A stretch of DNA of 64,000 bases from Streptosporangium carneum. Its GTDB lineage: Bacteria > Actinomycetota > Actinomycetes > Streptosporangiales > Streptosporangiaceae. The position numbers and the translations under genes are program-made. The first letter of the stretch is position 1. Every line of letters starts with the position of its first letter. The stretch covers positions 124,001-188,000 of the forward strand of contig NZ_BSEV01000006.1 in the NCBI RefSeq assembly GCF_027922005.1, given 5' to 3'. The notes under the pieces are model-generated. The model was given only the letters and a program-made list of their open reading frames with translations. It was not told the origin of the DNA and did not search any database. This document shows positions 1 to 64,000 of the stretch, piece by piece.

Positions 1-1651
1 CCTGCGCCTCGTCCACGATGACGTGGCCGAAGGCCCAGGTGCGGTCGCCCGCGGCGCGTTCGGCGGTGGTGAGGTAGACGTCGTCGTTCAGGTGCCTGGC
101 GGCGAACTTCTCCGCGTCCATGATCTCGGAGAGGCCCGTCAGCTCCAGCACCTCCCTGGCGTAGTTCAGCTGGTGCTGCCGTTCCTCGGCGGCCGCGGCG
201 CGCGCCGCGGCCTGCTCCTCCTCGGCCATCCACGCCCCGGCCCGCAGCACCGACGGGTCGATGTCGCCGAGCAGCTCGGCGGCCTCGTCCAGCAGCGGCA
301 CGTCCGACGCGGCCCACCAGTTCTCCCCCTTGCGCGGCGGCTCTCGCAGCATCAGCGCCCGCTCGGCCTCGCCGAGGTCGGCCGCGGCGTAGTCGAGCCG
401 CTCGCGGGAGGTGAACAGGCCGATGAGGAGCTGTTGCGGGGTGGTGTAGGGCCACAGCCTGTTCAGCGCGGCCTTGACGGGCTGCTCGGTGCGCAGTTCC
501 TCACGGATGTCGGCCAGCTCGTCGTCGTCGATCGTCCCCTTGCCGATCTGGTGGGCGGCCTGCCTGGCGAGCGCGTTGAGCAGGTGGCGGACGAAGATCC
601 CGCGAGCCTCGTTGTGGGGCCGCCTCGAGCGGGCGGCCCGGTTGCGCGCGGCGTCCAGGACGCGCCCTTCGAGTTTGAGGGTGTAGCGGTCGAGACGGAT
701 CTCGACCGGCTTGCGCGGCACCCGCTGCCGTTCGCGTACGGCCCGCGCGACGACCTGGGCCATCCGCGCGTCGCCCTTGACCGCCGCGACCTCGGGGCGC
801 TCCCTGACCGTGGCGGTGACCCCGGGATACAGCTCGGCGACCGTGGACAGCAGCACGTCGGTCTCGCCCAGGGAGGGCAGCACCTGCTCGATGTAGCGCA
901 GGAAGGTCAGGTTGGGGCCGAGGATGAGCACGCCCTTGCGGGCCAGCCTCTCCCTGTGGGTGTAGAGCAGGTAGGCCGCCCTGTGCAGGGCGACCACGGT
1001 CTTGCCCGTTCCCGGACCGCCCTGCACGACCAGCACGCCGTTGAGGTCGGAGCGGATGATCCGGTCCTGCTCGGACTGGATCGTGGCCACGATGTCGCGC
1101 ATCCGCCCGGTCCGCCTGGCGTCGATGGAGGCCAGCAGCGCGGCCTCGCCGTTGAGGGTGCTCACGTCCTCTTCGGTGAGGCTGTCGAGGTCGAGCAGGT
1201 CGTCGTCGATCCCGATGACCTGGCGCCCCTTGGTCTGCAGGTGGCGGCGGCGGGTGACGCCCATCGAGGCCGCGGGGGTCGCGCCGTAGAACGGCTGGGC
1301 CACCGGGGCCCGCCAGTCGATCAGCAACCGCCGCTGGTCGTCGTCGGCCAGGCCGATGCGGCCTATGTAGAGGGAGGTCTGGTCGGCGTTGTCGAGTCGT
1401 CCGAAGCACAGGCCGTTCTCGACCGCCCACAGGCGGCCCAGACGCTCGGCGTACATCCCGGCGAAGGTGTCCCGCTCGGAGCGGTTCTGGTGCGTGCCGC
1501 CGCCTCCGCCCTGCGCCAGCACGTCGTCCAGCTGGCGCTGGGTGCGCTCGCGCAGCAGATCGAGCCGCGCGTAGAGGACGGAGACGTACTCCTGCTCCCT
1601 GTCGAGCTCGATTTGACGGGTTGCCTTCGCTCCATTATGGTTGATACTAAT
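1..1651 (-). CDS. helR: HelR/HelD-like UvrD-family helicase, RNA polymerase recycling (3' end outside window)
   Basis: Superfamily 1 ATPase of the HelD/HelR type, which frees stalled or rifamycin-bound RNA polymerase from DNA (family knowledge). The readable part gives the N-terminal coiled-coil with GGTHQNRSERD, Walker A GGPGTGKT, and at the window edge VIVDEAQ, the Walker B of UvrD-like enzymes; the C-terminal half lies beyond base 1. No ATG, GTG or TTG occurs in frame before the conserved coiled-coil. The likely start is ATT at 1651-1649, 6 nt after GGAG on the minus strand, giving a normal-length N-terminus. An ATG at 1635 is in another frame. The first in-frame GTG (1522) would remove conserved sequence. 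Family call sure, start uncertain. Confidence 0.85.
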   Translation of the reverse strand, partial: MSINHNGAKATRQIELDREQEYVSVLYARLDLLRERTQRQLDDVLAQGGGGGTHQNRSERDTFAGMYAERLGRLWAVENGLCFGRLDNADQTSLYIGRIGLADDDQRRLLIDWRAPVAQPFYGATPAASMGVTRRRHLQTKGRQVIGIDDDLLDLDSLTEEDVSTLNGEAALLASIDARRTGRMRDIVATIQSEQDRIIRSDLNGVLVVQGGPGTGKTVVALHRAAYLLYTHRERLARKGVLILGPNLTFLRYIEQVLPSLGETDVLLSTVAELYPGVTATVRERPEVAAVKGDARMAQVVARAVRERQRVPRKPVEIRLDRYTLKLEGRVLDAARNRAARSRRPHNEARGIFVRHLLNALARQAAHQIGKGTIDDDELADIREELRTEQPVKAALNRLWPYTTPQQLLIGLFTSRERLDYAAADLGEAERALMLREPPRKGENWWAASDVPLLDEAAELLGDIDPSVLRAGAWMAEEEQAAARAAAAEERQHQLNYAREVLELTGLSEIMDAEKFAARHLNDDVYLTTAERAAGDRTWAFGHVIVDEAQ

Positions 1652-1804
1652 GGGATACTCCGGACCATTGCGCTAGTTGTTGTGACAAACCATCACCCTA
1701 GCAGGTCCGTCGAGATGTTCGCCCATCCTCCGGCCATCACAGGTTGATTGCGGCATCCTCCCCGCGCTTGACTCGACTGACCTGGGTTCCTTAGATTCTC
1801 TGGA

Positions 1805-1825
1805 AGTTAGGAAAGTTTCCTAACT
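1805..1825. promoter_or_regulatory. ROK-type operator, perfect 21-bp palindrome
   Basis: Half-sites AGTTAGGAAA and TTTCCTAACT surround a central G with no mismatch. It lies 47 bp upstream of the ROK regulator start, and a possible -10 hexamer (TATACG, 1830-1835) begins just after it. The half-site resembles known actinobacterial ROK operators (TTAGGAAA core), so autoregulation of the operon that follows is inferred. Confidence 0.8.
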
Positions 1826-1871
1826 CCGCTATACGGGCGCCCCATATGGACATCGCCGACACGGAGGACCT

Positions 1872-3068
1872 GTGACCCAGCCCACCCCGGGCACTCCCAG
1901 CCTGCTGCGGGCGATCAACGACCGGGCCGCCCTGCAGGCACTCCTGGAGCGCGGACCGCTGACCCGGCCCGAGATCGGCGCGCTCACCGGCCTGTCCAAA
2001 CCCACAGCATCCCAGTTGCTCGTCCGATTGCAAGAGGCTGGGCTGGTCGTGCTCAACGGCATCCGCGAGGGCCTGCCGGGCCGTACGGCCGAGGTCTACC
2101 GGCTCAACCCCGCCGCGGCGCACGTCGCCGCGGTGGACGTCACCCCCGCGCACATCGACGTCAGGGTCGCCGACATCACCGGCACCGTGGTCGGCGAGCA
2201 CCGGCTGCCCACTCCGGGACGCTCGGCGGGCGACGTGGTCGAACGGGTCCGCGCCGCGCTCGAGGGCGCGAACGCCCCCGCCGACCTGCGGCACGCGGTC
2301 ATCGGCGTGCAGGGCGCCATCGACCCGGGAACCGGCAAGCTCGCCTACGCCACCAGCAAGGACATGCCGGGCTGGCACATCCCGGACCTGGTCTCCACCC
2401 TCAGCGAGGGACTGGGCGTGCGGGTCGCCGTCGAGAACAACGTCAACCTCGTCGCCCAGGCGGAGCAGGCGCACGGCGTCGCCCAGGGACACCAGGACTT
2501 CGTGCTGCTGTGGGCGGACGAGGGCCTCGGCTCCGCCCTGGTGCTGGGCGGCAGGCTGCACCGGGGCGCGACCGGCGGCGCGGGCGAGGTCGGCTACATG
2601 CCCGCCCCCGGCGCGCCGACGGCCCGCGAGGCGGGGCGCTACGCCAACCACGGCTACCAGGCCCTCACCGGCGGCCCCGCCGTGCTCAAGATCCTCAGGT
2701 CGTACGGCGTGCGCGGCTCGACCTTCGCCCAGGCCGTGCGGAACGCCGCGCAGCTCTCCGAGGAAACCGGGAAGCGCGCGGACAACGCCCGTGCCGGGCT
2801 GCGCGACGTCGCCGCCCGCCTGGCGGTCGGCCTGGCCTCGATCACCTCCGTCGTCGACCCCGAACTCATCGTGCTGACCGGCGGGACCCTCATGGCCGGC
2901 GGCGAGACCCTGCGGGAGCTCGTCGAACGAGAGCTCCACGCGCTGACCATCCCCCGCCCCCCATTGCTGCTGTCGGCCGTCGAGGGCAACCCCGTCCTTG
3001 CGGGCGCGCTCGACCTCGCCCTCGCCACCGCCAGAGAAGAGGTCTTCAGCTCCACCCTCCCCGCCTGA
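1872..3068 (+). CDS. ROK family transcriptional repressor
   Basis: 398-aa ROK protein: N-terminal winged HTH (about residues 15-75, with LTRPEIGALTGLSKPTASQLL) and a C-terminal sugar-kinase-like domain that normally binds a sugar or sugar phosphate. The zinc-binding cysteine cluster of ROK kinases is absent (GYMPAPGAPTAREAGRYANH region), fitting a regulator. GTG start at 1872 is supported by GGAGG at 1864-1868. First gene of the sugar operon; the 64-nt gap to the binding-protein gene has no visible promoter or operator, so all six genes are probably co-transcribed and controlled from the palindrome at 1805. Confidence 0.9.
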   Translation: MTQPTPGTPSLLRAINDRAALQALLERGPLTRPEIGALTGLSKPTASQLLVRLQEAGLVVLNGIREGLPGRTAEVYRLNPAAAHVAAVDVTPAHIDVRVADITGTVVGEHRLPTPGRSAGDVVERVRAALEGANAPADLRHAVIGVQGAIDPGTGKLAYATSKDMPGWHIPDLVSTLSEGLGVRVAVENNVNLVAQAEQAHGVAQGHQDFVLLWADEGLGSALVLGGRLHRGATGGAGEVGYMPAPGAPTAREAGRYANHGYQALTGGPAVLKILRSYGVRGSTFAQAVRNAAQLSEETGKRADNARAGLRDVAARLAVGLASITSVVDPELIVLTGGTLMAGGETLRELVERELHALTIPRPPLLLSAVEGNPVLAGALDLALATAREEVFSSTLPA

Positions 3069-3132
3069 TCCCCGCGTCACGCTTCCCCACCTTCCCCTCG
3101 TGATCCCCCCCACACGCAAGGAGGCAGCCGCC

Positions 3133-4476
3133 GTGCGCCGACGCTTTCTCACCTTCGCCATGGCCGCGACCGCGGCCACGGCACTGACCGCCTGCACCGC
3201 GGGCAAGGAGGGCGCGCCCGCTCTCGGAAGCGGGCCGAAACCCTCGGGCTCCGCGTCCTCCGCCCTGCCCGCCGCCTCCATCGAGGTGTGGCACGGGTTC
3301 AGCACCCCCGGTGAGGTGAAGGCGTTCGAGGACGCCGTCGCCGGGTTCCGCGCGAAATATCCGCAGATCACCGTGAAACTAGTCAAGGGCGTACAGGACG
3401 ACCAGATCACCCAGGCCGTGCGCGGCGGGAAGGCGCCGGACGTCGCCTCCTCGTTCACCACGGACAACGTGGCGCAGTGGTGCAAGAGCGGAACGTTCCA
3501 GGACCTCACCCCGGTGATCAAGCAGGACGGCATAGACCTGTCGGTGATCCCCGAGGCCTCCCGCGCCTACACCGAGTTCGACGGCAGGCGCTGCACGATG
3601 CCGCTGCTCGCCGACGCCTACGGCCTCTACTACAACAAGGCCCTGATGAAGGGCGAACAGCCGCCGAAGACGCTGTCGGAGCTGACCGAGCTGACGAAGA
3701 AACTCACCGTCAGGGACGCCGACGGGAACATCAAGGTCGCCGGGTTCATCCCGAGCTTCCAGTACTACGAGAACGTCCCGACCCACTTCGCGCCGACCAT
3801 CGGCGCGAAGTGGTACAACGAGGACGGCACCTCGGCGATCGGCTCCGACCCGGCCTGGAAGGGGTTCCTTCGCTGGCAGAAGGAGCTCGTCGACTGGTAC
3901 GGCTACGACAAGCTGAACAAGTTCCGCAAGAGCCTGGGCCAGGAGTGGTCGGCCGACCATCCCTTCTACAAGGGCAAGGTCGCCATGGTGCTGGACGGCG
4001 AGTGGCGCAACGCCATGATCGCCAACGAGGCCGAGGAGCTCGACTACGGCACCGCGCCGTTCCCCGCCGCCGACGACAAGCCCGACCTGTACGGCGGCGG
4101 CTTCACCTCCGGCACCGTGATCGGCGTCCCGAAGGGCGCGAAGAACCCGCAGGCCGCCTGGGAGCTGGTGAAGTATCTCACCACCGACACCCAGGCCCTG
4201 GTGACCCTGTCGAACGCGGTGCGCAACGTGCCGACGACCAAGGCCTCGCTCGAGGCTCCCGGTCTGAAGAAGGACGCGAACTTCCAGACCTTCATCGACA
4301 TCTTCGCCCACCCCAGGACGAGCACCATCCCCTCCAGCGTCAACAGCTCCTTCAACCAGGAGGCCTTCCAGGAGTTCATGAACCAGTGGGAGCAGGGGTC
4401 CGTCAAGGACCTCGACGCCGGGCTCGCCGAGGTCGACAAGCGCATCAACGACAAGCTGAAGCTGTCCGGGGGCTGA
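3133..4476 (+). CDS. ABC sugar transporter substrate-binding lipoprotein
   Basis: 447-aa family 1 extracellular solute-binding protein. A basic N-terminus and hydrophobic stretch lead to the lipobox LTAC (Cys21), so it should be a membrane-anchored lipoprotein. The SIEVWHGFSTPGEVKAFEDAV segment and the later GG-FTSGTVIGVPKGAKNPQAAW block are typical of maltose/cellobiose-type binding proteins. The reading frame is open further upstream, but GTG at 3133 is chosen because AAGGAGG (3118-3124) precedes it and it yields a complete signal peptide. Feeds the two permeases downstream; the substrate is not readable, though GH4 linkage suggests a disaccharide or small glucoside. Confidence 0.92.
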   Translation: MRRRFLTFAMAATAATALTACTAGKEGAPALGSGPKPSGSASSALPAASIEVWHGFSTPGEVKAFEDAVAGFRAKYPQITVKLVKGVQDDQITQAVRGGKAPDVASSFTTDNVAQWCKSGTFQDLTPVIKQDGIDLSVIPEASRAYTEFDGRRCTMPLLADAYGLYYNKALMKGEQPPKTLSELTELTKKLTVRDADGNIKVAGFIPSFQYYENVPTHFAPTIGAKWYNEDGTSAIGSDPAWKGFLRWQKELVDWYGYDKLNKFRKSLGQEWSADHPFYKGKVAMVLDGEWRNAMIANEAEELDYGTAPFPAADDKPDLYGGGFTSGTVIGVPKGAKNPQAAWELVKYLTTDTQALVTLSNAVRNVPTTKASLEAPGLKKDANFQTFIDIFAHPRTSTIPSSVNSSFNQEAFQEFMNQWEQGSVKDLDAGLAEVDKRINDKLKLSGG

Positions 4477-4482
4477 TCCTCG

Positions 4483-5430
4483 ATGAGCAGCATCGCCCAC
4501 GCGACACCGCGACGGCGGCACGGTGAGGGCCTCAAGGCCCTGCTGTGGATGTCGCCGTGGCTGGTGGGGTTCGCGGTCTTCTTCGCCTACCCCCTCGCCG
4601 CGACGGTCTACTTCTCCTTCCACCGCTATGACCTGTTCACGCTGGAGTTCAGCGGCCTGGACAACTACCGCTACTTCCTGACGGACGACCGCGCCTGGAT
4701 CTCCATCGGCAACACGCTGTGGCTGGTGGCCGTCATGGTCCCCGCCCAGGTGCTCTTCGGCCTGGCCGTCGCGCAGTTCCTGACCCACCTGAAGGCGGGC
4801 GCGGGCTTCCTGCGCACCGTGTTCTACCTGCCCTCGCTGGTGCCGGTGGTCGCGGGGACGGTCTCCTTCGTCTTCGTGATGAACCCCTCCGGTCCGGTCA
4901 ACCAGGTCCTCGGGTTCTTCGGGATCACCGGGCCCGACTGGTTCGGCGACAAGGACTGGTCCAAGCCGGGCCTGACCCTGCTGGCCATGTGGGGCATCGG
5001 CAACACGATGATGATCTTCCTGGCGGCGCTGCTGGACGTGCCCAAGCACCTGTACGAGGCCGCGGCCATCGACGGGGCGGGCGCGTGGCGGCGCTTCCGC
5101 AGCATCACGCTGCCGACCATCTCCCCGGTGCTGATGTTCTCGGCCGTCACCGGCGTCATCTACGCCCTGCAGTACTTCACCCAGGCGATGATCGCCTCCC
5201 GGGTCGCCTCAGGGCGCACCGACTCGGCCGGCAGCACCTTCGTGCCGGGCTACCCGGAGCTGTCGACGCTGACACTGCCGCAGTGGCTCTTCCACGCGGG
5301 CTTCCGCGACTCCACCATGGGCTACGCCTGCGTGCTGGCGCTGGTGCTGTTCGCGGCGGCCATGGCCCTCACCCTCGTCCTGCTACGCCGGTTCCGCGCG
5401 TTCGCCGACGACGAGGGAGGCGGCCGATGA
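4483..5430 (+). CDS. ABC sugar transporter permease, MalF type
   Basis: 315-aa inner-membrane permease with about six transmembrane segments and the cytoplasmic EAA loop (EAAAIDGAGAWRRFRSITLP) that docks the ATPase. Starts 6 nt after the binding-protein stop and ends in an ATGA overlap with the second permease, so translation is probably coupled. The operon encodes no ATPase; actinobacteria commonly energise such importers with a shared MsiK-type ATPase encoded elsewhere (family knowledge). Confidence 0.93.
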   Translation: MSSIAHATPRRRHGEGLKALLWMSPWLVGFAVFFAYPLAATVYFSFHRYDLFTLEFSGLDNYRYFLTDDRAWISIGNTLWLVAVMVPAQVLFGLAVAQFLTHLKAGAGFLRTVFYLPSLVPVVAGTVSFVFVMNPSGPVNQVLGFFGITGPDWFGDKDWSKPGLTLLAMWGIGNTMMIFLAALLDVPKHLYEAAAIDGAGAWRRFRSITLPTISPVLMFSAVTGVIYALQYFTQAMIASRVASGRTDSAGSTFVPGYPELSTLTLPQWLFHAGFRDSTMGYACVLALVLFAAAMALTLVLLRRFRAFADDEGGGR

Positions 5431-6317
5431 CCGCCCTGGCCACGCCCCCCGTCACCGCCGTCTCCCCCGCCCGCCGCACGGGCGCGCGCGGCCGTGCCCG
5501 CAGGATCCTGTACTGGATCGCCACCCACGCCGTCGCCGTCGCGCTGTCGCTGATGTTCCTCGGGCCGCTGGCGTTCGTCGCGCTGACCGCGCTGATGACC
5601 GACGAGCAGGCGCTCACCGGCGACCTGTGGCCGACCAGCTGGAACTGGGGCAACTTCGGCGAGGTGTTCGCCAGGTCGCACATGCTGACCTGGATCGGCA
5701 ACACGTTCATGTACGCCGGGCTCGCCACGCTGTTCATGCTGCTGTCGTCGATCCCGGTGGCCTACGCGATGGCCCGTTTCCGTTTCAGGGGCAGAAAACT
5801 GGCTTTCTTCGCGGTCATCACGATGATGATGCTGCCCCCTCAGGTCGTCGCCGTTCCCGTCTATCTCATCTGGGCGCGTTTCGATCTCACCGGCACGTTG
5901 TGGCCGCTGATCCTGCCGATGCTGCTCGGCGACGCCTTCTCCATCTTCCTGCTTCGGCAGTTCCTGATCACGATTCCCCGGGAGTACACCGAGGCAGCCC
6001 GAGTCGACGGCTGTTCGGACCTCAGGACGCTGGTCAGCGTGATCCTGCCGATGTCCAGGCCCGCGATCGCGGCGGTCGCCCTGTTCCAGTTCTTTTACTG
6101 CTGGAATGATTACTACGGACCGCTGCTTTACGCACAGATAAGCGAGGAAAACTGGACCCTGTCCCTCGGGCTGGCGTCCTTCCGGGCACTGCACAGCGTG
6201 CAGTGGAACCTCACCATGGCGGCGACCATCCTCGTCATGGCACCGGTGATCATCGTGTTCTTCTTCGCCCAGAGAGTTTTCATCGAGGGCGTGACGCTGA
6301 CAGGAGTAAAAGGGTGA
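5427..6317 (+). CDS. ABC sugar transporter permease, MalG type
   Basis: 296-aa partner permease. Six predicted membrane segments and the EAA loop (EYTEAARVDGCSDLRTLVSVIL). ATG at 5427 overlaps the previous stop by 4 bp; a much longer open frame upstream is not real because it runs antisense to the sense of the first permease. Its own stop overlaps the GTG of the GH4 gene. MalG-type permeases pair with the MalF-type one to form the channel. Confidence 0.93.
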   Translation: MTALATPPVTAVSPARRTGARGRARRILYWIATHAVAVALSLMFLGPLAFVALTALMTDEQALTGDLWPTSWNWGNFGEVFARSHMLTWIGNTFMYAGLATLFMLLSSIPVAYAMARFRFRGRKLAFFAVITMMMLPPQVVAVPVYLIWARFDLTGTLWPLILPMLLGDAFSIFLLRQFLITIPREYTEAARVDGCSDLRTLVSVILPMSRPAIAAVALFQFFYCWNDYYGPLLYAQISEENWTLSLGLASFRALHSVQWNLTMAATILVMAPVIIVFFFAQRVFIEGVTLTGVKG

Positions 6318-7573
6318 AACTCGCCGTTGTCGGGGGCGGCTCGACGTACACGCCGGAGCTTATCGACGGATTCGCACGGCTGCGGGACGAACTCCCCCTC
6401 ACCGAGATCGCTCTGGTCGATCCGGACCCCAACCGTCTCGAACTGGTCTCCGGGATGGCCCGCCGGATGCTGGCGCACGCCGGTCACCCGGCCAGGGTCG
6501 TCGCGACCGGTTCGGTCGAGGAGGGCGTCGCCGGAGCCCACGCGGTCCTGCTGCAGCTGCGCGTCGGCGGCCAGGCCGCCCGCAACGTGGACGAGACGCT
6601 GCCGCTCGAGTGCGGCTGCGTCGGCCAGGAGACCACCGGCGCGGGCGGTCTGGCCAAGGCGCTGCGCACCGTCCCCGTGGTGCTGGACATCGCCGCGAAG
6701 GTGCGCGAGCACGCTCCCGACGCCTGGATCGTCGACTTCACCAACCCGGTGGGCATCGTCACCAGGGCGCTGCTCGAGGCCGGGCACCGGGCCATCGGCC
6801 TGTGCAACGTGGCCATCGGCTTCCAGCGCCGCTTCGCCGCCAAGCTGGGGGTCGCTCCCGAGCGGATCTCGCTGGGCCACGTGGGCCTGAACCACCTGAC
6901 CTGGGAGCGGGCCGTGTTCCTCGACGGCGTGGACGTGCTGCCCCGGCTGCTGGAGAGCCACGGCGAGGAGATCGCCCAGGACATCGGCCTGCCCGTCTCC
7001 CTGATCCGCCACCTCGGCGTCGTGCCCTCCTACTACCTGCGCTACTTCTACGAGCACGACGCCGTGGTCGAGGAGCAGCGGAGCAAGCCGTCCCGCGCCG
7101 CCGAGGTGGCGGCGATGGAGGCCACGCTGCTGGAGATGTACGCCGACCCGTCGGTGAACACCAAGCCCGAACTGCTGGAGAAGCGGGGCGGGGCGTTCTA
7201 CTCCGAGGCCGCGGTCGCGCTGATCGCCTCTCTGCTCGGCGATCGGGGCGACACCCAGGTGGTCAACCTGCGCAACGACGGCACGCTGCCCTTCCTGTCC
7301 GACGACGCGGTCATCGAGGTCCCCGCCACGATCACCGCGACCGGCGCGAAGGCCCTGCCCGTCGACCCCGTCGAGCCGCTCTACGCGGGGCTCATGGCGC
7401 ACGTCACGGCGTACGAGACGCTGGCGCTCGACGCCGCGCTGCACGGCGGCGTCGAACGCGTCTCCGACGCGCTGCTGGCCCACCCGCTGATCGGCCAGGC
7501 CTCGCTGTCGGACGACCTCGCACGGCGCCTCGTCGAGGCCAACCACCGGCACCTGCCCTGGGCGACAAGGTGA
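6314..7573 (+). CDS. GH4 family NAD-dependent 6-phospho-glycosidase
   Basis: 419-aa glycoside hydrolase family 4 enzyme. Rossmann start VVGGGSTYTPEL (5-16), FTNPVG at 142-147, and the probable metal ligands Cys164 (GLCNV) and His194 (GLNH), matching the LicH/6-phospho-beta-glucosidase layout. GH4 enzymes use NAD+ and Mn2+ to split mostly 6-phosphorylated glycosides by a redox-elimination route. GTG at 6314 is chosen because it overlaps the permease stop (GTGA) and begins directly with the Rossmann strand. Subfamily is inferred; alpha-type GH4 activities cannot be excluded. Confidence 0.88.
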   Translation: MKLAVVGGGSTYTPELIDGFARLRDELPLTEIALVDPDPNRLELVSGMARRMLAHAGHPARVVATGSVEEGVAGAHAVLLQLRVGGQAARNVDETLPLECGCVGQETTGAGGLAKALRTVPVVLDIAAKVREHAPDAWIVDFTNPVGIVTRALLEAGHRAIGLCNVAIGFQRRFAAKLGVAPERISLGHVGLNHLTWERAVFLDGVDVLPRLLESHGEEIAQDIGLPVSLIRHLGVVPSYYLRYFYEHDAVVEEQRSKPSRAAEVAAMEATLLEMYADPSVNTKPELLEKRGGAFYSEAAVALIASLLGDRGDTQVVNLRNDGTLPFLSDDAVIEVPATITATGAKALPVDPVEPLYAGLMAHVTAYETLALDAALHGGVERVSDALLAHPLIGQASLSDDLARRLVEANHRHLPWATR

Positions 7574-8541
7574 GGACAGTCCTGGCGGTCGACGGCGGCA
7601 ACAGCAAGACCGACGTCGCGCTGGTCGCCGAGGACGGCTCCGTCCTCGCCACGGCCCGGGGAGCGGCCTTCCAGCCGCAGAGCGCGGGCGTCGGCGTCGC
7701 GATCGACGCGGTCGGCGACGCCGTGCGCGCGATGCTCGGCCAGGACGCGGCGCTCCCGTTCGCCGACCACGTGGCCGCCTACGTGGCGGGCGCCGACCTG
7801 CCGGTCGAGGAGGACGCCCTCAGGGACGAGATCGTCGCCAGGGGGTACGGCGGGAACGTGGTCGTCGGCAACGACACCTTCGCGCTGCTGCGCGCGGGGG
7901 CGTCGGGGCCCGCGGGAGTGGCCGTGGTGTGCGGGGCGGGCATCAACGCCGTCGCGGTCTCCCCGACCGGCGAGGTGACGAGATACCCCGCCCTCGGCAG
8001 GCTCACCGGCGACTGGGGCGGAGGGTACGGCCTCGGCGAGGAGACGCTGTGGTCGGCGATCCGCTCGGAGGACGGCCGCGGCCCGGCCACCGCGCTGGAG
8101 CGGGCGGTACGCGAGCACTTCGGCGCGAGCACGGTCGAGCGGGTGTCCCTGGACATCCACTTCGGCGATCTGCCGCCCGGCAGGCTGCACGAGCTCGTGC
8201 CGGTGCTGATGGCCGTCGCGGCCTCGGGCGACGCGGTCGCCCGCTCGATCGTGACGCGGATGGCCGACGAGGTCACCGTGCTCGGGGTCGTCGCGCTGCG
8301 CCGTCTGGACCTGCTCGACACCCCGATGGAGGTGGTCCTGGGCGGCGGCGTGCTGACCGCCCGCGACCCGCTGCTGAACGGCCTGATCGAGGAGCGCTTC
8401 GCCGAGCAGGCCCCCAGGGCCAAGCTGGTCGTGGCGGACGTCCCCCCGATCGTCGGCGCCGCCCTGCTCGGCCTGGACGCCCTGGACGCCGCCGAGGAGG
8501 CGAAGGCCCGCCTGCGCGCCCACTTCCACGCGGCGGCGTGA
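7570..8541 (+). CDS. BadF/BadG-type ATPase, probable sugar kinase
   Basis: 323-aa ASKHA-fold kinase of the BadF/BadG/BcrA/N-acetylglucosamine-kinase family. Phosphate-1 motif VDGGNSKTDVAL at 7-18, adenosine/phosphate-2 region GVAVVCGAGINA, and the later VVLGGGVL. GTG at 7570 overlaps the GH4 stop by 4 bp. Position at the end of an ABC-GH4 operon without PTS suggests it phosphorylates the imported glycoside or a released hexose so that GH4 can act; this is inference. A strong hairpin follows the gene. Confidence 0.87.
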   Translation: MRTVLAVDGGNSKTDVALVAEDGSVLATARGAAFQPQSAGVGVAIDAVGDAVRAMLGQDAALPFADHVAAYVAGADLPVEEDALRDEIVARGYGGNVVVGNDTFALLRAGASGPAGVAVVCGAGINAVAVSPTGEVTRYPALGRLTGDWGGGYGLGEETLWSAIRSEDGRGPATALERAVREHFGASTVERVSLDIHFGDLPPGRLHELVPVLMAVAASGDAVARSIVTRMADEVTVLGVVALRRLDLLDTPMEVVLGGGVLTARDPLLNGLIEERFAEQAPRAKLVVADVPPIVGAALLGLDALDAAEEAKARLRAHFHAAA

Positions 8542-8544
8542 GAG

Positions 8545-8580
8545 CACGCCGTGCGGCCCGCGACAGGGCCGCACGGCGTG
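8545..8580. terminator. Bidirectional terminator hairpin, 15-bp perfect stem
   Basis: Arms 8545-8559 and 8566-8580 (CACGCCGTGCGGCCC and its complement) with a 6-nt loop. It sits between the convergent kinase and Lrp genes, whose stop codons are only 44 bp apart. Confidence 0.85.
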
Positions 8581-8585
8581 GACGG

Positions 8586-9062
8586 TCAGGCCTGCTCGTC
8601 GGGCTTGTCTCCGTCGGCGCCGATGAGCTCGGGCGCGCGGTGCTCGTACGGCGTGCTGAGCACGACCGTGGTCCTGGTCGAGACGTTCGCCGAACTGCGG
8701 ATCTGGTTGAGCAGCTCCTCGAGCGCGATCGGCGAGGCCACCCTGACCTTGAGGATGTAGCTCTCGTCTCCGGCCACGCTGTGACAGGCCTCGATGGCCC
8801 CCAGGTGGGCGAGCCGCTCGGGGGCGTCGTCGGCGGCGGCCGGGTCGATGGGCTTGATGGACACGAAGGCGGTGAGCGGCAGCCCGATCGCGTCGTAGTC
8901 CACGAGCGCCGCGTAACCCCGCACGACCCCGCGCTTCTCCAGCCGGCGCACCCGCTGGTGCACCGCGGAAACCGAAAGTCCGGTCTCCCTGGCGAGGTCG
9001 GTGAAACTCATCCGGCCATCCCGGGCCAGCAACGTCACGATCCGGCGGTCGATCTCCTCCAC
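8586..9062 (-). CDS. Lrp/AsnC family transcriptional regulator
   Basis: 158-aa regulator: N-terminal HTH (IDRRIVTLLARDGRMSFTDL, then LSVSAVHQRVRRLEKRGVV) and a C-terminal RAM/AsnC ligand domain with GDESYILKVRV. These proteins form octamers and respond to amino acids. The frame is open up to 9239, but GTG at 9062 gives the usual family length and lies 7 nt after TACCGT, the leaderless -10 pattern seen repeatedly here. ATG at 9107 is the alternative. Converges on the sugar operon; its target is not evident. Confidence 0.9.
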   Translation of the reverse strand: MEEIDRRIVTLLARDGRMSFTDLARETGLSVSAVHQRVRRLEKRGVVRGYAALVDYDAIGLPLTAFVSIKPIDPAAADDAPERLAHLGAIEACHSVAGDESYILKVRVASPIALEELLNQIRSSANVSTRTTVVLSTPYEHRAPELIGADGDKPDEQA

Positions 9063-9069
9063 CCGGTCA

Positions 9070-9075
9070 ACGGTA
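9070..9075 (-). promoter_or_regulatory. Candidate leaderless -10 box of the Lrp gene
   Basis: TACCGT on the minus strand, 7 nt before GTG 9062. Confidence 0.4.
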
Positions 9076-9282
9076 ACGGCACCCGGAGGCCGCCCGCGCC
9101 GCGGCATGGTCACGGCATGGTCCCAACCGCACCCGATCCGCCCGAACCGGATCGATCTCCGCGTGGAACCGGGGACGGCGAGCCCGGCCCGGCTCCGCGG
9201 CCCCGTTAACGGATCGCCTGTTCCCGGGAATTCGGTCAACGCGCCGGTTGGCAGGCGCTCCTACGAAATTTACCGTCAATCC

Positions 9283-9930
9283 ATGACGAAACGGATATCG
9301 CTCCTGCTGATCATCGGTTTCCTCCTCCTGGACTCCGGAGCGGCGGCCGCCGGCACGGCACGGCTCCAGTCGTACGTCATCCGCGGTGGAGACAGCTTCT
9401 TCACGACCACCGGTCGCTGCACGGTCGGGGTCGCCGTACGAGGCGGTTACGTCACCGCCGGCGCCTGCGGGCGCGTGGGCGAGGCCGTCCGCGGGCGGAA
9501 CCAGACCGCCCAGGGAGCGATCCGCGCCTCGAGCTTTCCCTCCGCCTCCATGGCCTGGGTCGAGGTGAACCCCGACTGGGTCCCGCGAGGGGCGGTCAAC
9601 GGCGTCGGGGGCGAGATCGCGGTCCGCGGCGGCAGTCCGGCCCCCGTCGGCTCCTCCGTCTGCCGTTCCGGCGGCACGAGCGGGTGGCACTGCGGCATCC
9701 TGCTTCGCAGGAACGCCTCGGTGACCTATCCGCAGGGCACCCTGCACGGGCTGATCGAGGCAAGCGTCTGCGCCGAGCCGGGCGACCTCGGAGCCCCCCT
9801 CATGTCGGCCGGGCACGTGCAGGGCGTTCTCGTCGGCTCCACGGGCAACTGCAGCACGGGAGGCCGCTCCTACTACCAGCCCATCGACGAGATCCTGCAG
9901 AGGTACGGCCTGACCCTGCTCACCCTGTGA
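9283..9930 (+). CDS. Secreted S1-protease-like protein with lost catalytic triad
   Basis: 215 aa with a signal peptide (cleavage near residues 21-24). The fold markers of streptogrisin-like S1 proteases are present: VTAG-C-G around 58-63, AEPGD-G at 164-170, and cysteine pairs likely at 46/62, 127/137 and 163/190. The catalytic residues are gone: the family histidine is Ala61 (TAGACG), the serine is Leu169 (GDLG), and the aspartate position (SMAWV, 89-93) has no Asp. There is no pro-domain. It looks intact as a gene, so a non-enzymatic secreted binding role is more likely than protease activity. Stop is 6 bp from the convergent kinase stop. Confidence 0.75.
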   Translation: MTKRISLLLIIGFLLLDSGAAAAGTARLQSYVIRGGDSFFTTTGRCTVGVAVRGGYVTAGACGRVGEAVRGRNQTAQGAIRASSFPSASMAWVEVNPDWVPRGAVNGVGGEIAVRGGSPAPVGSSVCRSGGTSGWHCGILLRRNASVTYPQGTLHGLIEASVCAEPGDLGAPLMSAGHVQGVLVGSTGNCSTGGRSYYQPIDEILQRYGLTLLTL

Positions 9931-9936
9931 CCTCCC

Positions 9937-11547
9937 TCACCCCTCGTCCCCCGCGGCCGGGCCCCCGGGAGCGGAAAGGCCCTCGGGCGGCCTCCCCGCG
10001 GGCGACGCGGAGGCCGGGAGGGCGACGACGAACCGGGCTCCGCCGGTGTGAGCGGTGTCGAGCCAGATCCTCCCCCCGTGGTGTTCCACGATCTTCTTGC
10101 AGAGCGCCAGACCGATTCCGGTGCCCTCGTAGGCGTCCCGGTGGTGCAGGCGCTGGAAGATCACGAAGATCTTGTCCGCGAAGTTGGGGGCGATGCCGAT
10201 CCCGTTGTCGGTGAGGGTCAGCCGCCACTCGCCGTCCCTCTCCTCCGCCTCGATCCGGACGTGCGGCCTGCGGCCCGGGCTGCGGAACTTCAGGGAGTTG
10301 CCGATGAGGTTCTGCCAGAGCATCACGAACCGGGTCCGGTCACCGACGATCACCGGCAGGTCGCCGACGTCGATCTCGGCCTCCGTCTCCTCGACCGCGG
10401 CGGAGAGGTTGGCCAACGCTCGATCGACCACGTCGTTGAGGTCCATCTCCACGGGCTCCTGCTGGATCCTGCCGACCCGGGAGAAGGTGAGCAGCTCGTT
10501 GATGAGCGTCTGCATGCGCTTGGCGCCGTCCACGGCGAAGTCGATGTAGGTGTTGGCCCTGTCGTCCAGTTGGGACGCGTAGCGCTGTTGCAGCATCTGA
10601 CAGAACGACGCGATCTTGCGCAGCGGTTCCTGCAGGTCGTGCGAGGCCACGTAGGCGAACTGCTCGAGCTCGGCGTTGGAGCGTCTCAGCTCCTCCGTCT
10701 GCGCGGCGAGCCGCTGCCTCGAGGTGCGGGTCTCCTCGAGCTCGGCGACGATCCGCCCGCGCATGGCCTCCATGTCGCGTGCCAGCGCGGCGAGGTCCGC
10801 GGGGCCCCCGGTGTCGACGTGGTGCTCGAAGTCGCCGCCGGTGACACGGCGGGACGCCTCCCCGAGCCGCGCCAGGGGACGGAAGACGGCGATCCTGAGC
10901 AGCACGGCCACCATGACGATGGTGAGCAGGAAGGCGACCAGGATCGCGACGAACGTCGCGTCCCTGACCGCGCGCGCCGCGTCCAGGTCGCCGCGGGCGT
11001 CGTCCCTGGCCCGGCTCCAGGCGGCGCCCTGCCTCACGAGGGCGCCGCGGACCGCGTCGAAGGCGCGCTTGCTCCCCTCGGTCGACACGGAACCGACGCT
11101 CTCGGGACCCGAGGCCCGGGTGGCGGCGATCATCGGCTCGGCGTGGCGGAGCCGCCACTGGCCGGCAAGACGCTCGACCTCCTGGAGCTCCTCCAGCACC
11201 CCGGCCGCGGACACGACCGCCCTGATCCGCGAGGAGGCCTCGAGCTGGGCGCTCAGGCCGTCCAGGTAGGGCTGCAGGAACTCCTCCTTGCCGGTGATGA
11301 CGAACCCCCGCAGCCCGGTCTCCTGGTTCAGCAGCGCCGTCTGCAGCCGTTCCGACTCGATCCTGCCGACCGAGATCTTGTCGATCAGGCGGTTGGACGC
11401 CTGCGCGGCGTTCCGCAGGACGACCGCGCCGACCACCGCGGACACGCCGAGCAGCAGGGCCATGGCCAGCAGCACGACGGTGAACCACGTCTGCGCGCGC
11501 CAGCGGCCTCGCCGGAACGCGGGCGGGTTTGTCTGCTCGGCGGTCAT
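9937..11547 (-). CDS. Membrane sensor histidine kinase, CHASE3-HAMP
   Basis: 536 aa. TM1 21-45, extracellular CHASE3 sensor (about 46-198, with LLNQETGLRGFVITG), TM2 199-222, HAMP 222-275, HisKA with phospho-acceptor His303 (YVASHDLQEPLRK), and HATPase with NLIGNSLKF, DNGIGI and GTGIGLALCKKIVEHHGG. No response regulator is adjacent, so it is an orphan. The CHASE3 arrangement with this HisKA type resembles phytochrome-like/cyanobacterial-type kinases. Converges with the pseudo-protease. Confidence 0.92.
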   Translation of the reverse strand: MTAEQTNPPAFRRGRWRAQTWFTVVLLAMALLLGVSAVVGAVVLRNAAQASNRLIDKISVGRIESERLQTALLNQETGLRGFVITGKEEFLQPYLDGLSAQLEASSRIRAVVSAAGVLEELQEVERLAGQWRLRHAEPMIAATRASGPESVGSVSTEGSKRAFDAVRGALVRQGAAWSRARDDARGDLDAARAVRDATFVAILVAFLLTIVMVAVLLRIAVFRPLARLGEASRRVTGGDFEHHVDTGGPADLAALARDMEAMRGRIVAELEETRTSRQRLAAQTEELRRSNAELEQFAYVASHDLQEPLRKIASFCQMLQQRYASQLDDRANTYIDFAVDGAKRMQTLINELLTFSRVGRIQQEPVEMDLNDVVDRALANLSAAVEETEAEIDVGDLPVIVGDRTRFVMLWQNLIGNSLKFRSPGRRPHVRIEAEERDGEWRLTLTDNGIGIAPNFADKIFVIFQRLHHRDAYEGTGIGLALCKKIVEHHGGRIWLDTAHTGGARFVVALPASASPAGRPPEGLSAPGGPAAGDEG

Positions 11548-11786
11548 CGGCCTCTCATCTCAGGGGGAGCCCGCCGGTAGCGAATCCGCGAAAAGTCCGG
11601 CGGCTGACGAAAGATACCGGAACGGACAGGCTCGCGCCCCGGGGCTCGGCTCTCCTGCCCACGGGAGGACCTGTCGGCCCCTCTCCCGCGTGACGGCCGC
11701 TCTCCTCCGGGAGAGCCGCCCGCTCTCCTCCGCGCACGTGTCCGCGCACGTGGCGACGGGCCGTGAGGCGGGCCGTGCGGCCGTCG

Positions 11787-11792
11787 TACATT
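11787..11792 (+). promoter_or_regulatory. Candidate leaderless -10 box of the pirin gene
   Basis: TACATT, 6 nt before ATG 11799; no Shine-Dalgarno sequence is present. Confidence 0.5.
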
Positions 11793-11798
11793 CTCAGG

Positions 11799-12752
11799 AT
11801 GAGCAATCTGGAACATGCCCCTCGGACGACGGAGTGCGGCGGCCCCGAGGACGTCGCGGCGGGGCCGGTGAGCGAGCTGCTGACGGGCCGCGACGTGGTG
11901 CTGGGCGGTCCGAGGGCGATGAAGGTGACCCGGACCCTGCCGAACCGGGACGTCCGGATGGTGGGCGCGTGGTGCTTCCTGGACCACTACGGTCCCGAGA
12001 GGACGGCCATGCGGGTTCCCCCGCACCCGCACACCGGGCTCCAGACGGTCAGCTGGCTCGTCGAGGGCGAGGTGCTGCACCGGGACTGTCTCGGCAACGA
12101 GCAGCTGATCCGGCCGGGGCAGCTCAACCTCATGACCACGGGCCGCGCGATCTCGCATTCGGAGGACTCTCCCGGCGACGCCCGCCTGCACGGCGCGCAG
12201 CTGTGGGTGGCGCTCCCCTCGGCCCATCGGCACACCGCCCCGCACTTCGAGCACCACCCCACCCTGCCTTCGCTGTCCGGCCCCGGTTTCACGGCGACGG
12301 TCCTCATGGGCGAGCTGGGCGGCGTCGTGTCACCGGCCCGGACCTACAGTCCCCTCACCGGCGCCGAGGTGTCCCTGGACGGGGGCGCGGAGGTCGGGAT
12401 CCCGCTCAGGCCCGACTTCGAGTACGCCGTGCTGGCCCTGTCCGGCACGGCCCGGGCCGACGGGACGGAGCTCGTGCCGGGACCGCTGCTCTATCTGGGG
12501 ACGGGGCGCTCAGAGCTCGCCCTGGCGGCCGAGGGACCCACGCGTCTGCTGCTCCTCGGCGGCGAGCCGTTCGAGGAGCGGATCGTGATGTGGTGGAACT
12601 TCGTCGGCCGCGACCACGAGGAGATCGTCCGTTTCAGACGGGAATGGATGACGGGCGACGCGTTCGGCACGGTGCCGGGCACGACCGCGGCCCCGCTGCC
12701 CGCTCCCGAGCTGCCCGGAGTCCCGCTGAAACCCCGCGGACGCCACCGGTAG
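11799..12752 (+). CDS. Pirin family bicupin protein
   Basis: 317 aa. N-terminal cupin carries the metal-binding pirin signature (PHPHTGLQTVSWLVEGEVLHRD), with two histidines and the later MTTGRAISHSE; the C-terminal pirin domain contains LLLLGGEPFEE. Pirins bind iron and some have quercetin dioxygenase activity; several bacterial ones modulate central metabolic enzymes (family knowledge). The frame is open 12 codons further upstream but ATG 11799 follows a TANNNT box by 6 nt, suggesting a leaderless message. No functional link to its neighbours is visible. Confidence 0.92.
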   Translation: MSNLEHAPRTTECGGPEDVAAGPVSELLTGRDVVLGGPRAMKVTRTLPNRDVRMVGAWCFLDHYGPERTAMRVPPHPHTGLQTVSWLVEGEVLHRDCLGNEQLIRPGQLNLMTTGRAISHSEDSPGDARLHGAQLWVALPSAHRHTAPHFEHHPTLPSLSGPGFTATVLMGELGGVVSPARTYSPLTGAEVSLDGGAEVGIPLRPDFEYAVLALSGTARADGTELVPGPLLYLGTGRSELALAAEGPTRLLLLGGEPFEERIVMWWNFVGRDHEEIVRFRREWMTGDAFGTVPGTTAAPLPAPELPGVPLKPRGRHR

Positions 12753-13038
12753 CGGCCCGGTCCCGCCGCCGCCTCCGAGGCCCGGCCGAACCGTCCGCCC
12801 GCTGACGGGGAGCCGTGGCCGCCCGCCCCGGCGTGTCCCCTGCCGCGCCGGAGGGCACGGGGCCGTGGGAGCCGCCCGCGGACGCGCTCCGCGTTCGTCG
12901 GCGACGCCCGGCCGTTGCGGGGGCTCGGTGACGCACTCCGGCTGCGGCGGGTGCGAAGCTGGTGCGGCGGGCGCCGTCGCCCGGACGCGCGACGGGCTCG
13001 TTTCAGGCCGGGAGTTTCGGAAGTTCTGGGAGGCAGTC

Positions 13039-14451
13039 GTGTCGGACGAGTTCGACGTGGTCGTCATAGGCGCGGGTCCCGCCGGGGAGAACGTCGCGGG
13101 CCGCGCGGTCCGCGGGGGGCTGAGCGTCGCCGTGGTCGAGGAGAACCTGGCGGGCGGTGAGTGCTCCTACTGGGCGTGCGTCCCCAGCAAGGCCCTGCTC
13201 CGCCCGGTGGACCTCACCGCGGAGGTCGGCCGGGTGCCCGGATTGACGCCGGGGCCGATCGACGTCGCCGCCGTGCTCGCCAGGCGCGACGAGGCCGTGT
13301 CGAACTTCGACGACGGCAAGCAGGTGGAGTGGATCGAGGGGCTGCCCGCGGAGTTCGCGCGAGGACGCGGGAGGCTGCGGGGGCCCAAGGTCGTCGAGGT
13401 GACCGCGCCGGACGGCTCGGTGCGCTCGCTGCGCGCCCGGCACGCCGTCGTGCTGGCCACCGGCAGCCGCCCGCTGGTCCCGCCGGTCCCCGGGCTGGCC
13501 GAGGCCTCGCCGTGGACGAGCCACGAGGCGACCGCGGCGCGGGCGGTCCCGCGCAGGCTGGCGGTGCTCGGCGGAGGCGTGGTGGCCTGCGAGATGGCCC
13601 AGGCGCTGCACGGCCTCGGCGCGCGGGAGACGACGCTCCTGGTGCGCGGCGACTCCCTGCTCGGCAGGATGGAGCCGTTCGCCGGAGAGCTGGTCGCGGC
13701 CTCGCTGGCGGAATCGGGTGTCGAGGTGCGCACCGGCGCCCAGGTGACCCGGGTCGAGCGGCCCGTGCCCGGTGGCCCCGTCACCGTCCACCTGGCCGAG
13801 GGCGCCCCGGTCGAGGCCGACGAGCTGCTGGTGGCGACGGGCCGCAGAGCCGCGACCGGAGACCTGGGCCTCGACACCGTCGGCCTGTCCGTCACGGGGC
13901 CTGTCGAGGTCGACGACAGCATGCGCGCCACCGGTGTCGACGGCGGCTGGCTGTACGCCGTCGGCGACGTCAACGGCCGCAACCTGCTCACCCACATGGG
14001 CAAGTACCAGGGGCGGGTGTGCGGCGACGTCATCGCGGCCAGGGCGCGGGGAGAGCGCGACGACCTGCCCGGACTGCGCGACGTGGCCGACGGGCAGGGC
14101 GCGCCCCAGGTGGTCTTCACCGACCCGCAGGTCTGCGCGGTCGGCCGCAGCGAGGCGGCGGCCAGGGCCGAGGGGTTCGACGTGCGCGTGGTCGAGTACG
14201 ACCTGGGCGCGGTCTCCGGGGCCTACCTGCTGGGTGAGGGTTACCGGGGCAGGGCCAAGGCGGTCGTGGACGAACGGCGGCGCGTCCTGCTCGGCGTGAC
14301 CTTCGCGGGTCCCGGGGTGGCCGAGATGCTGCACTCGGCGACGGTCGCCGTCACCGCGGAGGTGACCCTCGACCGCCTCTGGCACGCGGTGCCGTCCTTC
14401 CCCACGGTCAGCGAGGTCTGGCTGCGGCTGCTCGAGCAGTACGGACTGTGA
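13039..14451 (+). CDS. FAD/NAD(P) disulfide oxidoreductase, mercuric-reductase/lipoamide-dehydrogenase type
   Basis: 470 aa. FAD-binding VVVIGAGPAGEN near the N-terminus, redox-active pair in GECSYWACVPSKALL (C-x4-C), second Rossmann LAVLGGGVVACEMAQAL, FAD-contact LYAVGDVNGRNLLTHMGKYQ, and the C-terminal dimerisation domain (VVFTDPQVCAVG). Class I pyridine nucleotide-disulfide reductase. The family His-x4-Glu at the C-terminus is not present (HAVPSFPTVSEVW retains a His followed by Thr-Val-Ser-Glu), so substrate is unclear. GTG 13039 has GGGAGG at 13028-13033. No mer or lipoyl genes nearby. Confidence 0.88.
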   Translation: MSDEFDVVVIGAGPAGENVAGRAVRGGLSVAVVEENLAGGECSYWACVPSKALLRPVDLTAEVGRVPGLTPGPIDVAAVLARRDEAVSNFDDGKQVEWIEGLPAEFARGRGRLRGPKVVEVTAPDGSVRSLRARHAVVLATGSRPLVPPVPGLAEASPWTSHEATAARAVPRRLAVLGGGVVACEMAQALHGLGARETTLLVRGDSLLGRMEPFAGELVAASLAESGVEVRTGAQVTRVERPVPGGPVTVHLAEGAPVEADELLVATGRRAATGDLGLDTVGLSVTGPVEVDDSMRATGVDGGWLYAVGDVNGRNLLTHMGKYQGRVCGDVIAARARGERDDLPGLRDVADGQGAPQVVFTDPQVCAVGRSEAAARAEGFDVRVVEYDLGAVSGAYLLGEGYRGRAKAVVDERRRVLLGVTFAGPGVAEMLHSATVAVTAEVTLDRLWHAVPSFPTVSEVWLRLLEQYGL

Positions 14452-14619
14452 GGTGAGCGCGGACGGAGCGTGACCCGCAGGTCCGGCGGACCCGGCCGAC
14501 GCGGCGTGCCGCCTCTGGCGCACCACCACGCGCACGCGCGTCACGGGTCCGTCCTCCCGGCTCGCCACGCCCGCCCGGAGAGCGGTTTCCGCTCGGCAAA
14601 GCCACAATCGAGGCAGGAA

Positions 14620-14660
14620 AAAAACGCTTTTTTGACTGGTTTGTCATATTTTCGAAACAA
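14620..14660. other. AT-rich patch with A6/T6 inverted repeat
   Basis: In the 274-bp gap 14452-14725 there is a strongly AT-rich patch in otherwise very GC-rich DNA: an A-run, ACGC, then a T-run, followed by TTGACT. It could combine a terminator for the flavoprotein with a promoter for the membrane-protein gene. I see no gene in the gap. Confidence 0.35.
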
Positions 14661-14725
14661 CAGGGCACCACTGTGAGGGACACGGTTTTCGACAGGCAGA
14701 CGTCCAGGAGAGGCGAGGGGGCGAA

Positions 14726-15412
14726 ATGGCGGCCATGGACAGGGGGATGCGCGGCAGCCAGCACGAAACGCCCTGGCAGGTCGATTTCCAGGCGCTGGAC
14801 AGGCGGGAACGCCTCATCATCAAACGGATGCTGGCGGGCCTGGCGCTCGGCATGATCCTGGCCGTGGTCGGCGAGACGCTCGCCGAGGTGCTGCCCGCCG
14901 AGATCACCGCGGCCTACGACCCGTACGTCTACGGGCTGCTGGTCCTCGTCATGACGCGCGGCTCCGCACACGTCGGCTGGGCGACCCTGAACGGCCTCCT
15001 GGCGGCCGCGGGCCTCACGGCGGGGCACGTGGTCGCCCACGCCCTCAACCACGAGGAGACCCTGCTCGCCTCGACCAGCGAGAACTGGCCGATCGCGCTG
15101 AGCATCACGATGGCCGCCTTCGGCGTGGTCGGCTACCTCAGCCGCAGGCGCGGTCTCAGCGGCGACGTGGCCGTGGGGTTGTTCAGCGGCCTGCTGTTCA
15201 CCCGGGGCGCCGAGAACGTCCAGCAGGCCGCCCTGACGCCCCACATCGGCTCTCAGCCGGGCGGGCCCTGGATGCTCACCGCCCTGGTGGTCATGGGGTT
15301 CGCCTTCCCCCTCCTGCTGCGCCCGACGGCGCGGGCGCGGTCGCGCACCCTGCTCGTCACCCTCGGCTGCGCCGCCCTGTTCACCGCGCTCTCCCTGATG
15401 CGCACGCTGTGA
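14726..15412 (+). CDS. Uncharacterised multi-pass membrane protein
   Basis: 228 aa, not recognised. After a polar N-terminus of about 30 residues there are four to five hydrophobic segments (GLALGMILAVVGETL, VYGLLVLVMT, WPIALSITMAAFGVVGYL, PWMLTALVVMGFAFPLLL, TLLVTLGCAALFTALSL). No catalytic motif seen; two histidines in the GHVVAHALNHEE loop could bind metal. Start ATG 14726 with a purine-rich GGCGAGGGGGCGAA before it. Monocistronic; a terminator separates it from the convergent dehydrogenase. Confidence 0.75.
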   Translation: MAAMDRGMRGSQHETPWQVDFQALDRRERLIIKRMLAGLALGMILAVVGETLAEVLPAEITAAYDPYVYGLLVLVMTRGSAHVGWATLNGLLAAAGLTAGHVVAHALNHEETLLASTSENWPIALSITMAAFGVVGYLSRRRGLSGDVAVGLFSGLLFTRGAENVQQAALTPHIGSQPGGPWMLTALVVMGFAFPLLLRPTARARSRTLLVTLGCAALFTALSLMRTL

Positions 15413-15459
15413 CGAGAGCGCTCTCCCCCGACGGCGAGGGCGCTCCCGCCTCGGCGCAC

Positions 15460-15484
15460 GGCGCCGGCCCTGAAGGGCCGCGCC
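15460..15484. terminator. Terminator hairpin between convergent genes
   Basis: GGCGC (bulged C) GGCCCT, loop GA, AGGGCCGCGCC: an 11-bp stem with one bulge between the membrane-protein stop (15412) and the dehydrogenase stop (15488). Confidence 0.7.
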
Positions 15485-15487
15485 GGG

Positions 15488-16636
15488 TCACCGCTCCTTG
15501 GCCAGGGCCCTGCTGATCACCAGGCGCTGGACCTGGTTGGTGCCCTCGACGATCTGCAGGACCTTGGCCTCCCGCATGTAGCGCTCGACCGGGAAGTCCT
15601 CGACGTAGCCGTAACCACCGAAGACCTGGACGGCGTCCGTGGTGACCTTCATGCACACGTCGGTGGCGAACAGCTTGGCCATCGCGGCCCGCGTGCCGTA
15701 AGGACGGCCCGCGTCGCGCAGGCGGGCGGCGTCCAGGTAGAGGGCGCGGGCGGCGGCGACCTGGGTCGCCATGTCGGCGAGCATGAACCCGATCCCCTGG
15801 AAGTCGATGACCCGCGTGCCGAACTGGCGACGCTCCCCCGCGTAGGCGGTGGCGGCGTCCAGCGCCGCCTGGGCGAGGCCGACGGCGCAGGCCGCGATGC
15901 CGAGCCTGCCTCCGTCCAGGGCCGCCAGGGCGATGCGGAAGCCCTCTCCCTCCGCGCCGAGCAGTGCGTCGGGCGTGAGCCGTGCCCCGTCGAAACGGAC
16001 CTGGGCGGTCGGCGAGGACCTCATGCCCATCTTCCGCTCCGGCGCGCCGAACGACAGGCCCTCCGTCCCCGCGGGGACGTGGAAGCAGGAGATGCCCCTG
16101 GCGCCGTCGGAGGAGGTCCTGGCCATCAGGGTGTAGAAGTCGGCGACGCCGCCGTGGGTGATCCATGCCTTGACCCCGTCCACGGTGTAGCCGTCGGCGT
16201 CCGGCACCGCGCGGGTCGTCAGCGCCGCGGCGTCCGAGCCCGAGTGGGGCTCGGACAGGCAGTAGGCGCCGAGCAGCTCGCCGCCGAGCAGCTCGGGCAG
16301 CAGCGCGGCGCGTTGCTCGGCGGTGCCGTAGGCGGCCACGGGGAAGCAGGACAGCGTGTGCACCGACAGGCCGAGACCGACCGCGAGCCAGGCCGAGGCG
16401 AGCTCCTCGAGCACCTGGAGGTAGACCTCGTACGGCTGCGCCGCGCCCCCGTGCTCCTCGGGGTAGGGCAGCCCGAGGAGGCCGGACCTGCCCAGGGTGG
16501 TGAACACCTCGCGGGGGAAGCGTCCGGCGGACTCGTCCGCCGACGCCCTGGGCGCGACCTCCTTGGCGATCAGATCACGGACCAGGTCAAGCAGGTCGTG
16601 AGCCTCGGCGGTCGGCAGCGCACGCTCAACGGTCAT
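15488..16636 (-). CDS. Acyl-CoA dehydrogenase
   Basis: 382-aa flavoenzyme of the acyl-CoA dehydrogenase family, oxidising the alpha-beta bond of an acyl-CoA. Signature blocks: YCLSEPHSGSDAAAL, KAWITHGGVADF, YAGERRQFGTRVIDFQGI, FGGYGYVEDFPVERYMRE and the catalytic-glutamate region QIVEGTNQVQRL. Short-chain-type length. No electron-transfer flavoprotein or other beta-oxidation gene is adjacent; the next gene on the strand is a peptidase, 76 bp upstream. Confidence 0.94.
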   Translation of the reverse strand: MTVERALPTAEAHDLLDLVRDLIAKEVAPRASADESAGRFPREVFTTLGRSGLLGLPYPEEHGGAAQPYEVYLQVLEELASAWLAVGLGLSVHTLSCFPVAAYGTAEQRAALLPELLGGELLGAYCLSEPHSGSDAAALTTRAVPDADGYTVDGVKAWITHGGVADFYTLMARTSSDGARGISCFHVPAGTEGLSFGAPERKMGMRSSPTAQVRFDGARLTPDALLGAEGEGFRIALAALDGGRLGIAACAVGLAQAALDAATAYAGERRQFGTRVIDFQGIGFMLADMATQVAAARALYLDAARLRDAGRPYGTRAAMAKLFATDVCMKVTTDAVQVFGGYGYVEDFPVERYMREAKVLQIVEGTNQVQRLVISRALAKER

Positions 16637-16712
16637 ATCCGCATACTCCGATCAGGACGCGAAAGACAAAAGGGGCAGCCGGGGTCGCCGGCCACCCCGA
16701 TTGTGACATCCG

Positions 16713-17840
16713 TTACACGACGACGAGCTCACGAGGCCGGTGGTTGACCCGCTCACCGCCGTCCTCGGTGCAGACCAGGATGTCCTCGATGCGCGCGCCG
16801 TGCGCGCCGGGCAGGTAGATGCCCGGCTCGACGGAGAAGGCGAAGCCCGGCGCCAGCGGCTCGGTGTTGCCCGCGACGATGTAGGGCTCCTCGTGGGTCT
16901 CCAGGCCGATGCCGTGCCCCGTGCGGTGGATGAAGTAGTCGCCGTACCCCTCCGCGGCGATCACCTCCCGCGCCGCGGCGTCGACCGCCTCGCACGACAC
17001 ACCGGGCCTCACGGCCTCACAGGCGGCCTCCTGGGCCCGCTGGAGCACCTCGTAGTACTTCACGAAGCCCGCGGGGGGCTCCCCGACGCAGTAGACCCGG
17101 GTGGAGTCCGAGCAGTAACCGCTCGGCATCTGGCCGCCGATGTCGACCACGACCGGCTCTCCCGGCTGGATGATCCGGTCGGACAGCTCATGGTGGGGGC
17201 TGGCGCCGTTGTGGCCGGAACCGACGATGACGAAGTCGACGGTCGAGTGGCCCGCCGCGATGATCGCGTCGGCGATGTCCCTGCCGACCTCGCGCTCGGT
17301 ACGGCCCGCCCGCAGGAAACCGGGCACCTGCGCGTGCACGGCGTCGATCGCGGCTCCCGCCTCGCGGAGCGCGGCCACCTCGGCCTGGCTCTTGCGCATG
17401 CGCAGGTCCCGCAGGACGGTCCCCGCGAGCACCTGCTCCGCGCCGGGCAGCGCGGCGCGGAAGCGGAGCGACTGCATCGCCCACATGCGGTCGGCCAGGC
17501 CGACCCTGCCCACGCTTCCTCCCGCACGCCCCAGCCGCGCGGCCACGGCCGCGTACGGGTCGTCGGTCTCGTCCCAGGGCACGAACTCGATGCCGAGCCT
17601 CGACGCCGGGGAGTGCTCGGCGGCGGGCAGCTCGAGCCGGGGCACCACCAGGAAGGCCTCCCCCTCCGCGGGCAGCACCAGACAGGTGAGCCGTTCCAGC
17701 GGCAAGGCCTCGTAACCGGTCACGTAGCGCAGGTCCGGCCCCGGCGTGAGCAGCAGAGCGTCGAGCCCTGCGGCGGCCGTGGCCTCCTGGGCGGCGGCCA
17801 GGCGGGTAACGGGATACAGATCAGAGGACTCCATTGTCAC
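16713..17840 (-). CDS. Xaa-Pro peptidase, M24 family
   Basis: 375 aa. N-terminal creatinase-like domain (LTPGPDLRYVTGYEALPLERL) and C-terminal pita-bread metallopeptidase with the dinuclear metal ligands in VVDIGGQMPSGYCSDSTRV (two Asp), HRTGHGIGLETHEEP (His), FSVEPGIYL (Glu) and GARIEDILV (Glu). All five ligands are present, so it should be active on Xaa-Pro peptides. Start GTG 17840 is chosen since TAGATT lies exactly 7 nt upstream and no Shine-Dalgarno exists; ATG 17834 two codons on is the alternative. Confidence 0.93.
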   Translation of the reverse strand: MTMESSDLYPVTRLAAAQEATAAAGLDALLLTPGPDLRYVTGYEALPLERLTCLVLPAEGEAFLVVPRLELPAAEHSPASRLGIEFVPWDETDDPYAAVAARLGRAGGSVGRVGLADRMWAMQSLRFRAALPGAEQVLAGTVLRDLRMRKSQAEVAALREAGAAIDAVHAQVPGFLRAGRTEREVGRDIADAIIAAGHSTVDFVIVGSGHNGASPHHELSDRIIQPGEPVVVDIGGQMPSGYCSDSTRVYCVGEPPAGFVKYYEVLQRAQEAACEAVRPGVSCEAVDAAAREVIAAEGYGDYFIHRTGHGIGLETHEEPYIVAGNTEPLAPGFAFSVEPGIYLPGAHGARIEDILVCTEDGGERVNHRPRELVVV

Positions 17841-17847
17841 ACCAACC

Positions 17848-17853
17848 AATCTA
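17848..17853 (-). promoter_or_regulatory. Candidate leaderless -10 box of the M24 peptidase gene
   Basis: TAGATT on the minus strand, 7 nt before GTG 17840. Confidence 0.5.
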
Positions 17854-17967
17854 ATCCGGGATGGATCAGCACCGTACCGGGACCGGTAGTGGACAGGGAA
17901 AGTCCAGGAAAAGCCGCCGGTCTCGCAATGCCATCACTACAATCCGTTGAAGGACGATCACATTTTG

Positions 17968-17996
17968 TTGACAGGATGCCCCCAGGTCCCCACATT
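17968..17996 (+). promoter_or_regulatory. Possible sigma-70-type promoter of the SpoIIE gene
   Basis: Consensus -35 TTGACA (17968-17973), a 17-bp spacer, then CACATT (17991-17996), 15 bp before ATG 18012. The -10 is weak. Confidence 0.35.
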
Positions 17997-18011
17997 TCGA
18001 GAGCGAGCTAA

Positions 18012-19286
18012 ATGGTCGGCGTAGTGGGCGGCCACCAGCCACCCCTCCACCCACGAAACGACCACGTGACCGGTTCCGCCCCGCTGACCGCGGCAGAGAT
18101 GGTGCAGCGGTTGCGCGGAGAGCTGGACGAGCACATGGCCGTGGAACAACAACTTCTCAGCGCGCGGCTGGCCCACGCCGAGCGGCTGGGCAACCTGGGC
18201 TGGGCCGAGTGGAACCTCCAGACCGGTGAGTCCGTCTGGTCCGATCACGCCTACGCCGTCTTCGGCCGCGACCCCGACGAGGGCCCGGTCCCGCTGCGCG
18301 ACCTGGTCCGTCACGTCGAGCCGCTCGACCGGGCGGCTCTCGACCGGCTGCTCCGGGCCGTGGTGAACCTCGCGGAGCCGGGGCAGACCGAGTTCCGCGT
18401 CCGCAGCCAGGGGGAGATCAGGAACCTCAGGGCGACCCTCGACCTCGTCGTGACCGGCGGGCACGCCACCGTCCACGGTGTGATCCAGGACGTCACCGAC
18501 CGGCGCAGAGCCGAGCGGATCATCTCGGAGTCCCAGCGGCAGCTGCTCGAGGCCCGCGAGCGGGCCGCGGAGGAGCGGCGGGTGAGCATGGCGCTGCGCG
18601 AGGTGATCATGCCGGGTCTCGGGACCGCGATCGACCTGCCGGGCGCCAGGGTCGGGGTCCGCTACGTTCCCGCGGGCATGAAGGACGGCCTGGGCGGCGA
18701 CTGGCACGACGCCACCGTCCTGCCGGACGGGCGAGTGCTGCTGACCATCGGCGACGTGTCGGGACACGGCCTGCCCGCGATGGCCCAGATGACCCGCCTG
18801 CGGACCGCGCTGGACGCCCTCGCGATGACCGGCGAGTCTCCGGAGCGCCTGCTGACCTGGCTCAACGACCTGGTGATGCACCGTTTCGAGGAGACGACCG
18901 CGACCGCGGTCATCGGCCACCTCGACCCGGCGGCCGGCGTGTTCTCCTGGAGCCAGGCCGGGCACCCCGCGCCCATTCTGATCCGGGGCGGCGTGGCGAC
19001 CCCGCTCGACCCGCCCGCGGGGGTCCTGCTCGGCGCGACCCAGGCCGAGCCGTACGAGCTGGCCCGCGTGCGGCTGATCGAGGGGGACCTGCTGCTGCTG
19101 TTCACCGACGGGCTGGTCGAGCGACGCGACCGCGACATCGACGAGGGCCTCGCACTGGCCCTGGAGGCGGCGGCGGGCCTGTCACGGGGCGACCTGGACG
19201 CGGGCGTCGACCGGCTGATCCGGTCGGTCGGCGGGCCGAATCCCGAAGACGACACCTGCGTGCTGGTGATCGACGTGCTCGCCTGA
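18012..19286 (+). CDS. PAS domain - SpoIIE/PP2C-type serine phosphatase
   Basis: 424 aa. Short leader, a coiled start (50-65), PAS fold (about 65-165, GNLGWAEWNLQTGESVWSDHA through VHGVIQDVTDRR), linker helix, then a PPM/SpoIIE phosphatase domain (about 200-424) with GGDWHDATVLPDG, IGDVSGHGLPAM, QAGHPAP and FTDGLVERRD and the terminal DDTCVLVI aspartates for Mn2+ binding. Such proteins typically dephosphorylate anti-anti-sigma factors in response to a signal sensed by PAS (family knowledge); no anti-sigma genes are adjacent. Confidence 0.9.
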   Translation: MVGVVGGHQPPLHPRNDHVTGSAPLTAAEMVQRLRGELDEHMAVEQQLLSARLAHAERLGNLGWAEWNLQTGESVWSDHAYAVFGRDPDEGPVPLRDLVRHVEPLDRAALDRLLRAVVNLAEPGQTEFRVRSQGEIRNLRATLDLVVTGGHATVHGVIQDVTDRRRAERIISESQRQLLEARERAAEERRVSMALREVIMPGLGTAIDLPGARVGVRYVPAGMKDGLGGDWHDATVLPDGRVLLTIGDVSGHGLPAMAQMTRLRTALDALAMTGESPERLLTWLNDLVMHRFEETTATAVIGHLDPAAGVFSWSQAGHPAPILIRGGVATPLDPPAGVLLGATQAEPYELARVRLIEGDLLLLFTDGLVERRDRDIDEGLALALEAAAGLSRGDLDAGVDRLIRSVGGPNPEDDTCVLVIDVLA

Positions 19287-19308
19287 ACGGCTTGGTTAAA
19301 TGGTCGCC

Positions 19309-20220
19309 ATGCCCGGGCTGATGCTTCTCGACACACCATCGCTGTACTACCGCGCCTTCTACGGGGTGCCGGAGTCGGTGACCGCTCCCGACGGGATGCC
19401 CGTCAACGCGATCCGCGGCCTCATCGACATGATCGCCACGCTGGTCAGGCAGCACTCCCCCGCCGAGCTGGTCGCCTGCATGGACGCCGACTGGCGTCCG
19501 GCCTTCCGGGTGACGGCGATCCCCACCTACAAGGCCCACCGGGTCGCCCCGGACGGCGGCGAGGAGACCCCCGACACTCTCGCCCCGCAGGTGCCGGTGA
19601 TCGAGCGGGTCCTCGACGCCGCGGGCGTCGCCCGCGTCGGCGTGCCCGGCTACGAGGCCGACGACGTGATGGGAACCCTCGCCGTGCGGGCCTCCGGCGC
19701 GGTGGACATCGTCACCGGCGACCGGGACATGTTCCAGCTCGTCGACGACAGCCGGCCGATCCGGATCCTCTACACCGCGAAGGGGGTCAAGAACCTCCAG
19801 CTCGTCGACGAGGCCGCCGTCGCCGCCAGATACGGCGTCCCCGGGCGCTCCTACGCCGACTTCGCCACCCTGCGCGGCGACCCCAGTGACGGCCTGCCGG
19901 GCGTGCCCGGGGTCGGGGAGAAGACCGCGGCGACCCTGATCACCCGCTTCGGCTCGCTGGAGGCCCTGGTGCGCGCCCTGGACGAGGGCGGCGACCTCAC
20001 CGCGGGGCAGCGGGCCAAGCTGGACGCGGCCCGCGACTACCTGCGGGTCGCCCCGGACGTGGTCCGGGTGGCCCGCGACGTGCCGATTCCCGACACGGAC
20101 CTGGCCCTGCCCGCCAAGCCGCGCGATCCGGAGGCGCTCGCCGACCTGGCCGAGCGCTACGGTCTCGGCGGCCCTCTCGGCCGCCTGTCCGAGGCGATCG
20201 CCCAGACCTCCCACGGCTGA
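19309..20220 (+). CDS. 5'-3' exonuclease (Pol I FEN-like domain only)
   Basis: 303-aa stand-alone 5' nuclease. Begins with LMLLDTPSLYYRAFYG, has the metal-binding acidic residues in CMDADWRPAFR, GYEADDVMGTLA and VTGDRDMFQLVDD, and a helix-hairpin-helix with GLPGVPGVGEKTAATLI. No polymerase domain follows, as is usual for the actinobacterial exonuclease paralogue used in flap or RNA-primer processing. ATG 19309 preferred to 19300 because it gives the usual N-terminus. Confidence 0.92.
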   Translation: MPGLMLLDTPSLYYRAFYGVPESVTAPDGMPVNAIRGLIDMIATLVRQHSPAELVACMDADWRPAFRVTAIPTYKAHRVAPDGGEETPDTLAPQVPVIERVLDAAGVARVGVPGYEADDVMGTLAVRASGAVDIVTGDRDMFQLVDDSRPIRILYTAKGVKNLQLVDEAAVAARYGVPGRSYADFATLRGDPSDGLPGVPGVGEKTAATLITRFGSLEALVRALDEGGDLTAGQRAKLDAARDYLRVAPDVVRVARDVPIPDTDLALPAKPRDPEALADLAERYGLGGPLGRLSEAIAQTSHG

Positions 20221-20404
20221 AACCCGCGAGTTCGAGTGCATTGTCCTGCCCTGCCGGGGCAGGACGTACTTCTCGGACACCCGCCCACGAAAGACTCCGA
20301 CATGGAGAGACCGATCTCGCCTCGGCGCGGTCACGGCGCCGGAGGGCCGCACCGCGGCGACCTGCCGTCTCCTGCCCCGGAGAAGCGGGCATGACATGGA
20401 ACGG

Positions 20405-20410
20405 TAGGTT
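20405..20410 (+). promoter_or_regulatory. Candidate leaderless -10 box of the RNB gene
   Basis: TAGGTT, 7 nt before GTG 20418. It argues for the GTG rather than ATG 20391. Confidence 0.45.
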
Positions 20411-20417
20411 GACCCCC

Positions 20418-21845
20418 GTGCCTCACAAGAGCATCCGGGTGCCCGGAGAGTCCCATCCCCGGCTCAGCGACGGCTTCGAGCGGATCCGCAGGGAGCTGAA
20501 GCTCCCCGACGGGTTCCCCCTGGCCGTGTCCGAGGAGGCGGAGTGGGTCGTCGAGGTGCCCGCGCTGCCCTCCCTCGACCGCACCGACCTTCCGCTGATC
20601 ACCATCGACCCGCCGGGCTCCATGGACCTGGACCAGGCCATGCACCTGGAGGAGCGTCCGGGCGGCTACCGCGTCTGGTACGCCGTCGCCGACGTGGCCG
20701 CGTTCGTACGGCCGGGCGGCGCGATCGACACCGAGGCCCGCAACCGGGGTGAGACCGTCTACATGCCGGACGGACGGGTGCCGCTGCACCCCACGGTGCT
20801 GTCCGAGGGCGCGGCCAGCCTCCTTCCCGGAGCCACCAGACCCGCCGCGCTGTGGTGCGTCGACCTGGACGCGGAAGGCCGGATCGTGGGCTCGGACGTG
20901 ACCAGGGCCCTGGTGCGCAGCCGCGAACGGCTGGACTACGACTACGTCCAGGCGGCGGTCGAGACCGGCACCGCGGACGGCACGCTGCGGCTGCTGGCCG
21001 AGATCGGCAGGCTCAGGCTGGCGCTCGAGCGGGCCAGGGGCGGTGTCACGCTGCCCACGCCCGAGCAGGAGGTCGTCCCCGACGGGGACGGCTACCGGGT
21101 CGAGCTGCGCGCCCCGCTGGAGGCAGAGGCGTGGAACGCGCAGATCTCCTTGTTGACCGGCATGGCCGCCGCCTCGATGATGCTGGACGCGGAGATCGGC
21201 CTGCTGCGGGTGCTGCCGCCCGCTCCGGCGGAGAAGATCGCCCAGGTCCGCCGGGTGGCCGCCGCGCTCGGGGTGCCGTGGCCCGAGGGGGCGGCGTACG
21301 GCGACGTCGTCCACGGGCTCGACCCGAAGATTCCCGGGCAGGCCGCGTTCCTGGAGGAGTCGACGGTGCTGCTGCGCGGAGCCGGATATGTGGCCTTCAA
21401 CGGCGAGCCCCCCGTCCAGGCGGACCACGCCGCGGTGGCCGCGCCGTACGCCCACGTGACCGCACCGCTGCGCAGGCTCATCGACCGCTACGCCACCGAG
21501 ATCTGCCTGGCGGTGGCGGCGGGCGAACCGGTGCCCGAGGACGTCCAGCGGGTCATGGGCGAGCTGCCGGGCATCATGCAGTCGACCGGACGGCGCGCGG
21601 GCGCGGTCGAACGGGCCTGTGTCGACCTGGTCGAGGCGTTCGTGCTGCGCGAGCGGGTGGGCCAGACGTTCGACGCGGTGGTGATCGACGTGGACGGCGG
21701 CCATCCCTGGGGGCAGGTGCAGGTCACCGACCCGGCGGTGGTGGCCCGCTGCGACGGCGAGAACCTCCCGCTGGGCGAGGCGGTCAAGGTACGGTTGACG
21801 CGCGCCGATCCGGCGACCCGGGAGGTCCGCTTCAGCCTGGCCTGA
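20418..21845 (+). CDS. RNB domain ribonuclease (RNase II/R family)
   Basis: 475-aa 3'-5' exoribonuclease. RNB core begins with TIDPPGSMDLDQAMHLEE, holding the catalytic aspartates, then VAAFVRPGGAIDTEA, GETVYMPDGRVPLHP and the late APYAHVTAPLRRLIDRYATE. Cold-shock and S1 domains of full RNase R are missing; this compact form is common in actinobacteria. Frame opens at 20241; GTG 20418 chosen from the leaderless signal and the usual N-terminus, ATG 20391 (GGAGAAG upstream) remains possible. Confidence 0.9.
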   Translation: MPHKSIRVPGESHPRLSDGFERIRRELKLPDGFPLAVSEEAEWVVEVPALPSLDRTDLPLITIDPPGSMDLDQAMHLEERPGGYRVWYAVADVAAFVRPGGAIDTEARNRGETVYMPDGRVPLHPTVLSEGAASLLPGATRPAALWCVDLDAEGRIVGSDVTRALVRSRERLDYDYVQAAVETGTADGTLRLLAEIGRLRLALERARGGVTLPTPEQEVVPDGDGYRVELRAPLEAEAWNAQISLLTGMAAASMMLDAEIGLLRVLPPAPAEKIAQVRRVAAALGVPWPEGAAYGDVVHGLDPKIPGQAAFLEESTVLLRGAGYVAFNGEPPVQADHAAVAAPYAHVTAPLRRLIDRYATEICLAVAAGEPVPEDVQRVMGELPGIMQSTGRRAGAVERACVDLVEAFVLRERVGQTFDAVVIDVDGGHPWGQVQVTDPAVVARCDGENLPLGEAVKVRLTRADPATREVRFSLA

Positions 21846-21889
21846 CGGCGAGGCCGCGGCCAGACCTCTCCCGGGCCGCCTGCCTGCGG

Positions 21890-22057
21890 TTACCTCTTCA
21901 GGGTCCAGCCCGCTCCGACACCTGCCAGGTGCAGGGCGACGCAGAGCAGTCCCGCGATGGCGAGCGTGGTGACGGTTACGACGGTGCCGACGGCCACACC
22001 GGCGATCTGGAAGATCAGGGCGAGAACGAACAGCAGTGCGGCGGCGAGGGCGAACAT
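21890..22057 (-). CDS. Conserved-type small membrane protein, 55 aa
   Basis: Very hydrophobic 55-residue protein (starts MFALAAALLFVLALIFQ, ends GWTLKR) with two probable membrane helices, about 4-26 and 28-46. Strong GGGAGG ribosome site 7-12 nt before ATG 22057 and a clean TAA stop. The sequence style resembles small actinobacterial membrane proteins of unknown function. Convergent with the RNB gene. Confidence 0.75.
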   Translation of the reverse strand: MFALAAALLFVLALIFQIAGVAVGTVVTVTTLAIAGLLCVALHLAGVGAGWTLKR

Positions 22058-22170
22058 GCCTACCTCCCTGGGCGGGGGTCCAACGGGGTTCTGACATGGG
22101 GATTTCCGGGACGGTCTCCCGGAAAACAGCCCTGAAGGTGACGTTCCGCACGCCAGGCGTCACAAGGTAT

Positions 22171-22184
22171 TGACCGGGCGGTCA
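22171..22184. promoter_or_regulatory. Possible TetR-type operator
   Basis: Perfect TGACCG-GG-CGGTCA palindrome about 115 bp upstream of the 55-aa membrane protein gene and at the left border of the island. Half-sites of this form are common TetR-family operators; no regulator is adjacent. Confidence 0.3.
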
Positions 22185-22254
22185 GTTAGCCTCAGGGCGG
22201 CAGGGAACCCGGCACAGCAGACGATGCCGCAGGCGACGCTCGCGGCGGCCCAAC

Positions 22255-22728
22255 GGTGTTCGACTGGTTCGTTCGGCTGGTCCGCTTTGTTGTCTTGGTT
22301 GGGGTGGTTCGGCTTTGTTCGCGTGGAGGGGGGCGCACAGACCGTAGTCGCTCCCTTTTCCGGCCGCCCATTCATCCCTGGGCGGCTGAAGCAACCTGCC
22401 AGGGTTCCATCCATGGTCGATCGCCGTAGCTGAAGCCCGGTGCGGAAAGGAGCGCAGGGCTGAGCTGGAAAAACCCTCGCGGAGAGAAGGGCCTCCCCAC
22501 CCGTGAGGCGCCGGCTTCGCTGGGCCGCCTGTTGCCCGCCCCCTGATCGTTGCCCAGAGCACCCCCGCCGACATTCTCGGGCGCAGTACCCCCACCGGTG
22601 CTCTCAGGCACAGCACCCCCAGCGGCGTTCTCGGGCCCAACGCCCACCCTGACGTTCTCGAGCACAACGCCCCCACCGACGTTCTCGGGCAGGACACGCC
22701 TACGGGTGTTCTCCGGGGGCGGCCGGAA
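22255..22728. repeat. Left arm of the island's long imperfect inverted repeat
   Basis: Reading inward: a G/T-rich stretch, TTTGTTCGCGTGGAGGGG (ends 22336), a CCGTAGTCGCTCCCTTT block, GTAGCTGAAGCCC (22426-22438), a segment to about 22545 nearly identical to the right arm (hairpin with a TTCG-containing loop around 22507-22530), then the 27-bp minisatellite. The right arm at 24541-25212 carries the same blocks in the same order in opposite orientation. No supported gene. Confidence 0.8.
22540..22728 (-). repeat. 27-bp minisatellite, left array
   Basis: Five clear 27-bp units (22567-22593, 22594-22620, 22621-22647, 22648-22674, 22675-22701) with a degenerate unit on each side. On the minus strand the core is CCCGAGAACGTC followed by GGTGGG-type sequence. 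Because 27 is a multiple of 3, frames stay open on both strands, which makes spurious ORFs. Confidence 0.9.
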
Positions 22729-22769
22729 TACGCCGGAAAGGGGCCGCGGGTTGCTGTAGCCGCAGCTCA

Positions 22770-23110
22770 ACGGGTTCGGCGGTAGACGCGACATCCTCTA
22801 GGCGCACATAGCGGCCGAGGCTGGCAAGGTGCTGGTGGCGACTCCTGGCCTGCAACTCCGGGGCGGTACGCCCGGCCTGGGCGAGATGCTGCAGCGCGCT
22901 GTGGCGAAGCTGGTGCGACGTCCACCCCTGACGGTGCTGGTCGAGCTGGGCGGAGGCGGTCTTGAACAGGTACTCGGCACACGAATAGGGCAGGCGGCCC
23001 CGCCCGGTGACGGGGCAGATGTCGGGGGCCGCGGGCACGCAGATCCGGAGACAGGGGCGCGCCGGTCGGCCAGGAACACCGGCCCGGCGGTGCCGACCGG
23101 CCGGCACCGA
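22770..23110 (-). pseudogene. Tyrosine recombinase (integrase) C-terminal remnant, frameshifted
   Basis: Minus-strand translation gives the end of a phage-type integrase catalytic domain: GPVFLADRR in one frame (about 23105-23075), then after a frame change CPVTGRGRLPYS, WTSHQLRHSALQHLAQ and SRHQHLASLGRYVR. These carry the HxLRH box, the next His and the probable nucleophile Tyr. The N-terminal arm, core-binding domain and first catalytic Arg are missing, so it cannot be active. Its 3' end runs into the minisatellite. Marks this interval as remains of an integrated element. Confidence 0.75.
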
Positions 23111-23388
23111 CACTTCGATATGTCTTTAGTGGCTAAAACTCGATACAAAGAGTCGCGAAGTAAATTTCCCGCTCCGTGCTATTGATTCAGCGTCGATCAA
23201 AATGCACCATCATATTGGGTCCCTGAGGAAAGCGGGCCGGGGCTAAGCGGCCGAGAATCCACGATGCCGTCGCATTCAGCACGATCGACGCCGCCCCCAA
23301 AGGCGCACGCAAAATTCTGGTTTCGGCTGCCATCATTTTCGGCAGCATTGAGCACCAAATCCCATACACCAAAGGAAGGGAGCACGAC

Positions 23389-23724
23389 ATGCGCCTGCTC
23401 AAGAAGCTCGCCAGCGCCGCCGCCGCAGCAGTGATGGCGGGTGGCGCACTGCTCGCCACCGCCCCCGGCTCCTACGCCGCATCCGAGCCCGACCCCGCCC
23501 CCGCCCTGCTCGTGGAGGCGCCAACCTGCGTCAGCCGCCCCGTGTACGAGGTGCCCGGCGGCTTCGACGTGTTCATGACGAACAGATGCGGTCGCACCAT
23601 GTACGTCAGAGTCATCGTCGACTGGGCCCCCGACAGCGTCTGCATCGAGCTTCTCAACAACCAGTCGAGAACGTGGCACTACCAAGGCGTGACCGGGCAG
23701 TACGACCACCTGGCCCTGTGCTGA
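23389..23724 (+). CDS. Small secreted protein with tendamistat-like cysteine pattern
   Basis: 111 aa. Signal peptide (KK at 5-6, alanine-rich core, cleavage near SYA-A at 28-31), mature part about 80 aa with four cysteines: 47, 67, 85, 111. Spacings 20/18/26 compare with 16/18/28 in the Streptomyces amylase inhibitor tendamistat, and the central T-x-Y-V-R-V-x-V-D strand and final -C terminus also match. The WRY triad that inhibits amylase is absent, so the target is unknown. Good AAGGAAGGGAG ribosome site at 23371-23381. Sole plausible intact gene in the island; AT-rich upstream DNA suggests transfer. Confidence 0.7.
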   Translation: MRLLKKLASAAAAAVMAGGALLATAPGSYAASEPDPAPALLVEAPTCVSRPVYEVPGGFDVFMTNRCGRTMYVRVIVDWAPDSVCIELLNNQSRTWHYQGVTGQYDHLALC

Positions 23725-23936
23725 TACCGAAAACGACATCAAGTCGCGCTCGCGCCTATTCCCGAGCACAACAAGAACAGTTAAGGCCTCGCCGTTAATA
23801 AACGCGTCCATGGGTCCTGAGAATGGAGTCTGTCAGACCCGTTCGTCGTTCGGCCGTCTCTTCTGCAGGGGCGGCCCGGGACCGGTGAGCCGCACGGCCA
23901 CAGGCCGGGCCGGGCCGGGCCGGATGGACTCAAGCC

Positions 23937-23969
23937 GGGCGGTGCGGTAGGCACACCACCGCACCGCCC
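23937..23969. repeat. 12-bp perfect inverted repeat
   Basis: GGGCGGTGCGGT (23937-23948) and its complement (23958-23969) around a 9-nt loop, after a run of CCGGG pentamers. Possible terminator; no gene ends beside it. Confidence 0.5.
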
Positions 23970-23997
23970 GTCCCCTGTTGTACGGAGGTCCGCTCTG

Positions 23998-24069
23998 ATG
24001 GGATGTCCCACCAGGCCCGGCGCTCGGGTCGGTGTCGCCAGGGGTGAAGTAGCCCAGCGTGAGATCTGA
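23998..24069 (+). CDS. Possible 23-codon small ORF ending in a hairpin
   Basis: ATG 23998 follows GGAGG (23984-23988) by 9 nt and reads 23 codons (MGCPTRPG... QREI) to a TGA that lies inside the left arm of a strong hairpin. RBS, ORF and terminator together look like a tiny gene, leader peptide or the end of a lost gene. No known family. Confidence 0.25.
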   Translation: MGCPTRPGARVGVARGEVAQREI

Positions 24070-24099
24070 CCGGACAGAACGTTGATTCTGTCCGGTCAG
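24066..24099. terminator. 14-bp perfect hairpin in the island
   Basis: CTGACCGGACAGAA (24066-24079) and its exact complement (24086-24099) around a 6-nt loop. Strong intrinsic-terminator-like or operator-like structure. Confidence 0.6.
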
Positions 24100-24133
24100 C
24101 ACCCCCGCGCAGCCCGTTTCTGCCGTATTCCGG

Positions 24134-24188
24134 TGGCACCCCTTCTCGGGCGGGACACCCCCACCGGCGTTCTTGGGCAGGGAGTCCC
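24134..24188 (-). repeat. Detached fragment of the 27-bp minisatellite
   Basis: Two units in the orientation of the left array (CTTCTCGGGCGGGACACCCCC and ACCGGCGTTCTTGGGCAGG), between the hairpin and the right arm. Confidence 0.6.
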
Positions 24189-24540
24189 GTTCGGCTTCTC
24201 CGGCAGGTGATGGTCATCACTGTGCGTTCGTTCCCGCCGGGGGCGTCCCGCCAGGGGGTCGGCCGTGTTCGCCGCGTGCCGGCGGGAGTGTTTTCAGTGG
24301 CGGTGCCGGCCGGGGTGGTGTCGCCTGCTGTCGCTGCCGGTCACGCGGGCGGTTCGAGGCCAGCCCGTCACGGGGGTCGGTGGTGGCGGCCGTTTCCCCT
24401 GGCCCGCTGTCGTCCCGCTCTCGCTTCCCGTTGTCGTCCTGTTCCTGCTGTCGTGGCGGCGAGGGGTCAAATCACAGCGGAGATCGCTCTGTCAGGAGCC
24501 CCGGAAGTCGAGTGGGGTGCTCTGCCCAACAACACCACTG
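24189..24540. other. Island core without recognisable gene
   Basis: Pyrimidine-rich low-complexity DNA with CTGTCGT-like iterations. Several overlapping frames are open but none has a ribosome site, domain or natural residue composition. I see no supported gene. Confidence 0.5.
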
Positions 24541-24790
24541 GGGGTGCCCTGCCTGAGAGTGCCGGGGGTGTCTGCCCGAGAACGTCAGTGGGGGCAGGGG
24601 TGCTGTGCCCGAGAAGGTCAGTGAGGGTGTCCTGCCTGAGAACGTCAGGGTGGGCGCTGTGCCCGAGAAGGTCAGTGAGGGTGTCCTGCCTGAGAACGTC
24701 AGGGTGGGCGCTGTGCCCGAGAACGCCGGTGGGGGCACTGTGCCCGAGGATGTCGCTGAGGACGCCCTGAGCAACGATCAGAGGGCGGGC
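24541..24790 (+). repeat. 27-bp minisatellite, right array
   Basis: About eight units of the same 27-bp repeat as the left array, now on the plus strand (core TGCCCGAGAACGTCAG). Includes an exact 54-bp tandem duplication: 24603-24656 is repeated base for base at 24657-24710, a sign of recent slippage or recombination. Confidence 0.9.
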
Positions 24791-25010
24791 AACAGGCGGC
24801 CCAGCGAAGCCGGCGCCTCACGGGTGGGGAGGCCCTTCTCTCCCCGGGGGTTTTTCCAGCTCAGCCCTGCGCTCCTTTCCGCACGGGGGCTTCAGCTACG
24901 ACGAGGTGCCCTGAACCGAACCACGGCGGATTGCTTCAGCGTCAGTCAGGACGCTGGGCGGTCGGAAAGGGAGCGACTACGGTCCGCAGGGCGTACGGCG
25001 GAGCAGCATG

Positions 25011-25141
25011 GCGTGGAGGGGGGCGGGTGGTCCGGCCGGCGTATAAAAGGACCGCGACCACCGGCGCCCGCCAGGCCGGAGGCCTGATCTCACCAGAGCT
25101 CAGCTGAGACGGCCGGCCGGACCACCCGCCCCCCTCCACGC
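25011..25141. mobile_element. 131-bp MITE-like element with perfect 30-bp terminal inverted repeats
   Basis: 25011-25040 (begins GCGTGGAGGGGGGCGG) is exactly complementary to 25112-25141. The 71-bp interior holds GGCCGGAGGCC and GAGCTCAGCTGAGAC. The left arm of the island has only one copy of the outer terminal sequence at the equivalent place, so this looks like an insertion or a fold-back expansion. No clear target-site duplication, no ORF. Confidence 0.65.
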
Positions 25142-25218
25142 GAACAAAGCCCAGCCCAGCAAACAAAACGAACCAAGCGGACCCAGCCAACCAAGCAAAC
25201 CAACCGACCCCAGCGAAC

Positions 25219-25258
25219 ACCGCAGCTCAGGTCAACGAACCGCAGCTCAGGTCAACGA
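25219..25258. repeat. 20-bp exact tandem duplication at the end of helY
   Basis: ACCGCAGCTCAGGTCAACGA occurs at 25219-25238 and again at 25239-25258. The second copy holds the last codons and TGA of the helicase gene, so the duplication reproduces the gene's 3' end at the island border. Confidence 0.8.
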
Positions 25259-27976
25259 GGAGTAGGCCACCACGCCGCGCCTGAGCGCGTCCATCGCCTT
25301 GCCCGCGTTCTGCTTCACCTTGCTGCCGGTCGGCGCGGCGTCGGAGATCTGGCCGAGCAGGTCGAGCAGCTGCTTGATCCAGCGTACGAAGTCTCCCGCG
25401 GCCAGTTCGGAGCCGTTGACGCCGTCGCCCAGCACCGCGTCCAGGGTGTGACCCCTGGCCCAGCGGAAGGCCGCCCAGGCGAACCCGAAGTCGGGCTCCC
25501 TGATGAACGACAGGCCGTGATCGCTCTCGATGGACTCCAGTTCGCCCCACAGACGGACCATGTCGCCCAGCGCCTTCTGCACCCCGCCCGCGGGAATCCT
25601 CGGCTGGCGCGCCTCGTCGGCCTGCCTGGACTCGAAGACCAGCGAGGAGACGCTGGCGGCGAGCTCGGCCGGGTCGAGGCCCTCCCAGAGCCCGGCGCGC
25701 AGGCACTCGGCGGTGAGCAGGTCGAGCTCGGTGTACAGCTGGGCCAGACGGCGGCCCTCTCCGGTGACGTTCTCACCGTCGAGGTAGCCGAGCTGGTCGA
25801 GCACCCCGCAGACCTTGTCGAAGGTGCGGGCGATGACGTGGGAGCGGCCCTCGACCCTGCGGCGCAGCCCCTCGGTCTCGCGGAGCAGCTTGTAGTAGCG
25901 CTCCGCCCAGCGGGCGTGGTCCTCCCGCTCGTCGCAACCGTGGCAGGGGTGCTGGCGGATCTCCCTGCGCAGGCGGAGGATCTCCTCGTCCTCCGCGGCG
26001 TGGTCGCGTGCCCTGGCGGGCTTGCCGAAGTCGCGGTCGCCGATCTTGGCGTGCATGGAGGAGACCAGGTTGGCCCGCTCCTTCGGCGAGCGCGCGTTGA
26101 AGTTCTTCGGGATGCGCAGGTGCTCGACCGGCTCGACGGGGACGGGGAAGTCGGCGGGTGAGAGCTTCTTCACCTGTTTGCCGATGGTCAGCACCAGCGG
26201 GGAGGGGCCCTCGCCCCGGGAGTTGAGTCCCGGGTCGAGGACGACCGCGAGCCCCGCCCTGCGCCCGCCGGGAACGCGGATGATGTCACCGGGCTTCAGC
26301 GCCTCCAGCGAGCGCAGCGCCTGCGCCCTGCGGGCCGCGCCGCGCTGCCGCGACAGCTCGGCCTCCCGGTCCGACAGCGCCCTGCGCATCGCGGCGTACT
26401 CCTCGAAGTCGCCCAGATGGCAGGTCATCGCCTCGCGGTAGCCCTGCAGCGCCTCCTCGTGGCGGCGCACCTGCTTGGCGATGCCGACGACCGCCCTGTC
26501 GGCCTGGAACTGGGCGAAGGAGGACTCGAGCAGCGATCTGGCGCGTTCCCTGCCGACCTGGCCGACCAGGTTAACCGCCATGTTGTAGGAGGGGCGGAAG
26601 CTGGAGCGCAGGGGGTAGGTCCGGGTGCTGGCCAGGCCCGCCACCTGCAGCGGGTCCATGCCGGGCTGCCACTGGACCACCGCGTGGCCCTCGACGTCGA
26701 TGCCGCGCCGTCCCGCCCGGCCGGTGAGCTGGGTGTACTCGCCCGGGGTGAGGTCGGCGTGGGTCTCGCCGTTCCACTTGTCGAGCTTCTCGATCACCAC
26801 GGAGCGCGCGGGCATGTTGATGCCCAGCGCGAGGGTCTCGGTGGCGAACACGGCCTTGACCAGGCTACGGGTGAACAGCTCCTCGACGACCTCCTTGAAG
26901 GCCGGCAGCATGCCCGCGTGGTGGGCGGCCAGGCCTCGCTCCAGGGCGTCGCGCCACTCGAGATAGCCGAGCACGGCCAGGTCCTCGTCGGGCAGGTGCG
27001 CGGTGCGCTCGTCGACGATCTGCCGGATCTCGTGGCGTTCGGCGTCCGTGGTGAGCCGGATCCCGCCGTACAGGCACTGCATGACCGCGGCGTCGCAGCC
27101 GGCCCTGGAGAAGATGAAGGTGATCGCGGGCAGCAGGCCCGCGGCGTCGAGACGCTCGATGGTCTGGGCGCGGTCGGGCGGGCCGCTCCTGCGCGGGCGG
27201 GAGTAACCCCTGCGGCCCCTGCCGTAGGCCTGGCGTTCCTCGTCCCTGGCCAGACGCAGGAGGTTCGGGTTGACCAGCGGGCGTTTGCCGTCCTCCTCGG
27301 AGACGAACAGGTCGTACAGGCGGTGGCCGACGAGCATGTGCTGCCAGAGGGGGACCGGGCGGTGCTCGTCGACGATGACGCTGGTGTCGCCGCGGACCTC
27401 GCCGAGCCACTCGCCGAACTCCTCGGCGTTGCTGACCGTGGCGGAGAGGGCGACCAGCCGGACCGACTCGGGCAGGTGGATGATCACCTCTTCCCATACG
27501 GCGCCGCGGAACCTGTCGGCCAGGTAGTGCACCTCGTCCATGACCACGAAGCCGAGCCCCGCCAGGGTCCCCGACCCGGCGTAGAGCATGTTGCGCAGCA
27601 CCTCGGTCGTCATGACGACGATGGGGGCCTCGCCGTTGACGCTGTTGTCACCGGTGAGCAGGCCGACCTTGGCCGCGCCGTACCGTTTGACGAGATCGTT
27701 GTACTTCTGGTTGGACAGCGCCTTGATCGGGGTCGTGTAGAAGCACTTGCGGCCCTCCTCCAGGGCCAGGTGCACGGCGAACTCGCCCACCACGGTCTTG
27801 CCCGAGCCGGTGGGGGCGGCCACGAGCACTCCGTCGCCCGCCTCGAGAGCGCGGCAGGCGTCGAGCTGGAAGTCGTCCAGCTCGAAGTCGTACAGACCGC
27901 GGAACGAGGTCAGTGCAGGCCCGCTGTCGGCCTGGCTCTGACGGAAGGCAGCGTAACGTTCCGCTGGGGTCGTCAT
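25247..27976 (-). CDS. helY: Ski2-like DEAD/DEAH helicase, HelY
   Basis: 909 aa. Motif I APTGSGKT, motif II MDEVHYLADRF, motif III LSATVSN, motif VI (LTGRAGRRGID); then a beta-barrel insertion and C-terminal helical DSHCT domain. Related to the RNA-exosome cofactor helicases Ski2/Mtr4; role in bacteria is presumed RNA unwinding or surveillance. ATG 27976 lies 7 nt after TAGGCT. Its place beside tatC, tatA and pafC/pafB is the usual actinobacterial order. Last codons fall in a duplicated 20-bp sequence. Confidence 0.93.
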   Translation of the reverse strand: MTTPAERYAAFRQSQADSGPALTSFRGLYDFELDDFQLDACRALEAGDGVLVAAPTGSGKTVVGEFAVHLALEEGRKCFYTTPIKALSNQKYNDLVKRYGAAKVGLLTGDNSVNGEAPIVVMTTEVLRNMLYAGSGTLAGLGFVVMDEVHYLADRFRGAVWEEVIIHLPESVRLVALSATVSNAEEFGEWLGEVRGDTSVIVDEHRPVPLWQHMLVGHRLYDLFVSEEDGKRPLVNPNLLRLARDEERQAYGRGRRGYSRPRRSGPPDRAQTIERLDAAGLLPAITFIFSRAGCDAAVMQCLYGGIRLTTDAERHEIRQIVDERTAHLPDEDLAVLGYLEWRDALERGLAAHHAGMLPAFKEVVEELFTRSLVKAVFATETLALGINMPARSVVIEKLDKWNGETHADLTPGEYTQLTGRAGRRGIDVEGHAVVQWQPGMDPLQVAGLASTRTYPLRSSFRPSYNMAVNLVGQVGRERARSLLESSFAQFQADRAVVGIAKQVRRHEEALQGYREAMTCHLGDFEEYAAMRRALSDREAELSRQRGAARRAQALRSLEALKPGDIIRVPGGRRAGLAVVLDPGLNSRGEGPSPLVLTIGKQVKKLSPADFPVPVEPVEHLRIPKNFNARSPKERANLVSSMHAKIGDRDFGKPARARDHAAEDEEILRLRREIRQHPCHGCDEREDHARWAERYYKLLRETEGLRRRVEGRSHVIARTFDKVCGVLDQLGYLDGENVTGEGRRLAQLYTELDLLTAECLRAGLWEGLDPAELAASVSSLVFESRQADEARQPRIPAGGVQKALGDMVRLWGELESIESDHGLSFIREPDFGFAWAAFRWARGHTLDAVLGDGVNGSELAAGDFVRWIKQLLDLLGQISDAAPTGSKVKQNAGKAMDALRRGVVAYSSLT

Positions 27977-27983
27977 GTCTCCA

Positions 27984-27989
27984 AGCCTA
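27984..27989 (-). promoter_or_regulatory. Candidate leaderless -10 box of helY
   Basis: TAGGCT on the minus strand, 7 nt before ATG 27976. Confidence 0.5.
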
Positions 27990-28069
27990 CCGATATCGGG
28001 ATTCCGGTCCGTCCGGCGTGGACTCGGCGAACTCTCGGCGGGCAGAGGCCGCCGCCCGCCGCAGGAGGG

Positions 28070-28954
28070 TCACAGCAGGACCCGCAGCGCGCCGGGGACG
28101 ATCTCGCAGGTGAGCGGGACGGGACCGATCCGCTCACCGTCGGCGTAGGCGATCACGTCGGGGGCCTCGAGGGTGACCCTGGCCGCGCGCCTGGTCTCGA
28201 CGAAGGGGCTGCCCACGTGGGAGCCCCGGTAGACCTGCGGGAAGACGCGCAGGAAGCGGCCCTTGGGCACGGCGTCGAGGATCGTCACGTCCAGCAGGCC
28301 GTCGTCGGGAACGGCGTCGGGGCAGACGCGCATCCCCGCGCCGTAGGAGGAGGTGTTGCCGACCGCGACCAGCATGGCCTCGCGCTCGATCGTCTCGGAG
28401 CCGCCGGGTCCCTCAAGGGTGATCCGGAAGGGGATCGGCCGGAAGGAGCGGAGTTCCTCGGCCAGCGCGAGGAGGTATCTGGCCATGCCCGGCGGCCAGG
28501 TCATCCGGTTGGCCCGTTCGTTGACGCGGGAGTCGAAGCCGCAGGCCATCACCCCGGCGAACCACTCCTCGCCCGTCTTCGCCGCGTCGAGCACGCGGAT
28601 CCCGCCCGCGAGCACGACGTCGGCGGCGGCCAGGGGTGCTCTTCTCGGCAGGCCGAGCGCGGCGGCGATGTCGTTGCCCGTGCCCGCGGGGATGACGCCC
28701 AGCGGGGTGCCGGTTCCCGCGACCGCCTGGACGGCCAGGTGCACCAGGCCGTCGCCGCCGAAGGCGACCAGCGCCTCGGGCCTGCCCGCGACGGCCTCCC
28801 GGGCGTGCCTCAGGGCGTCGTCCGCCGACTCCCCCACGATCACCGAGACCTCGTGCCCGTCTCTCCCCAGCCGGTCGAGCACCGGGGCCAGCAGGCCGCG
28901 CGAGCGGCCGCCTCGGGCTGCGGGATTGACGAGGACGGCGATCTCTCCGGGCAC
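28070..28954 (-). CDS. Diacylglycerol/lipid kinase, YegS type
   Basis: 294-aa lipid kinase. VNPAARGGRS at the N-terminus, the nucleotide-binding GGDG motif in VAFGGDGLVHLAVQAV and GVIPAGTGNDIAAALGLPR, then the beta-sandwich C-terminal domain (DGLLDVTILDAV, YADGERIGPVP). Phosphorylates a diacylglycerol-like lipid at the membrane (family knowledge). GTG 28954 follows TAAGTT by 7 nt. 18 bp separate it from the tatC stop. Confidence 0.92.
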   Translation of the reverse strand: MPGEIAVLVNPAARGGRSRGLLAPVLDRLGRDGHEVSVIVGESADDALRHAREAVAGRPEALVAFGGDGLVHLAVQAVAGTGTPLGVIPAGTGNDIAAALGLPRRAPLAAADVVLAGGIRVLDAAKTGEEWFAGVMACGFDSRVNERANRMTWPPGMARYLLALAEELRSFRPIPFRITLEGPGGSETIEREAMLVAVGNTSSYGAGMRVCPDAVPDDGLLDVTILDAVPKGRFLRVFPQVYRGSHVGSPFVETRRAARVTLEAPDVIAYADGERIGPVPLTCEIVPGALRVLL

Positions 28955-28961
28955 AGACCGG

Positions 28962-28967
28962 AACTTA
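28962..28967 (-). promoter_or_regulatory. Candidate leaderless -10 box of the lipid kinase gene
   Basis: TAAGTT on the minus strand, 7 nt before GTG 28954, just inside the end of tatC's flank. Confidence 0.45.
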
Positions 28968-28971
28968 TCGC

Positions 28972-29850
28972 CTATTTGATCTGGTCGGTATCCGTCGTTC
29001 CCAGGTCAAGAGGAGAGGCCTCGTCATCGGACAGATGGGAGAAGTCCTCGTCCTTCGAGGCCCGTCTCTCCCTGAGGTACATGAACCCCTCGGCGAGGGC
29101 GAACAGCCCGACCATCGGGATCGCCAGGGCGACCATCGAGAACGGGTCGGTGCTCGGGGTGGCGATCGCCGCGAAGACGAACATGATGAAGATGGTCATG
29201 CGGCGGTGTTTGGCCACCGTGGCCCGCGGCAGAACACCGATCACGTTGAGGAACACCATCAGCAGCGGCAGCTCGAAGGAGACACCGAAGATCACGATCA
29301 TGACCAGGATGTAGCTGAGGTACTCGTCGATCGTGAGGCCGGTCAGCGTCCCCTCGGGGGCGAAGCTGAGCAGGATCGCCAGACCGGTGTCCGTGACGAG
29401 GTAGGCCAGGCCCGCCCCGGCGAGGAAGAGGGGGACGGCGAGCCCCATGAACATCAGGGAGTAACGCTTCTCGTTGCGGTACAGACCGGGGGTGACGAAG
29501 GCCCAGATCTGGTACAGCCACACCGGGGAGGAGGCGACGAGGCCGAACAGGGCCGCCACCTTGAGGTTGACGAAGAAGGACTCGAAGACTCCCAGGACGA
29601 GCAAGGTGCACTGCCCCGGCCGCAGCTGCTGGGCCTGCTGGAGGCTGCAGTACGGCTCCTCCAGGAAATTCCAGATCGGGTCGAAGTAGACGAAGCCGAT
29701 CCCGATGCCGACGGCCAGGCCGAGAAAGGAGATCAGGATGCGGTTGCGCAGCTCACGGAGATGCTCCATGAGCGACATGCGTCCCTCTGCCGCCCCCTCG
29801 GGCGGCACCGATCCGTTCGAGCCCGGCTTGGGCCATTTCAGCAGCGCCAT
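28972..29850 (-). CDS. tatC: Twin-arginine translocase subunit TatC
   Basis: 292-aa receptor subunit of the Tat pathway, which exports folded proteins with RR signal peptides. Hallmark MSLMEHLRELRNRI (27-40) before TM1, six membrane segments, conserved F-V-TPGLYRNEKRY and the periplasmic FELPLLMVF region. Long polar C-terminal tail. tatA lies 48 bp upstream on the same strand; tatB is not here. Confidence 0.96.
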   Translation of the reverse strand: MALLKWPKPGSNGSVPPEGAAEGRMSLMEHLRELRNRILISFLGLAVGIGIGFVYFDPIWNFLEEPYCSLQQAQQLRPGQCTLLVLGVFESFFVNLKVAALFGLVASSPVWLYQIWAFVTPGLYRNEKRYSLMFMGLAVPLFLAGAGLAYLVTDTGLAILLSFAPEGTLTGLTIDEYLSYILVMIVIFGVSFELPLLMVFLNVIGVLPRATVAKHRRMTIFIMFVFAAIATPSTDPFSMVALAIPMVGLFALAEGFMYLRERRASKDEDFSHLSDDEASPLDLGTTDTDQIK

Positions 29851-29898
29851 TCGCGAATCCCGGTCCGACGAGTGAGGTGATCAGGAGCGAGGTGGAGC

Positions 29899-30231
29899 CT
29901 ACTGCGGCTTGGCCGCGCCAGCCTGGGCGCGCAGCTTCGCGGCCTGCTCCTCCAGGGCGCGGGCCTGCTCCTCCGCCGACAGCGCGGGGGCGGGCGCCTG
30001 AGCCGTGGTGAGCGGCTGCGGAGCCGGGGCGGCGGGCTGGGGCTGTGCCTGGACGACGGTGGCCGCGGGGGCGCCCGTCTCCTCGTCGTCGCGCAGCTTG
30101 GAGGTCTCCGACTTGAAGATACGCAGCGACCGGCCAAGCCCGCGAGCCGCTTCCGGCAGTTTCTTGGCACCGAACAGCAGCACCAGGATCAACCCGATGA
30201 TGATCAGCTCAGTGGGTCCCAGGTTGGGCAT
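29899..30231 (-). CDS. tatA: Twin-arginine translocase subunit TatA
   Basis: 110 aa. Single N-terminal membrane helix ([15 protein letters not shown]), hinge and the amphipathic helix [19 protein letters not shown], then an acidic/proline-alanine tail ending in an unusual [19 protein letters not shown] precedes the ATG. Forms the pore with TatC. Confidence 0.95.
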
Positions 30232-30296
30232 GACACATCCTTAAGCCGAACGACATGCACTCTCTTGCCCGATCGTACGCTCCCGCGAGCACAGAC

Positions 30297-30485
30297 TCAT
30301 CCCTTCCGGGCCTGGATTGTCCGGACCTGCTCGTTCAAGGCGCTGTGTGCGGGGGCGATCATCCGGCGCATCCGGTCGACCTCTCTGCCCAGTTCCCGGG
30401 TCGCGAGCAGCACGCGAACCCCCAGAAAACCGAGCACGAGCAGCCCGGCGAAGGCCAGGCCGACCGCGGCGAAGATCCAGCTCAT
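30297..30485 (-). CDS. Small single-pass membrane protein, 62 aa
   Basis: One N-terminal membrane helix (about 3-26) followed by a charged helix with RELGREVDRMRRMIAP. Sits between pafC and tatA on the same strand, 24 bp below pafC, the position of similar small ORFs in other actinobacteria. TATGAT 8 nt before the ATG suggests its own leaderless promoter. Function unknown; could assist Tat or be a membrane tether. Confidence 0.8.
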   Translation of the reverse strand: MSWIFAAVGLAFAGLLVLGFLGVRVLLATRELGREVDRMRRMIAPAHSALNEQVRTIQARKG

Positions 30486-30493
30486 ATCAGCAG

Positions 30494-30499
30494 ATCATA
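30494..30499 (-). promoter_or_regulatory. Candidate leaderless -10 box of the 62-aa membrane protein gene
   Basis: TATGAT on the minus strand, 8 nt before ATG 30485; close to the TATAAT consensus. Confidence 0.4.
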
Positions 30500-30509
30500 A
30501 CTCCGCGGG

Positions 30510-31466
30510 TCAGGAAACCGACTCGTAACGATTCAGCGCCGACGCCGCGGCCTGCCTGACGCTCTCGGCCAGCGAGGCGGGAGACAGCACCCGCCCCGTG
30601 TCGCCGAGGCGCAGCGCGAGCCGTACCAGCCAGTCCTGGTCGCGGGCCCGCAGCGCCACCCGCATCCGGCCCTCGCCGAGCTCCTGCGCCTGCTCGCACG
30701 GGTAGTACTCGGCGACCCAGCGGCCCGCGGGGGTCAGCTCGAGCTCCACCAGCTCGTCGGTCGGCGAGGGGCGGAAGACACCGGGCGTCACCTCGTCGGG
30801 GGTGGCGTCCGCGGGCGGATCGGCGGCCACGTCGAGGATCTCGACCGTGAGCACCCGGTCGAGCCGGAACAGCCGCACCGCCTCCGCCCGGTAACACCAG
30901 CCCGACAGGTAGGAGCGGCCGTCCACCACGACCAGGCGCATCGGGTCGACCTCGCGCGGGGTGACCTCGTCGCGACCCGGCACGTAGTAGCGCAGCGACA
31001 GCCTCCTGCCGCGCCGCAGCGCCTCCTTGACCGTGGGCAGCGCGTCCGGGGTCGCGTCGACCTCGACGGCGACCTGGCTGCTGACCGCGGCCGCGCCCTC
31101 GCCTGCGGCCTGCTCGAACTTGGCGATGACCCGGGTCAGCGCGTCACGCTCGCCGAACTCCGGCAGCTCGGCGAGCATGCGCAGGGCCACCAGCAGTGCG
31201 CTGGCCTCGTCGACGCCGAGGCGCAGCGGGCGGGCGATCGTTTCGGCGTTGTCGATGATGATCTCGCCGCCGTCCCACGAGACGTCGATCAGGTCGCCGG
31301 GGGTGTGCCCCGGCAGCCCGCACATCCACACCAGCTGCAGGTCGTCGATGAGCTGTTTCTCGCTCAGCCCGAAGACCTTCGCCACCTCGGGCACCTGCGC
31401 CCCCGGGTGCGACATCAGGTAGGGAACCAGTGCCAGCAGTCTGGGCAGCCGGTCTGCCGTGCTCAT
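30510..31466 (-). CDS. pafC: WYL-domain regulator PafC
   Basis: 318 aa: N-terminal HTH (RLPRLLALVPYLMSHPGAQVPEVAKVFG), WYL domain around RRLSLRYYVPGRDEVTPREVDP and a C-terminal WCX domain. PafB and PafC form the heterodimeric activator of the mycobacterial LexA-independent DNA damage response, activated by single-stranded DNA (family knowledge). ATG 31466 has GGAGGAG at ideal distance, so the GTG seven codons upstream is rejected. 43 bp after pafB. Confidence 0.93.
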   Translation of the reverse strand: MSTADRLPRLLALVPYLMSHPGAQVPEVAKVFGLSEKQLIDDLQLVWMCGLPGHTPGDLIDVSWDGGEIIIDNAETIARPLRLGVDEASALLVALRMLAELPEFGERDALTRVIAKFEQAAGEGAAAVSSQVAVEVDATPDALPTVKEALRRGRRLSLRYYVPGRDEVTPREVDPMRLVVVDGRSYLSGWCYRAEAVRLFRLDRVLTVEILDVAADPPADATPDEVTPGVFRPSPTDELVELELTPAGRWVAEYYPCEQAQELGEGRMRVALRARDQDWLVRLALRLGDTGRVLSPASLAESVRQAAASALNRYESVS

Positions 31467-31509
31467 GCCTCGCTCCTCCAGCTCCACTGTGTGCCCGTGG
31501 CGTCGCGCG

Positions 31510-32469
31510 TCACGTCAGCGCCCCCTTCAGCCGGCAGATCACGGCCTCCCTGGCGTCGGGCGGCCCGACCACCTCGGCGTCGGCGGCGAAGCCGACGACC
31601 CAGCCTGCCAGCCTCTCGGGGTCGGTGAAGTCGACGTCGAGCTCGTCCCAGCCGTCCCGCCCCTGCCGTACGGCCTTCGCCACCTGGCGCAGCCCCTGGC
31701 AGGCTCCCTCGCGGACCCGGATGAGGGCGGTGCGCTCCTGCACCGTCATGTCGTCGCGGTAGCCGACCATCGACGTGATGTCGACGCCGTCGGGGACCAC
31801 GACGGTTCCCGGGCGGCCGACCGGGACGACGGGGCCGCTGATCCGGCTGAGCCTGAACACCCGGGACGCGCCGCGGTCGCGGTCGTGTCCCACGACGTAC
31901 CACCGGCCGCGGCGGCTGACCACGCCCCACGGCTCGACGGTGCGGGTCAGCACGCTCTCGCTGGCCGCCGCCCGGTAGGGGAAGCGGACCGCGCGCCGGT
32001 CGCGCACGGCCTCCCACAGGGCGGGGAAGGCCGGGTCGCGCGTGTCGACCCGCAGCTCCAGCGCCCCGCCGAGCATGCCTCCCGCCTCGTCGGTCTCCAC
32101 GCCCCCCGCGCGCAGCTTCAGCAGCGCCCCGCTGGCGGCCTCGGCCAGGCTGGCCCGCTGCCACACCTGGGCGGCGAGGCCGACCACGGCCGCCTCGTCG
32201 GGCTCCAGGGTGATCTCGGGCAGCTCGTAGGCCTGCCGGACGATCCGGTAGCCCGGGTCCTCCTCCCAGGGGTCCTTCTGGACCTCGATCGGGATGCCGA
32301 TCTCACGCAGCTCGTTCTTGTCCCGCTCGAACATCCGCTGGAAGGCCTCGTCGTTGGCGGCGTCGTAGCCGGGCACCGCCTGGCGGATGTGCTCGGCGCT
32401 GAGGGGCCGCCTCGTGGCCAGCAGGCAGATCACAAGGTTCAGCAACCGCTCGGTCTTCCGGCGCGACAT
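31510..32469 (-). CDS. pafB: WYL-domain regulator PafB
   Basis: 319 aa: HTH start SRRKTERLLNLVICLLATRRPLSAEHIRQ, WYL domain (DRRAVRFPYRAA... VEPWGVVSRRGRWYVVGHDRDRG) and WCX domain. Partner of PafC. ATG 32469 follows GGAAGGAGG. Divergent from the DUF3866 gene over 56 bp. Named for its pafA linkage, here about 4 kb from pafA because four other genes intervene. Confidence 0.93.
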   Translation of the reverse strand: MSRRKTERLLNLVICLLATRRPLSAEHIRQAVPGYDAANDEAFQRMFERDKNELREIGIPIEVQKDPWEEDPGYRIVRQAYELPEITLEPDEAAVVGLAAQVWQRASLAEAASGALLKLRAGGVETDEAGGMLGGALELRVDTRDPAFPALWEAVRDRRAVRFPYRAAASESVLTRTVEPWGVVSRRGRWYVVGHDRDRGASRVFRLSRISGPVVPVGRPGTVVVPDGVDITSMVGYRDDMTVQERTALIRVREGACQGLRQVAKAVRQGRDGWDELDVDFTDPERLAGWVVGFAADAEVVGPPDAREAVICRLKGALT

Positions 32470-32513
32470 CCGGCCTCCTTCCCTGTTCAAATGACTCTAC
32501 GTCCAGGTGGCGC

Positions 32514-32519
32514 TACTCT
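32514..32519 (+). promoter_or_regulatory. Candidate leaderless -10 box of the DUF3866 gene
   Basis: TACTCT, 6 nt before GTG 32526; no Shine-Dalgarno. Confidence 0.5.
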
Positions 32520-32525
32520 TCCCCG

Positions 32526-33692
32526 GTGATCAGATGGCGCAGGGGCGAGGTCGTACGGATCCGGCGCGAGTGGCCGGGGGCGGTGGAACTCGACGTCACC
32601 ACCGAGGATGGCAGCGTGCGCGCGCTGGCCTACCCCGCCCTGGTGGGGCGTCCTGAGCCAGGCGACGCGGTGCTGCTCAACACGACCGCGCTCGCCATGG
32701 GTCTCGGTACGGGAGGTTACGCCATGGTGGTGGCGCTCCCGAACAGATTGCCGAAAGATCCGCAGGGTCCCGGACACCTGGTGAAGGCACGCTACACCCC
32801 GTTGCAGGCAACCGTGCTCGGCGCCGACGAACAGGACTCGCCCTTCCACGAGACGCTCCGCGAGGCCGACTCCCTGGACGGCATGCCGGTGGTGGTCGCC
32901 GACCTGCACTCGGCGCTTCCCGCGATCCTGTGCGGCCTGTACGGCTCGCACCCTCCCACCTCCGGTGAGAACCCCCGCGAGGACTCGCTCGAGGGCCCAG
33001 GAGGCGACGGGGGCGCCGAGGCCGCGCCGTCGCCGCCTCCCGCGCAGGGGCGGCCTCCCAGGGTCGCCTACGTGATGCTCGACGGGGGCGCGCTGCCCGC
33101 CTGGTTCTCCATGTCCTGCGCCCGGCTCAGGGAGGTCGGCTGGCTGGACGGGGTGGTCACGGTGGGGCAGGCGTTCGGCGGCGACGTGGAGGCCGTGACG
33201 CTGCACACGGGCCTGCTCGCGGCCCGCCACGTCCTGGGCGCCGACGTGGCGATCGTCACCCAGGGGCCGGGGAACCTGGGCACCGGCACCCGCTGGGGCT
33301 TCTCCGGCGTCTCGGCGGGCGAGGCGGTCAACGCCGTCGCCGTGCTCGGAGGCAGGCCCGTCGCGGCGCTGCGGGTCAGCGAGGGCGACCTGCGTGAGCG
33401 TCACGTCGGGGTCTCCCACCACTCACTGACCGCCTACGGCAGGGTCGCCCTCGCCCCCGCCCGGATCGCGGTGCCCGAGCTGCCCGGCGACTTCGGCAGG
33501 CGGGTGGCCGAGCAGGCCGAGGCGCTGGCCTCGCGGCACGAGCTGGTCGGGGTGTCCGTGGACGGGCTGCACGAGGCGCTCGCCGGCAGTCCGGTGCGGC
33601 TGTCCACGATGGGCCGGGGGCTGGAGGAGGACCTGGCCTACTTCCTGGCCTCGGCCGCGGCGGGACGCCACGCGGCCTCACTGCTGTCGTAG
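32526..33692 (+). CDS. DUF3866 family protein
   Basis: 388 aa of the DUF3866 family, function unknown. N-terminal small beta domain (IRWRRGEVVRIRREW), LNTTALAMGLGTGGYAMVVALP, KARYTPLQ, and a C-terminal part with GQAFGGDVEAVTLHTGL, TQGPGNLGTGTRWGFSG and HVGVSHHSLTAYG, which are conserved in the family. Internal residues 140-180 are a low-complexity spacer. Divergent from pafB. Its last 55 bp overlap the 3' end of the convergent DUF3291 gene. Confidence 0.88.
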   Translation: MIRWRRGEVVRIRREWPGAVELDVTTEDGSVRALAYPALVGRPEPGDAVLLNTTALAMGLGTGGYAMVVALPNRLPKDPQGPGHLVKARYTPLQATVLGADEQDSPFHETLREADSLDGMPVVVADLHSALPAILCGLYGSHPPTSGENPREDSLEGPGGDGGAEAAPSPPPAQGRPPRVAYVMLDGGALPAWFSMSCARLREVGWLDGVVTVGQAFGGDVEAVTLHTGLLAARHVLGADVAIVTQGPGNLGTGTRWGFSGVSAGEAVNAVAVLGGRPVAALRVSEGDLRERHVGVSHHSLTAYGRVALAPARIAVPELPGDFGRRVAEQAEALASRHELVGVSVDGLHEALAGSPVRLSTMGRGLEEDLAYFLASAAAGRHAASLLS

Positions 33693-34114
33693 AACTGCTT
33701 GAAGGTGAAGGCCTCCGGCGTGGGGCCCTGAGCCCTGAGCGCCTCCAGGCGCCCCATCCCCTCCTTCAGTGAGGGGACGTGCCCTTCGGGGATCCACCAC
33801 ATCACCGAGTACGGCTCGGCCACGCGCAGGAACCACTCCCTGCGCCGCTGCAGAAGGCCCAGGTGGGCGCTGCGGTAGACGTAGTCCCAGAGGTTGTCGC
33901 GCGACTCCCACACCGAGAAGTTGATCAGCAGGTGGTCGCCGTACCCGTGCTCGACGACGTCCTGGGGGCCTTCGCCTCCCTTGAGCCGCCAGACGAAGCC
34001 GGGCGCGTCCTCGGCGAGCCGGTTGAGGGGGTCGAGGGCTGCGACGAAGTCGGCGAGTTCGGGTGAGTCGACGGGGGCGCGCATGTGGGCGACGTTCAGC
34101 TGGGCGAGGTGCAT
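33638..34114 (-). CDS. DUF3291 domain protein
   Basis: 158 aa, antibiotic-biosynthesis-monooxygenase-like fold of the DUF3291 family: MHLAQLNVAHMRAP at the start, FVWRLKGGEGP, NFSVWESRDNLWDYVYRSAH and the WWIPEGHVPS block. Chemistry unknown. ATG 34114 chosen over the GTG two codons upstream. 33 bp below the HTH regulator and probably in its operon, so the regulator may control it. Confidence 0.88.
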   Translation of the reverse strand: MHLAQLNVAHMRAPVDSPELADFVAALDPLNRLAEDAPGFVWRLKGGEGPQDVVEHGYGDHLLINFSVWESRDNLWDYVYRSAHLGLLQRRREWFLRVAEPYSVMWWIPEGHVPSLKEGMGRLEALRAQGPTPEAFTFKQFYDSSEAAWRPAAAEARK

Positions 34115-34147
34115 GACCACCAGCAGACCATCCCTCGCCCTTCTATG

Positions 34148-34789
34148 TCAATTCTCATTGTTTTTAGAAAAGACGACGCAGCACTCCCCCGGCCTGGGAT
34201 CCAGCCTGGCCGTAGCGGAGTCGTTCCCCAGACCTTCGAGCAGCCCACGGCACAACGCCAGGTTCACCGAGCACACCAGCAGCGGGTGTTCCATCGACAG
34301 CACGTGGAACGGGCAGTTGCGCAGCCGCAGGCCGTCCTCCGCCTCGTAGGGCTCGTAACCGCGCTCGCTCAGCGCCCGGCCGAGGTCCTCTCCCTCCGCC
34401 ACGAGCCCCGCCCCGACCCGCCTCGCCGCCTCCTGCGCCACCTCGTCCCCGCCGAGCAGGTCCACCACCTCGGCGAGCACCAGCGCGAGCGTGCGGTAGT
34501 CCCTGGCCGGGACGCTGACCTGCCACTCCCCCCGCGCCCTGCGGTAGACCTTCGCCGGGCGGCCGCTGCCGGGGCCCGTCCTGTCCGTCAGCCGCTTGAA
34601 CCCCGACTCCAGCAGTCCCGCCTCGGCCAGCTTGTCGAGGTGGAAGGCGGCCAGGGTCCGTTGCACCCCCACCGCCTCCGCGACCTCGTTGCGCCCCGCC
34701 TCGCGGCCCAGGGAGATCACATACTCGTAGACGGCCCGCCGAACCGGATCGTGGAGGGTCGCAACCGTGCCGAGGTCGTCGCTGCTCAC
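34148..34789 (-). CDS. HTH regulator with cysteine-rich C-terminus (SufR-like)
   Basis: 213 aa: ArsR-type winged HTH (about 8-85) followed by a domain with Cys159, 173, 180, 203 and 204 in NCPFH, LVCSVNLALCRG and PGECCVVF. The clustered cysteines suggest an Fe-S or metal cofactor as in SufR-type sensors; the partner ligands cannot be proven from sequence. No suf genes here. GTG 34789 lies 6 nt after TAGAAT, so the message is probably leaderless. Confidence 0.85.
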   Translation of the reverse strand: MSSDDLGTVATLHDPVRRAVYEYVISLGREAGRNEVAEAVGVQRTLAAFHLDKLAEAGLLESGFKRLTDRTGPGSGRPAKVYRRARGEWQVSVPARDYRTLALVLAEVVDLLGGDEVAQEAARRVGAGLVAEGEDLGRALSERGYEPYEAEDGLRLRNCPFHVLSMEHPLLVCSVNLALCRGLLEGLGNDSATARLDPRPGECCVVFSKNNEN

Positions 34790-34795
34790 AGCGGG

Positions 34796-34801
34796 ATTCT
34801 A
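34796..34801 (-). promoter_or_regulatory. Candidate leaderless -10 box of the HTH regulator
   Basis: TAGAAT on the minus strand, 6 nt before GTG 34789. Confidence 0.55.
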
Positions 34802-34848
34802 GGCGTCGCCCGCGCGGCCGCGTCCCTCGCTCGGGACGTCACGGGAAC

Positions 34849-34923
34849 AGGCACGGGAACAGACGCGAGGACAGGCATGGGGACAGCGCGGGGGAAGGAC
34901 GGGGGAAGAACGGGGGAAGGGCG
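34849..34923. repeat. Short G-rich iterations
   Basis: The 319-bp gap 34790-35108 holds no gene. It contains the regulator's promoter, iterated GGGAACAG/GGGGGAAG(A/G)ACG motifs here, and the hairpin at 34933-34972. Confidence 0.5.
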
Positions 34924-34932
34924 CGTGAACGC

Positions 34933-34972
34933 CGCAGGACCCGGCCACGCGGGAGCGTGACCGGGTCCTGCG
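34933..34972. terminator. Terminator of the FKBP gene
   Basis: Perfect 12-bp stem CGCAGGACCCGG (34933-34944) with 34961-34972, loop 16 nt, 137 bp past the FKBP stop on the minus strand. Confidence 0.65.
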
Positions 34973-35108
34973 AGACCGCCTCACCGAGCCCTCACGGGCC
35001 CTGTCGGCGGAGAAACCCCTGCGGCGAGCCGCCGTCAGGGAGCGATGTCAGAAGGCGGCTCCCGACGAGGCGCTGTCAGCGCGCCCGTCAGACCGCCCAG
35101 CGGGCCGC

Positions 35109-36056
35109 TCAGTAGGCCGCGACGACGTCGACCAGGAAGACCAGCGTGTCGGTCCCCTTGATCTTCTCGCCGGAGCCCTGCTTGCCGTACCCGAGGTCCG
35201 GCGGGATGCTCAGCAGCACGCGGCTGCCGACCGGGACGCCGACCAGGCCCTGGTCCCAGCCCTTGATGACCTTGCCGGTGCCGATCTGGAACATGATCGG
35301 CTCACCGCCGCGCGACCAGCTGCTGTCGAACTCGAGGTCAGAGCCCCAGATCTTGCCGGCGTACTGGACCAGGATCGACTGGCCGGACTTGACCTCGGGC
35401 CCGGAGCCCTTGATGACGACCTTGGAGACGAGCTCCTTCGGCGCCTTCTCCTTGGTCTTGGTGGTCAGCTTGGGCGCGGCGTCGCCGCCCGGGTTCTCCA
35501 CCTTGACGCCCTTGAGGCCGGGGTCGGTCGCGGTGCCCTGGGCGGCCTTGCCCGAGGGAACCCCGACCACGTCGACCACGAAGACCTGCGACTGGCCCGC
35601 GGGCGCCTGCGCCTGCTGCTCCTTGGGCAGCGCGTCCTTGCCGACGACCGACAGGAACCGCCCTCCGCCCTTGGTCTCCGCGAAGCCCTTGCGCAGGATC
35701 TCGGGAACCTGCTCGTTGAGGGTGATCAGCTGCGGGCCTCCCTCGTCATAGGTCGAGCCCGCCAGCTTGTTCTCCTTGCCGTCCCAGGTGAAGACGGTGA
35801 AGTTGGCCACCACGTTGCCTCCGTCCTTGGCGGGGGCGCCGACGGTCCCGGGCGTGACCACCTGGTAGGAGGAGGTCTCCACCACCTTCGCGGGGAAGGC
35901 GACGGTCGGCTTGGCGTTCGCCGCCCCGGTGACCTTCAGGGCGGGCGCCCCCGCGCTCGCGGGAGAGGCGGCACTGCCCGCGCCCCCCTCGGAGCCGCAG
36001 GCTGCGGCGAACAACAACGGCACTGCGGCCAGTACGGCCAGGCTGCGGCGGCGCAT
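35109..36056 (-). CDS. FKBP-type peptidyl-prolyl isomerase lipoprotein
   Basis: 315 aa. Lipoprotein signal peptide with FAAAC (Cys20). Two FKBP-like halves: residues about 55-165 (degenerate) and the C-terminal one with VKSGQSILVQYAGKIWGSDLEFDSSW, IGTGKVIKGWDQGLVGVPVGSRVLLSIPPDLGYG, retaining the active-site aromatics. Probably catalyses proline isomerisation in exported proteins on the outer face of the membrane. Directly downstream of pafA, as often seen in this locus. Confidence 0.93.
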   Translation of the reverse strand: MRRRSLAVLAAVPLLFAAACGSEGGAGSAASPASAGAPALKVTGAANAKPTVAFPAKVVETSSYQVVTPGTVGAPAKDGGNVVANFTVFTWDGKENKLAGSTYDEGGPQLITLNEQVPEILRKGFAETKGGGRFLSVVGKDALPKEQQAQAPAGQSQVFVVDVVGVPSGKAAQGTATDPGLKGVKVENPGGDAAPKLTTKTKEKAPKELVSKVVIKGSGPEVKSGQSILVQYAGKIWGSDLEFDSSWSRGGEPIMFQIGTGKVIKGWDQGLVGVPVGSRVLLSIPPDLGYGKQGSGEKIKGTDTLVFLVDVVAAY

Positions 36057-36152
36057 AGGTATCCCTCAAGCAGACGTCAGGTTTGCGCCACACTACCCGC
36101 CCTCACATACGGGTGCGGTAAGGCGGAGGGCGACCTTGCCGAAGCGTGACCA

Positions 36153-37511
36153 TCACATGCCCGCGATGAGCTTGTCCACTCTCTCGTCCACACTGCGGAA
36201 GGGGTCCTTGCACAGCACGGTGCGCTGCGCCTGGTCGTTGAGCTTCAGGTGCACCCAGTCGACGGTGAAGTCGCGCCGCTTCTCCTGCGCCCTGCGGATG
36301 AACTCCCCGCGCAGCCGCGCCCTGGTGGTCTGCGGCGGAACCGACTTGGCCTCGAAGATCTTCAGGTCGGAGGCGACCCGCTCGACCGCGCCGCGCTTCT
36401 GCAGCAGGTAGAACAGCCCTCGGCGGCGGTGCACGTCGTGGTAGGCGAGGTCGAGCTGGGCGACCCTGGGGCTGGACAGCGGCAGGTCGTACTTCCTGCG
36501 GTAGCGCTCGATCAGCTGGTACTTGGTGACCCAGTCGATCTCGCGGGCGACCAGGTCGAGGTTTCCGGTCTCGACGGCGGTGAGCGTCCGCTCCCACAGC
36601 TCGAGCACCCGGTGGCTGATGTCGTCGCCTCCCCTGCGGTCGACGAAGTCACGCGCCTTGGCGAGGTACTCCTGCTGGATCTCCAGCGAGGACGCCTCCC
36701 TGCCGTTGGCCAGGCGCACGCGACGCCGCCCCGTCATGTCGTGGGAGACCTCCCGGATGGCCCTGATCGGGTTCTCCAGCGACAGGTCGCGCATCACCGT
36801 GCCCGCCTCGATCATGCGCAGCACCAGGTCGGTCGCGCCGACCTTGAGCAGCATGGTCGTCTCGCTCATGTTGGAGTCGCCGACGATGACGTGCAGGCGA
36901 CGGAAGCGCTCGGCGTCGGCGTGCGGCTCGTCGCGGGTGTTGATGATCGGCCGGGACCGGGTGGTCGCGCTGGAGACGCCCTCCCAGATGTGCTCGGCCC
37001 GCTGGGAGACGCAGTAGACCGCCCCGCGCGGGGTCTGCAGCACCTTGCCCGCCCCGCAGATTATCTGGCGGGTGACCAGGAAGGGGATGAGCACGTCCGC
37101 CAGGCGGCCGAACTCCCCGTGCCTGCCGACCAGGTAGTTCTCGTGGCAGCCGTAGGAGTTGCCCGCCGAGTCGGTGTTGTTCTTGAACAGGTAGATGTCT
37201 CCGGCGATGCCCTCCTCGCGGAGCCTCTTCTCCGCGTCGACGAGCAGGCCCTCGAGGATGCGCTCGCCCGCCTTGTCGTGGGTGACGAGCTCCACGACGT
37301 TGTCACACTCTGGGGTGGCGTACTCGGGGTGGCTGCCCACGTCGAGGTAGAGACGCGCCCCGTTGCGCAGGAAGACGTTGCTCGACCGGCCCCAGGAGAC
37401 GACTCTGCGAAATAGATAACGCGCGACCTCGTCGGGCGACAGCCGTCGCTGTCCCCTGAACGTGCAGGTGACGCCGTACTCGTTCTCAAGCCCGAAGATG
37501 CGACGATCCAT
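36153..37511 (-). CDS. pafA: Pup-protein ligase PafA
   Basis: 452 aa. Glutamine-synthetase-like ligase joining the C-terminal Glu of Pup to substrate lysines. Starts [15 protein letters not shown] with the metal-binding Glu residues, [45 protein letters not shown] and the C-terminal [18 protein letters not shown] 37511 lies 6 nt after TAGTGT, so probably leaderless. Homologous to Dop at 48331. Confidence 0.97.
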
Positions 37512-37517
37512 TGCCTC

Positions 37518-37523
37518 ACACTA
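37518..37523 (-). promoter_or_regulatory. Candidate leaderless -10 box of pafA
   Basis: TAGTGT on the minus strand, 6 nt before ATG 37511. Confidence 0.5.
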
Positions 37524-37612
37524 TTCGCCGAACCCCTCTGGCGGGAGGGATCAGTGGGGGTTTTCGGTCCTACGGCTTATGCCCCCGGGGATGCTCGGCT
37601 AAGCGTGAGCGG

Positions 37613-37644
37613 GGCTCACGCCCGCTGGAATCGGGGCGTGAGCC
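37613..37644. terminator. Terminator of the secreted-protein gene
   Basis: 11-bp perfect stem, GGCTCACGCCC (37613-37623) with 37634-37644, 13 bp past the stop of the minus-strand gene at 37657. Confidence 0.75.
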
Positions 37645-37656
37645 GTACGACGGGGC

Positions 37657-38166
37657 TCAGGGGGTGTAGATCTCCTGAACCTTGACGATCTGCCCCCGGT
37701 AGACGGTGATCAGCGAGGGACGCTGGAACTTCGCCGCTCTGGTCAGCAGGACCTTGCGGGAGCAGCGCTTGGCCCCGAGCCCCTTCTTGTCGACGGTGAA
37801 CCCGTTGAGGTTGGCCGAGCAGCCGAAGGCGCTCAGGAAGACGACGTTCCTGGCGACGGGCGAGGCGTAGGCGGTCACGTCCCCCTCGGGCGGGCCGACG
37901 AAGTGCCCCTCGCTGTACTTGTCCTTCACCCACTTGATCGGCGTGTACTCCGCGTCGTGCGGGCTCACGTGGACGATCCAGCCGCGCAGGATGCCGTCCT
38001 TGCGGGAGCTGATGTGCTTGGTGAAGTCGTGGCCGGGATCGCTCTGGAACGTGGTCCCGAAGGTCTTCGGCGCGGGGAAGTCCGGGATCGCCGCGGCTTC
38101 GGCGGGGATCGCGCCGGCCAGTGCTACGGAGAGCACGGCGGCGGCGGCCAGCAGGGAACGCTTCAT
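37657..38166 (-). CDS. Uncharacterised secreted protein
   Basis: 169 aa, not recognised. Sec signal peptide (KRSLLAAAAVLSVALAGAIPAEA, cleavage about residue 25-27), mature part with two cysteines (SAFGCSANL and AKRCSRKV) likely forming one disulfide. Frame is open upstream, but ATG 38166 gives the complete signal peptide. Lies between prcA and pafA; terminators on both sides suggest its own transcription. No evidence that it takes part in protein degradation. Confidence 0.75.
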   Translation of the reverse strand: MKRSLLAAAAVLSVALAGAIPAEAAAIPDFPAPKTFGTTFQSDPGHDFTKHISSRKDGILRGWIVHVSPHDAEYTPIKWVKDKYSEGHFVGPPEGDVTAYASPVARNVVFLSAFGCSANLNGFTVDKKGLGAKRCSRKVLLTRAAKFQRPSLITVYRGQIVKVQEIYTP

Positions 38167-38227
38167 GCCCGTTACGACGACGCCCCGGGGGAGACGGTTG
38201 GCCCGGCAGAGGGTGATCCCCGTCACA

Positions 38228-38266
38228 GCGGAGCGCCGCACCCCGGACGGGGACGCGGCGCTCCGC
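38228..38266. terminator. Terminator of the prcBA operon
   Basis: 12-bp perfect stem GCGGAGCGCCGC (38228-38239) with 38255-38266, 20 bp past the prcA stop on the minus strand. Confidence 0.8.
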
Positions 38267-38285
38267 CGTCACGCGAAGGGGACGG

Positions 38286-39077
38286 TCAGCCGTTCGAGCC
38301 GGTGTCGAGGTCGCCCTCGGGGGCGGTCGGCGGCAGGTCCGGCGTCTGCGGGGTTCCCGGAGCCTCGGGCGCGGTCTCCTGGGTTGCGCCCCCGGCGCCT
38401 TCGGCCAGCAGGCGCTCCAGCCTCGGGCCGTTGAGACGCAGGAACTTGCGGTGGGGACGGTTGCGGTCGAGCACCGCGACCTCGAGCTGGCTGGCCGGGG
38501 AACGCTCACCACCGGGCTCGGTGAGCGCGAACAGCGCCGCCTCGAGCGCCTCGGCCAGCGGGAGCCCCTCGCTGTAGCGCTCCTTGAGCCTGCCCGCGAC
38601 CGCCTCGGCTTGACCGCCCATCGCCACCAGGCCGGTCTCGTCGAAGACCGAGCCGTCGAAGGTGAGGCGGTAGATGTGGTCCTCCTCCGAGGAGTCGCCC
38701 ACCTCCGCGACCACGATCTCGACCTCGAACGGCTTCGGCGACTCGGTGAAGATCTGGCCGAGGTTCTGCGCGTAGAGGTTGGCCAGGCCGCGCGCGGTGA
38801 CGTCGTCCCTGGCGTAGTTGTAGCCGTTGATGTCGGCGTAGCGGATGCCGCCGAGACGCAGCGCCTCGAACTCGTTGTAGCGGCCGACCGCGGCGAAGCC
38901 GATCCTGTCGTAGATCTCGCTGATCTTGTGCAGGGCCCGGGAGGGGTTGGGGGCGACGAACAGGATGCCGTGCTCGTACTGCAGGACGACGACACTGCGG
39001 CCTCGCGCGATGCCCTTGCGCGCGTAGTCCGCCTTGTCCCGCATCTGCTGCTCGGGCGAGACATATCCAAAAGGCAT
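38286..39077 (-). CDS. prcA: 20S proteasome alpha subunit PrcA
   Basis: 263 aa. Gate-forming N-terminus PFGYVSPEQQMRDKADYARKG, typical actinobacterial alpha subunit, then SVVVLQYEHGILFVA, IYDRIGFAAVGRYNEFE. Assembles in heptameric rings that cap the PrcB rings and dock ARC/Mpa. Acidic tail of about 40 residues. ATG 39077 chosen over GTG 39083 to match the family N-terminus. 25 bp after prcB. Confidence 0.96.
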   Translation of the reverse strand: MPFGYVSPEQQMRDKADYARKGIARGRSVVVLQYEHGILFVAPNPSRALHKISEIYDRIGFAAVGRYNEFEALRLGGIRYADINGYNYARDDVTARGLANLYAQNLGQIFTESPKPFEVEIVVAEVGDSSEEDHIYRLTFDGSVFDETGLVAMGGQAEAVAGRLKERYSEGLPLAEALEAALFALTEPGGERSPASQLEVAVLDRNRPHRKFLRLNGPRLERLLAEGAGGATQETAPEAPGTPQTPDLPPTAPEGDLDTGSNG

Positions 39078-39102
39078 GGACACCTGGGGTGATCCTCTCG
39101 TG

Positions 39103-39951
39103 TTAGCGCAGCGGGGCGACGGGGCCGTCGGGGGAGCTCATCCGCGTTTCGAGGACGGTCTGGACGTGACCGCCCACCTCCTCGTCGGACAGACGGTGGA
39201 AGCCGTCGGCGGTGATCTGCGCTACGACAGGCCAGATCCTTCGGGTGACGTCGGGGCCGCCGGTCGCCGAGTCGTCGTCGGCGGCGTCGTACAGGGCGTT
39301 GATGAGCACCAGGATGATCTCCTCGGGCGAGGCGTTCTCCCGGTAGAGCTTCTTCAGCGAGCCCCGCGCGAAGATCGAGCCGGAGCCGATCGAGTGGTAC
39401 TGCTGCTGCTCGTAGGGACCGCCGCCCACGTCGTAGCCGAAGATCCGTCCGCCGTCGACCTCGGGGTCGTAGGCGGCGAACAGCGGCACCACGACCAGCC
39501 CCTGCATCGCCATGCCGAGATTGCCGCGGATCATCGTGGCGAGCCGGTTCGCCTTGCCCGCGACCGAGAGCGTCCTGCCTTCCATCTTCTCGTAGTGCTC
39601 GAGCTCGACCCGGTAGAGGCGGGCCATCTCGATGCCGGTGCTCGCCGCCCCGGCGATGCCCATGCACGAGTAGTCGTCGGTGCGGAACACCTTCTCCATG
39701 TCCCGCTGGGAGATGATGTTCCCCGAGGTCGCCCTGCGGTCACCGGCCATCACCACGCCGCCCGCGCAGGTCGCGGCGACGATCGTGGTGGCGTGCGGCA
39801 CATGGTCGCCGACCGGGGTTGCCAGGGTCTCGTTTCTGCCGGGCAACAAGTCCGGCGCGTAGGAGCCGACGAACTCGGTGAACGAGGAAATCCCGCTGTT
39901 CGTGAAGATGTGATTCACCATGCCGGCGGGCAGGTCCCTGTGCGATCCCAC
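39103..39951 (-). CDS. prcB: 20S proteasome beta subunit PrcB
   Basis: 282-aa N-terminal-nucleophile protease. Propeptide of 54 residues is removed before Thr55 ([25 protein letters not shown]), exposing the catalytic threonine; supporting residues in [22 protein letters not shown] and [13 protein letters not shown] are present. Starts GTG 39951 with GGAGGGAG upstream. Forms the inner proteolytic rings. Confidence 0.96.
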
Positions 39952-40480
39952 GCGACTCCCTCCAAAGGTGCGGTCCTATAAGGCCCGACCTTACTCATCT
40001 TGCCGTGCTGCATGCACTTCCCTGGATCAGCTCAGCGCGAACCCCCTTCGCGCGGATCATCGAATCTTTGCACCGGGCCTGACACCGGCGGGCGCGGGCG
40101 ATCCTCCGCCTCCGCGGGGCGCGCCGGGACGGGCGCGTTCCATGATCGGCGCGTTCCACGGCCGGCGTCCCGTGAGCGGCGCGGGCGGGCCGGACGGCGC
40201 GCACGACGGCGGGAGGCCGGGCCTGCGACCGCCGCGACCGGTTTCGCCGGTCCGCGTCATCCGGGCATGACGGGACAGGCGACGGCCGGTCGACCCGTCG
40301 TCCACGGCGGTGACGGCCGGAACCGGCGCGTCTCTCGTCTCCCTGCGTTTTCCTATGTTCCCAGCGGCGCTCGCGCCCTGTGGGGACCCGGTGCCGCGGC
40401 GCGCGGCCTCACCCCGTCCGGTCTCGAGCCCGCGACGACTCCGTTCTCACTCCGAGAGGAGGCGAGCCAGGGGCGTCCGC
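39952..40480. other. 529-bp gap between pup and prcB
   Basis: No gene seen. Near prcB is CTTATAGG on the minus strand, a possible -10. Around 40128-40160 GGCGCGTTCCA occurs twice. The gap is longer than in most actinobacteria, where pup and prcB are close, so prcBA probably has its own promoter. Confidence 0.5.
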
Positions 40481-40690
40481 CTACTGGCCGCCCTTCTGAA
40501 CGTACGACCTGACGAACTCCTCGGCGTTCTCCTCGAGAACCTCGTCGATCTCGTCGAGGATGGCGTCGACGTCGTCGGAAAGCTTCTCGTGGCGGTCCTG
40601 GACGTCGGTGGAGTCCGCGGGCGCGGTCTCCTCGACCTCCTTGTCGGTCCGCCCGGTCTGCTTCTGGCCTCCGCTGTCCTTGCTAGCCAT
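40481..40690 (-). CDS. pup: Prokaryotic ubiquitin-like protein Pup
   Basis: 69 aa. Disordered, acidic protein with the coiled-coil region KLSDDVDAILDEIDEVLEENAEEF that binds the proteasome ATPase and the C-terminus VQKGGQ. The terminal Gln must be deamidated to Glu by Dop before PafA can conjugate it. ATG 40690 with GGAGGTG upstream; an ATG five codons earlier lacks a ribosome site. Confidence 0.98.
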   Translation of the reverse strand: MASKDSGGQKQTGRTDKEVEETAPADSTDVQDRHEKLSDDVDAILDEIDEVLEENAEEFVRSYVQKGGQ

Positions 40691-40856
40691 CTGTGGCACC
40701 TCCACATGGGGGACGTCTGTTGCCCAATATCTTCCCCGAACCGGCAGACATTTCGCGTGGATCGTCCTCGATCTTTGTCAGAGTCCGCCGAAGTCGCCTC
40801 CGGCCTCACCCGCAAGACAACCCGCATCTCCCGTCCGGAGGCAAATCCGCCCGCGC

Positions 40857-40904
40857 TTGACTGGATAGCGATTCTATCCAACAATTGGCTAGCATCGCTA
40901 TCCA
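40857..40904 (+). promoter_or_regulatory. Promoter with two tandem palindromic operators
   Basis: TTGACT (40857-40862), 17-bp spacer, AACAAT (40880-40885). Operator 1, GGATAG-N5-CTATCC (40863-40879), exactly fills the spacer. Operator 2, TTGGCTAGC-ATC-GCTATCCAA (about 40885-40904), covers the expected transcription start with one mismatch. Same half-site twice, typical of a MarR/TetR/GntR-type repressor not encoded nearby. Confidence 0.65.
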
Positions 40905-40915
40905 ACGGAGGATCC

Positions 40916-41323
40916 ATGTTGTCGTCGTCGTCGCTGAGCACCGCGGGAGTGCTCCTGATCACCGTTCCCGCCGTCGCCTTCGGCGGGCTCTCCCTGCTGG
41001 CGCACATCATGCGCCACATCCCCGGCTACCTCGACAACCCGGTACGGCGGGGCCTGTGGCGGGCGGGGCACGCCCACGCGGGCGTCCTGGTGCTCTTCGC
41101 GCTCGTCGCGCTGCTCTACGTCGACCAGGCCGCCATGTCGGACGCCACCAGAACCCTGACCAGGATCCTGATCGTGGCGGCGCCGATCCTGATGCCGCTC
41201 GGCTTCTTCCTGTCGGTCGTCCGCCCCTCGGACACCAGGCCGAACAGGCTGATCTGGCTCACGGGCGTCGGCGGCGTGTCCCTGGGCGCGGGTACGCTGC
41301 TGCTCGGCATTGGCCTGATCTGA
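40916..41323 (+). CDS. Uncharacterised membrane protein under operator control
   Basis: 135 aa with four hydrophobic segments (GVLLITVPAVAFGGLSLL, HAGVLVLFALVALLYV, ILIVAAPILMPLGFFLSV, LTGVGGVSLGAGTLLLGIGLI) and a His-containing loop AHIMRHIPGYLDNP. No recognised family or motif for catalysis. ATG 40916 with GGAGGA. Divergent from pup. The tight double operator in front suggests an inducible gene. Confidence 0.75.
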   Translation: MLSSSSLSTAGVLLITVPAVAFGGLSLLAHIMRHIPGYLDNPVRRGLWRAGHAHAGVLVLFALVALLYVDQAAMSDATRTLTRILIVAAPILMPLGFFLSVVRPSDTRPNRLIWLTGVGGVSLGAGTLLLGIGLI

Positions 41324-41420
41324 TGCCTTTACAGGGTGTATTTGAATTTATCGACCATGCTCGGCGAGTCAGGATCGTTCCAAGTAGGCCAACGCGGCGC
41401 AAAACTGCGATCATTGGCGG

Positions 41421-42215
41421 GTGAGCACCATCGTCGCCAGCCGCTACAAGCTTCATTCCCCCGTCGGCCGGGGAGCGACGGGCGTGGTCTGGCGCGCCTA
41501 CGACCTGTTACTGGAGCGGGTGGTGGCGCTCAAGGAGATCGTCCTGCCACCGGGCCCCGCCGCGGCGGAGCAGCGGCGGCGGGTGGTGCGCGAGGCGCGG
41601 ATGGCCGCCCGGCTGAGCCACCGGGGCATCGTGACCGTGCACAACCTGGCCGAGGAGTCCGAGCGGCTCTGGATCGTCATGGAGTTCCTCGAGGCGCTGA
41701 CCCTGCACGACACGCTCGTGCAGGCGGGCCCTCTCCCCGCCGACCTGGTGGCCGCGATGGGACGCAGGCTGCTGGACGCCCTGCGGCACGCGCACGACGG
41801 CGGGGTGATCCACCGTGACATCAAGCCCGCGAACATCATGCTGACGGGCGACCGGGTGGTGCTGGCCGACTTCGGCTTCGCCGCCCCCGAGGGCACGGCG
41901 GGCACCTCGATGCGCGGCACCCCGGCGTTCATCGCGCCGGAGACCCTGCACGGCCGGGGCGGGACACGCGAGGCGGACATGTGGTCGTTCGGGGCGACGC
42001 TCTACATGGCGGTCGAGGGCAGGACCCCGTTCAGGTCGGTGAGCTCGATGCCCGCCCTCGTCGAGGCGCTCAGGGAGCCCGCGCGGGCCCCGCAGCGGGC
42101 GGGCGCGCTGGAGCCCGTCCTGCGCGGCCTGCTGCGCAAGGACCCCCGGGCACGGCTGAGCGCGGAGCAGACCTCGGCCATGCTGGCCAAGATGCGCTGC
42201 TTCAGCGCCGCCTGA
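41421..42215 (+). CDS. Soluble serine/threonine protein kinase
   Basis: 264-aa Hanks-type kinase consisting of the catalytic domain only. Gly loop GRGATGVVW (16-24), Lys38 in VVALKEI, catalytic Asp133 in HRDIKPAN, DFG at 150-152, APE in FIAPETL. No transmembrane, PASTA or sensor domain. GTG 41421. Substrate unknown; located among B12 and proteasome genes but with no evident tie to either. Confidence 0.93.
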   Translation: MSTIVASRYKLHSPVGRGATGVVWRAYDLLLERVVALKEIVLPPGPAAAEQRRRVVREARMAARLSHRGIVTVHNLAEESERLWIVMEFLEALTLHDTLVQAGPLPADLVAAMGRRLLDALRHAHDGGVIHRDIKPANIMLTGDRVVLADFGFAAPEGTAGTSMRGTPAFIAPETLHGRGGTREADMWSFGATLYMAVEGRTPFRSVSSMPALVEALREPARAPQRAGALEPVLRGLLRKDPRARLSAEQTSAMLAKMRCFSAA

Positions 42216-42380
42216 GCCTGCTCCGCGGAACCGCCGGCCCTGGCCGCCCGGTCGAGCTCCCCCGCGGGCGGCGCGCGGTCAGGACCGGGCCTGCGGCCGT
42301 CACGGTGACGGCCGACGCCCTTTACAACGTAGATCAGAGGATTTCGACGGCCCCGCCGTCAGCGGGGCACGGCGAGGCCG

Positions 42381-43688
42381 TCAGCGGCACGCCTCGACGA
42401 ACCTGGCGGCGAGCTGGGGACTGCCCGCCCAGTGCAGGTGCAGGTAGGAGGCGACGACCCGCCCCTCGGCGAAGCCGTCCGCGCCGCCCCGCCAGCGGAA
42501 CAGGGGGCGTTCCGGCAGGGGGTCGACGGCCGTGCGGTGGAACTCGTGGCCGCGGTAGCGCTCACCGGTCCTGGTCAGCGCCGAGTCCCGCACCGCCACC
42601 GCGTCGCGGTAGCCCAGGGTGAGGGCGCCCGTCATCCTGGCCTCGAGGTCCAGGACCCCGCACATCGGCCTGCCGTCCAGCTTCCTGGACAGGTACAGCA
42701 GGCCCGCGCACTCGGCGGATATCGGGCCGCCGAACGCGGAGACCTCCTTGCGCAGCGGCTCGTTCGCCGCCAGCTCGGCCGCGTAGACCTCGGGGAAGCC
42801 TCCGCCGATGACCACTCCCCCCGTCCCCTCCGGCAGGGCCTCGTCGACGAGCGGGTCGAAGGTGACGACCTCGGCTCCCGCCGCCGCCAGGAGCTCGGCC
42901 TGCTCGGTGTAGCCGAAGGTGAACGCCTGACCTCCGGCGACCGCGACCCTCGTGGTGACGGGCGCGGCGGGCCCCGGGCTCCAGGGCGTGGCGGCAGGCG
43001 CGGGGGCGGTGCGGGCGAGCCGTACGAGCTCCTCCAGGTCGCAGGAGGCGGCGACCAGCTCCGCGACGGCGTCCATGGCGCGGGCCGCCTGCGTCCTGCG
43101 TTCGGCGACGGGCACCAGGCCGAGGTGACGGGAGGGGGCGGCGACGGCGTCGCTGCGGTGGATCGCCCCCAGCACCGGGACGCCGCTCTCGGCCAGGGCC
43201 TGACGGCAGAGGTCCTCGTGCCTGGCGGAGCCGACCCGGTTGAGGATCACCCCGCCGAACCTGAGCCTGGTGTCGTACGAGGCGAACCCGTGCACGAGCG
43301 CGGCCACGGAGCGGCTCTGCTTGGCCGCGTCGACCACCAGGACGACCGGGGCGTCCAGCAGCCTGGCGACGTGCGCGGTGGAGGCGAACTCGCTCGCCCC
43401 CGCCCCGTCGTAGAGGCCCATCACCCCCTCGACCACGGCGAGGTCGGCGCCCGCCGCGCCGTGCAGGAACAGCGGGGCGACCAGTTCCTCCCCCACCAGC
43501 CAGGGGTCGAGGTTGCGCCCCGGACGGCCCGTGGCCATGGCGTGGTAGCTGGGGTCGATGTAGTCGGGCCCCACCTTGTGCGGGGAGACCGCCATGCCCC
43601 GCCGGGTGAGCGCCGCCATCAGCCCGGTCGCGACCGTGGTCTTGCCCGCCCCCGAGGCCGGTGCGGCGATCACCAGGCGGGCTACCAT
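42381..43688 (-). CDS. cobB: Cobyrinic acid a,c-diamide synthase CobB
   Basis: 435 aa. Amidates carboxylates a and c of (hydrogeno)cobyrinic acid with glutamine and ATP. N-terminal P-loop domain (LVIAAPASGAGKTTVATGLM, VGPDYIDPSYH) and C-terminal glutamine amidotransferase with the nucleophile in GPISAECAGLLYLSRKL and the RGHEFHRT block. ATG overlaps the cobO stop. Last gene of the riboswitch-controlled operon. Confidence 0.95.
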   Translation of the reverse strand: MVARLVIAAPASGAGKTTVATGLMAALTRRGMAVSPHKVGPDYIDPSYHAMATGRPGRNLDPWLVGEELVAPLFLHGAAGADLAVVEGVMGLYDGAGASEFASTAHVARLLDAPVVLVVDAAKQSRSVAALVHGFASYDTRLRFGGVILNRVGSARHEDLCRQALAESGVPVLGAIHRSDAVAAPSRHLGLVPVAERRTQAARAMDAVAELVAASCDLEELVRLARTAPAPAATPWSPGPAAPVTTRVAVAGGQAFTFGYTEQAELLAAAGAEVVTFDPLVDEALPEGTGGVVIGGGFPEVYAAELAANEPLRKEVSAFGGPISAECAGLLYLSRKLDGRPMCGVLDLEARMTGALTLGYRDAVAVRDSALTRTGERYRGHEFHRTAVDPLPERPLFRWRGGADGFAEGRVVASYLHLHWAGSPQLAARFVEACR

Positions 43689-44290
43689 TCGATGCCCTTC
43701 TGACCCTTCTGTCCGGCGTCCATCGGGTGCTTGACCTTGCCCATCTCCGTCACCAGGTCGGCGGCCTCGAGCAGCCGGGAGTCGGCGTCACGTCCGGTGA
43801 CGACGACGTGCTGGCTGCCGGGCCGCTCCGCGAGGGTGCGCACGACCTCGTCGACGTCGATCCAGCCCCACTTCATCGGGTAGGTGAACTCGTCGAGCAC
43901 GTACAGGCGGAACGTCTCTGCGGCGAGGTCCCGCTTGATCTGCTCCCAGCCCTCGCGGGCGTCCGCGGCGTGGTCCTCCTCACTGCCGGGACGCTGGATC
44001 CAGGACCACCCCTCCCCCATCTTGTGCCAGGAGACCGTGCCGCCCTCGCCCGAGTCGCCGAGGACGCGCAGGGCGCGTTCCTCGCCGATGCGCCACTTGG
44101 CGGACTTGACGAACTGGAACACGCCGATCGGCCAGCCCTGGTTCCAGGCGCGCAGGGCCAGGCCGAACGCGGCGGTCGACTTCCCCTTGCCCGGCCCCGT
44201 GTGGACGATCAGCAGCGGCCGGGTACGGCGCTGCCTGGTGGTCAGCCCGTCCTCGGGAACGCTGACCGGCTTGCCCTGCGGCATCGTCAT
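43682..44290 (-). CDS. cobO: Cob(I)yrinic acid a,c-diamide adenosyltransferase CobO
   Basis: 202 aa of the CobA/CobO/BtuR family, which transfers the adenosyl group of ATP to Co(I). P-loop-like HTGPGKGKSTAAFGLALRA, QFVKSAKWRIGEE, VLDEFTYPMKWGWID and HVVVTGRDA. ATG 44290 has AAAGGCGG upstream. 67 bp after the chelatase gene and overlapping cobB by 7 bp. Confidence 0.95.
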   Translation of the reverse strand: MTMPQGKPVSVPEDGLTTRQRRTRPLLIVHTGPGKGKSTAAFGLALRAWNQGWPIGVFQFVKSAKWRIGEERALRVLGDSGEGGTVSWHKMGEGWSWIQRPGSEEDHAADAREGWEQIKRDLAAETFRLYVLDEFTYPMKWGWIDVDEVVRTLAERPGSQHVVVTGRDADSRLLEAADLVTEMGKVKHPMDAGQKGQKGIEW

Positions 44291-44357
44291 CCGCCTTTCG
44301 GTCTCGTACGGTTCACTTCGGCGTCTCCGGCCGCGACCCCGGCCCTGAGGCTCCCCG

Positions 44358-46496
44358 TCATGCGGCGGACCTCCGTTCACGGACCATCCCGGCGAGGTCG
44401 GTGAGGTCGTCGAGACGCACGCTCTCGGCCCCCATCCGGCGCGCGAGGGTCCCGGCCAGGCCGAGGCGGACGTGCCCGCCCTCGCAGTCCACCACCACGG
44501 TGGCCACCCCGGTCAGCAGTCCCGCGGCCCTGTGGGCGTCCTCGACCGTGCCCGAGGTCGCCCGCCCGTCGGTGACCAGGACCAGCAGCGGGCGCCTGGA
44601 CGGGTCGCGCAGGCGTTCGACCCGCAGCACCTCGGCGGCGCGCAGCAATCCGGCGGCCAGCGGGGTGCGGCCGCCCGTCGGCAGGTCGCGGAGCCTGGCC
44701 GCGCCCGCCTCGACCGAGGAGGTCGGCGGCAGCACCAGGTCGGCGCGGGCGCCGCGGAAGGTGACCAGCCCGACCTTGTCTCGGCGCTGGTAGGCGTCGA
44801 GGAGCAGGCCGAGCACGGCGCTCTTGACGGCGCGCATGCGCTGCCTGGCCGCCATGGATCCGCTCGCGTCGACGACGAACAGCACCAGGTTGCCCTCCCT
44901 GCCCTCGCGGGCCGCCTCCCTGAGGTCCTCGCGTCGCAGCAGCAGGCCCGGCCCGTTCCTGCCGCGCCCGGCCTGGTGCGGCGCGGCCGCCTCGACGGTC
45001 GCCCGCAGGTGGAGGGAGGAGGGCCGTCCCTGGGGCAGACGGGCCCCGGTGACACGGCCGAGGGGGGTGGCGGCCCTCGACCGGCGTCCGGGGGCTCCGG
45101 CCCCGAGCCCGGGGACGGTGAACAGCCTGGTCCGCCGCGCCGGATCGGCCGCCACGACCTGCTCGCGCCCCGCGACGGGTTCGGCGGGCGCTCCCGTGGA
45201 GGCGGTCGGTCTCCGTTCCCCGTCCTCGCCCGCGGGCGGGCCCGCGGGAGGCGCGCCGACGTCCCGGCCCGCGTCGGGGACGTCCGGCTCCGCGGAGGGC
45301 GGAGCGTCTCCTTGCGGAACGTCCGCGTCCGCGTTCCCGTCTCCGCCCTCGCCCGAGTCGCCTTCGCCGGGGCCGCCCTCAGAACCGCCCCCGGGACCGC
45401 CCTCGGGGCCGCCGGGACCGTCCTCGGGGTCCTCGGGGTCCTGGTTGAGGAGATCCTCGAGCTTGGCCTCGTCCAGGCCGGGCGCGTCGAAGGGGTCACG
45501 GCGGCGGCGGTGCGGGAGGGCGAGCCTGGCGGCCTCACGGACGTCGTCGGCGGTGACGGCGGCGCGCCCCTGCCAGGCGGCGTGCGCGATCGCCGCCCTC
45601 GCCGTGACCAGGTCGGCCCGCAGCCCGTCCACCTCGAACGCCGCGCAGACCGTGGCGATCCGCCGCAGCGCCGCGTCCGGCAGGACGACGTCGGCCACCC
45701 TGGCCCGCGCCTCGGCGACGCGTGCCGCGAGCGCCCGCTCCTCGCCGTCCCACAGGGCGGCGAAGGCGACGGGGTCGGCTTCGAACGCCAGCCTCCGCCG
45801 TATCACCTCGGCCCGCTGGGACACCTCCCTCGACGCCCTGACCTCCACGGTCAGCCCGAACCTGTCGAGCAGCTGAGGGCGCAGCTCGCCCTCCTCGGGG
45901 TTCATGGTCCCCACCAGCAGGAACCGGGCGGCGTGCCGTACCGAGACGCCCTCGCGTTCGACGTAGCAGGTGCCGAGTGCGGCGGCGTCGAGCAGCAGGT
46001 CGACCAGATGGTCGTGGAGCAGGTTGACCTCGTCGACGTACAGGACGCCCCGGTGGGCGGCGGCCAGGAGCCCCGGCTCGAACGCCTTCACCCCCTCGGT
46101 GAGGGCCCGTTCGAGGTCGAGCGAGCCCGCCAGCCTGTCCTCGGACGCTCCGACCGGCAGCTCGACCAGCCGTGCGGGCCGTACGGCGCCCGGCTGGGAG
46201 GCCCGCGAGGACCCCGTGCCCGCCTCGTGGGGCCCGTCGGGGCACTCGGGGTCGGGCGAGGCCGGGTCGCAGGAGAAACGACAGCCGCGGACCGTCTCGA
46301 CCGGCGGCAGCAGCGCCGCGAGCGCCCGCACGATCGTGGACTTGGCCGTGCCCTTCTCCCCCCTGACCAGGACGCCGCCGACGCCGGGGGACACGGCGTT
46401 CAGGATGAGGGCGAGTTTGAGGTCCTCAGAGCCGACGATCGCGGTGAAGGGATAACGCGGGTCACGCACCTTCGGAGTCTCCTTGGGTTTCGTCAT
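44358..46496 (-). CDS. Fused ChlI/ChlD-type metal chelatase subunit (probable cobaltochelatase)
   Basis: 712 aa. N-terminal AAA+ ChlI-like half (Walker A VRGEKGTAKSTIVRAL, Walker B GVLYVDEVNLL), then an acidic Gly/Pro/Asp/Glu-rich linker (about residues 335-440), and a C-terminal von Willebrand A domain with MIDAS residues (VDASGSM, GGRTPL, VTDGRA). Such fusions act with CobN to insert cobalt into hydrogenobyrinate diamide. cobN is not in this window. ATG overlaps the phosphatase stop (ATGA). Confidence 0.9.
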   Translation of the reverse strand: MTKPKETPKVRDPRYPFTAIVGSEDLKLALILNAVSPGVGGVLVRGEKGTAKSTIVRALAALLPPVETVRGCRFSCDPASPDPECPDGPHEAGTGSSRASQPGAVRPARLVELPVGASEDRLAGSLDLERALTEGVKAFEPGLLAAAHRGVLYVDEVNLLHDHLVDLLLDAAALGTCYVEREGVSVRHAARFLLVGTMNPEEGELRPQLLDRFGLTVEVRASREVSQRAEVIRRRLAFEADPVAFAALWDGEERALAARVAEARARVADVVLPDAALRRIATVCAAFEVDGLRADLVTARAAIAHAAWQGRAAVTADDVREAARLALPHRRRRDPFDAPGLDEAKLEDLLNQDPEDPEDGPGGPEGGPGGGSEGGPGEGDSGEGGDGNADADVPQGDAPPSAEPDVPDAGRDVGAPPAGPPAGEDGERRPTASTGAPAEPVAGREQVVAADPARRTRLFTVPGLGAGAPGRRSRAATPLGRVTGARLPQGRPSSLHLRATVEAAAPHQAGRGRNGPGLLLRREDLREAAREGREGNLVLFVVDASGSMAARQRMRAVKSAVLGLLLDAYQRRDKVGLVTFRGARADLVLPPTSSVEAGAARLRDLPTGGRTPLAAGLLRAAEVLRVERLRDPSRRPLLVLVTDGRATSGTVEDAHRAAGLLTGVATVVVDCEGGHVRLGLAGTLARRMGAESVRLDDLTDLAGMVRERRSAA

Positions 46497-47053
46497 GCGG
46501 GGTGGCTCAGCCGCCAGCGCCCGCCGCGCCCGGTGAGCGTGACACGGGCGAGCGGCGCGACGTCGACGCGCCAGAAGGACTGGGCCGGGGCGCCGAGGGT
46601 GTGGACGACCGCGGCGCGAATGACCGCGGCGTGGGTGACCGCGACGGTACGGCCGGGCTCGAGGCCTGCCAGCCAGCCCGCCACCCTGCCGAGGAGCGCG
46701 ACGATCGACTCCCCTCCGTGCGGCGCGGCGGCGGGATCGGTGAGCCAGGTCGCCAGCGCCTCGGGTTCGGCCGCCTCCACCTCGGCGAGCGTCCTGCCGC
46801 TCCACCTGCCGTAGTCGCAGTCGGCCAGCAGCGGCTCCGGCTCCGCCGGCAGGCCGAGCGCCTCGGCCGTCTGCGCGCAGCGCAGCTCGGCCGCGCGCAC
46901 CGCTCGTCCCGGAAGGGTCAGCGGGGCCATGGCTCCGGCGCGGCGCAGGCCGTTCCCGTCGAGAGGCTCGTCTCCGGGAAACGCGGCCCGCGCCGTCGCC
47001 GGCGTCGAGGCATGGCAGACCAGCAGCAGGCGTGCGACCCCCGAGGGGGTCAT
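46493..47053 (-). CDS. Histidine-phosphatase-fold protein with altered RHG motif
   Basis: 186 aa of the phosphoglycerate-mutase/CobC-like fold. Where the family has RHG-x-T this one reads VCHAST (Cys13-His14): the His is kept but the preceding Arg, which binds phosphate, is replaced. Later blocks LADCDYGRWSGRTL, DPAAAPHGGESI and VTHAAVIRAAVVH (second catalytic His) are intact. Placed where alpha-ribazole phosphatase would be in a B12 operon. Activity therefore uncertain. Confidence 0.82.
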   Translation of the reverse strand: MTPSGVARLLLVCHASTPATARAAFPGDEPLDGNGLRRAGAMAPLTLPGRAVRAAELRCAQTAEALGLPAEPEPLLADCDYGRWSGRTLAEVEAAEPEALATWLTDPAAAPHGGESIVALLGRVAGWLAGLEPGRTVAVTHAAVIRAAVVHTLGAPAQSFWRVDVAPLARVTLTGRGGRWRLSHPA

Positions 47054-47799
47054 CACACCGGGCTGCGCCTGCGCGCGGCGAAGGCGAAGAGCGCGCCGAC
47101 GCCGAGCCAGAACACCGCCTGGGTCCCGAGGGAGGCGACGCGGAAGTCCCACAGGAGGTCGGCGGGGAAGCCCTCGGGCACCTCGCTGATCCCCGGCAGG
47201 AAGATCCAGGCCGCCGCGACCGGGACCAGCAGGGCGGCGCCTCCCGCCAGCCAGCGCAACCAGGGCTCGCTGGAGGAGGCGTACCGGTGGGCCGCGACGC
47301 CCGCGCCGACGGCGAGGATCCCGATGACCACCGTCGTCAGGTAGAGCACCGTGCGCTGGTTGATCGTCTCGGGGTCGCCGACGGCGGGCGGGTTCGCGGG
47401 ATACTTCAGGAAGGGCACCAGGACGATCGCGACGAACGCCGCCGCCGCGAGGGCGACCGCGAGCACCGGTTCCGATCTGGGGCCGACCCTGCCGCGCACC
47501 GCCGCGTAGGCGAGGGCGAACAGGCCGCCGACGGCGAGGCCGTACAGGGCGAGGGCGAGGAAGAGCCCGAACCGCTGGCCGTCCCTGCTGACCAGCGCCT
47601 CCCCCTCATCGTGGGAATGGGCGGGTTCGGCCGCCTCGTGGGAGTGAGCCTGCGCGCTCTGGGGGGCGGCCGCGGCCGCCTCCTCGAGCGCGATGGCCCT
47701 GTCGATGCGCGGCTCGCCCGCGGTGTAGGCGAAGACCGCGGCGAGCAGCCCGGCGAGCAGCCCGACGAGCATGCCCCTTACAAGGAGTTTGGTGATCAC
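47053..47799 (-). CDS. cbtA: Cobalt transporter CbtA
   Basis: 248-aa membrane protein with about five helices. VRGMLVGLLAGLLAAVFAYTAGEPRIDRAIALE is the family start; a His-rich loop (SHEAAEPAHSHDEGE, about 53-67) may collect metal. Predicted cobalt import partner of CbtB, known from B12-riboswitch-regulated loci. Overlaps the phosphatase gene; 7 bp after cbtB. Confidence 0.92.
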   Translation of the reverse strand: MITKLLVRGMLVGLLAGLLAAVFAYTAGEPRIDRAIALEEAAAAAPQSAQAHSHEAAEPAHSHDEGEALVSRDGQRFGLFLALALYGLAVGGLFALAYAAVRGRVGPRSEPVLAVALAAAAFVAIVLVPFLKYPANPPAVGDPETINQRTVLYLTTVVIGILAVGAGVAAHRYASSSEPWLRWLAGGAALLVPVAAAWIFLPGISEVPEGFPADLLWDFRVASLGTQAVFWLGVGALFAFAARRRSPV

Positions 47800-47806
47800 T
47801 TGTGGC

Positions 47807-48001
47807 TCAGTGGCACGGAACGCCGAGCAGGTGACGACCGTCGTGCATGAGTTCGTGCAGGTAGTTACCGGTCTGCGAGATCGCTCCCTGGTCGAAGGCG
47901 ACCAGGTAGGCGACGAGCAGCAGCACCGGCACGGCGAGAAGCCAGGGGGTGAGCGAGCTGAGCGGAATGGGCTGGGTGCGCGGAGCCGAGATCTGGCTCA
48001 C
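47807..48001 (-). CDS. cbtB: Cobalt transporter subunit CbtB
   Basis: 64 aa: one membrane helix (PWLLAVPVLLLVAYLVAF) and a C-terminal metal-binding tail HELMHDGRHLLGVPCH. GTG 48001 is favoured over GTG 48007, as AAGGAGG then has proper spacing. First gene of the operon, directly below the cobalamin riboswitch. Confidence 0.93.
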   Translation of the reverse strand: MSQISAPRTQPIPLSSLTPWLLAVPVLLLVAYLVAFDQGAISQTGNYLHELMHDGRHLLGVPCH

Positions 48002-48039
48002 GGCCACCTCCTTCGGGGATTGACGCGTCCCTCTTCGTA

Positions 48040-48172
48040 GGTCGGTGGCGGTCGAGTGACCTGGCTTCCAGCCCCGAGGGGCCAGTTACAGTGGCGCGAC
48101 CGCACCGGAATCTCACCGGATTTCCCTCGCACCGCCACAAAACAACCGGAACGTACCCCGGTTTCCTACCGC
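48040..48172 (-). promoter_or_regulatory. Cobalamin (AdoCbl) riboswitch
   Basis: On the minus strand the hallmark elements occur in order: GGTGCGAGGGAAATCCGGTG, AGATTCCGGTGCGGTCGCGC, CACTGTAAC, and the B12 box GGAAGCCAGGTCACTCGACC. It ends about 40 nt before cbtB. Known class II-like B12 switches repress translation or elongation when cobalamin is plentiful; here it would control the whole cobalt/B12 operon. Confidence 0.93.
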
Positions 48173-48330
48173 CCGTCAATCCGGACGGGATCAAACATTC
48201 AGCCGAAACCCATTGCCGCCCCCGCCGTCACCGCGCGACGGCATGGCGACGACGGGGACGGCGGAAGCTTGCGCGGGCCGGCCGTCCCGCGCCGGACGCC
48301 CCTGGAGGGGCCTCCCGCGCGGGCGGCGGG
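48173..48330. other. Gap between the riboswitch and the dop stop
   Basis: No gene. It must hold the operon promoter (minus strand, above 48172) and the end of the dop transcript; a GGACGCCCCTGGAGGGGCC hairpin at about 48295-48315 is a possible dop terminator. Confidence 0.4.
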
Positions 48331-49848
48331 TCACTGCTCGCCGGTGAGGGCGACCACCAGGTCCGAGGCGGTGCGGCAGCGGTCGAACAGCTCGCCGACG
48401 TGCGCCTTGGTCCCGCGCAGCGGCTCCATGGTCGGGACGCGTTGCAGGGACTCGCGCCCCGGGATGTCGAAGATGACCGAGTCCCAGGAGGCGGCCGCGA
48501 CCGACTCGCTGAACTGGCTCAGGCACCGCCCCCTGAAGTAGGCCCGGGTGTCGCTGGGCGGCGCCTCGATGGCCCGCTGGACCTCGTCCTCGGTCACCAG
48601 GCGCTGCATCCGGCCTCTGGCGACCAGCCGGTTGTACAGCCCGCGGTCGGGACGGATGTCGGAGTACTGCAGATCGACGAGCTGCAGGCGCGGGTGGGAC
48701 CAGGCGAGGCCGTCTCGCGTGCGGTAACCCTCGAGCAGTTCGAGCTTGGCGACCCAGTCGAGCTCCCGCGACAGCTGCATCGGGTCCTCCGCCAGGCGGG
48801 TGAGCACGGACTCCCAGCGGTCCAGGACGTCCTTGGTGAGCTCGTCGACGCCGTGCCCGCTGCGCTCCTCGGTGTACTTGCGCGCCAGCTCCAGATATTC
48901 CATCTGGAGCTGCACCGCCGTCAGCTTCCGGCCGTCGCGCATCGAGATCTCGTATTTGAGCGTCGGGTCGTGGGAGACCGCGCGCAGCGCCTGGACGGGG
49001 TTGTCGACCGCGAGGTCGCGGGTGAAGTAACCGTCCTCGATCATGGCGAGGACCAGCGCGGTCGAGCCCAGCTTCAGGTAGGTCGAGATCTCCGACATGT
49101 TGGCGTCGCCGATGATGACGTGCAGCCTGCGGTACTTCTCCGGGTCGGCGTGGGGCTCGTCCCTGGTGTTGATGATCGGCCGCTTGAGCGTCGTCTCCAG
49201 CCCCACCTCGACCTCGAAGAAGTCGGCCCGCTGGCTGATCTGGAAGCCCTCACCGCGCGAGTCCTGCCCGATGCCGACCTTTCCCGCGCCGGTGACGACC
49301 TGCCGGGAGACGAAGAACGGGGTCAGGTGCCTGACGATGTCGGCGAACGGCGTCGCCCGCCGCATCAGGTAGTTCTCGTGGCAGCCGTACGAGGCGCCCT
49401 TGTTGTCGGTGTTGTTCTTGTAGAGCTGGATCGGGGCGTTGGTGGGGATGGCCGAGGCTCGGACCGCCGCGTCGTGCATGACGCGCTCCCCCGCCTTGTC
49501 CCAGATCACCGCCGCTCGCGGATTGGTGCATTCGGGAGTGGAGTATTCGGGATGGGCGTGGTCCACGTACAGCCGTGCCCCGTTGGTGAGGATCACGTTG
49601 GCCAGCCCCAGGTCCTCGTCCGTGAGCTGGCTCTGGTCCGCCACCTCCCTGGACAGGTCGAAGCCCCGGGCGTCGCGCAGCGGGTTCTCCTCCTCGAAGT
49701 CCCATCGCGCCCGCCTGGCTCTGGCGGCCGAGGCCGCCAGGTAGGCGTTCACGACCTGAGAGGAGGTCACCATCGCGTTGGCCCCCGGCTGTCCGGGCAC
49801 GGAGATGCCGTATTCGGTCTCGATGCCCATCACCCGCCGTACCGTCAT
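48331..49848 (-). CDS. dop: Pup deamidase/depupylase Dop
   Basis: 505 aa, paralogue of Paf[14 protein letters not shown]-terminus, the Dop-specific loop after SQVVNAY (residues about 35-75), [17 protein letters not shown] with the nucleophilic Asp region, [17 protein letters not shown], and [17 protein letters not shown]. Converts Pup-Gln to Pup-Glu and removes Pup from targets. ATG 49848 with GAGGG upstream; the [11 protein letters not shown] is a few codons inside. Confidence 0.97.
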
Positions 49849-49934
49849 GCGCACCCTCTGTTCATCCGGGACTGACTTCTCCGCCGTATATATCCCCGAC
49901 CCTAGACCCTTCACTATCCCCGGTGGCCAGACAG

Positions 49935-51113
49935 TTATGGCACAGAGGCCTTTTCGCCCGTCGCGAAGGGGTCGGCCGCGGGCTCGGGGACAGGACCGGG
50001 AACAGCCGGGAAGCCGGGCGGGACGGCGGGTTCCGGGGCCCGCACGGCCCCGCGACGCCGCCTGGCCTTGACGAACTCCTGAACGGGCCGTTCGGCGAGC
50101 CGGTAAACCGCGTAGGACAGGGCCGTCGTGGCCAGCAGGGTGACCAGGGCGGTCAGCCAGGGCGGCAACGTGTCGCGCAGGACGGGCACGAGCACAGCCG
50201 CCACCGTCGAGTGGAACAGGTAGACGGGGTAGGTGAGCGCGCCGAGGACGACCAGGCCGCGCCAGCGCAGCCACCCGAGCCAGCCCAGCGCCACCAGCGC
50301 CATGAGCACGTAGAAGCCGACGACGACGGCGACCACCGTCCAGGGGGGCACCGGCATCGCGTCGTAGCCGACCGCCTTGATCCGGCCCGCGACCCTGGTC
50401 AGGGCCGCGTCGACGGCGAGCCCCCCGCTGATCCCGACCACGCACCACAGGACCAGCTTGGGCCCGTGCCTGGTCATCAGGAAGAAGGCCATGCCCGCGA
50501 CGAAGTACGCCGCGTACTTCGGCATCACGATCAGCTGCACCCACTCGTTCTCACTGCCGGCGAAGAACCCCGCCGCCAGCAGCCACACGCCCATGAAGAC
50601 CAGGCAGCGCGCGAACGTCACCCCGACGATCACGAGGACCGAGATCAGCAGGTAGAAGCGGAGCTCGGCCCAGAGCGACCAGTAGACGCCGTTGGCGTCG
50701 TAGACGTCGAAGGCGCGCTGGAGCATGGTCAGGTTGACCAGGTAGTCCCGCGCGCTCAGCTTGGGGTCGAGGGCGGTGGCCGCGCCCAGCCCGTAAACCA
50801 CGGCGACGAGGCCCACGCTGATCCAGTAGGCGGGGAAGAGCCGCACCAGGCGGGAGAGCGCGAACGCGCCCAGGCTCCTGCCCCAGACGCTCATCAGGAT
50901 CACGAAGCCGCTGATCATGAAGAACAGCTCGACGCCGAGGATGCCCAGGCCGGACAGCGTCGCCGTCGCCGGGAACAGCTTGGCCGGGCGCTCGCCCCAG
51001 ACCGAGGCGAAGGCGACGAGGTAGTGGAAGGAGACGACCGCCAGCGCGGCGACGAACCGCAGGAGATCGAGCTCGGCGAGTCTGCCCTTCCCCCGGACCA
51101 CCGTGCCGGTCAT
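49935..51113 (-). CDS. Acyltransferase 3 family membrane protein
   Basis: 392 aa, OafA-like O-acyltransferase with about ten membrane helices. [24 protein letters not shown] has the conserved Arg and His of the family, and [17 protein letters not shown] and [10 protein letters not shown] follow. Acetylates sugars, lipids or antibiotics at the membrane. Inserted between dop and arc, which are usually closer; unrelated in function as far as sequence shows. Confidence 0.92.
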
Positions 51114-51258
51114 GTGACGACCGGGGCGAGATCTTCATGCACGCATCTTTGACGGCACTTCGATCATCCGGGTTCCCTCCCCGGAGGTTTCGTTTTCCGC
51201 CGTGTTCTCCGCGGAGCCCCGAAACTCCTCCCGCGCGGGCGCGGGGCCCCCGACGCGC

Positions 51259-51300
51259 GAAGGCGGCGCGTGCCCCGTTCCGGGGACCTGCGCCGCCTTC
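51259..51300. terminator. Terminator of arc
   Basis: 11-bp perfect stem GAAGGCGGCGC with its complement (51259-51269, 51290-51300) enclosing CCCCGTTCCGGGG; 31 bp past the arc stop on the minus strand. Confidence 0.8.
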
Positions 51301-51330
51301 GGGCGCGACCGAGGCCGCTGGGGATTTCTG

Positions 51331-53094
51331 TCAGAGGTACTGGCCGGTGTTGGCGACCGTGTCGATGGACCGGCCCGCCTCGGTGCCCTGCTTGCCCGTC
51401 ACGAGGGTGCGGATGTAGACGATCCGCTCACCCTTCTTGCCGGAGATGCGGGCCCAGTCGTCGGGGTTGGTGGTGTTGGGCAGGTCCTCGTTCTCGGAGA
51501 ACTCGTCCACGCAGGCCGCCAGCAGATGCTGGATCCGCAGGCCCTTCTGCCCGGAGTCGAGGAACTGCTTGATCGCCATCTTCTTGCCCCGGTCCACGAT
51601 GTTCTGGATCATCGCGCCGGAGTTGAAGTCCTTGAAGTACAGGACCTCCTTGTCTCCGTTGGCGTATGTCACCTCGAGGAAGCGGTTCTCCTCGCTCTCG
51701 GTGTACATCCGTTCGACCACCCGCTGGATCATGCCGGAGATGGTCCCCCCGCGACTGCCGCTGTGCTCGGCGAGGTCGTCGGGGTGCAGCGGAAGGTCCT
51801 CGATGAGGTACTTCGAGAAGATGTCCTTGGCCGCCTCGGCGTCGGGCCGCTCGATCTTGATCTTGACGTCCAGGCGGCCGGGCCGCAGGATCGCCGGGTC
51901 GATCATGTCCTCGCGGTTGGAGGCGCCGATCACGATGACGTTCTCCAGGCCCTCGACGCCGTCGATCTCCGAGAGCAGCTGGGGAACGATGGTGTTCTCG
52001 ACGTCGGAGGAGACGCCCGAGCCTCGGGTCCGGAAGATCGAGTCCATCTCGTCGAAGAAGACGATCACCGGGGTGCCCTCGGAGGCCTTCTCCCTCGCGC
52101 GCTGGAAGACCAGGCGGATGTGCCGCTCGGTCTCGCCGACGTACTTGTTGAGAAGCTCGGGACCCTTGATGTTGAGGAAAAAGCTCTTGCCCGACTGGCC
52201 GGTCTTCTCCGCGACCTGCTTGGCCAGGGAGTTGGCGACGGCCTTGGCGATCAGCGTCTTGCCGCAGCCGGGCGGGCCGTACAGCAGCACGCCCTTCGGG
52301 GGACGGAGCTTGTGCTCGCGGAAGAGGTCGGCGTGCAGGTAGGGAAGCTCGATGGCGTCCCGGATCTGCTCAATCTGCCGCATGAGGCCGCCGATCTCCT
52401 CGTAGGAGATGTCGGGCACCTCCTCCAGCACGAGTTCCTCGACCTCGGACTTGGGAATGCGCTCGTAGACGTAGCCGGAGCGCGGCTCCAGCAGCAGTGA
52501 GTCGCCCGCCCGGATCGGCTGGTCGAGCAGCGACTCGGCCAGTCTCACCACCCGCTCCTCGTCGGCGTGCGAGATCACCAGCGCGCGCTGGCCGTCCTCA
52601 AGGAGCTCCTTGAGCATCACGATCTCGCCGAGCTCCTCGTATCCGAGGGCCTCGACCACGTTGAGCGCCTCGTTGAGCATGACCTCCTGGCCACGCTTCA
52701 GCGATTCGACGTCCACCGCTGGACTGACGTTCACTCGAAGTTTGCGACCGCCGGTGAAAACCTCCACCGTGCCGTCTTCCCTGGCCTCGAGGAACACGCC
52801 GAACCCGGATGGCGGCTGCGCCAACCGGTCGACCTCCTCCTTCAGTGCGACGATCTGGTCCCTGGCCTCCTTGAGGGTGGCCACCAGACGCTCGTTCTGG
52901 CCGGTTACGGCCGCGAGGTTCGCCTGCACTTCATGGAGACGCTCTTCGAGGATCCTGGCCTGCCGGGGAGACTCCGTCAGCTTCCGACGTAGCGCGGTGA
53001 TCTCCTCCTGCAGGAAGGAGACCTGTGTTGTGAGGTCAGCGACCTCCCGTTCGCGCTGCGCGGCTCGAGCCTCAGCGTCGTCGCGAGCTGCCAC
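51331..53094 (-). CDS. arc: Proteasome-associated AAA ATPase ARC/Mpa
   Basis: 587 aa. N-terminal coiled coil (about 5-90) that recruits Pup, two OB folds, one AAA domain with [30 protein letters not shown] and the arginine-finger region, and the C-terminal GQYL that opens the 20S gate. Unfolds pupylated proteins. GTG 53094 has AAGGAGG upstream. Next to trmI, as in most actinobacteria. Confidence 0.97.
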
Positions 53095-53246
53095 GGCGTC
53101 ACCTCCTTCCCAGTCGAGACCGACTACTCAAAACCCTACCCATCTGGGGGCTGTCCCTTACCTGGCCGAACAGTGTTCGTATGGCTACATTAAGTAGGCA
53201 ATGAATAATCCCTTATGGTGCGTTTAGTCCATGGAGCATAAGAACA

Positions 53247-53262
53247 CGGGAATCTGTTCCCG
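53247..53262. other. Small palindrome in the AT-rich arc/trmI gap
   Basis: CGGGAA-TCTG-TTCCCG. The gap 53095-53299 is AT-rich for this genome (53165-53245) and must contain the arc promoter and the end of trmI. Confidence 0.35.
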
Positions 53263-53299
53263 CGTCACGCCCTGACGCACCCTCGTGGCTGAATCGTCA

Positions 53300-54178
53300 T
53301 CAAGTGGTGGAAGACGCGGAAGATGCGGCCTCTTCGCCATATGCCCCCTTTGCCGGACGCCTGCGACGGGGTGGTGGCGTCACCCCGTCCGCCATGCGAC
53401 GTGCGGTGACGAGAAAGCCGGTGTGGCCGACCATCCGATGATCGGGCCGTACGGCGAGGCCCTCGACATGCCAGTCGCGAACCAGGGTCTCCCACGCATG
53501 GGGCTCGGTGAAACTCCCGTGTTCGCGGAGAGTTTCCACGGTGCGGGACAACTGGGTAGTAGTCGCCACATAACAGCAGATGACGCCACCCGGTGTGAGG
53601 GCCTTGGCCGCGGCGTCGACGCACTCCCACGGAGCGAGCATGTCCAGGATGATCCGGTCGACGTCACTCTCGTCGAGCGCGTCCACGAAGTCGCCGACGA
53701 CCAGACGCCACTGGTCCATCGGCCCGCCGTAGAACTTCTCCACGTTCTTGGTGGCGACCTCGGCGAAGTCCTCGCGCCGCTCGTAGGAGGTGACCCTGCC
53801 CTCGGAGCCGACGGCGCGCAGCAGGAAGCAGGTCAGCGCGCCCGAGCCGACCCCGGCCTCGACGACGCGGGCGCCGGGGAAGATGTCGGCCATGGCGACG
53901 ATCTGGGCCGAGTCCTTCGGATAGATGACCGCCGCGCCGCGGGGCATGGACAGCGTGTAGTCCTGGAGCAGGTGCCGGAACGCGAGATACTGGGTGCCGC
54001 CGGACGAACGCACCACCGAGCCCTCAGGCTGACCGATCAGGTCGCTGTGCGGGATGCCGCCCTTGTGCGTGTGGAAGACCCCGTCTTCCTTCAGCGTCAC
54101 GGTGTGACGCTTGTTCTTGGGGTCGGTGAGCTGAACCTGATCCCCGGCCTGAAACGGCCCATGCCTGCGAAAACCCAT
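53300..54178 (-). CDS. trmI: tRNA (adenine-58-N1)-methyltransferase TrmI
   Basis: 292 aa. N-terminal beta domain (FQAGDQVQLTDPKNKRH), TLSMPRGAAVIYPKDSAQIV, SAM-binding VVEAGVGSGALTCFLLRAVG and DMLAPWECVDAAAKALTPGGV. Methylates A58 in the T loop as a tetramer. ATG 54178 follows TAACCT by 7 nt, so probably leaderless. Confidence 0.95.
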   Translation of the reverse strand: MGFRRHGPFQAGDQVQLTDPKNKRHTVTLKEDGVFHTHKGGIPHSDLIGQPEGSVVRSSGGTQYLAFRHLLQDYTLSMPRGAAVIYPKDSAQIVAMADIFPGARVVEAGVGSGALTCFLLRAVGSEGRVTSYERREDFAEVATKNVEKFYGGPMDQWRLVVGDFVDALDESDVDRIILDMLAPWECVDAAAKALTPGGVICCYVATTTQLSRTVETLREHGSFTEPHAWETLVRDWHVEGLAVRPDHRMVGHTGFLVTARRMADGVTPPPRRRRPAKGAYGEEAASSASSTT

Positions 54179-54185
54179 GCCCGCA

Positions 54186-54191
54186 AGGTTA
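54186..54191 (-). promoter_or_regulatory. Candidate leaderless -10 box of trmI
   Basis: TAACCT on the minus strand, 7 nt before ATG 54178. Confidence 0.5.
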
Positions 54192-54317
54192 TCGGCGCGT
54201 GGCCGTCGCCCGTCCCGTTCCCGGCGCGCGGCCGTGCGCCGCGACGCCGCCCCGGGCGGGGAGCGGCGGCCGGGAAATCATTGGTCCGGGTCCGTCATGA
54301 GCTGATAGCACTTGGGG

Positions 54318-55421
54318 ATGTTTCCACGAGATGTGATCCTCGCCGGTCAGATCGTCCTGCGCCCGCTGACCCCCGGCGACGTCGGGGCGATGGTCCGCGC
54401 CTGCGCCGACCCGCAGATCCGGCGTTTCCTGCCGAGCCTGCCGGTGCCGTACACCCGTGACGACGCGCTCGCCTACCTGAGGACGGCCGAGCAGGACTGG
54501 GAGTCCGGCGGCGCCGCGTTCGCCGTCGCGGACGCCGAGACGGACGAGTGGCTGGGGAACGTCGGGCTCAAGCGGCTCGACCCCCGGGGCAACGGCGAGG
54601 TCGGCTACCTGGTCGCGCCCTGGGCTCGGGGGCGGGGGGTGGCGACGGCCGCGGCCAGGGCGCTGACCGACTGGGCCTTCGCCCTCGGGGTGCGGCGCAT
54701 GGAGCTCCTGGCGAACGTGGAGAACCTCGCCAGCCAGCGGGTGGCGATGGCCGCGGGCTTCCAGCGCGAGGGCGTCCGGCACTCCGCGGAGGCCCTCAGG
54801 AACGGCGCCAGGGGCGACCTGGTGGCCTTCGCCAGGCTGTACGGAGACCCCGGCGAGCGGGTGCGCCCCTTCCTGCCCGGCTTTCCCGGCGGCTCGCTGT
54901 CCGACGGGGTGGTGCGGCTGACGCCGCTGGGCCCGCGCGACGCCCGTGACTACCACGCGCTGGAGAACCTGCCCGACGTCGTGCGTCACAGCGTTCCCCC
55001 CGAGGGACCCGACACGGCGAAGGCGGAGCGTCTCTGCCGCGAGGCGGGCATGCGCTGGCTGGCGGGCGAACGGGCCGAGGTGACGATCAGGGACGCCGAG
55101 ACGGACGCCTTCGCCGGGCACATCCAGCTCACCTCGATCGTGCCGCCGCTGGGCCAGGCGATGACGGGCTACAGCGCGCTGCCGGAGTTCCGCGGCAGGG
55201 GCCTGACGACCAGGGCGGTGAACCTGCTGGTGAACTGGGCCTTCGAGCACACCCCCCTGACCAGGATCGTGGCGGGCACCTCCCCCGCCAACCTCGCCTC
55301 GCAGCGGGTGCTCGAGCGTGCGGGCTTCACCCGGGAGGCCCTCATCCGCGGCCTGCTGCCGGGTCCGGACGGCACGCGCCTGGACGACCTGCAGTGGTGC
55401 AGGCTGCGCCCGCGGGGGTAG
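54318..55421 (+). CDS. Tandem GNAT acetyltransferase
   Basis: 367 aa with two RimJ/RimL-type GNAT domains: residues about 5-175 (VGYLVAPWARGRGVATAAARAL, NLASQRVAMAAGFQREG) and about 190-365 (GYSALPEFRGRGLTTRAVNLL, NLASQRVLERAGFTREA). Both keep the acetyl-CoA loop (RGRG). Likely N-acetylates a protein terminus or small amine. A TTG two codons earlier is also possible. Monocistronic. Confidence 0.9.
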   Translation: MFPRDVILAGQIVLRPLTPGDVGAMVRACADPQIRRFLPSLPVPYTRDDALAYLRTAEQDWESGGAAFAVADAETDEWLGNVGLKRLDPRGNGEVGYLVAPWARGRGVATAAARALTDWAFALGVRRMELLANVENLASQRVAMAAGFQREGVRHSAEALRNGARGDLVAFARLYGDPGERVRPFLPGFPGGSLSDGVVRLTPLGPRDARDYHALENLPDVVRHSVPPEGPDTAKAERLCREAGMRWLAGERAEVTIRDAETDAFAGHIQLTSIVPPLGQAMTGYSALPEFRGRGLTTRAVNLLVNWAFEHTPLTRIVAGTSPANLASQRVLERAGFTREALIRGLLPGPDGTRLDDLQWCRLRPRG

Positions 55422-55541
55422 GCCTCGTGGAAACGGCGTGGAGGCGGCGCGCGACCTGACCGCGCCGGCCGCCCGCCGCAGGAGGGGTCGCAGGACGGGG
55501 GCCCGTGGGCGCGGCGCGCGGCCGCCCCCGGTTCGGCCTGT

Positions 55542-55585
55542 GCTCAGTCGGCGCTCAGTCGGCGCTCAGTCGGCGCTCAGTCGGC
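55542..55585. repeat. Four perfect copies of an 11-bp tandem repeat over a stop codon
   Basis: GCTCAGTCGGC repeated four times (55542, 55553, 55564, 55575). The fourth copy contains the stop codon of the minus-strand aminotransferase. Eleven is not a multiple of 3. Confidence 0.9.
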
Positions 55586-56800
55586 GCCGAACTCGGCCCT
55601 GAGCCTGGCGAACGCGGCGTCCGTGCCCTGCAGGGCGCGGTCGATGTCGGCGTCGGTGTGGGCGGCGGAGAGGAACCAGTTGTGCCAGGGGTGGAGGTAG
55701 ACGCCCTCCTGGAGGCAGGCGGAGGCCCAGAACACGCCCTTCTCCAGGGTCGCGTCCCCCTCGAAGGAGAGCCAGGGGATCTGCGCGGGACCCGTCTGGC
55801 TGACCGTGAACCCGTGTGAGGCCGCCTGCGCGGCCAGGCCCTCGCGCAGCCGGACGCCCGCGCGCTCCATCAGGGCGACGCCGCCGATGTCGCGCAGGGT
55901 CTCGATGGTGGCCTTGGCCGCGGCCATCGGGGCGGCGTTGAACCAGAAGGACCCGGTCGAGTAGATCGTCTGGGCGGGGCCCCGCAGCGCGTCGACGCCC
56001 GTGACCGCGGCGATCGGGTGTCCGTTGGCCATGGCCTTGCTGAAGGCGTACAGGTCGGGGCGGACTCCCAGCGGCTCCCACGAGCCGCCGAGGTCGAGCC
56101 TCCAGCCGCCCCGCACGTCGTCGATCACGAGCGCCGCGCCGATCCGGTCGGCCAGGGCCCGCAGGCCCAGGGCGAAGGCGGGGTCCGCGAGCTCCTGGTC
56201 CTCGAAGGAGTCGTGCTTGAAGGGCGTCACGATGATCGCGGCGACGTCGCCCTCGGCCCCCGCGGCGGCCTCGTGCGCGCTCGCCAGGTCGTTGTAGACG
56301 TATTCGACCAGGTCGGCGCGTTCGTTGGGCGTGGTGCCCGACGGGCTCGGCGTGCACCAGGGGTCGGCTCCGTGATAGGAGCCGTGGGCCACGAGCACCT
56401 TGGTCCTGCCCGTCGCGGCGCGGGCGACCATCAGGGCCTGGGTTGTGGCGTCGGTGCCGTTCTTGGAGAACATCACCCAGTCGGCCTGCGGGACGGTCTC
56501 CACCATCAGCTCGGCGAGCTCGACGTAGACGGGGCCGGGGCCGTTGAGGCAGTCTCCCGTGGCGAGGCTCGCGGCGACGGCCGCCTCGACGGCGGGGTGG
56601 CGGTGGCCGAGCACGACGGGACCCCACGAGCACATCAGGTCGACGTACTCGCGGCCGTCCGCGTCGATCTGCCTGCACCCCCGCCCCCCGACGAAGAACT
56701 GGGGGTAGCCGGGACCGTGCAGGGCCGCGTTGAGGTGGCCGTACATGCCGCCGGGAACGACCCTGGCGGCACGTTCCCTGAGGGTGGCGTCGATGGACAT
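55577..56800 (-). CDS. PLP-dependent class III aminotransferase (glutamate-1-semialdehyde mutase-like)
   Basis: 407 aa. VDLMCSWGPVVLGHRHP, SKNGTDATTQALMVARAATGR, YHGADPWC, VIDDVRGGWRLDLGG and the PLP lysine in YAFSKAMANGHPIAAVTG. Sequence style of GSA-aminomutase-like transaminases, but with no heme genes near. 11 bp above a PfkB kinase gene, so probably one operon for an amino-sugar or similar substrate (inference). Confidence 0.9.
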   Translation of the reverse strand: MSIDATLRERAARVVPGGMYGHLNAALHGPGYPQFFVGGRGCRQIDADGREYVDLMCSWGPVVLGHRHPAVEAAVAASLATGDCLNGPGPVYVELAELMVETVPQADWVMFSKNGTDATTQALMVARAATGRTKVLVAHGSYHGADPWCTPSPSGTTPNERADLVEYVYNDLASAHEAAAGAEGDVAAIIVTPFKHDSFEDQELADPAFALGLRALADRIGAALVIDDVRGGWRLDLGGSWEPLGVRPDLYAFSKAMANGHPIAAVTGVDALRGPAQTIYSTGSFWFNAAPMAAAKATIETLRDIGGVALMERAGVRLREGLAAQAASHGFTVSQTGPAQIPWLSFEGDATLEKGVFWASACLQEGVYLHPWHNWFLSAAHTDADIDRALQGTDAAFARLRAEFGAD

Positions 56801-56811
56801 GTCTCGCCCTT

Positions 56812-57759
56812 TCAGAGTCTCTCGGAGCTTTCAGGGTCTTCCCCGCCGCTGGAGGCCCGCAGCCCGGCCGCCTCGCCGAGTCCCGCGTCGGAGCCGAGGC
56901 CCCCCGCGACGCGGGCGGCGACCGCGGCGCCGAGCCTGGCGGCCTCGACGACGTCGCCCCCGTCGACGAGGCCGGCGACGAAGCCCGCGCAGTAGGCGTC
57001 GCCGCAGCCCGTGGTGTCCACGACCGGGACGTCGAGGGCGGGGACGCGGGTGAGGCCCGAGGCGGTGGCGACGAGACTGCCCTCCTCGCCCATGGTGACG
57101 AGCACGGCCTTCGGCCCCTGGCGCAGCAGCGCGACGGCGGCCTCCTCGACGCCGGTCGCGCCGCTCATCGCGAGGGCCTGCTCCTCGTTGGGCAGCAGGT
57201 AGTCGACGTGCGGCAGGAAGACGTTCGCCGCCCGCAGCAGGTCGGGCATGTTGGACAGCGGGTCCATCGTGACGATCGCGCCCGCCGCGCGCGCCTCGTC
57301 CAGCAGGGCGAGGAAGCCGGGGTCGTGCAGACCCCAGGTCACGTCCATGCCGCCCAGGTGCACCGCCGCGGCGCCGACGACGCGCCCTCGGTCCACGTCG
57401 GCGGGAGACAGGCCCAGGTTCGCGCCGGGCACGTGGAAGGAGGGACGCCCTCCGTCCAGCCTGATCGGCAGGATCGAGGCGGCGGTCTGCTCGCCGGCCC
57501 TGCGGACGACCCCGGTGACGTCCACCCCGCGCCTCTTCATGATCATGAGGAGGAGGTCGCCGAGCTCGTCGTCGCCGACCGCTCCCACCGAGGCGACGGG
57601 GACGCCCAGCGCCGCCAGGTCGACGGCGGTCCCCGCGGCCGCGCCCGCGGCGGTGACGCGGATCTGCTCCAGCAGGTGGGTGTCCTGGCCTTCGGGAAGC
57701 GCCTCCACGGGTCTGGCGAGCACGTCCACGATGTGCACGCCGAGCGTGACGACGGTCAT
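56812..57759 (-). CDS. PfkB family sugar kinase
   Basis: 315-aa ribokinase-like enzyme: GGAAAGTAVDLAALG-type N-terminal region (AAGAAAGTAVDLAALGV), VHLGGMDVTWG, PNEEQALAMSG, and the catalytic DTTGCGDAYCAGFVAGL with the base Asp. AGGAGGG before ATG 57759. First gene of the two-gene operon, divergent from a TetR regulator. Confidence 0.93.
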   Translation of the reverse strand: MTVVTLGVHIVDVLARPVEALPEGQDTHLLEQIRVTAAGAAAGTAVDLAALGVPVASVGAVGDDELGDLLLMIMKRRGVDVTGVVRRAGEQTAASILPIRLDGGRPSFHVPGANLGLSPADVDRGRVVGAAAVHLGGMDVTWGLHDPGFLALLDEARAAGAIVTMDPLSNMPDLLRAANVFLPHVDYLLPNEEQALAMSGATGVEEAAVALLRQGPKAVLVTMGEEGSLVATASGLTRVPALDVPVVDTTGCGDAYCAGFVAGLVDGGDVVEAARLGAAVAARVAGGLGSDAGLGEAAGLRASSGGEDPESSERL

Positions 57760-57834
57760 AGTGAGCCCTCCTCATGTCTTGAGCGGATAATAGACGGGCG
57801 ACCGAATACCATGTCAACGACCGGGGAGGACGGA

Positions 57835-58434
57835 TTGCCGAAGATCGTCGATCATGAGGGACGCCGCGAGGAGGTCGTCGAGGCCGCCCGCCGCGTCATC
57901 CTGCGCGAGGGCATCGAGGCGGCGACGACCAGGGCCATCGCCAGGGAGGCCGGCTACTCCAACGGCGTGCTGACCCACTACTTCGCCGACAAGGACGACA
58001 TCATGCTCTCGGCGCTGCGCTCCTCGCACCGCCGCGTCGCCGAACGGCTGCGGGCCAAGCTGGGGGGCCTGCGCGGAATGGCCGCGCTGCGCGAGCTACT
58101 GCTGGACAACCTGCCGCTGGACGACGAGCGCGCCGGGGAGAGCGGGCTGGAGATCGGCTTCTGGAGCCGGAGCCTGAGCAGCCCGGCGATGCTGCGGGCC
58201 CAGCGGGCCGACGCCGAGGAGCTCCGCTATCTGGTGCGCAGCCTGCTCGGCGCGGCGGCCGAGGCCGGGGAGATCGAAACCTCCGAGGACCTCGGCGACG
58301 TCACGGAGCGGCTGCTGGCCCTGGTCGACGGGCTGAGCGTGCACCGGCTGCTGTACCCGGAAAGGCTCGGCGCGGAACGCGTGGAACGACTGCTCCGCGC
58401 CGAGCTGGACCGGCTTCAGGCCAGCAGCGCGTAG
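57835..58434 (+). CDS. TetR family transcriptional regulator
   Basis: 199 aa: HTH (VVEAARRVILREGIEAATTRAIAREAGYSNGVLTHYFADKDDI, split over residues about 12-55) and an all-helical ligand domain with a BetI-like C-terminus. TTG 57835 has GGGGAGGA 5 nt upstream, better than ATG 57811. Divergent from the pfkB-aminotransferase operon over a 75-bp gap, so it is the likely repressor of that operon. Its 3' end overlaps the convergent kinase gene by 19 bp. Confidence 0.9.
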   Translation: MPKIVDHEGRREEVVEAARRVILREGIEAATTRAIAREAGYSNGVLTHYFADKDDIMLSALRSSHRRVAERLRAKLGGLRGMAALRELLLDNLPLDDERAGESGLEIGFWSRSLSSPAMLRAQRADAEELRYLVRSLLGAAAEAGEIETSEDLGDVTERLLALVDGLSVHRLLYPERLGAERVERLLRAELDRLQASSA

Positions 58435-59207
58435 AGGCGGTCGGCGACCCCCCTGGCGGTCGGCCGCTTGGCCGCGTCCCCGATGCACGCCTGGACGAGC
58501 TCCGACAGTTCGGGCTCCAGGTCGCCGTTGACCGACGGCGGCGTGGCGTAGACCTTGCGCAGGGTCAGCAGCGGATCGTGGACGGGCAGCTCGCCGTACA
58601 GACCGGCGCGGGTCACCGCCCAGTGCAGCGTCGCGCCGAGCGACCACACGTCCCCCGCGGGGGCCGGCCGTTCCCCCTGCAGCAGCGCGGGGTCGGTGAA
58701 CTCGACCGACCCGATGTCGCCCATCCCCGTCACCGTCGCCCCCGGCGACAGCACCTGCGACAGGCCCAGGTCGGACAGCTTGCCCCCGGTCTCGGTGAGC
58801 AGCACGTTGCCCGGGCGGATGTCACGGTGCACGATGCCCTCCTCGTGCAGCGCCTGGGCGGCGTGGGCCGCGCACGCGACCGCGCGCAGCACCCGCTCCC
58901 GCGACGGCGGCTCCGCGGGCCGCCCAAGGGAGCCGCCGGGGAGATACTCCATCGAGTAGTAGAACACCCCGCCCTGCTGCCCGGCGTCGTAGAGCGTCAC
59001 GAGGTACGGCGAACGCACCGCGGCGAACGCCTTAAGCTCTCTGGTCGCCCGCCTGAAGGCGTCCGCTCCCGTTCCTCCGACCACTTTCACGGCCACCAGG
59101 TCGACCTCGACCGGCAGCCGCTTCGGCCTTCTCGCCAGATAGAACTCGCCATGGTTGCCCGCCCCCAGCGGACGGACGAACTCGTAGTCGGCGATGCCCT
59201 CCACCAC
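58416..59207 (-). CDS. Soluble serine/threonine protein kinase
   Basis: 263 aa, kinase domain only. Gly loop GAGNHGEFYLA, VAVKVVGG with the ATP lysine, HRDIRPGNVLL, and DLG in place of DFG (KLSDLGLSQ), a common actinobacterial variant. No membrane or sensor segment. GTG 59207 with GGGGAG. Divergent from the antiporter gene over 108 bp. Confidence 0.9.
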   Translation of the reverse strand: MVEGIADYEFVRPLGAGNHGEFYLARRPKRLPVEVDLVAVKVVGGTGADAFRRATRELKAFAAVRSPYLVTLYDAGQQGGVFYYSMEYLPGGSLGRPAEPPSRERVLRAVACAAHAAQALHEEGIVHRDIRPGNVLLTETGGKLSDLGLSQVLSPGATVTGMGDIGSVEFTDPALLQGERPAPAGDVWSLGATLHWAVTRAGLYGELPVHDPLLTLRKVYATPPSVNGDLEPELSELVQACIGDAAKRPTARGVADRLYALLA

Positions 59208-59315
59208 GTCTCCCCTCGACGTATCACATGACGCTCGCGGCGACACTCCACAGACGGTAACGTCACCTTGGTCATTCTCAGGGCTTTTCGTTACTCAGGG
59301 GAAGCGGGCCGGTCA

Positions 59316-61379
59316 GTGCTCCACGTCGATCTGCTGCTGCTCGACCTCGTGGTCGTCCTCGTCTCCGCGCGGCTGTTCGGGGCCGTCGCCAGACGGCTCG
59401 GCCAGCCGCCGGTCGTCGGGGAGATCGTGGCGGGCATCCTGCTCGGGCCGACCCTGCTCGGCCCCGTCCTGGGCGAGCGGCTGTTCGGGCCCGAGATGCG
59501 GCCCCCGCTGCAGGCCCTGGCCAACGTCGGGCTGGTGCTGTTCATGTTCGTCGTCGGCCTCGAGCTGGATCAGAAGCTGGTCAGGGGCAAGGGCAGGATC
59601 GCGGTCACCATCGCGCTCGGCTCGACGATCGTGCCGTTCGTGCTCGGCTGCGCGCTGGCCTGGGGCATCTCGGGCGACCACGTGAGCGGTGGCAAGACGC
59701 TGCCGTTCGTGCTGTTCATGGGCGCCGCGATGGCGGCGACCGCCTTCCCCGTGCTGGCCCGCGTCCTCACCGACCGGGGCATGCAGCGCATCACCATCGG
59801 CGGTCTCTCCCTGGCCTCCGCCGCCGTCATCGACGTGCTCGCCTGGACCGTGCTGGCCGTGGTCGTCGGCCTCGCGGGCGCGGGAGAGGGCGAGGGGCAG
59901 TGGAAGGTCATGCTGGCCGTGCCGTACGCGCTGGTGATGTTCCTGGTGGTCAGGCCGCTGCTGGCCCGCATGGTGCCCGCCTACGAGAAGGCGGGCAGGC
60001 TGACTCCCGGGCTGCTGTCGCTGGTGCTCATCGGCCTCATCTCCTCGGCCTGGGCCACCGAGTGGATGCACGTGCACTTCATCTTCGGGGCCTTCGTCTT
60101 CGGCGCCGTGATGCCCCGCACGGGGGCGGAACGCCTCAACCACGAGATCCTGGAACGTCTCGAACAGCTCGCCGTGCTCCTGCTGCTGCCGATGTTCTTC
60201 GTGGTCGCCGGGCTCAACGTCGACCTCCGCGCGCTGGACCTGTCCAGCCTGGGGACGCTGGCCGCGATCCTGGCGGTCGCGATCGGCGGCAAGCTGCTGG
60301 GATCGTACGCCGCGGCGCGGACGCGGCTGCCCGGCCGCCAGGCGTGGGCGATCGCCACCCTGCTCAACACCCGGGGACTGACCGAGATCGTCATCCTCAG
60401 CGTCGGCCTGCAGAAGGGCGTGCTCGACAACGAGCTGTACTCGCTGATGGTGGTGATGGCGCTGCTCACCACGGCGATGACGGGGCCGCTGCTGCGCAGG
60501 ATCTACCCCGACCGCCGGGTGGCCCGCGACCTCGAGGAGGCCGAGCGCGCCGCCCTCGGCGCGACCGCCGCCCACCGTGTGCTGCTCGTCGTGCCCGACG
60601 CTCCCGGCGAGCGGGCTCCGCTGGCCGAGCTGGCGGCCACCCTGGCGCGGGTCTCGTCCCCCTCAGAGGTGATCCTCGCCCACCTGCGGCCCTACCCGAA
60701 CGGCCGTCTCGAGCTCGGGACGGGCCTGTCCTCCGAGCTCGCCGAGCTGGCCGAGAGCCTTCACGAGCTGGAGGCCCTCGCGGGCGTCGTCCGCGCGCAC
60801 GGCTGCGAGGCCAGGGTGGTGAGCCGGTTCAGCGCCGACGTCGGCGCGGAGCTGCCCGAGCTGGTCGCCGGGGTCGGCCCCGACCTCGTGCTGCTGCCCG
60901 CGGGAACCCCCGGCCACGCCGAGATCCGCGACGGGGCCGTCTGTCCCGTGGTGACGGCGTCCTCGCCCGGATTCCCCTGGCCCTCACCCGGCCTGCCCGC
61001 GGGGCCGGTCGCGGTCCGTCACGGCTCCGGCGGCGAGAGCGCCGCTCGTGTGGCGCTCTCCCTCGCGCTCCTGGGCGGACGCCCGTTGGTCGTCGAGGGC
61101 GGAGGGCGGGCCTCCGCCCTGGCCAGGCGGCTGGCCAGACTCGGGGTCGCCGCGACCTCGGGACCGGTCCCCGACGGCGCGCTGGTCGTGGCCCCTGACC
61201 CGGGCGGGGCCGGCGGGGAGCCCGGTGAGGGCGCGCACCTGCTGGTCCGCGCCGAGCGGGACGCCGATCCGGTCGACTGGACGGCGTTCGTCTCCGCCCT
61301 CTCCGCCCCGCGTGCGCCGGCCACGCGGGACCAGGACGCAGCGGCCCCGGTTCCGGCGGACGTCTCTCGCGGAGGGTGA
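59316..61379 (+). CDS. Cation/proton antiporter, CPA2 family
   Basis: 687 aa. About twelve membrane helices (residues 1-400), including PPVVGEIVAGILLGPTLLG and AFPVLARVLTDRGM, followed by a soluble domain of about 280 residues resembling a pair of universal-stress-like folds (HRVLLVVPDAPGER). Exchanges K+ or Na+ for H+. GTG 59316 preferred to TTG 59268 because it opens straight into TM1. No KTN/TrkA partner nearby. Confidence 0.88.
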   Translation: MLHVDLLLLDLVVVLVSARLFGAVARRLGQPPVVGEIVAGILLGPTLLGPVLGERLFGPEMRPPLQALANVGLVLFMFVVGLELDQKLVRGKGRIAVTIALGSTIVPFVLGCALAWGISGDHVSGGKTLPFVLFMGAAMAATAFPVLARVLTDRGMQRITIGGLSLASAAVIDVLAWTVLAVVVGLAGAGEGEGQWKVMLAVPYALVMFLVVRPLLARMVPAYEKAGRLTPGLLSLVLIGLISSAWATEWMHVHFIFGAFVFGAVMPRTGAERLNHEILERLEQLAVLLLLPMFFVVAGLNVDLRALDLSSLGTLAAILAVAIGGKLLGSYAAARTRLPGRQAWAIATLLNTRGLTEIVILSVGLQKGVLDNELYSLMVVMALLTTAMTGPLLRRIYPDRRVARDLEEAERAALGATAAHRVLLVVPDAPGERAPLAELAATLARVSSPSEVILAHLRPYPNGRLELGTGLSSELAELAESLHELEALAGVVRAHGCEARVVSRFSADVGAELPELVAGVGPDLVLLPAGTPGHAEIRDGAVCPVVTASSPGFPWPSPGLPAGPVAVRHGSGGESAARVALSLALLGGRPLVVEGGGRASALARRLARLGVAATSGPVPDGALVVAPDPGGAGGEPGEGAHLLVRAERDADPVDWTAFVSALSAPRAPATRDQDAAAPVPADVSRGG

Positions 61380-61452
61380 TCCGCCGACGGGCCGCTGGAC
61401 CCGCTGTGCCTCTGCGGGCCTCTGTCGGCCTCTGCGAGCCTTGCGGCGCCCG

Positions 61453-62973
61453 CTAGCGGTTGCGGTGCGACTCGTAGCGCATCGTGCGGGAGACGCCGAT
61501 GCGGACGGTCGTACCGGGCAGGATGGCGACCGGTTCGTTCGGCGGGATGTCGTAGAAGTTGGGGTCGCCGGGCGGCTGGATCTGGGTGCCGTTCACCGAG
61601 CCCAGGTCCACCAGGTTGACGTCCCATCCGTCCAGGGCCACTCGCAGGTGACGCCGGGAGACCGAGCCGTCGGGGCTGGTGACCTTGGCGGGGCGCACGG
61701 AGCCGTCGGCGGTCTCGGGAGCCCGCTCCGGGTCGCGCCCGACCAGGTAGTCGGTGTCGAGGCGGAGCGTCATGCCGTCGTCGAGGAGGAGCACGCCCAG
61801 CGGCGGGCGCGGCCCCTTGTAGGGAACGAGCGTGCGCTGCACCAGCGCGATGCCGCAGACCGCGCAGTACGGCACGCGCGGGTCGTTGAAGTGGTCGTTC
61901 TTGCAGTCGACTCCGTAGACGAGCGGCCTCGACTCGGGCTGCTCGTCCTGCTGCCCCTGCGGGGCCGGGGAGTCCGCCGGGCTCTGCTGGGCGCCCGGCG
62001 TCAGCAGTTCGTACTCGAAGGGCTGGTCCCGGACGTCCGCCGGGTCGCCGCCCGCCCTGGCGGGCTCCACGTCCTCGTGCTGGATCATGCCGGAGCCGTG
62101 GCCGGGCGCGGTTCCCTGGAGGGGGAGCCCCGGCACGGGCTCGGAGTGCCACGACTGGGGCGCGGCGGGCTGCGGCGGAGCCGAGGCGTAGTGGTCGGCG
62201 GACCCCATCGGATAGGGGGCGGGCGGTGCGCTGTCCACCGGAGACGCCGACCACTCCGGGTAGGAAGAAGGAGCGGAGGAGGGGGCCGACCAGTCGGAGG
62301 GAGAGGAGGCGGGCGGAGGCGCCGACCAGTCGGAAGGGGAGGAGGCGGGCGCGGACGCCGCCTCCGGCTGTGCAGAGGACCGCTCCGCGGCGGGCGGGAC
62401 GGCCTCCGCCTGGGGCGCCTGCGGCTGGGCGGCCTGCGGGACGGGCTCGGCCCGCGACTCCGCCCTGGGCTCGTGGCGCTGGACGCCCGGGGTCTGCGCT
62501 CCCGCCTCGGCGGGATCGCACACGACACCGCCGCCGGCGATCACGCCGCTGTCCAGCCGGACGAGCGGATGGGCCTCGCCGGCCTCCGGAAGGCGCAGCT
62601 CGACCCGGCTCACCGGACCGGGCACCAGCCGGTCGGACCAGGTGAGCGCGTCGCGCCCGGCCAGCTGGACCTCACCGGCCGAACCGGTGACCGAGGCGAA
62701 CGCGGGACCGCTGACCAGGACGGCCACTCCTCCCGACACCGGACCCGCGACGGCGCACGCGACGGGCTCGCCCATCATGACCGCCAGGACCTGCGCGACG
62801 CGACGAGCCAGCGCACGACCGTCCCCTCCTGAGGCCGCGGTCTCCCTGAGCGCGCCCAGCAGGTCTTCCACGACGGCCTCGGCCGCGTCACACACCAGCA
62901 GCAGGCCACCCACATGGGCGACCAGGCCGTTGCCCGGAAGTGGACGCACCACTCCGAAGCCCTCGTCGGTCAC
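61453..62973 (-). CDS. FHA domain protein with zinc-ribbon-like motif
   Basis: 506 aa. N-terminal domain (about 1-165) of the PP2C-like or unknown type, a Pro/Ser/Gln-rich linker (about 170-345) with PSDWSAP repeats, a short cysteine motif DCKNDHFNDPRVPYCAVCG, and a C-terminal FHA domain (about 400-506) with GRDPERAPE, SRRHLRVAL and LGSVNGTQ, which bind phosphothreonine. Likely reads kinase signals. GTG 62973 has GGAGGGAGAG and overlaps the upstream gene (GTGA). Confidence 0.85.
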   Translation of the reverse strand: MTDEGFGVVRPLPGNGLVAHVGGLLLVCDAAEAVVEDLLGALRETAASGGDGRALARRVAQVLAVMMGEPVACAVAGPVSGGVAVLVSGPAFASVTGSAGEVQLAGRDALTWSDRLVPGPVSRVELRLPEAGEAHPLVRLDSGVIAGGGVVCDPAEAGAQTPGVQRHEPRAESRAEPVPQAAQPQAPQAEAVPPAAERSSAQPEAASAPASSPSDWSAPPPASSPSDWSAPSSAPSSYPEWSASPVDSAPPAPYPMGSADHYASAPPQPAAPQSWHSEPVPGLPLQGTAPGHGSGMIQHEDVEPARAGGDPADVRDQPFEYELLTPGAQQSPADSPAPQGQQDEQPESRPLVYGVDCKNDHFNDPRVPYCAVCGIALVQRTLVPYKGPRPPLGVLLLDDGMTLRLDTDYLVGRDPERAPETADGSVRPAKVTSPDGSVSRRHLRVALDGWDVNLVDLGSVNGTQIQPPGDPNFYDIPPNEPVAILPGTTVRIGVSRTMRYESHRNR

Positions 62974-63407
62974 AGAACTCTCCCTCCCCGAAAACGCCAT
63001 CGGATGAACGGCACCCGCATCGGCCCGTTCGCCACCAGCCACACACAGATCCAGACGACGGTGAAATGCATCCAGAACGCGGCAGATGGGACCGGGTCAA
63101 TGAAATCAACCGCACCGGACCGTAGCAAAAAGTACAGCAGAAGGCCTTCAGGAACGAGCGTCAGCAAACCGAACAGCGTCGGCCAGTCCTTCTCCCACCT
63201 GAACTGCATGAGGAAGTGATAGATCAGCTCCCAGACGACCCCTAGCACGGCCACCGCCAGCAGGATCAGCAACGCGTTGACGTAACGGCCGCCGAGCGGC
63301 CTCGCGGGGCCGGGCAGCAGGGGAACGATCAGCAGTGTGACGATGACGCCCACGGTGGCGAGCAGGAACAGGCGCGTCTGGATGCGCCCTGACAAAGTCG
63401 GAACCAC
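62970..63407 (-). CDS. Uncharacterised four-helix membrane protein
   Basis: 145 aa with four membrane segments (LFLLATVGVIVTLLIVPLL, YVNALLILLAVAVLGVVWELIYHF, FGLLTLVPEGLLLYFLL, FWMHFTVVWICVWLV). No family recognised. Translationally coupled to the FHA gene by a 4-bp overlap, so the two probably work together. The frame starts 36 bp from the flavoprotein stop. Confidence 0.8.
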   Translation of the reverse strand: MVPTLSGRIQTRLFLLATVGVIVTLLIVPLLPGPARPLGGRYVNALLILLAVAVLGVVWELIYHFLMQFRWEKDWPTLFGLLTLVPEGLLLYFLLRSGAVDFIDPVPSAAFWMHFTVVWICVWLVANGPMRVPFIRWRFRGGRVL

Positions 63408-63443
63408 GGGGGAACTACTCTCCTTACGGCGGCGTAGGACCGC

Positions 63444-64000
63444 TCACAGCGGCGTGTTGAAGGCCCATTTGAACCACTGCGACGTCGACCGCAACGGTCC
63501 CATCTTCCTGACGAAGCCCCGCCTCGCCAGATCGTCGGCGATCTCCTGGGCCGCGACCTGCAGCCCGAGGAAGGTGTCGACTCCGGGGAAGTAACCGCCG
63601 AGCGTGGCGGACCCCGAGGCGTAGAGGGCGCCGTCGCCGCTGGCCGTGCCCTTCACCTCGAAGTGACGCTCGACCTCGAGCCTGCCGACCGGGTTGCGGT
63701 GGGCGCCGCTGTTCTGGAGCAGGTCCGCGAAGATCCTGTGCTCGGAGATGTCGGCCTCGAGACCGGTGCAGTCGATGATGTAGTCGGAGACCGGCTCGCG
63801 GACGATGCCGTCGCCGCTGCGCACGTAGCTGACCAGCCGCCCGTCCTTCGAGCGTTCCACGCGGTCGACGGTGCCCTGCACGGGGTGGTAGTAGCCGCCG
63901 CTGCGGCCCGCGCGCATCTGCTCCTGCCAGTGCCTGCGGTAGGGGGTGTTGGTGCCGCCCATCTCCTTGTACTTCGCGGCGCGCTCGGCGCCCTCCAGCT
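63444..64000 (-). CDS. FAD/NAD(P)-binding oxidoreductase, C-terminal part (5' end outside window)
   Basis: The last 185 residues of a flavoprotein: IIDCTGLEADI is the second-last nucleotide-binding strand, LYASGSATLGGYFPGVDTFLGLQVAAQEI is the FAD-contact region. The N-terminal GxGxxG lies beyond 64000. ATG 63962 is internal, since the frame continues open to the window edge. Upstream of the membrane-FHA pair on the same strand. Confidence 0.75.
   Translation of the reverse strand, partial: LEGAERAAKYKEMGGTNTPYRRHWQEQMRAGRSGGYYHPVQGTVDRVERSKDGRLVSYVRSGDGIVREPVSDYIIDCTGLEADISEHRIFADLLQNSGAHRNPVGRLEVERHFEVKGTASGDGALYASGSATLGGYFPGVDTFLGLQVAAQEIADDLARRGFVRKMGPLRSTSQWFKWAFNTPL

Follow-up and report, generated by a model that had tools for sequence, protein, structure and literature searches.

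The window analysed here is a 64,000-nt stretch of the Streptosporangium carneum genome, within which an accessory island lies between a 55-aa hydrophobic ORF, preceded by an RNB-domain exoribonuclease gene, and a DEAD/DSHCT helicase gene (Table 1). The helicase gene was present in 16 of 16 genomes of the genus and adjoined the exoribonuclease gene in 14 congeners. The flanks of the island are non-convergent, both neighbours being on the minus strand. Comparison of the two arms recovered four inverted block pairs of 19–281 nt with 74–100% complementarity: 22436–22716/24608–24888 (281 nt, 84%), 22258–22335/25127–25204 (78 nt, 74%), 22385–22438/24887–24940 (54 nt, 76%), and 22340–22358/24966–24984, where all 19 nt are complementary. 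A 28-nt probe from the near-identical stretch matched the window twice (up to three mismatches), whereas 100 shuffles gave 0.00 matches on average. About 140 nt holding the hairpin was gone from the left arm. These results confirmed what the first-pass annotation had observed: inverted arms with ordered blocks, a nearly identical stretch of more than 100 bp (94%; Table 1), and an integrase remnant and a small ORF with a signal-like N-terminus between them. Its coordinates were right to within a few bases, with the tails placing the ends near 22256 and 25218.

Table 1. Features of the island and its neighbours (positions in the window)
Feature	Position	Strand	Remarks
Whole island, arm to arm	22256–25218		Ends deduced from the limits of the match between the tails (compared by eye)
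Left outer tail, C/A-rich outward, with final 15 nt of the lost hairpin	22256–22335	−	Inverted repeat I6 with 25127–25204
Left motif copy, profile positions 2–130 only	22334–22462	−	Hairpin half deleted
Left inner GC-rich block	22463–22545	−	Near-identical to right arm
Left-arm 27-bp minisatellite	22555–22716	−	Families D1, D8
Right-arm 27-bp minisatellite	24514–24761	+	Families D2–D5
Right inner GC-rich block	24764–24858	+	24764–24904 at 94% to 22421–22560
Right motif copy, complete (~285 nt), outward-reading	24859–25146	+	
Right outer C/A-rich tail	25142–25218	+	
Hairpin, perfect 30-bp stem 25011–25040/25112–25141	25011–25141	+	30/30 pairs, 71-nt loop; inverted repeat I11
Small inner hairpin in loop, CAGGCC-GGA-GGCCTG	25072–25086	+	Helix 2 of covariation test
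Cargo: tyrosine recombinase C-terminal remnant	22700–23113	−	PF00589, E 1.7e-6
Cargo: 111-aa ORF, signal-like N-terminus, without known family	23389–23724	+	
Left neighbour outside island: RNB-domain exoribonuclease gene	20400–21845	+	PF00773
Left neighbour outside island: 55-aa hydrophobic ORF	21890–22057	−	5' end toward island
Right neighbour outside island: DEAD/DSHCT helicase gene	25247–27976	−	3' end toward island

The recombinase remnant scored 28.4 bits against PF00589 (cut-off 27.1) and 14.4 bits against the Xer/integron model (cut-off 220), and its DNA was 67–79% identical to integrase regions found in records of Streptomyces, Verrucosispora, and Nonomuraea. Plasmid and phage origins were both rejected: plasmid matches of the island were limited to this integrase stretch, and no phage records matched the island. 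An attachment site in a tRNA gene was discarded, there being no tRNA within the window. The 111-aa ORF is weakly related to sequences of Nonomuraea gerenzanensis and Streptomyces sp. SAT1.

The conserved core of the arm is a ~285-nt motif carrying a long hairpin, with the C/A-rich tail, built of short repeats, following outward. The earlier annotation had placed the conserved block at 22420–22545 and 24770–24905; these stretches do form a repeat, but the core is the motif, which runs out to 25146. Its proposal that the block folds into hairpins held insofar as the arms contain a covarying structure, although the strong hairpin lies outside the block it stressed. The 105 full arms were reduced to 79 by dropping copies ≥95% alike or shorter than 265 nt, and of 50 representatives 40 were aligned. 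Compensatory changes were found in 15 of 36 pairs (80 cells), a result equalled by none of 500 shuffles, with slid controls yielding 0–4 pairs. The APC ranking placed stem pairs in the top three positions and in five of the top six, the sixth (10/14) being off-stem. The arm hairpin is thus a conserved, covarying structured nucleic acid. The half of the motif upstream of the hairpin was also conserved across genera. Fold z-scores of the arm were −7.0 on the outward strand and −5.7 on the opposite strand. Stem changes were mostly Watson-Crick, and mismatches on the outward strand comprised 14 G-T versus 5 A-C, a lean that fits an outward RNA yet is not significant (p = 0.064). Tandem repeat growth was seen in the arm tails and inner blocks. 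Searches of the arms against Rfam 15 returned no family at gathering score or convincingly at E ≤ 1; the best match was mir-3622 (28.5 bits, cut-off 78), and PtaRNA1 was rejected as the identity of the arms with a score far below its cut-off. The sole Rfam match in the window was an AdoCbl riboswitch located away from the arms.

Covariance model searches detected the motif in 45 of 297 Streptosporangiaceae genomes, representing 13 of 68 genera. In a phylum-wide sample of 296 genomes, the window's own was the only one with the motif. Per-genome copy numbers are lower bounds because only 6–40 candidates were scored per genome; genome G004 had at least 26 matches, and no copies were found in G007, G013, and G015 of the genus Streptosporangium. 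A genome-scan pattern gave 69 stretches, 20 of them outside Streptosporangium, Planobispora, and Planomonospora, and these 20 were rejected as true copies, with the covariance model retaining 0 of 20 up to E = 1 while scoring two in-family loci at 118 and 89.8 bits. In the searches made, the motif is therefore confined to one family. The arm motif matched no plasmid records and the arm pattern no viral contigs. A role at telomeres or chromosome ends was dismissed, as the arms are internal to single-contig chromosomes (G003, G004). Our literature search found no paper describing such a repeat in Streptosporangiaceae, and the S. roseum genome paper, in the part that we cite, contains a single passage about the resolution of repetitive regions but nothing about the arm repeat. 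The bracket-repeat family thus appears to be undescribed so far.

The island proposed by the first-pass annotation is real, and it proved to be one among many paired brackets across the family. Neighbouring arms less than 10 kb apart faced outward in 36 of 41 pairs, the other five not being outward, and arm pairs enclosed 0.5–8.9 kb of accessory genes. Among 70 loci with arms scoring ≥50, 31 were single-armed, some lying at contig ends and some having a partner beyond the fetched stretch. At the window site, no arm was present in any of 15 congeneric genomes (8.5–8.9 kb fetched from each), supporting the accessory status that the annotation had claimed. Occupancy at other sites was patchy, with some species empty, and identical chromosomal sites were occupied in different genera. 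The annotation had named ancestral synteny as grounds against mobility; this applies in part to the family, whose sites are common across genera, and not to the window copy. Of 35 elements, 27 had convergent flanks, and counted by distinct site 9 of 15 did, compared with 92 of 737 control gaps (one of 36 elements, with no called gene on one side, was left out). Inspection of sites W, A, B, and C by eye showed no target-site duplication, the intergenic sequence being too diverged for placing one. In G001, the loss of one arm resembled a deletion at short homology.

Cargo changed between occupants of the same site. In a comparison of 10 shared sites between species, not strains, 8 of 37 same-site element pairs had any cargo family in common at ≥55% identity, and 29 had none. 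GC content of the cargo was below that of the flanks in 31 of 36 elements. The cargo of L086 was inverted relative to L096 in a sister species, with flanks collinear at 96–99% identity and breakpoints in or near the arms; this was the one clear inversion. All-versus-all comparison identified one family common to different sites, between two genomes: a MerR gene that occupies different sites in G002 and G006, with 80% identity between the copies. Since only this family recurred at different sites, the idea that the elements share a conserved passenger gene was rejected. The f0, f2, and f84 genes beside several arms are presumably ordinary whiJ-type regulators. A Pfam scan of 77 of 90 called cargo ORFs revealed one 92-aa DDE transposase fragment (L057) and no complete recombinase; the other 13 ORFs were chiefly close duplicates, together with the hemL-like gene of L085, and the in-house gene caller overlooked the integrase remnant of the window, so that other remnants may be missed likewise. 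A minimal cargo-free unit was not supported, as five spacers below 800 bp lack one common sequence; spacers L051, L072, and L090 resemble decayed genes by eye. Median arm identity was 0.948 within pairs, 0.889 between sites of the same genome, and 0.736 between genomes, and the arm tree, with 78 rows from shared sites, required 25 changes by genome versus 36 by site, indicating that arms are more alike within a genome.

The tails of 99 arms contained 44% C, 26% A, 24% G, and 6% T, compared with 35% C, 14.5% A, 35% G, and 15% T downstream of 541 control genes, and C-G skew was positive in 93 of the 99. C-rich tails poor in T and G load Rho. By composition, the arm tails are C-rich and G-poor as candidate Rho-dependent terminators are.

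We tentatively favour, at somewhat short of an even chance, the reading that these are Streptosporangiaceae-specific paired bracket repeats whose cargo turns over by homologous recombination while the arms shield the neighbouring genes. The bracketing, the folded structure, and the cargo turnover are observed; the mechanism is inferred. Two arms face outward around variable accessory genes in gaps between neighbouring genes, often convergent ones, and housekeeping homologous recombination would account for the gain, replacement, and inversion of cargo. The arms and flanking core genes would act as portable homology, so that no recombinase would be needed within the bracket. Judged from sequence, the arms may also be outward transcription stops, with the hairpin followed by a candidate Rho-loading tail, and they would persist because such stops prevent cargo transcription from running into the 3' ends of neighbours. 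Recombination from copy to copy would homogenise the arms within a genome. Several observations weigh against this reading: one clear inversion was seen, the G-T lean is not significant, 31 of the 70 loci were single-armed, 5 of 41 neighbouring pairs were not outward, within-genome arm likeness could equally reflect lineage-specific bursts of spread, the window site is non-convergent and has no hairpin in its left arm, and plain recombination leaves the arrival of an arm pair at an empty site, such as that of the window, unexplained. A stronger claim, in which the arms form a cassette port dedicated to this role and free of any recombinase, we consider rather unlikely; under it, the whole family would maintain a structured DNA/RNA element at shielded intergenic positions, with outward pairs insulating the chromosome from whatever gene lands between them and supplying homology for genes to be gained, exchanged among ports and species, and flipped.

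A rival reading is a non-autonomous transposon, with the outward arms as ends moved in trans by an enzyme encoded at another locus, the cargo as passengers, and a preference for positions beyond gene 3' ends. The inverted, outward arms, their absence from the window site in all 15 relatives, the patchy occupancy elsewhere, the many copies per genome, and their likeness within a genome are consistent with such an element. Against it, cargo was not copied with the arms, the single recurring family lying at different sites between two genomes; the scanned cargo ORFs contained no complete transposase, no target-site duplication was made out at the sites inspected, and the single-arm loss in G001 resembles short-homology deletion. 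A Y1/RAYT mobiliser was rejected because PF01797 does not follow the arms (G012 has arms only; G007 and G013 have PF01797 only). We regard the transposon as an unlikely but substantial possibility. The annotation's interpretation, a structured RNA or the end of an unclassified mobile element, was partly supported: a covarying element without Rfam, plasmid, or phage match exists, whereas neither a complete transposase among the scanned cargo ORFs nor, by eye at four sites, a target-site duplication was made out.

Conserved boxes and strong covariation, together with the lower fold z-score and slight G-T excess of the outward strand, would also suit a structured-RNA gene read outward, or a cargo mRNA end, with gene turnover as a positional side effect. 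The G-T excess is not significant, outward pairs flanking changing cargo are hard to square with a stand-alone RNA, and entire species of the genus (G007, G013, G015) have no arms, leaving this explanation quite improbable. We consider it very improbable that the arms are selfish, functionless palindromes in which replication-templated hairpin correction produces compensatory changes without selection. The predominance of Watson-Crick changes, the likeness within pairs, and the tandem repeats growing in tails and inner blocks would be expected of them, but the region upstream of the hairpin is conserved across genera as well and the orientation of flanking genes departs strongly from chance. 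The paired bracket repeats that we favour share features with several known systems. MITEs and composite transposons likewise have non-coding inverted ends and passengers without a transposase; here, in contrast, cargo varies between copies of one genome, sites are re-used across genera, and target-site duplications were not made out at the four sites inspected by eye. Among the 77 of 90 cargo ORFs scanned, no transposase lay intact between the ends as in insertion sequences and transposons, and the window holds an integrase C-terminal remnant only. Integrons combine an integron integrase with tandem, attC-bearing variable gene cassettes and folded recombination sites, but the arms are paired in inversion and no integrase exceeded the Xer/integron cut-off. 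REPs, BIMEs, and REPINs are similarly intergenic, palindromic, often in inverted pairs, and numerous per genome; REPs are given as 20–40 bp in the descriptions drawn on here, whereas the arms comprise ~285 nt plus a tail and flank whole genes, and Y1 (PF01797) does not track them.

Closer parallels are found among systems without mobility genes. The minimal mobile elements (MMEs) of Neisseria are described, in the portion of PMC3082526 cited here, as strain-variable cassettes of whole genes lying between one pair of conserved genes, without mobility genes and with homologous recombination proposed. Here, the one inversion and the greater within-genome likeness of arms would fit incorporation by homologous recombination. 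Our elements likewise place different cassettes between the same conserved genes, here between species, but the MME definition in that portion includes no structured repeat bracketing the cassette, whereas ours have two ~285-nt motif copies at many sites per genome. According to the sections of Oliveira et al. (2017, PMC5635113) used here, half of the gene-transfer hotspots studied showed no evidence of mobile elements and 27% had none of the mobility proteins sought; the authors considered that many novel integrase-lacking elements would be very surprising and favoured homologous recombination. The brackets resemble such hotspots in that genes turn over rapidly at fixed positions, in many cases with no integrase, and differ in that the arms provide a common marking sequence, which those sections do not describe. 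The brackets may help to explain gene swapping at hotspots without mobile-element machinery, and the cassette-port reading, if true, would represent a general mechanism behind them. The family-wide bracketing sequence opens ports to detection by sequence and counting, as well as to deletion and testing, and the motif adds a covarying ~285-nt element without an Rfam match from an antibiotic-producing actinobacterial family.

The window's island is bracketed by inverted arms, as the first-pass annotation had claimed, and the integrase placed between them was recovered as a C-terminal remnant, together with the secreted gene, a secreted-looking ORF of 111 aa that matched no Pfam or NCBIfam family. 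The reading of a conserved hairpin block was correct in that the arms are structured, but alignment of the copies placed the conserved unit at 24859-25146 in the right arm, reaching further out than that block. In the left arm the same motif runs as far as profile position 130; this arm has lost the hairpin but still has its outer tail. A 161-nt block of this arm had 24 matches in the window's own 9.84-Mb draft genome and was matched in 11 of the 60 genomes searched, its own included. Most copies of the motif share 75–90% identity in the alignment. Its boxes are CTACGG and two occurrences of GCTTCAGC; a long hairpin, whose loop contains TATAAAA, forms the outer side. Past the hairpin, every arm has a tail of short repeats resembling the motif's own end.

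Features of the island and other elements in the window
Feature	Position	Strand	Remark
Inverted arms with enclosed island	22258-25204		
Conserved arm unit	24859-25146		right arm
27-bp minisatellites	22555-22716; 24514-24761		within both arms, opposite orientation, nine-codon period
GC-rich inner-arm block, ~47 nt	22495-22541		in this genome also apart from complete arms (contigs C7, C1, C2)
20-bp tandem duplication	25219-25258		perfect; at island edge, overlaps helicase gene stop codon
55-aa hydrophobic ORF	21890-22057	-	between RNB and helicase genes
AdoCbl (cobalamin) riboswitch	48020-48151	-	56 bits, over Rfam cut-off

Covariation was evaluated in 40 diverse copies over 36 column pairs, 30 in the stem and 6 in an inner hairpin. 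Standard pairs made up 93% over stem and inner hairpin, and compensatory changes occurred in 15 of the 36 pairs, a number reached by none of 500 shuffles and falling to 0–4 when the partner was slid by 1–3 columns. Among the 36, column pairs 13/142, 14/141, and 15/140 were unpaired in 30, 7, and 35 rows, respectively. An unguided ranking of every column pair in 79 copies placed stem pairs in five of the top six positions, and the fold z-score of the window copy was -7.0 outward and -5.7 inward. Templated correction of DNA palindromes could also produce compensatory changes; stem mismatches, counted as distinct events, lean toward an outward RNA, with 14 G-T and 5 A-C, although not significantly (p = 0.064).

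Loci were picked for arm hits, except for orthologous stretches fetched at W, A, B, C, and D, chromosomal sites defined by their neighbour genes (W being the window's own). Across 70 loci (arm score of at least 60), 41 neighbouring arm pairs lay less than 10 kb apart: 36 faced outward, four the same way, and one inward. The outward pairs enclosed a median of 1,635 bp (range 469–8,879), and in 31 of them GC was lower between the arms than in the flanks. Among the 35 elements for which a gene was called on each side, flanking genes converged in 27; counted by distinct site they converged at 9/15, versus 92/737 control gaps (p = 2.5e-5); the outer neighbour's 3' end pointed toward the arm at 84 of 100 arms versus 46% of control gap sides. 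The 100-nt tails of 99 arms averaged C 44, A 26, G 24, and T 6%, compared with C 35, A 14.5, G 35, and T 15% downstream of 541 control genes. C-rich, G-poor tails are tied to Rho, and a hairpin followed by a C-rich, T- and G-poor tail, pointing from cargo to gene 3' ends, is what would be expected of a Rho-dependent shield.

Arm pairs with the same neighbours recur across species and genera, and site occupancy is patchy. Site W lacked an arm in all 15 other Streptosporangium genomes, which upholds the description of the island as accessory; the RNB and helicase genes were both found in 14, the RNB gene of G012 lying outside the fetched stretch. Arms were present at 6/7 loci of site A (a single arm in G002; G012 empty), in 7/16 genomes at site B (neighbours less than 150 bp apart in seven of the other nine); site C had arms in 5/17 and site D in 6/12. 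A cargo family was in common in 8 of 37 same-site element pairs from ten shared sites. G029 and G095 have 88%-identical short-chain dehydrogenases at site f20/f31, but the arms enclose the gene in G029 and exclude it in G095 (L105:14812-16884, L049).

A simple gene caller yielded 90 cargo ORFs in the 36 elements, of which 77 were scanned. They included regulators (TetR, MerR, MarR, PadR), enzymes (alpha/beta hydrolases, short-chain dehydrogenases, HAD hydrolases, GNAT acetyltransferases, a P450, and a ketosynthase), NmrA-like and SnoaL-like proteins, ABC ATPases, glycosyltransferase pieces, and others. Gene clusters of families f0, f2, and f84, probably whiJ-like regulators, adjoin a single arm at loci L013, L039, L040, L042, L043, L044, L045, and L100.

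Comparison of G006 with G001 revealed inverted cargo at site C (L086 6833-8194 aligns to the L096 minus strand at 92%) between collinear flanks of 96–99% identity. Both genomes retain the same 8-kb cargo at site B, and G006 has an additional MerR gene at site f151/f82, with an 80%-identical relative at site C in G002. At site D a whole arm (355 bp) present in G006 is absent in G001, the loss falling at a short homology and leaving 12 nt of the arm's inner end, which indicates that arms are lost by deletion. Median arm identity was 0.948 within pairs, 0.889 within genomes, and 0.736 between genomes, the lower between-genome value covering the same sites too, except in sister species. In the tree of 105 arms, 78 rows from 12 shared sites required 25 changes by genome versus 36 by site.

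These patterns fit the gain and loss of cassettes via homologous recombination, in which cargo would arrive and leave using the arms as reusable homology, and the arms would also halt transcription outward. Arrival at a new site is the weak step of this mechanism, and a transposase acting in trans is a possible agent. One cargo (L057) holds a 92-aa DDE transposase fragment, and no complete transposase or integrase was found in the 77 scanned ORFs, a set in which decayed mobility genes may be under-counted because the caller missed the window's integrase remnant. The distribution of PF01797 transposases does not fit that of a trans mobiliser, and no target-site duplication was made out by eye at sites W, A, B, and C, where intergenic sequence is too diverged to place one. 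The bolder version of the recombination reading, a dedicated recombinase-free cassette port, we consider rather unlikely.

Neisseria minimal mobile elements (PMC3082526) and gene-transfer hotspots without mobile elements (PMC5635113) share their logic with these bracketed cassettes, but the passages describing them do not mention a conserved structured bracket like the one present here. REP/BIME repeats are far shorter than the arms. No literature on such a repeat was found among open-licence papers.

The covariance model R1, built on the half of the motif that bears the hairpin, matched 45 of 297 Streptosporangiaceae genomes (13/68 genera) and, phylum-wide, one of 296 sampled genomes, the window's own. 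DNA searches were concordant, with 13/16 genomes in the genus and, using a different query, 15/120 in the family; neither DNA search nor R1 showed an arm in three congeners, G007, G013, and G015. Of the 69 stretches returned by a pattern scan of a named genome collection, 49 belonged to Streptosporangium or to Planobispora and Planomonospora, two other genera of Streptosporangiaceae; the remaining 20 did not match the covariance model and were rejected. Copy number in the window's genome is uncertain because many of its contigs stop within or beside arm hairpins (C1, C24, C34, C39, C41, C51, and others); the single-contig genome G004 has at least 26 matches.

The 55-aa hydrophobic ORF is present at site W in most congeners, with just a short gap in its place in G003, G005, and G008, and a GTATTGACCGGGCGGTCAGTT-like palindrome upstream of it recurs in many congeners.
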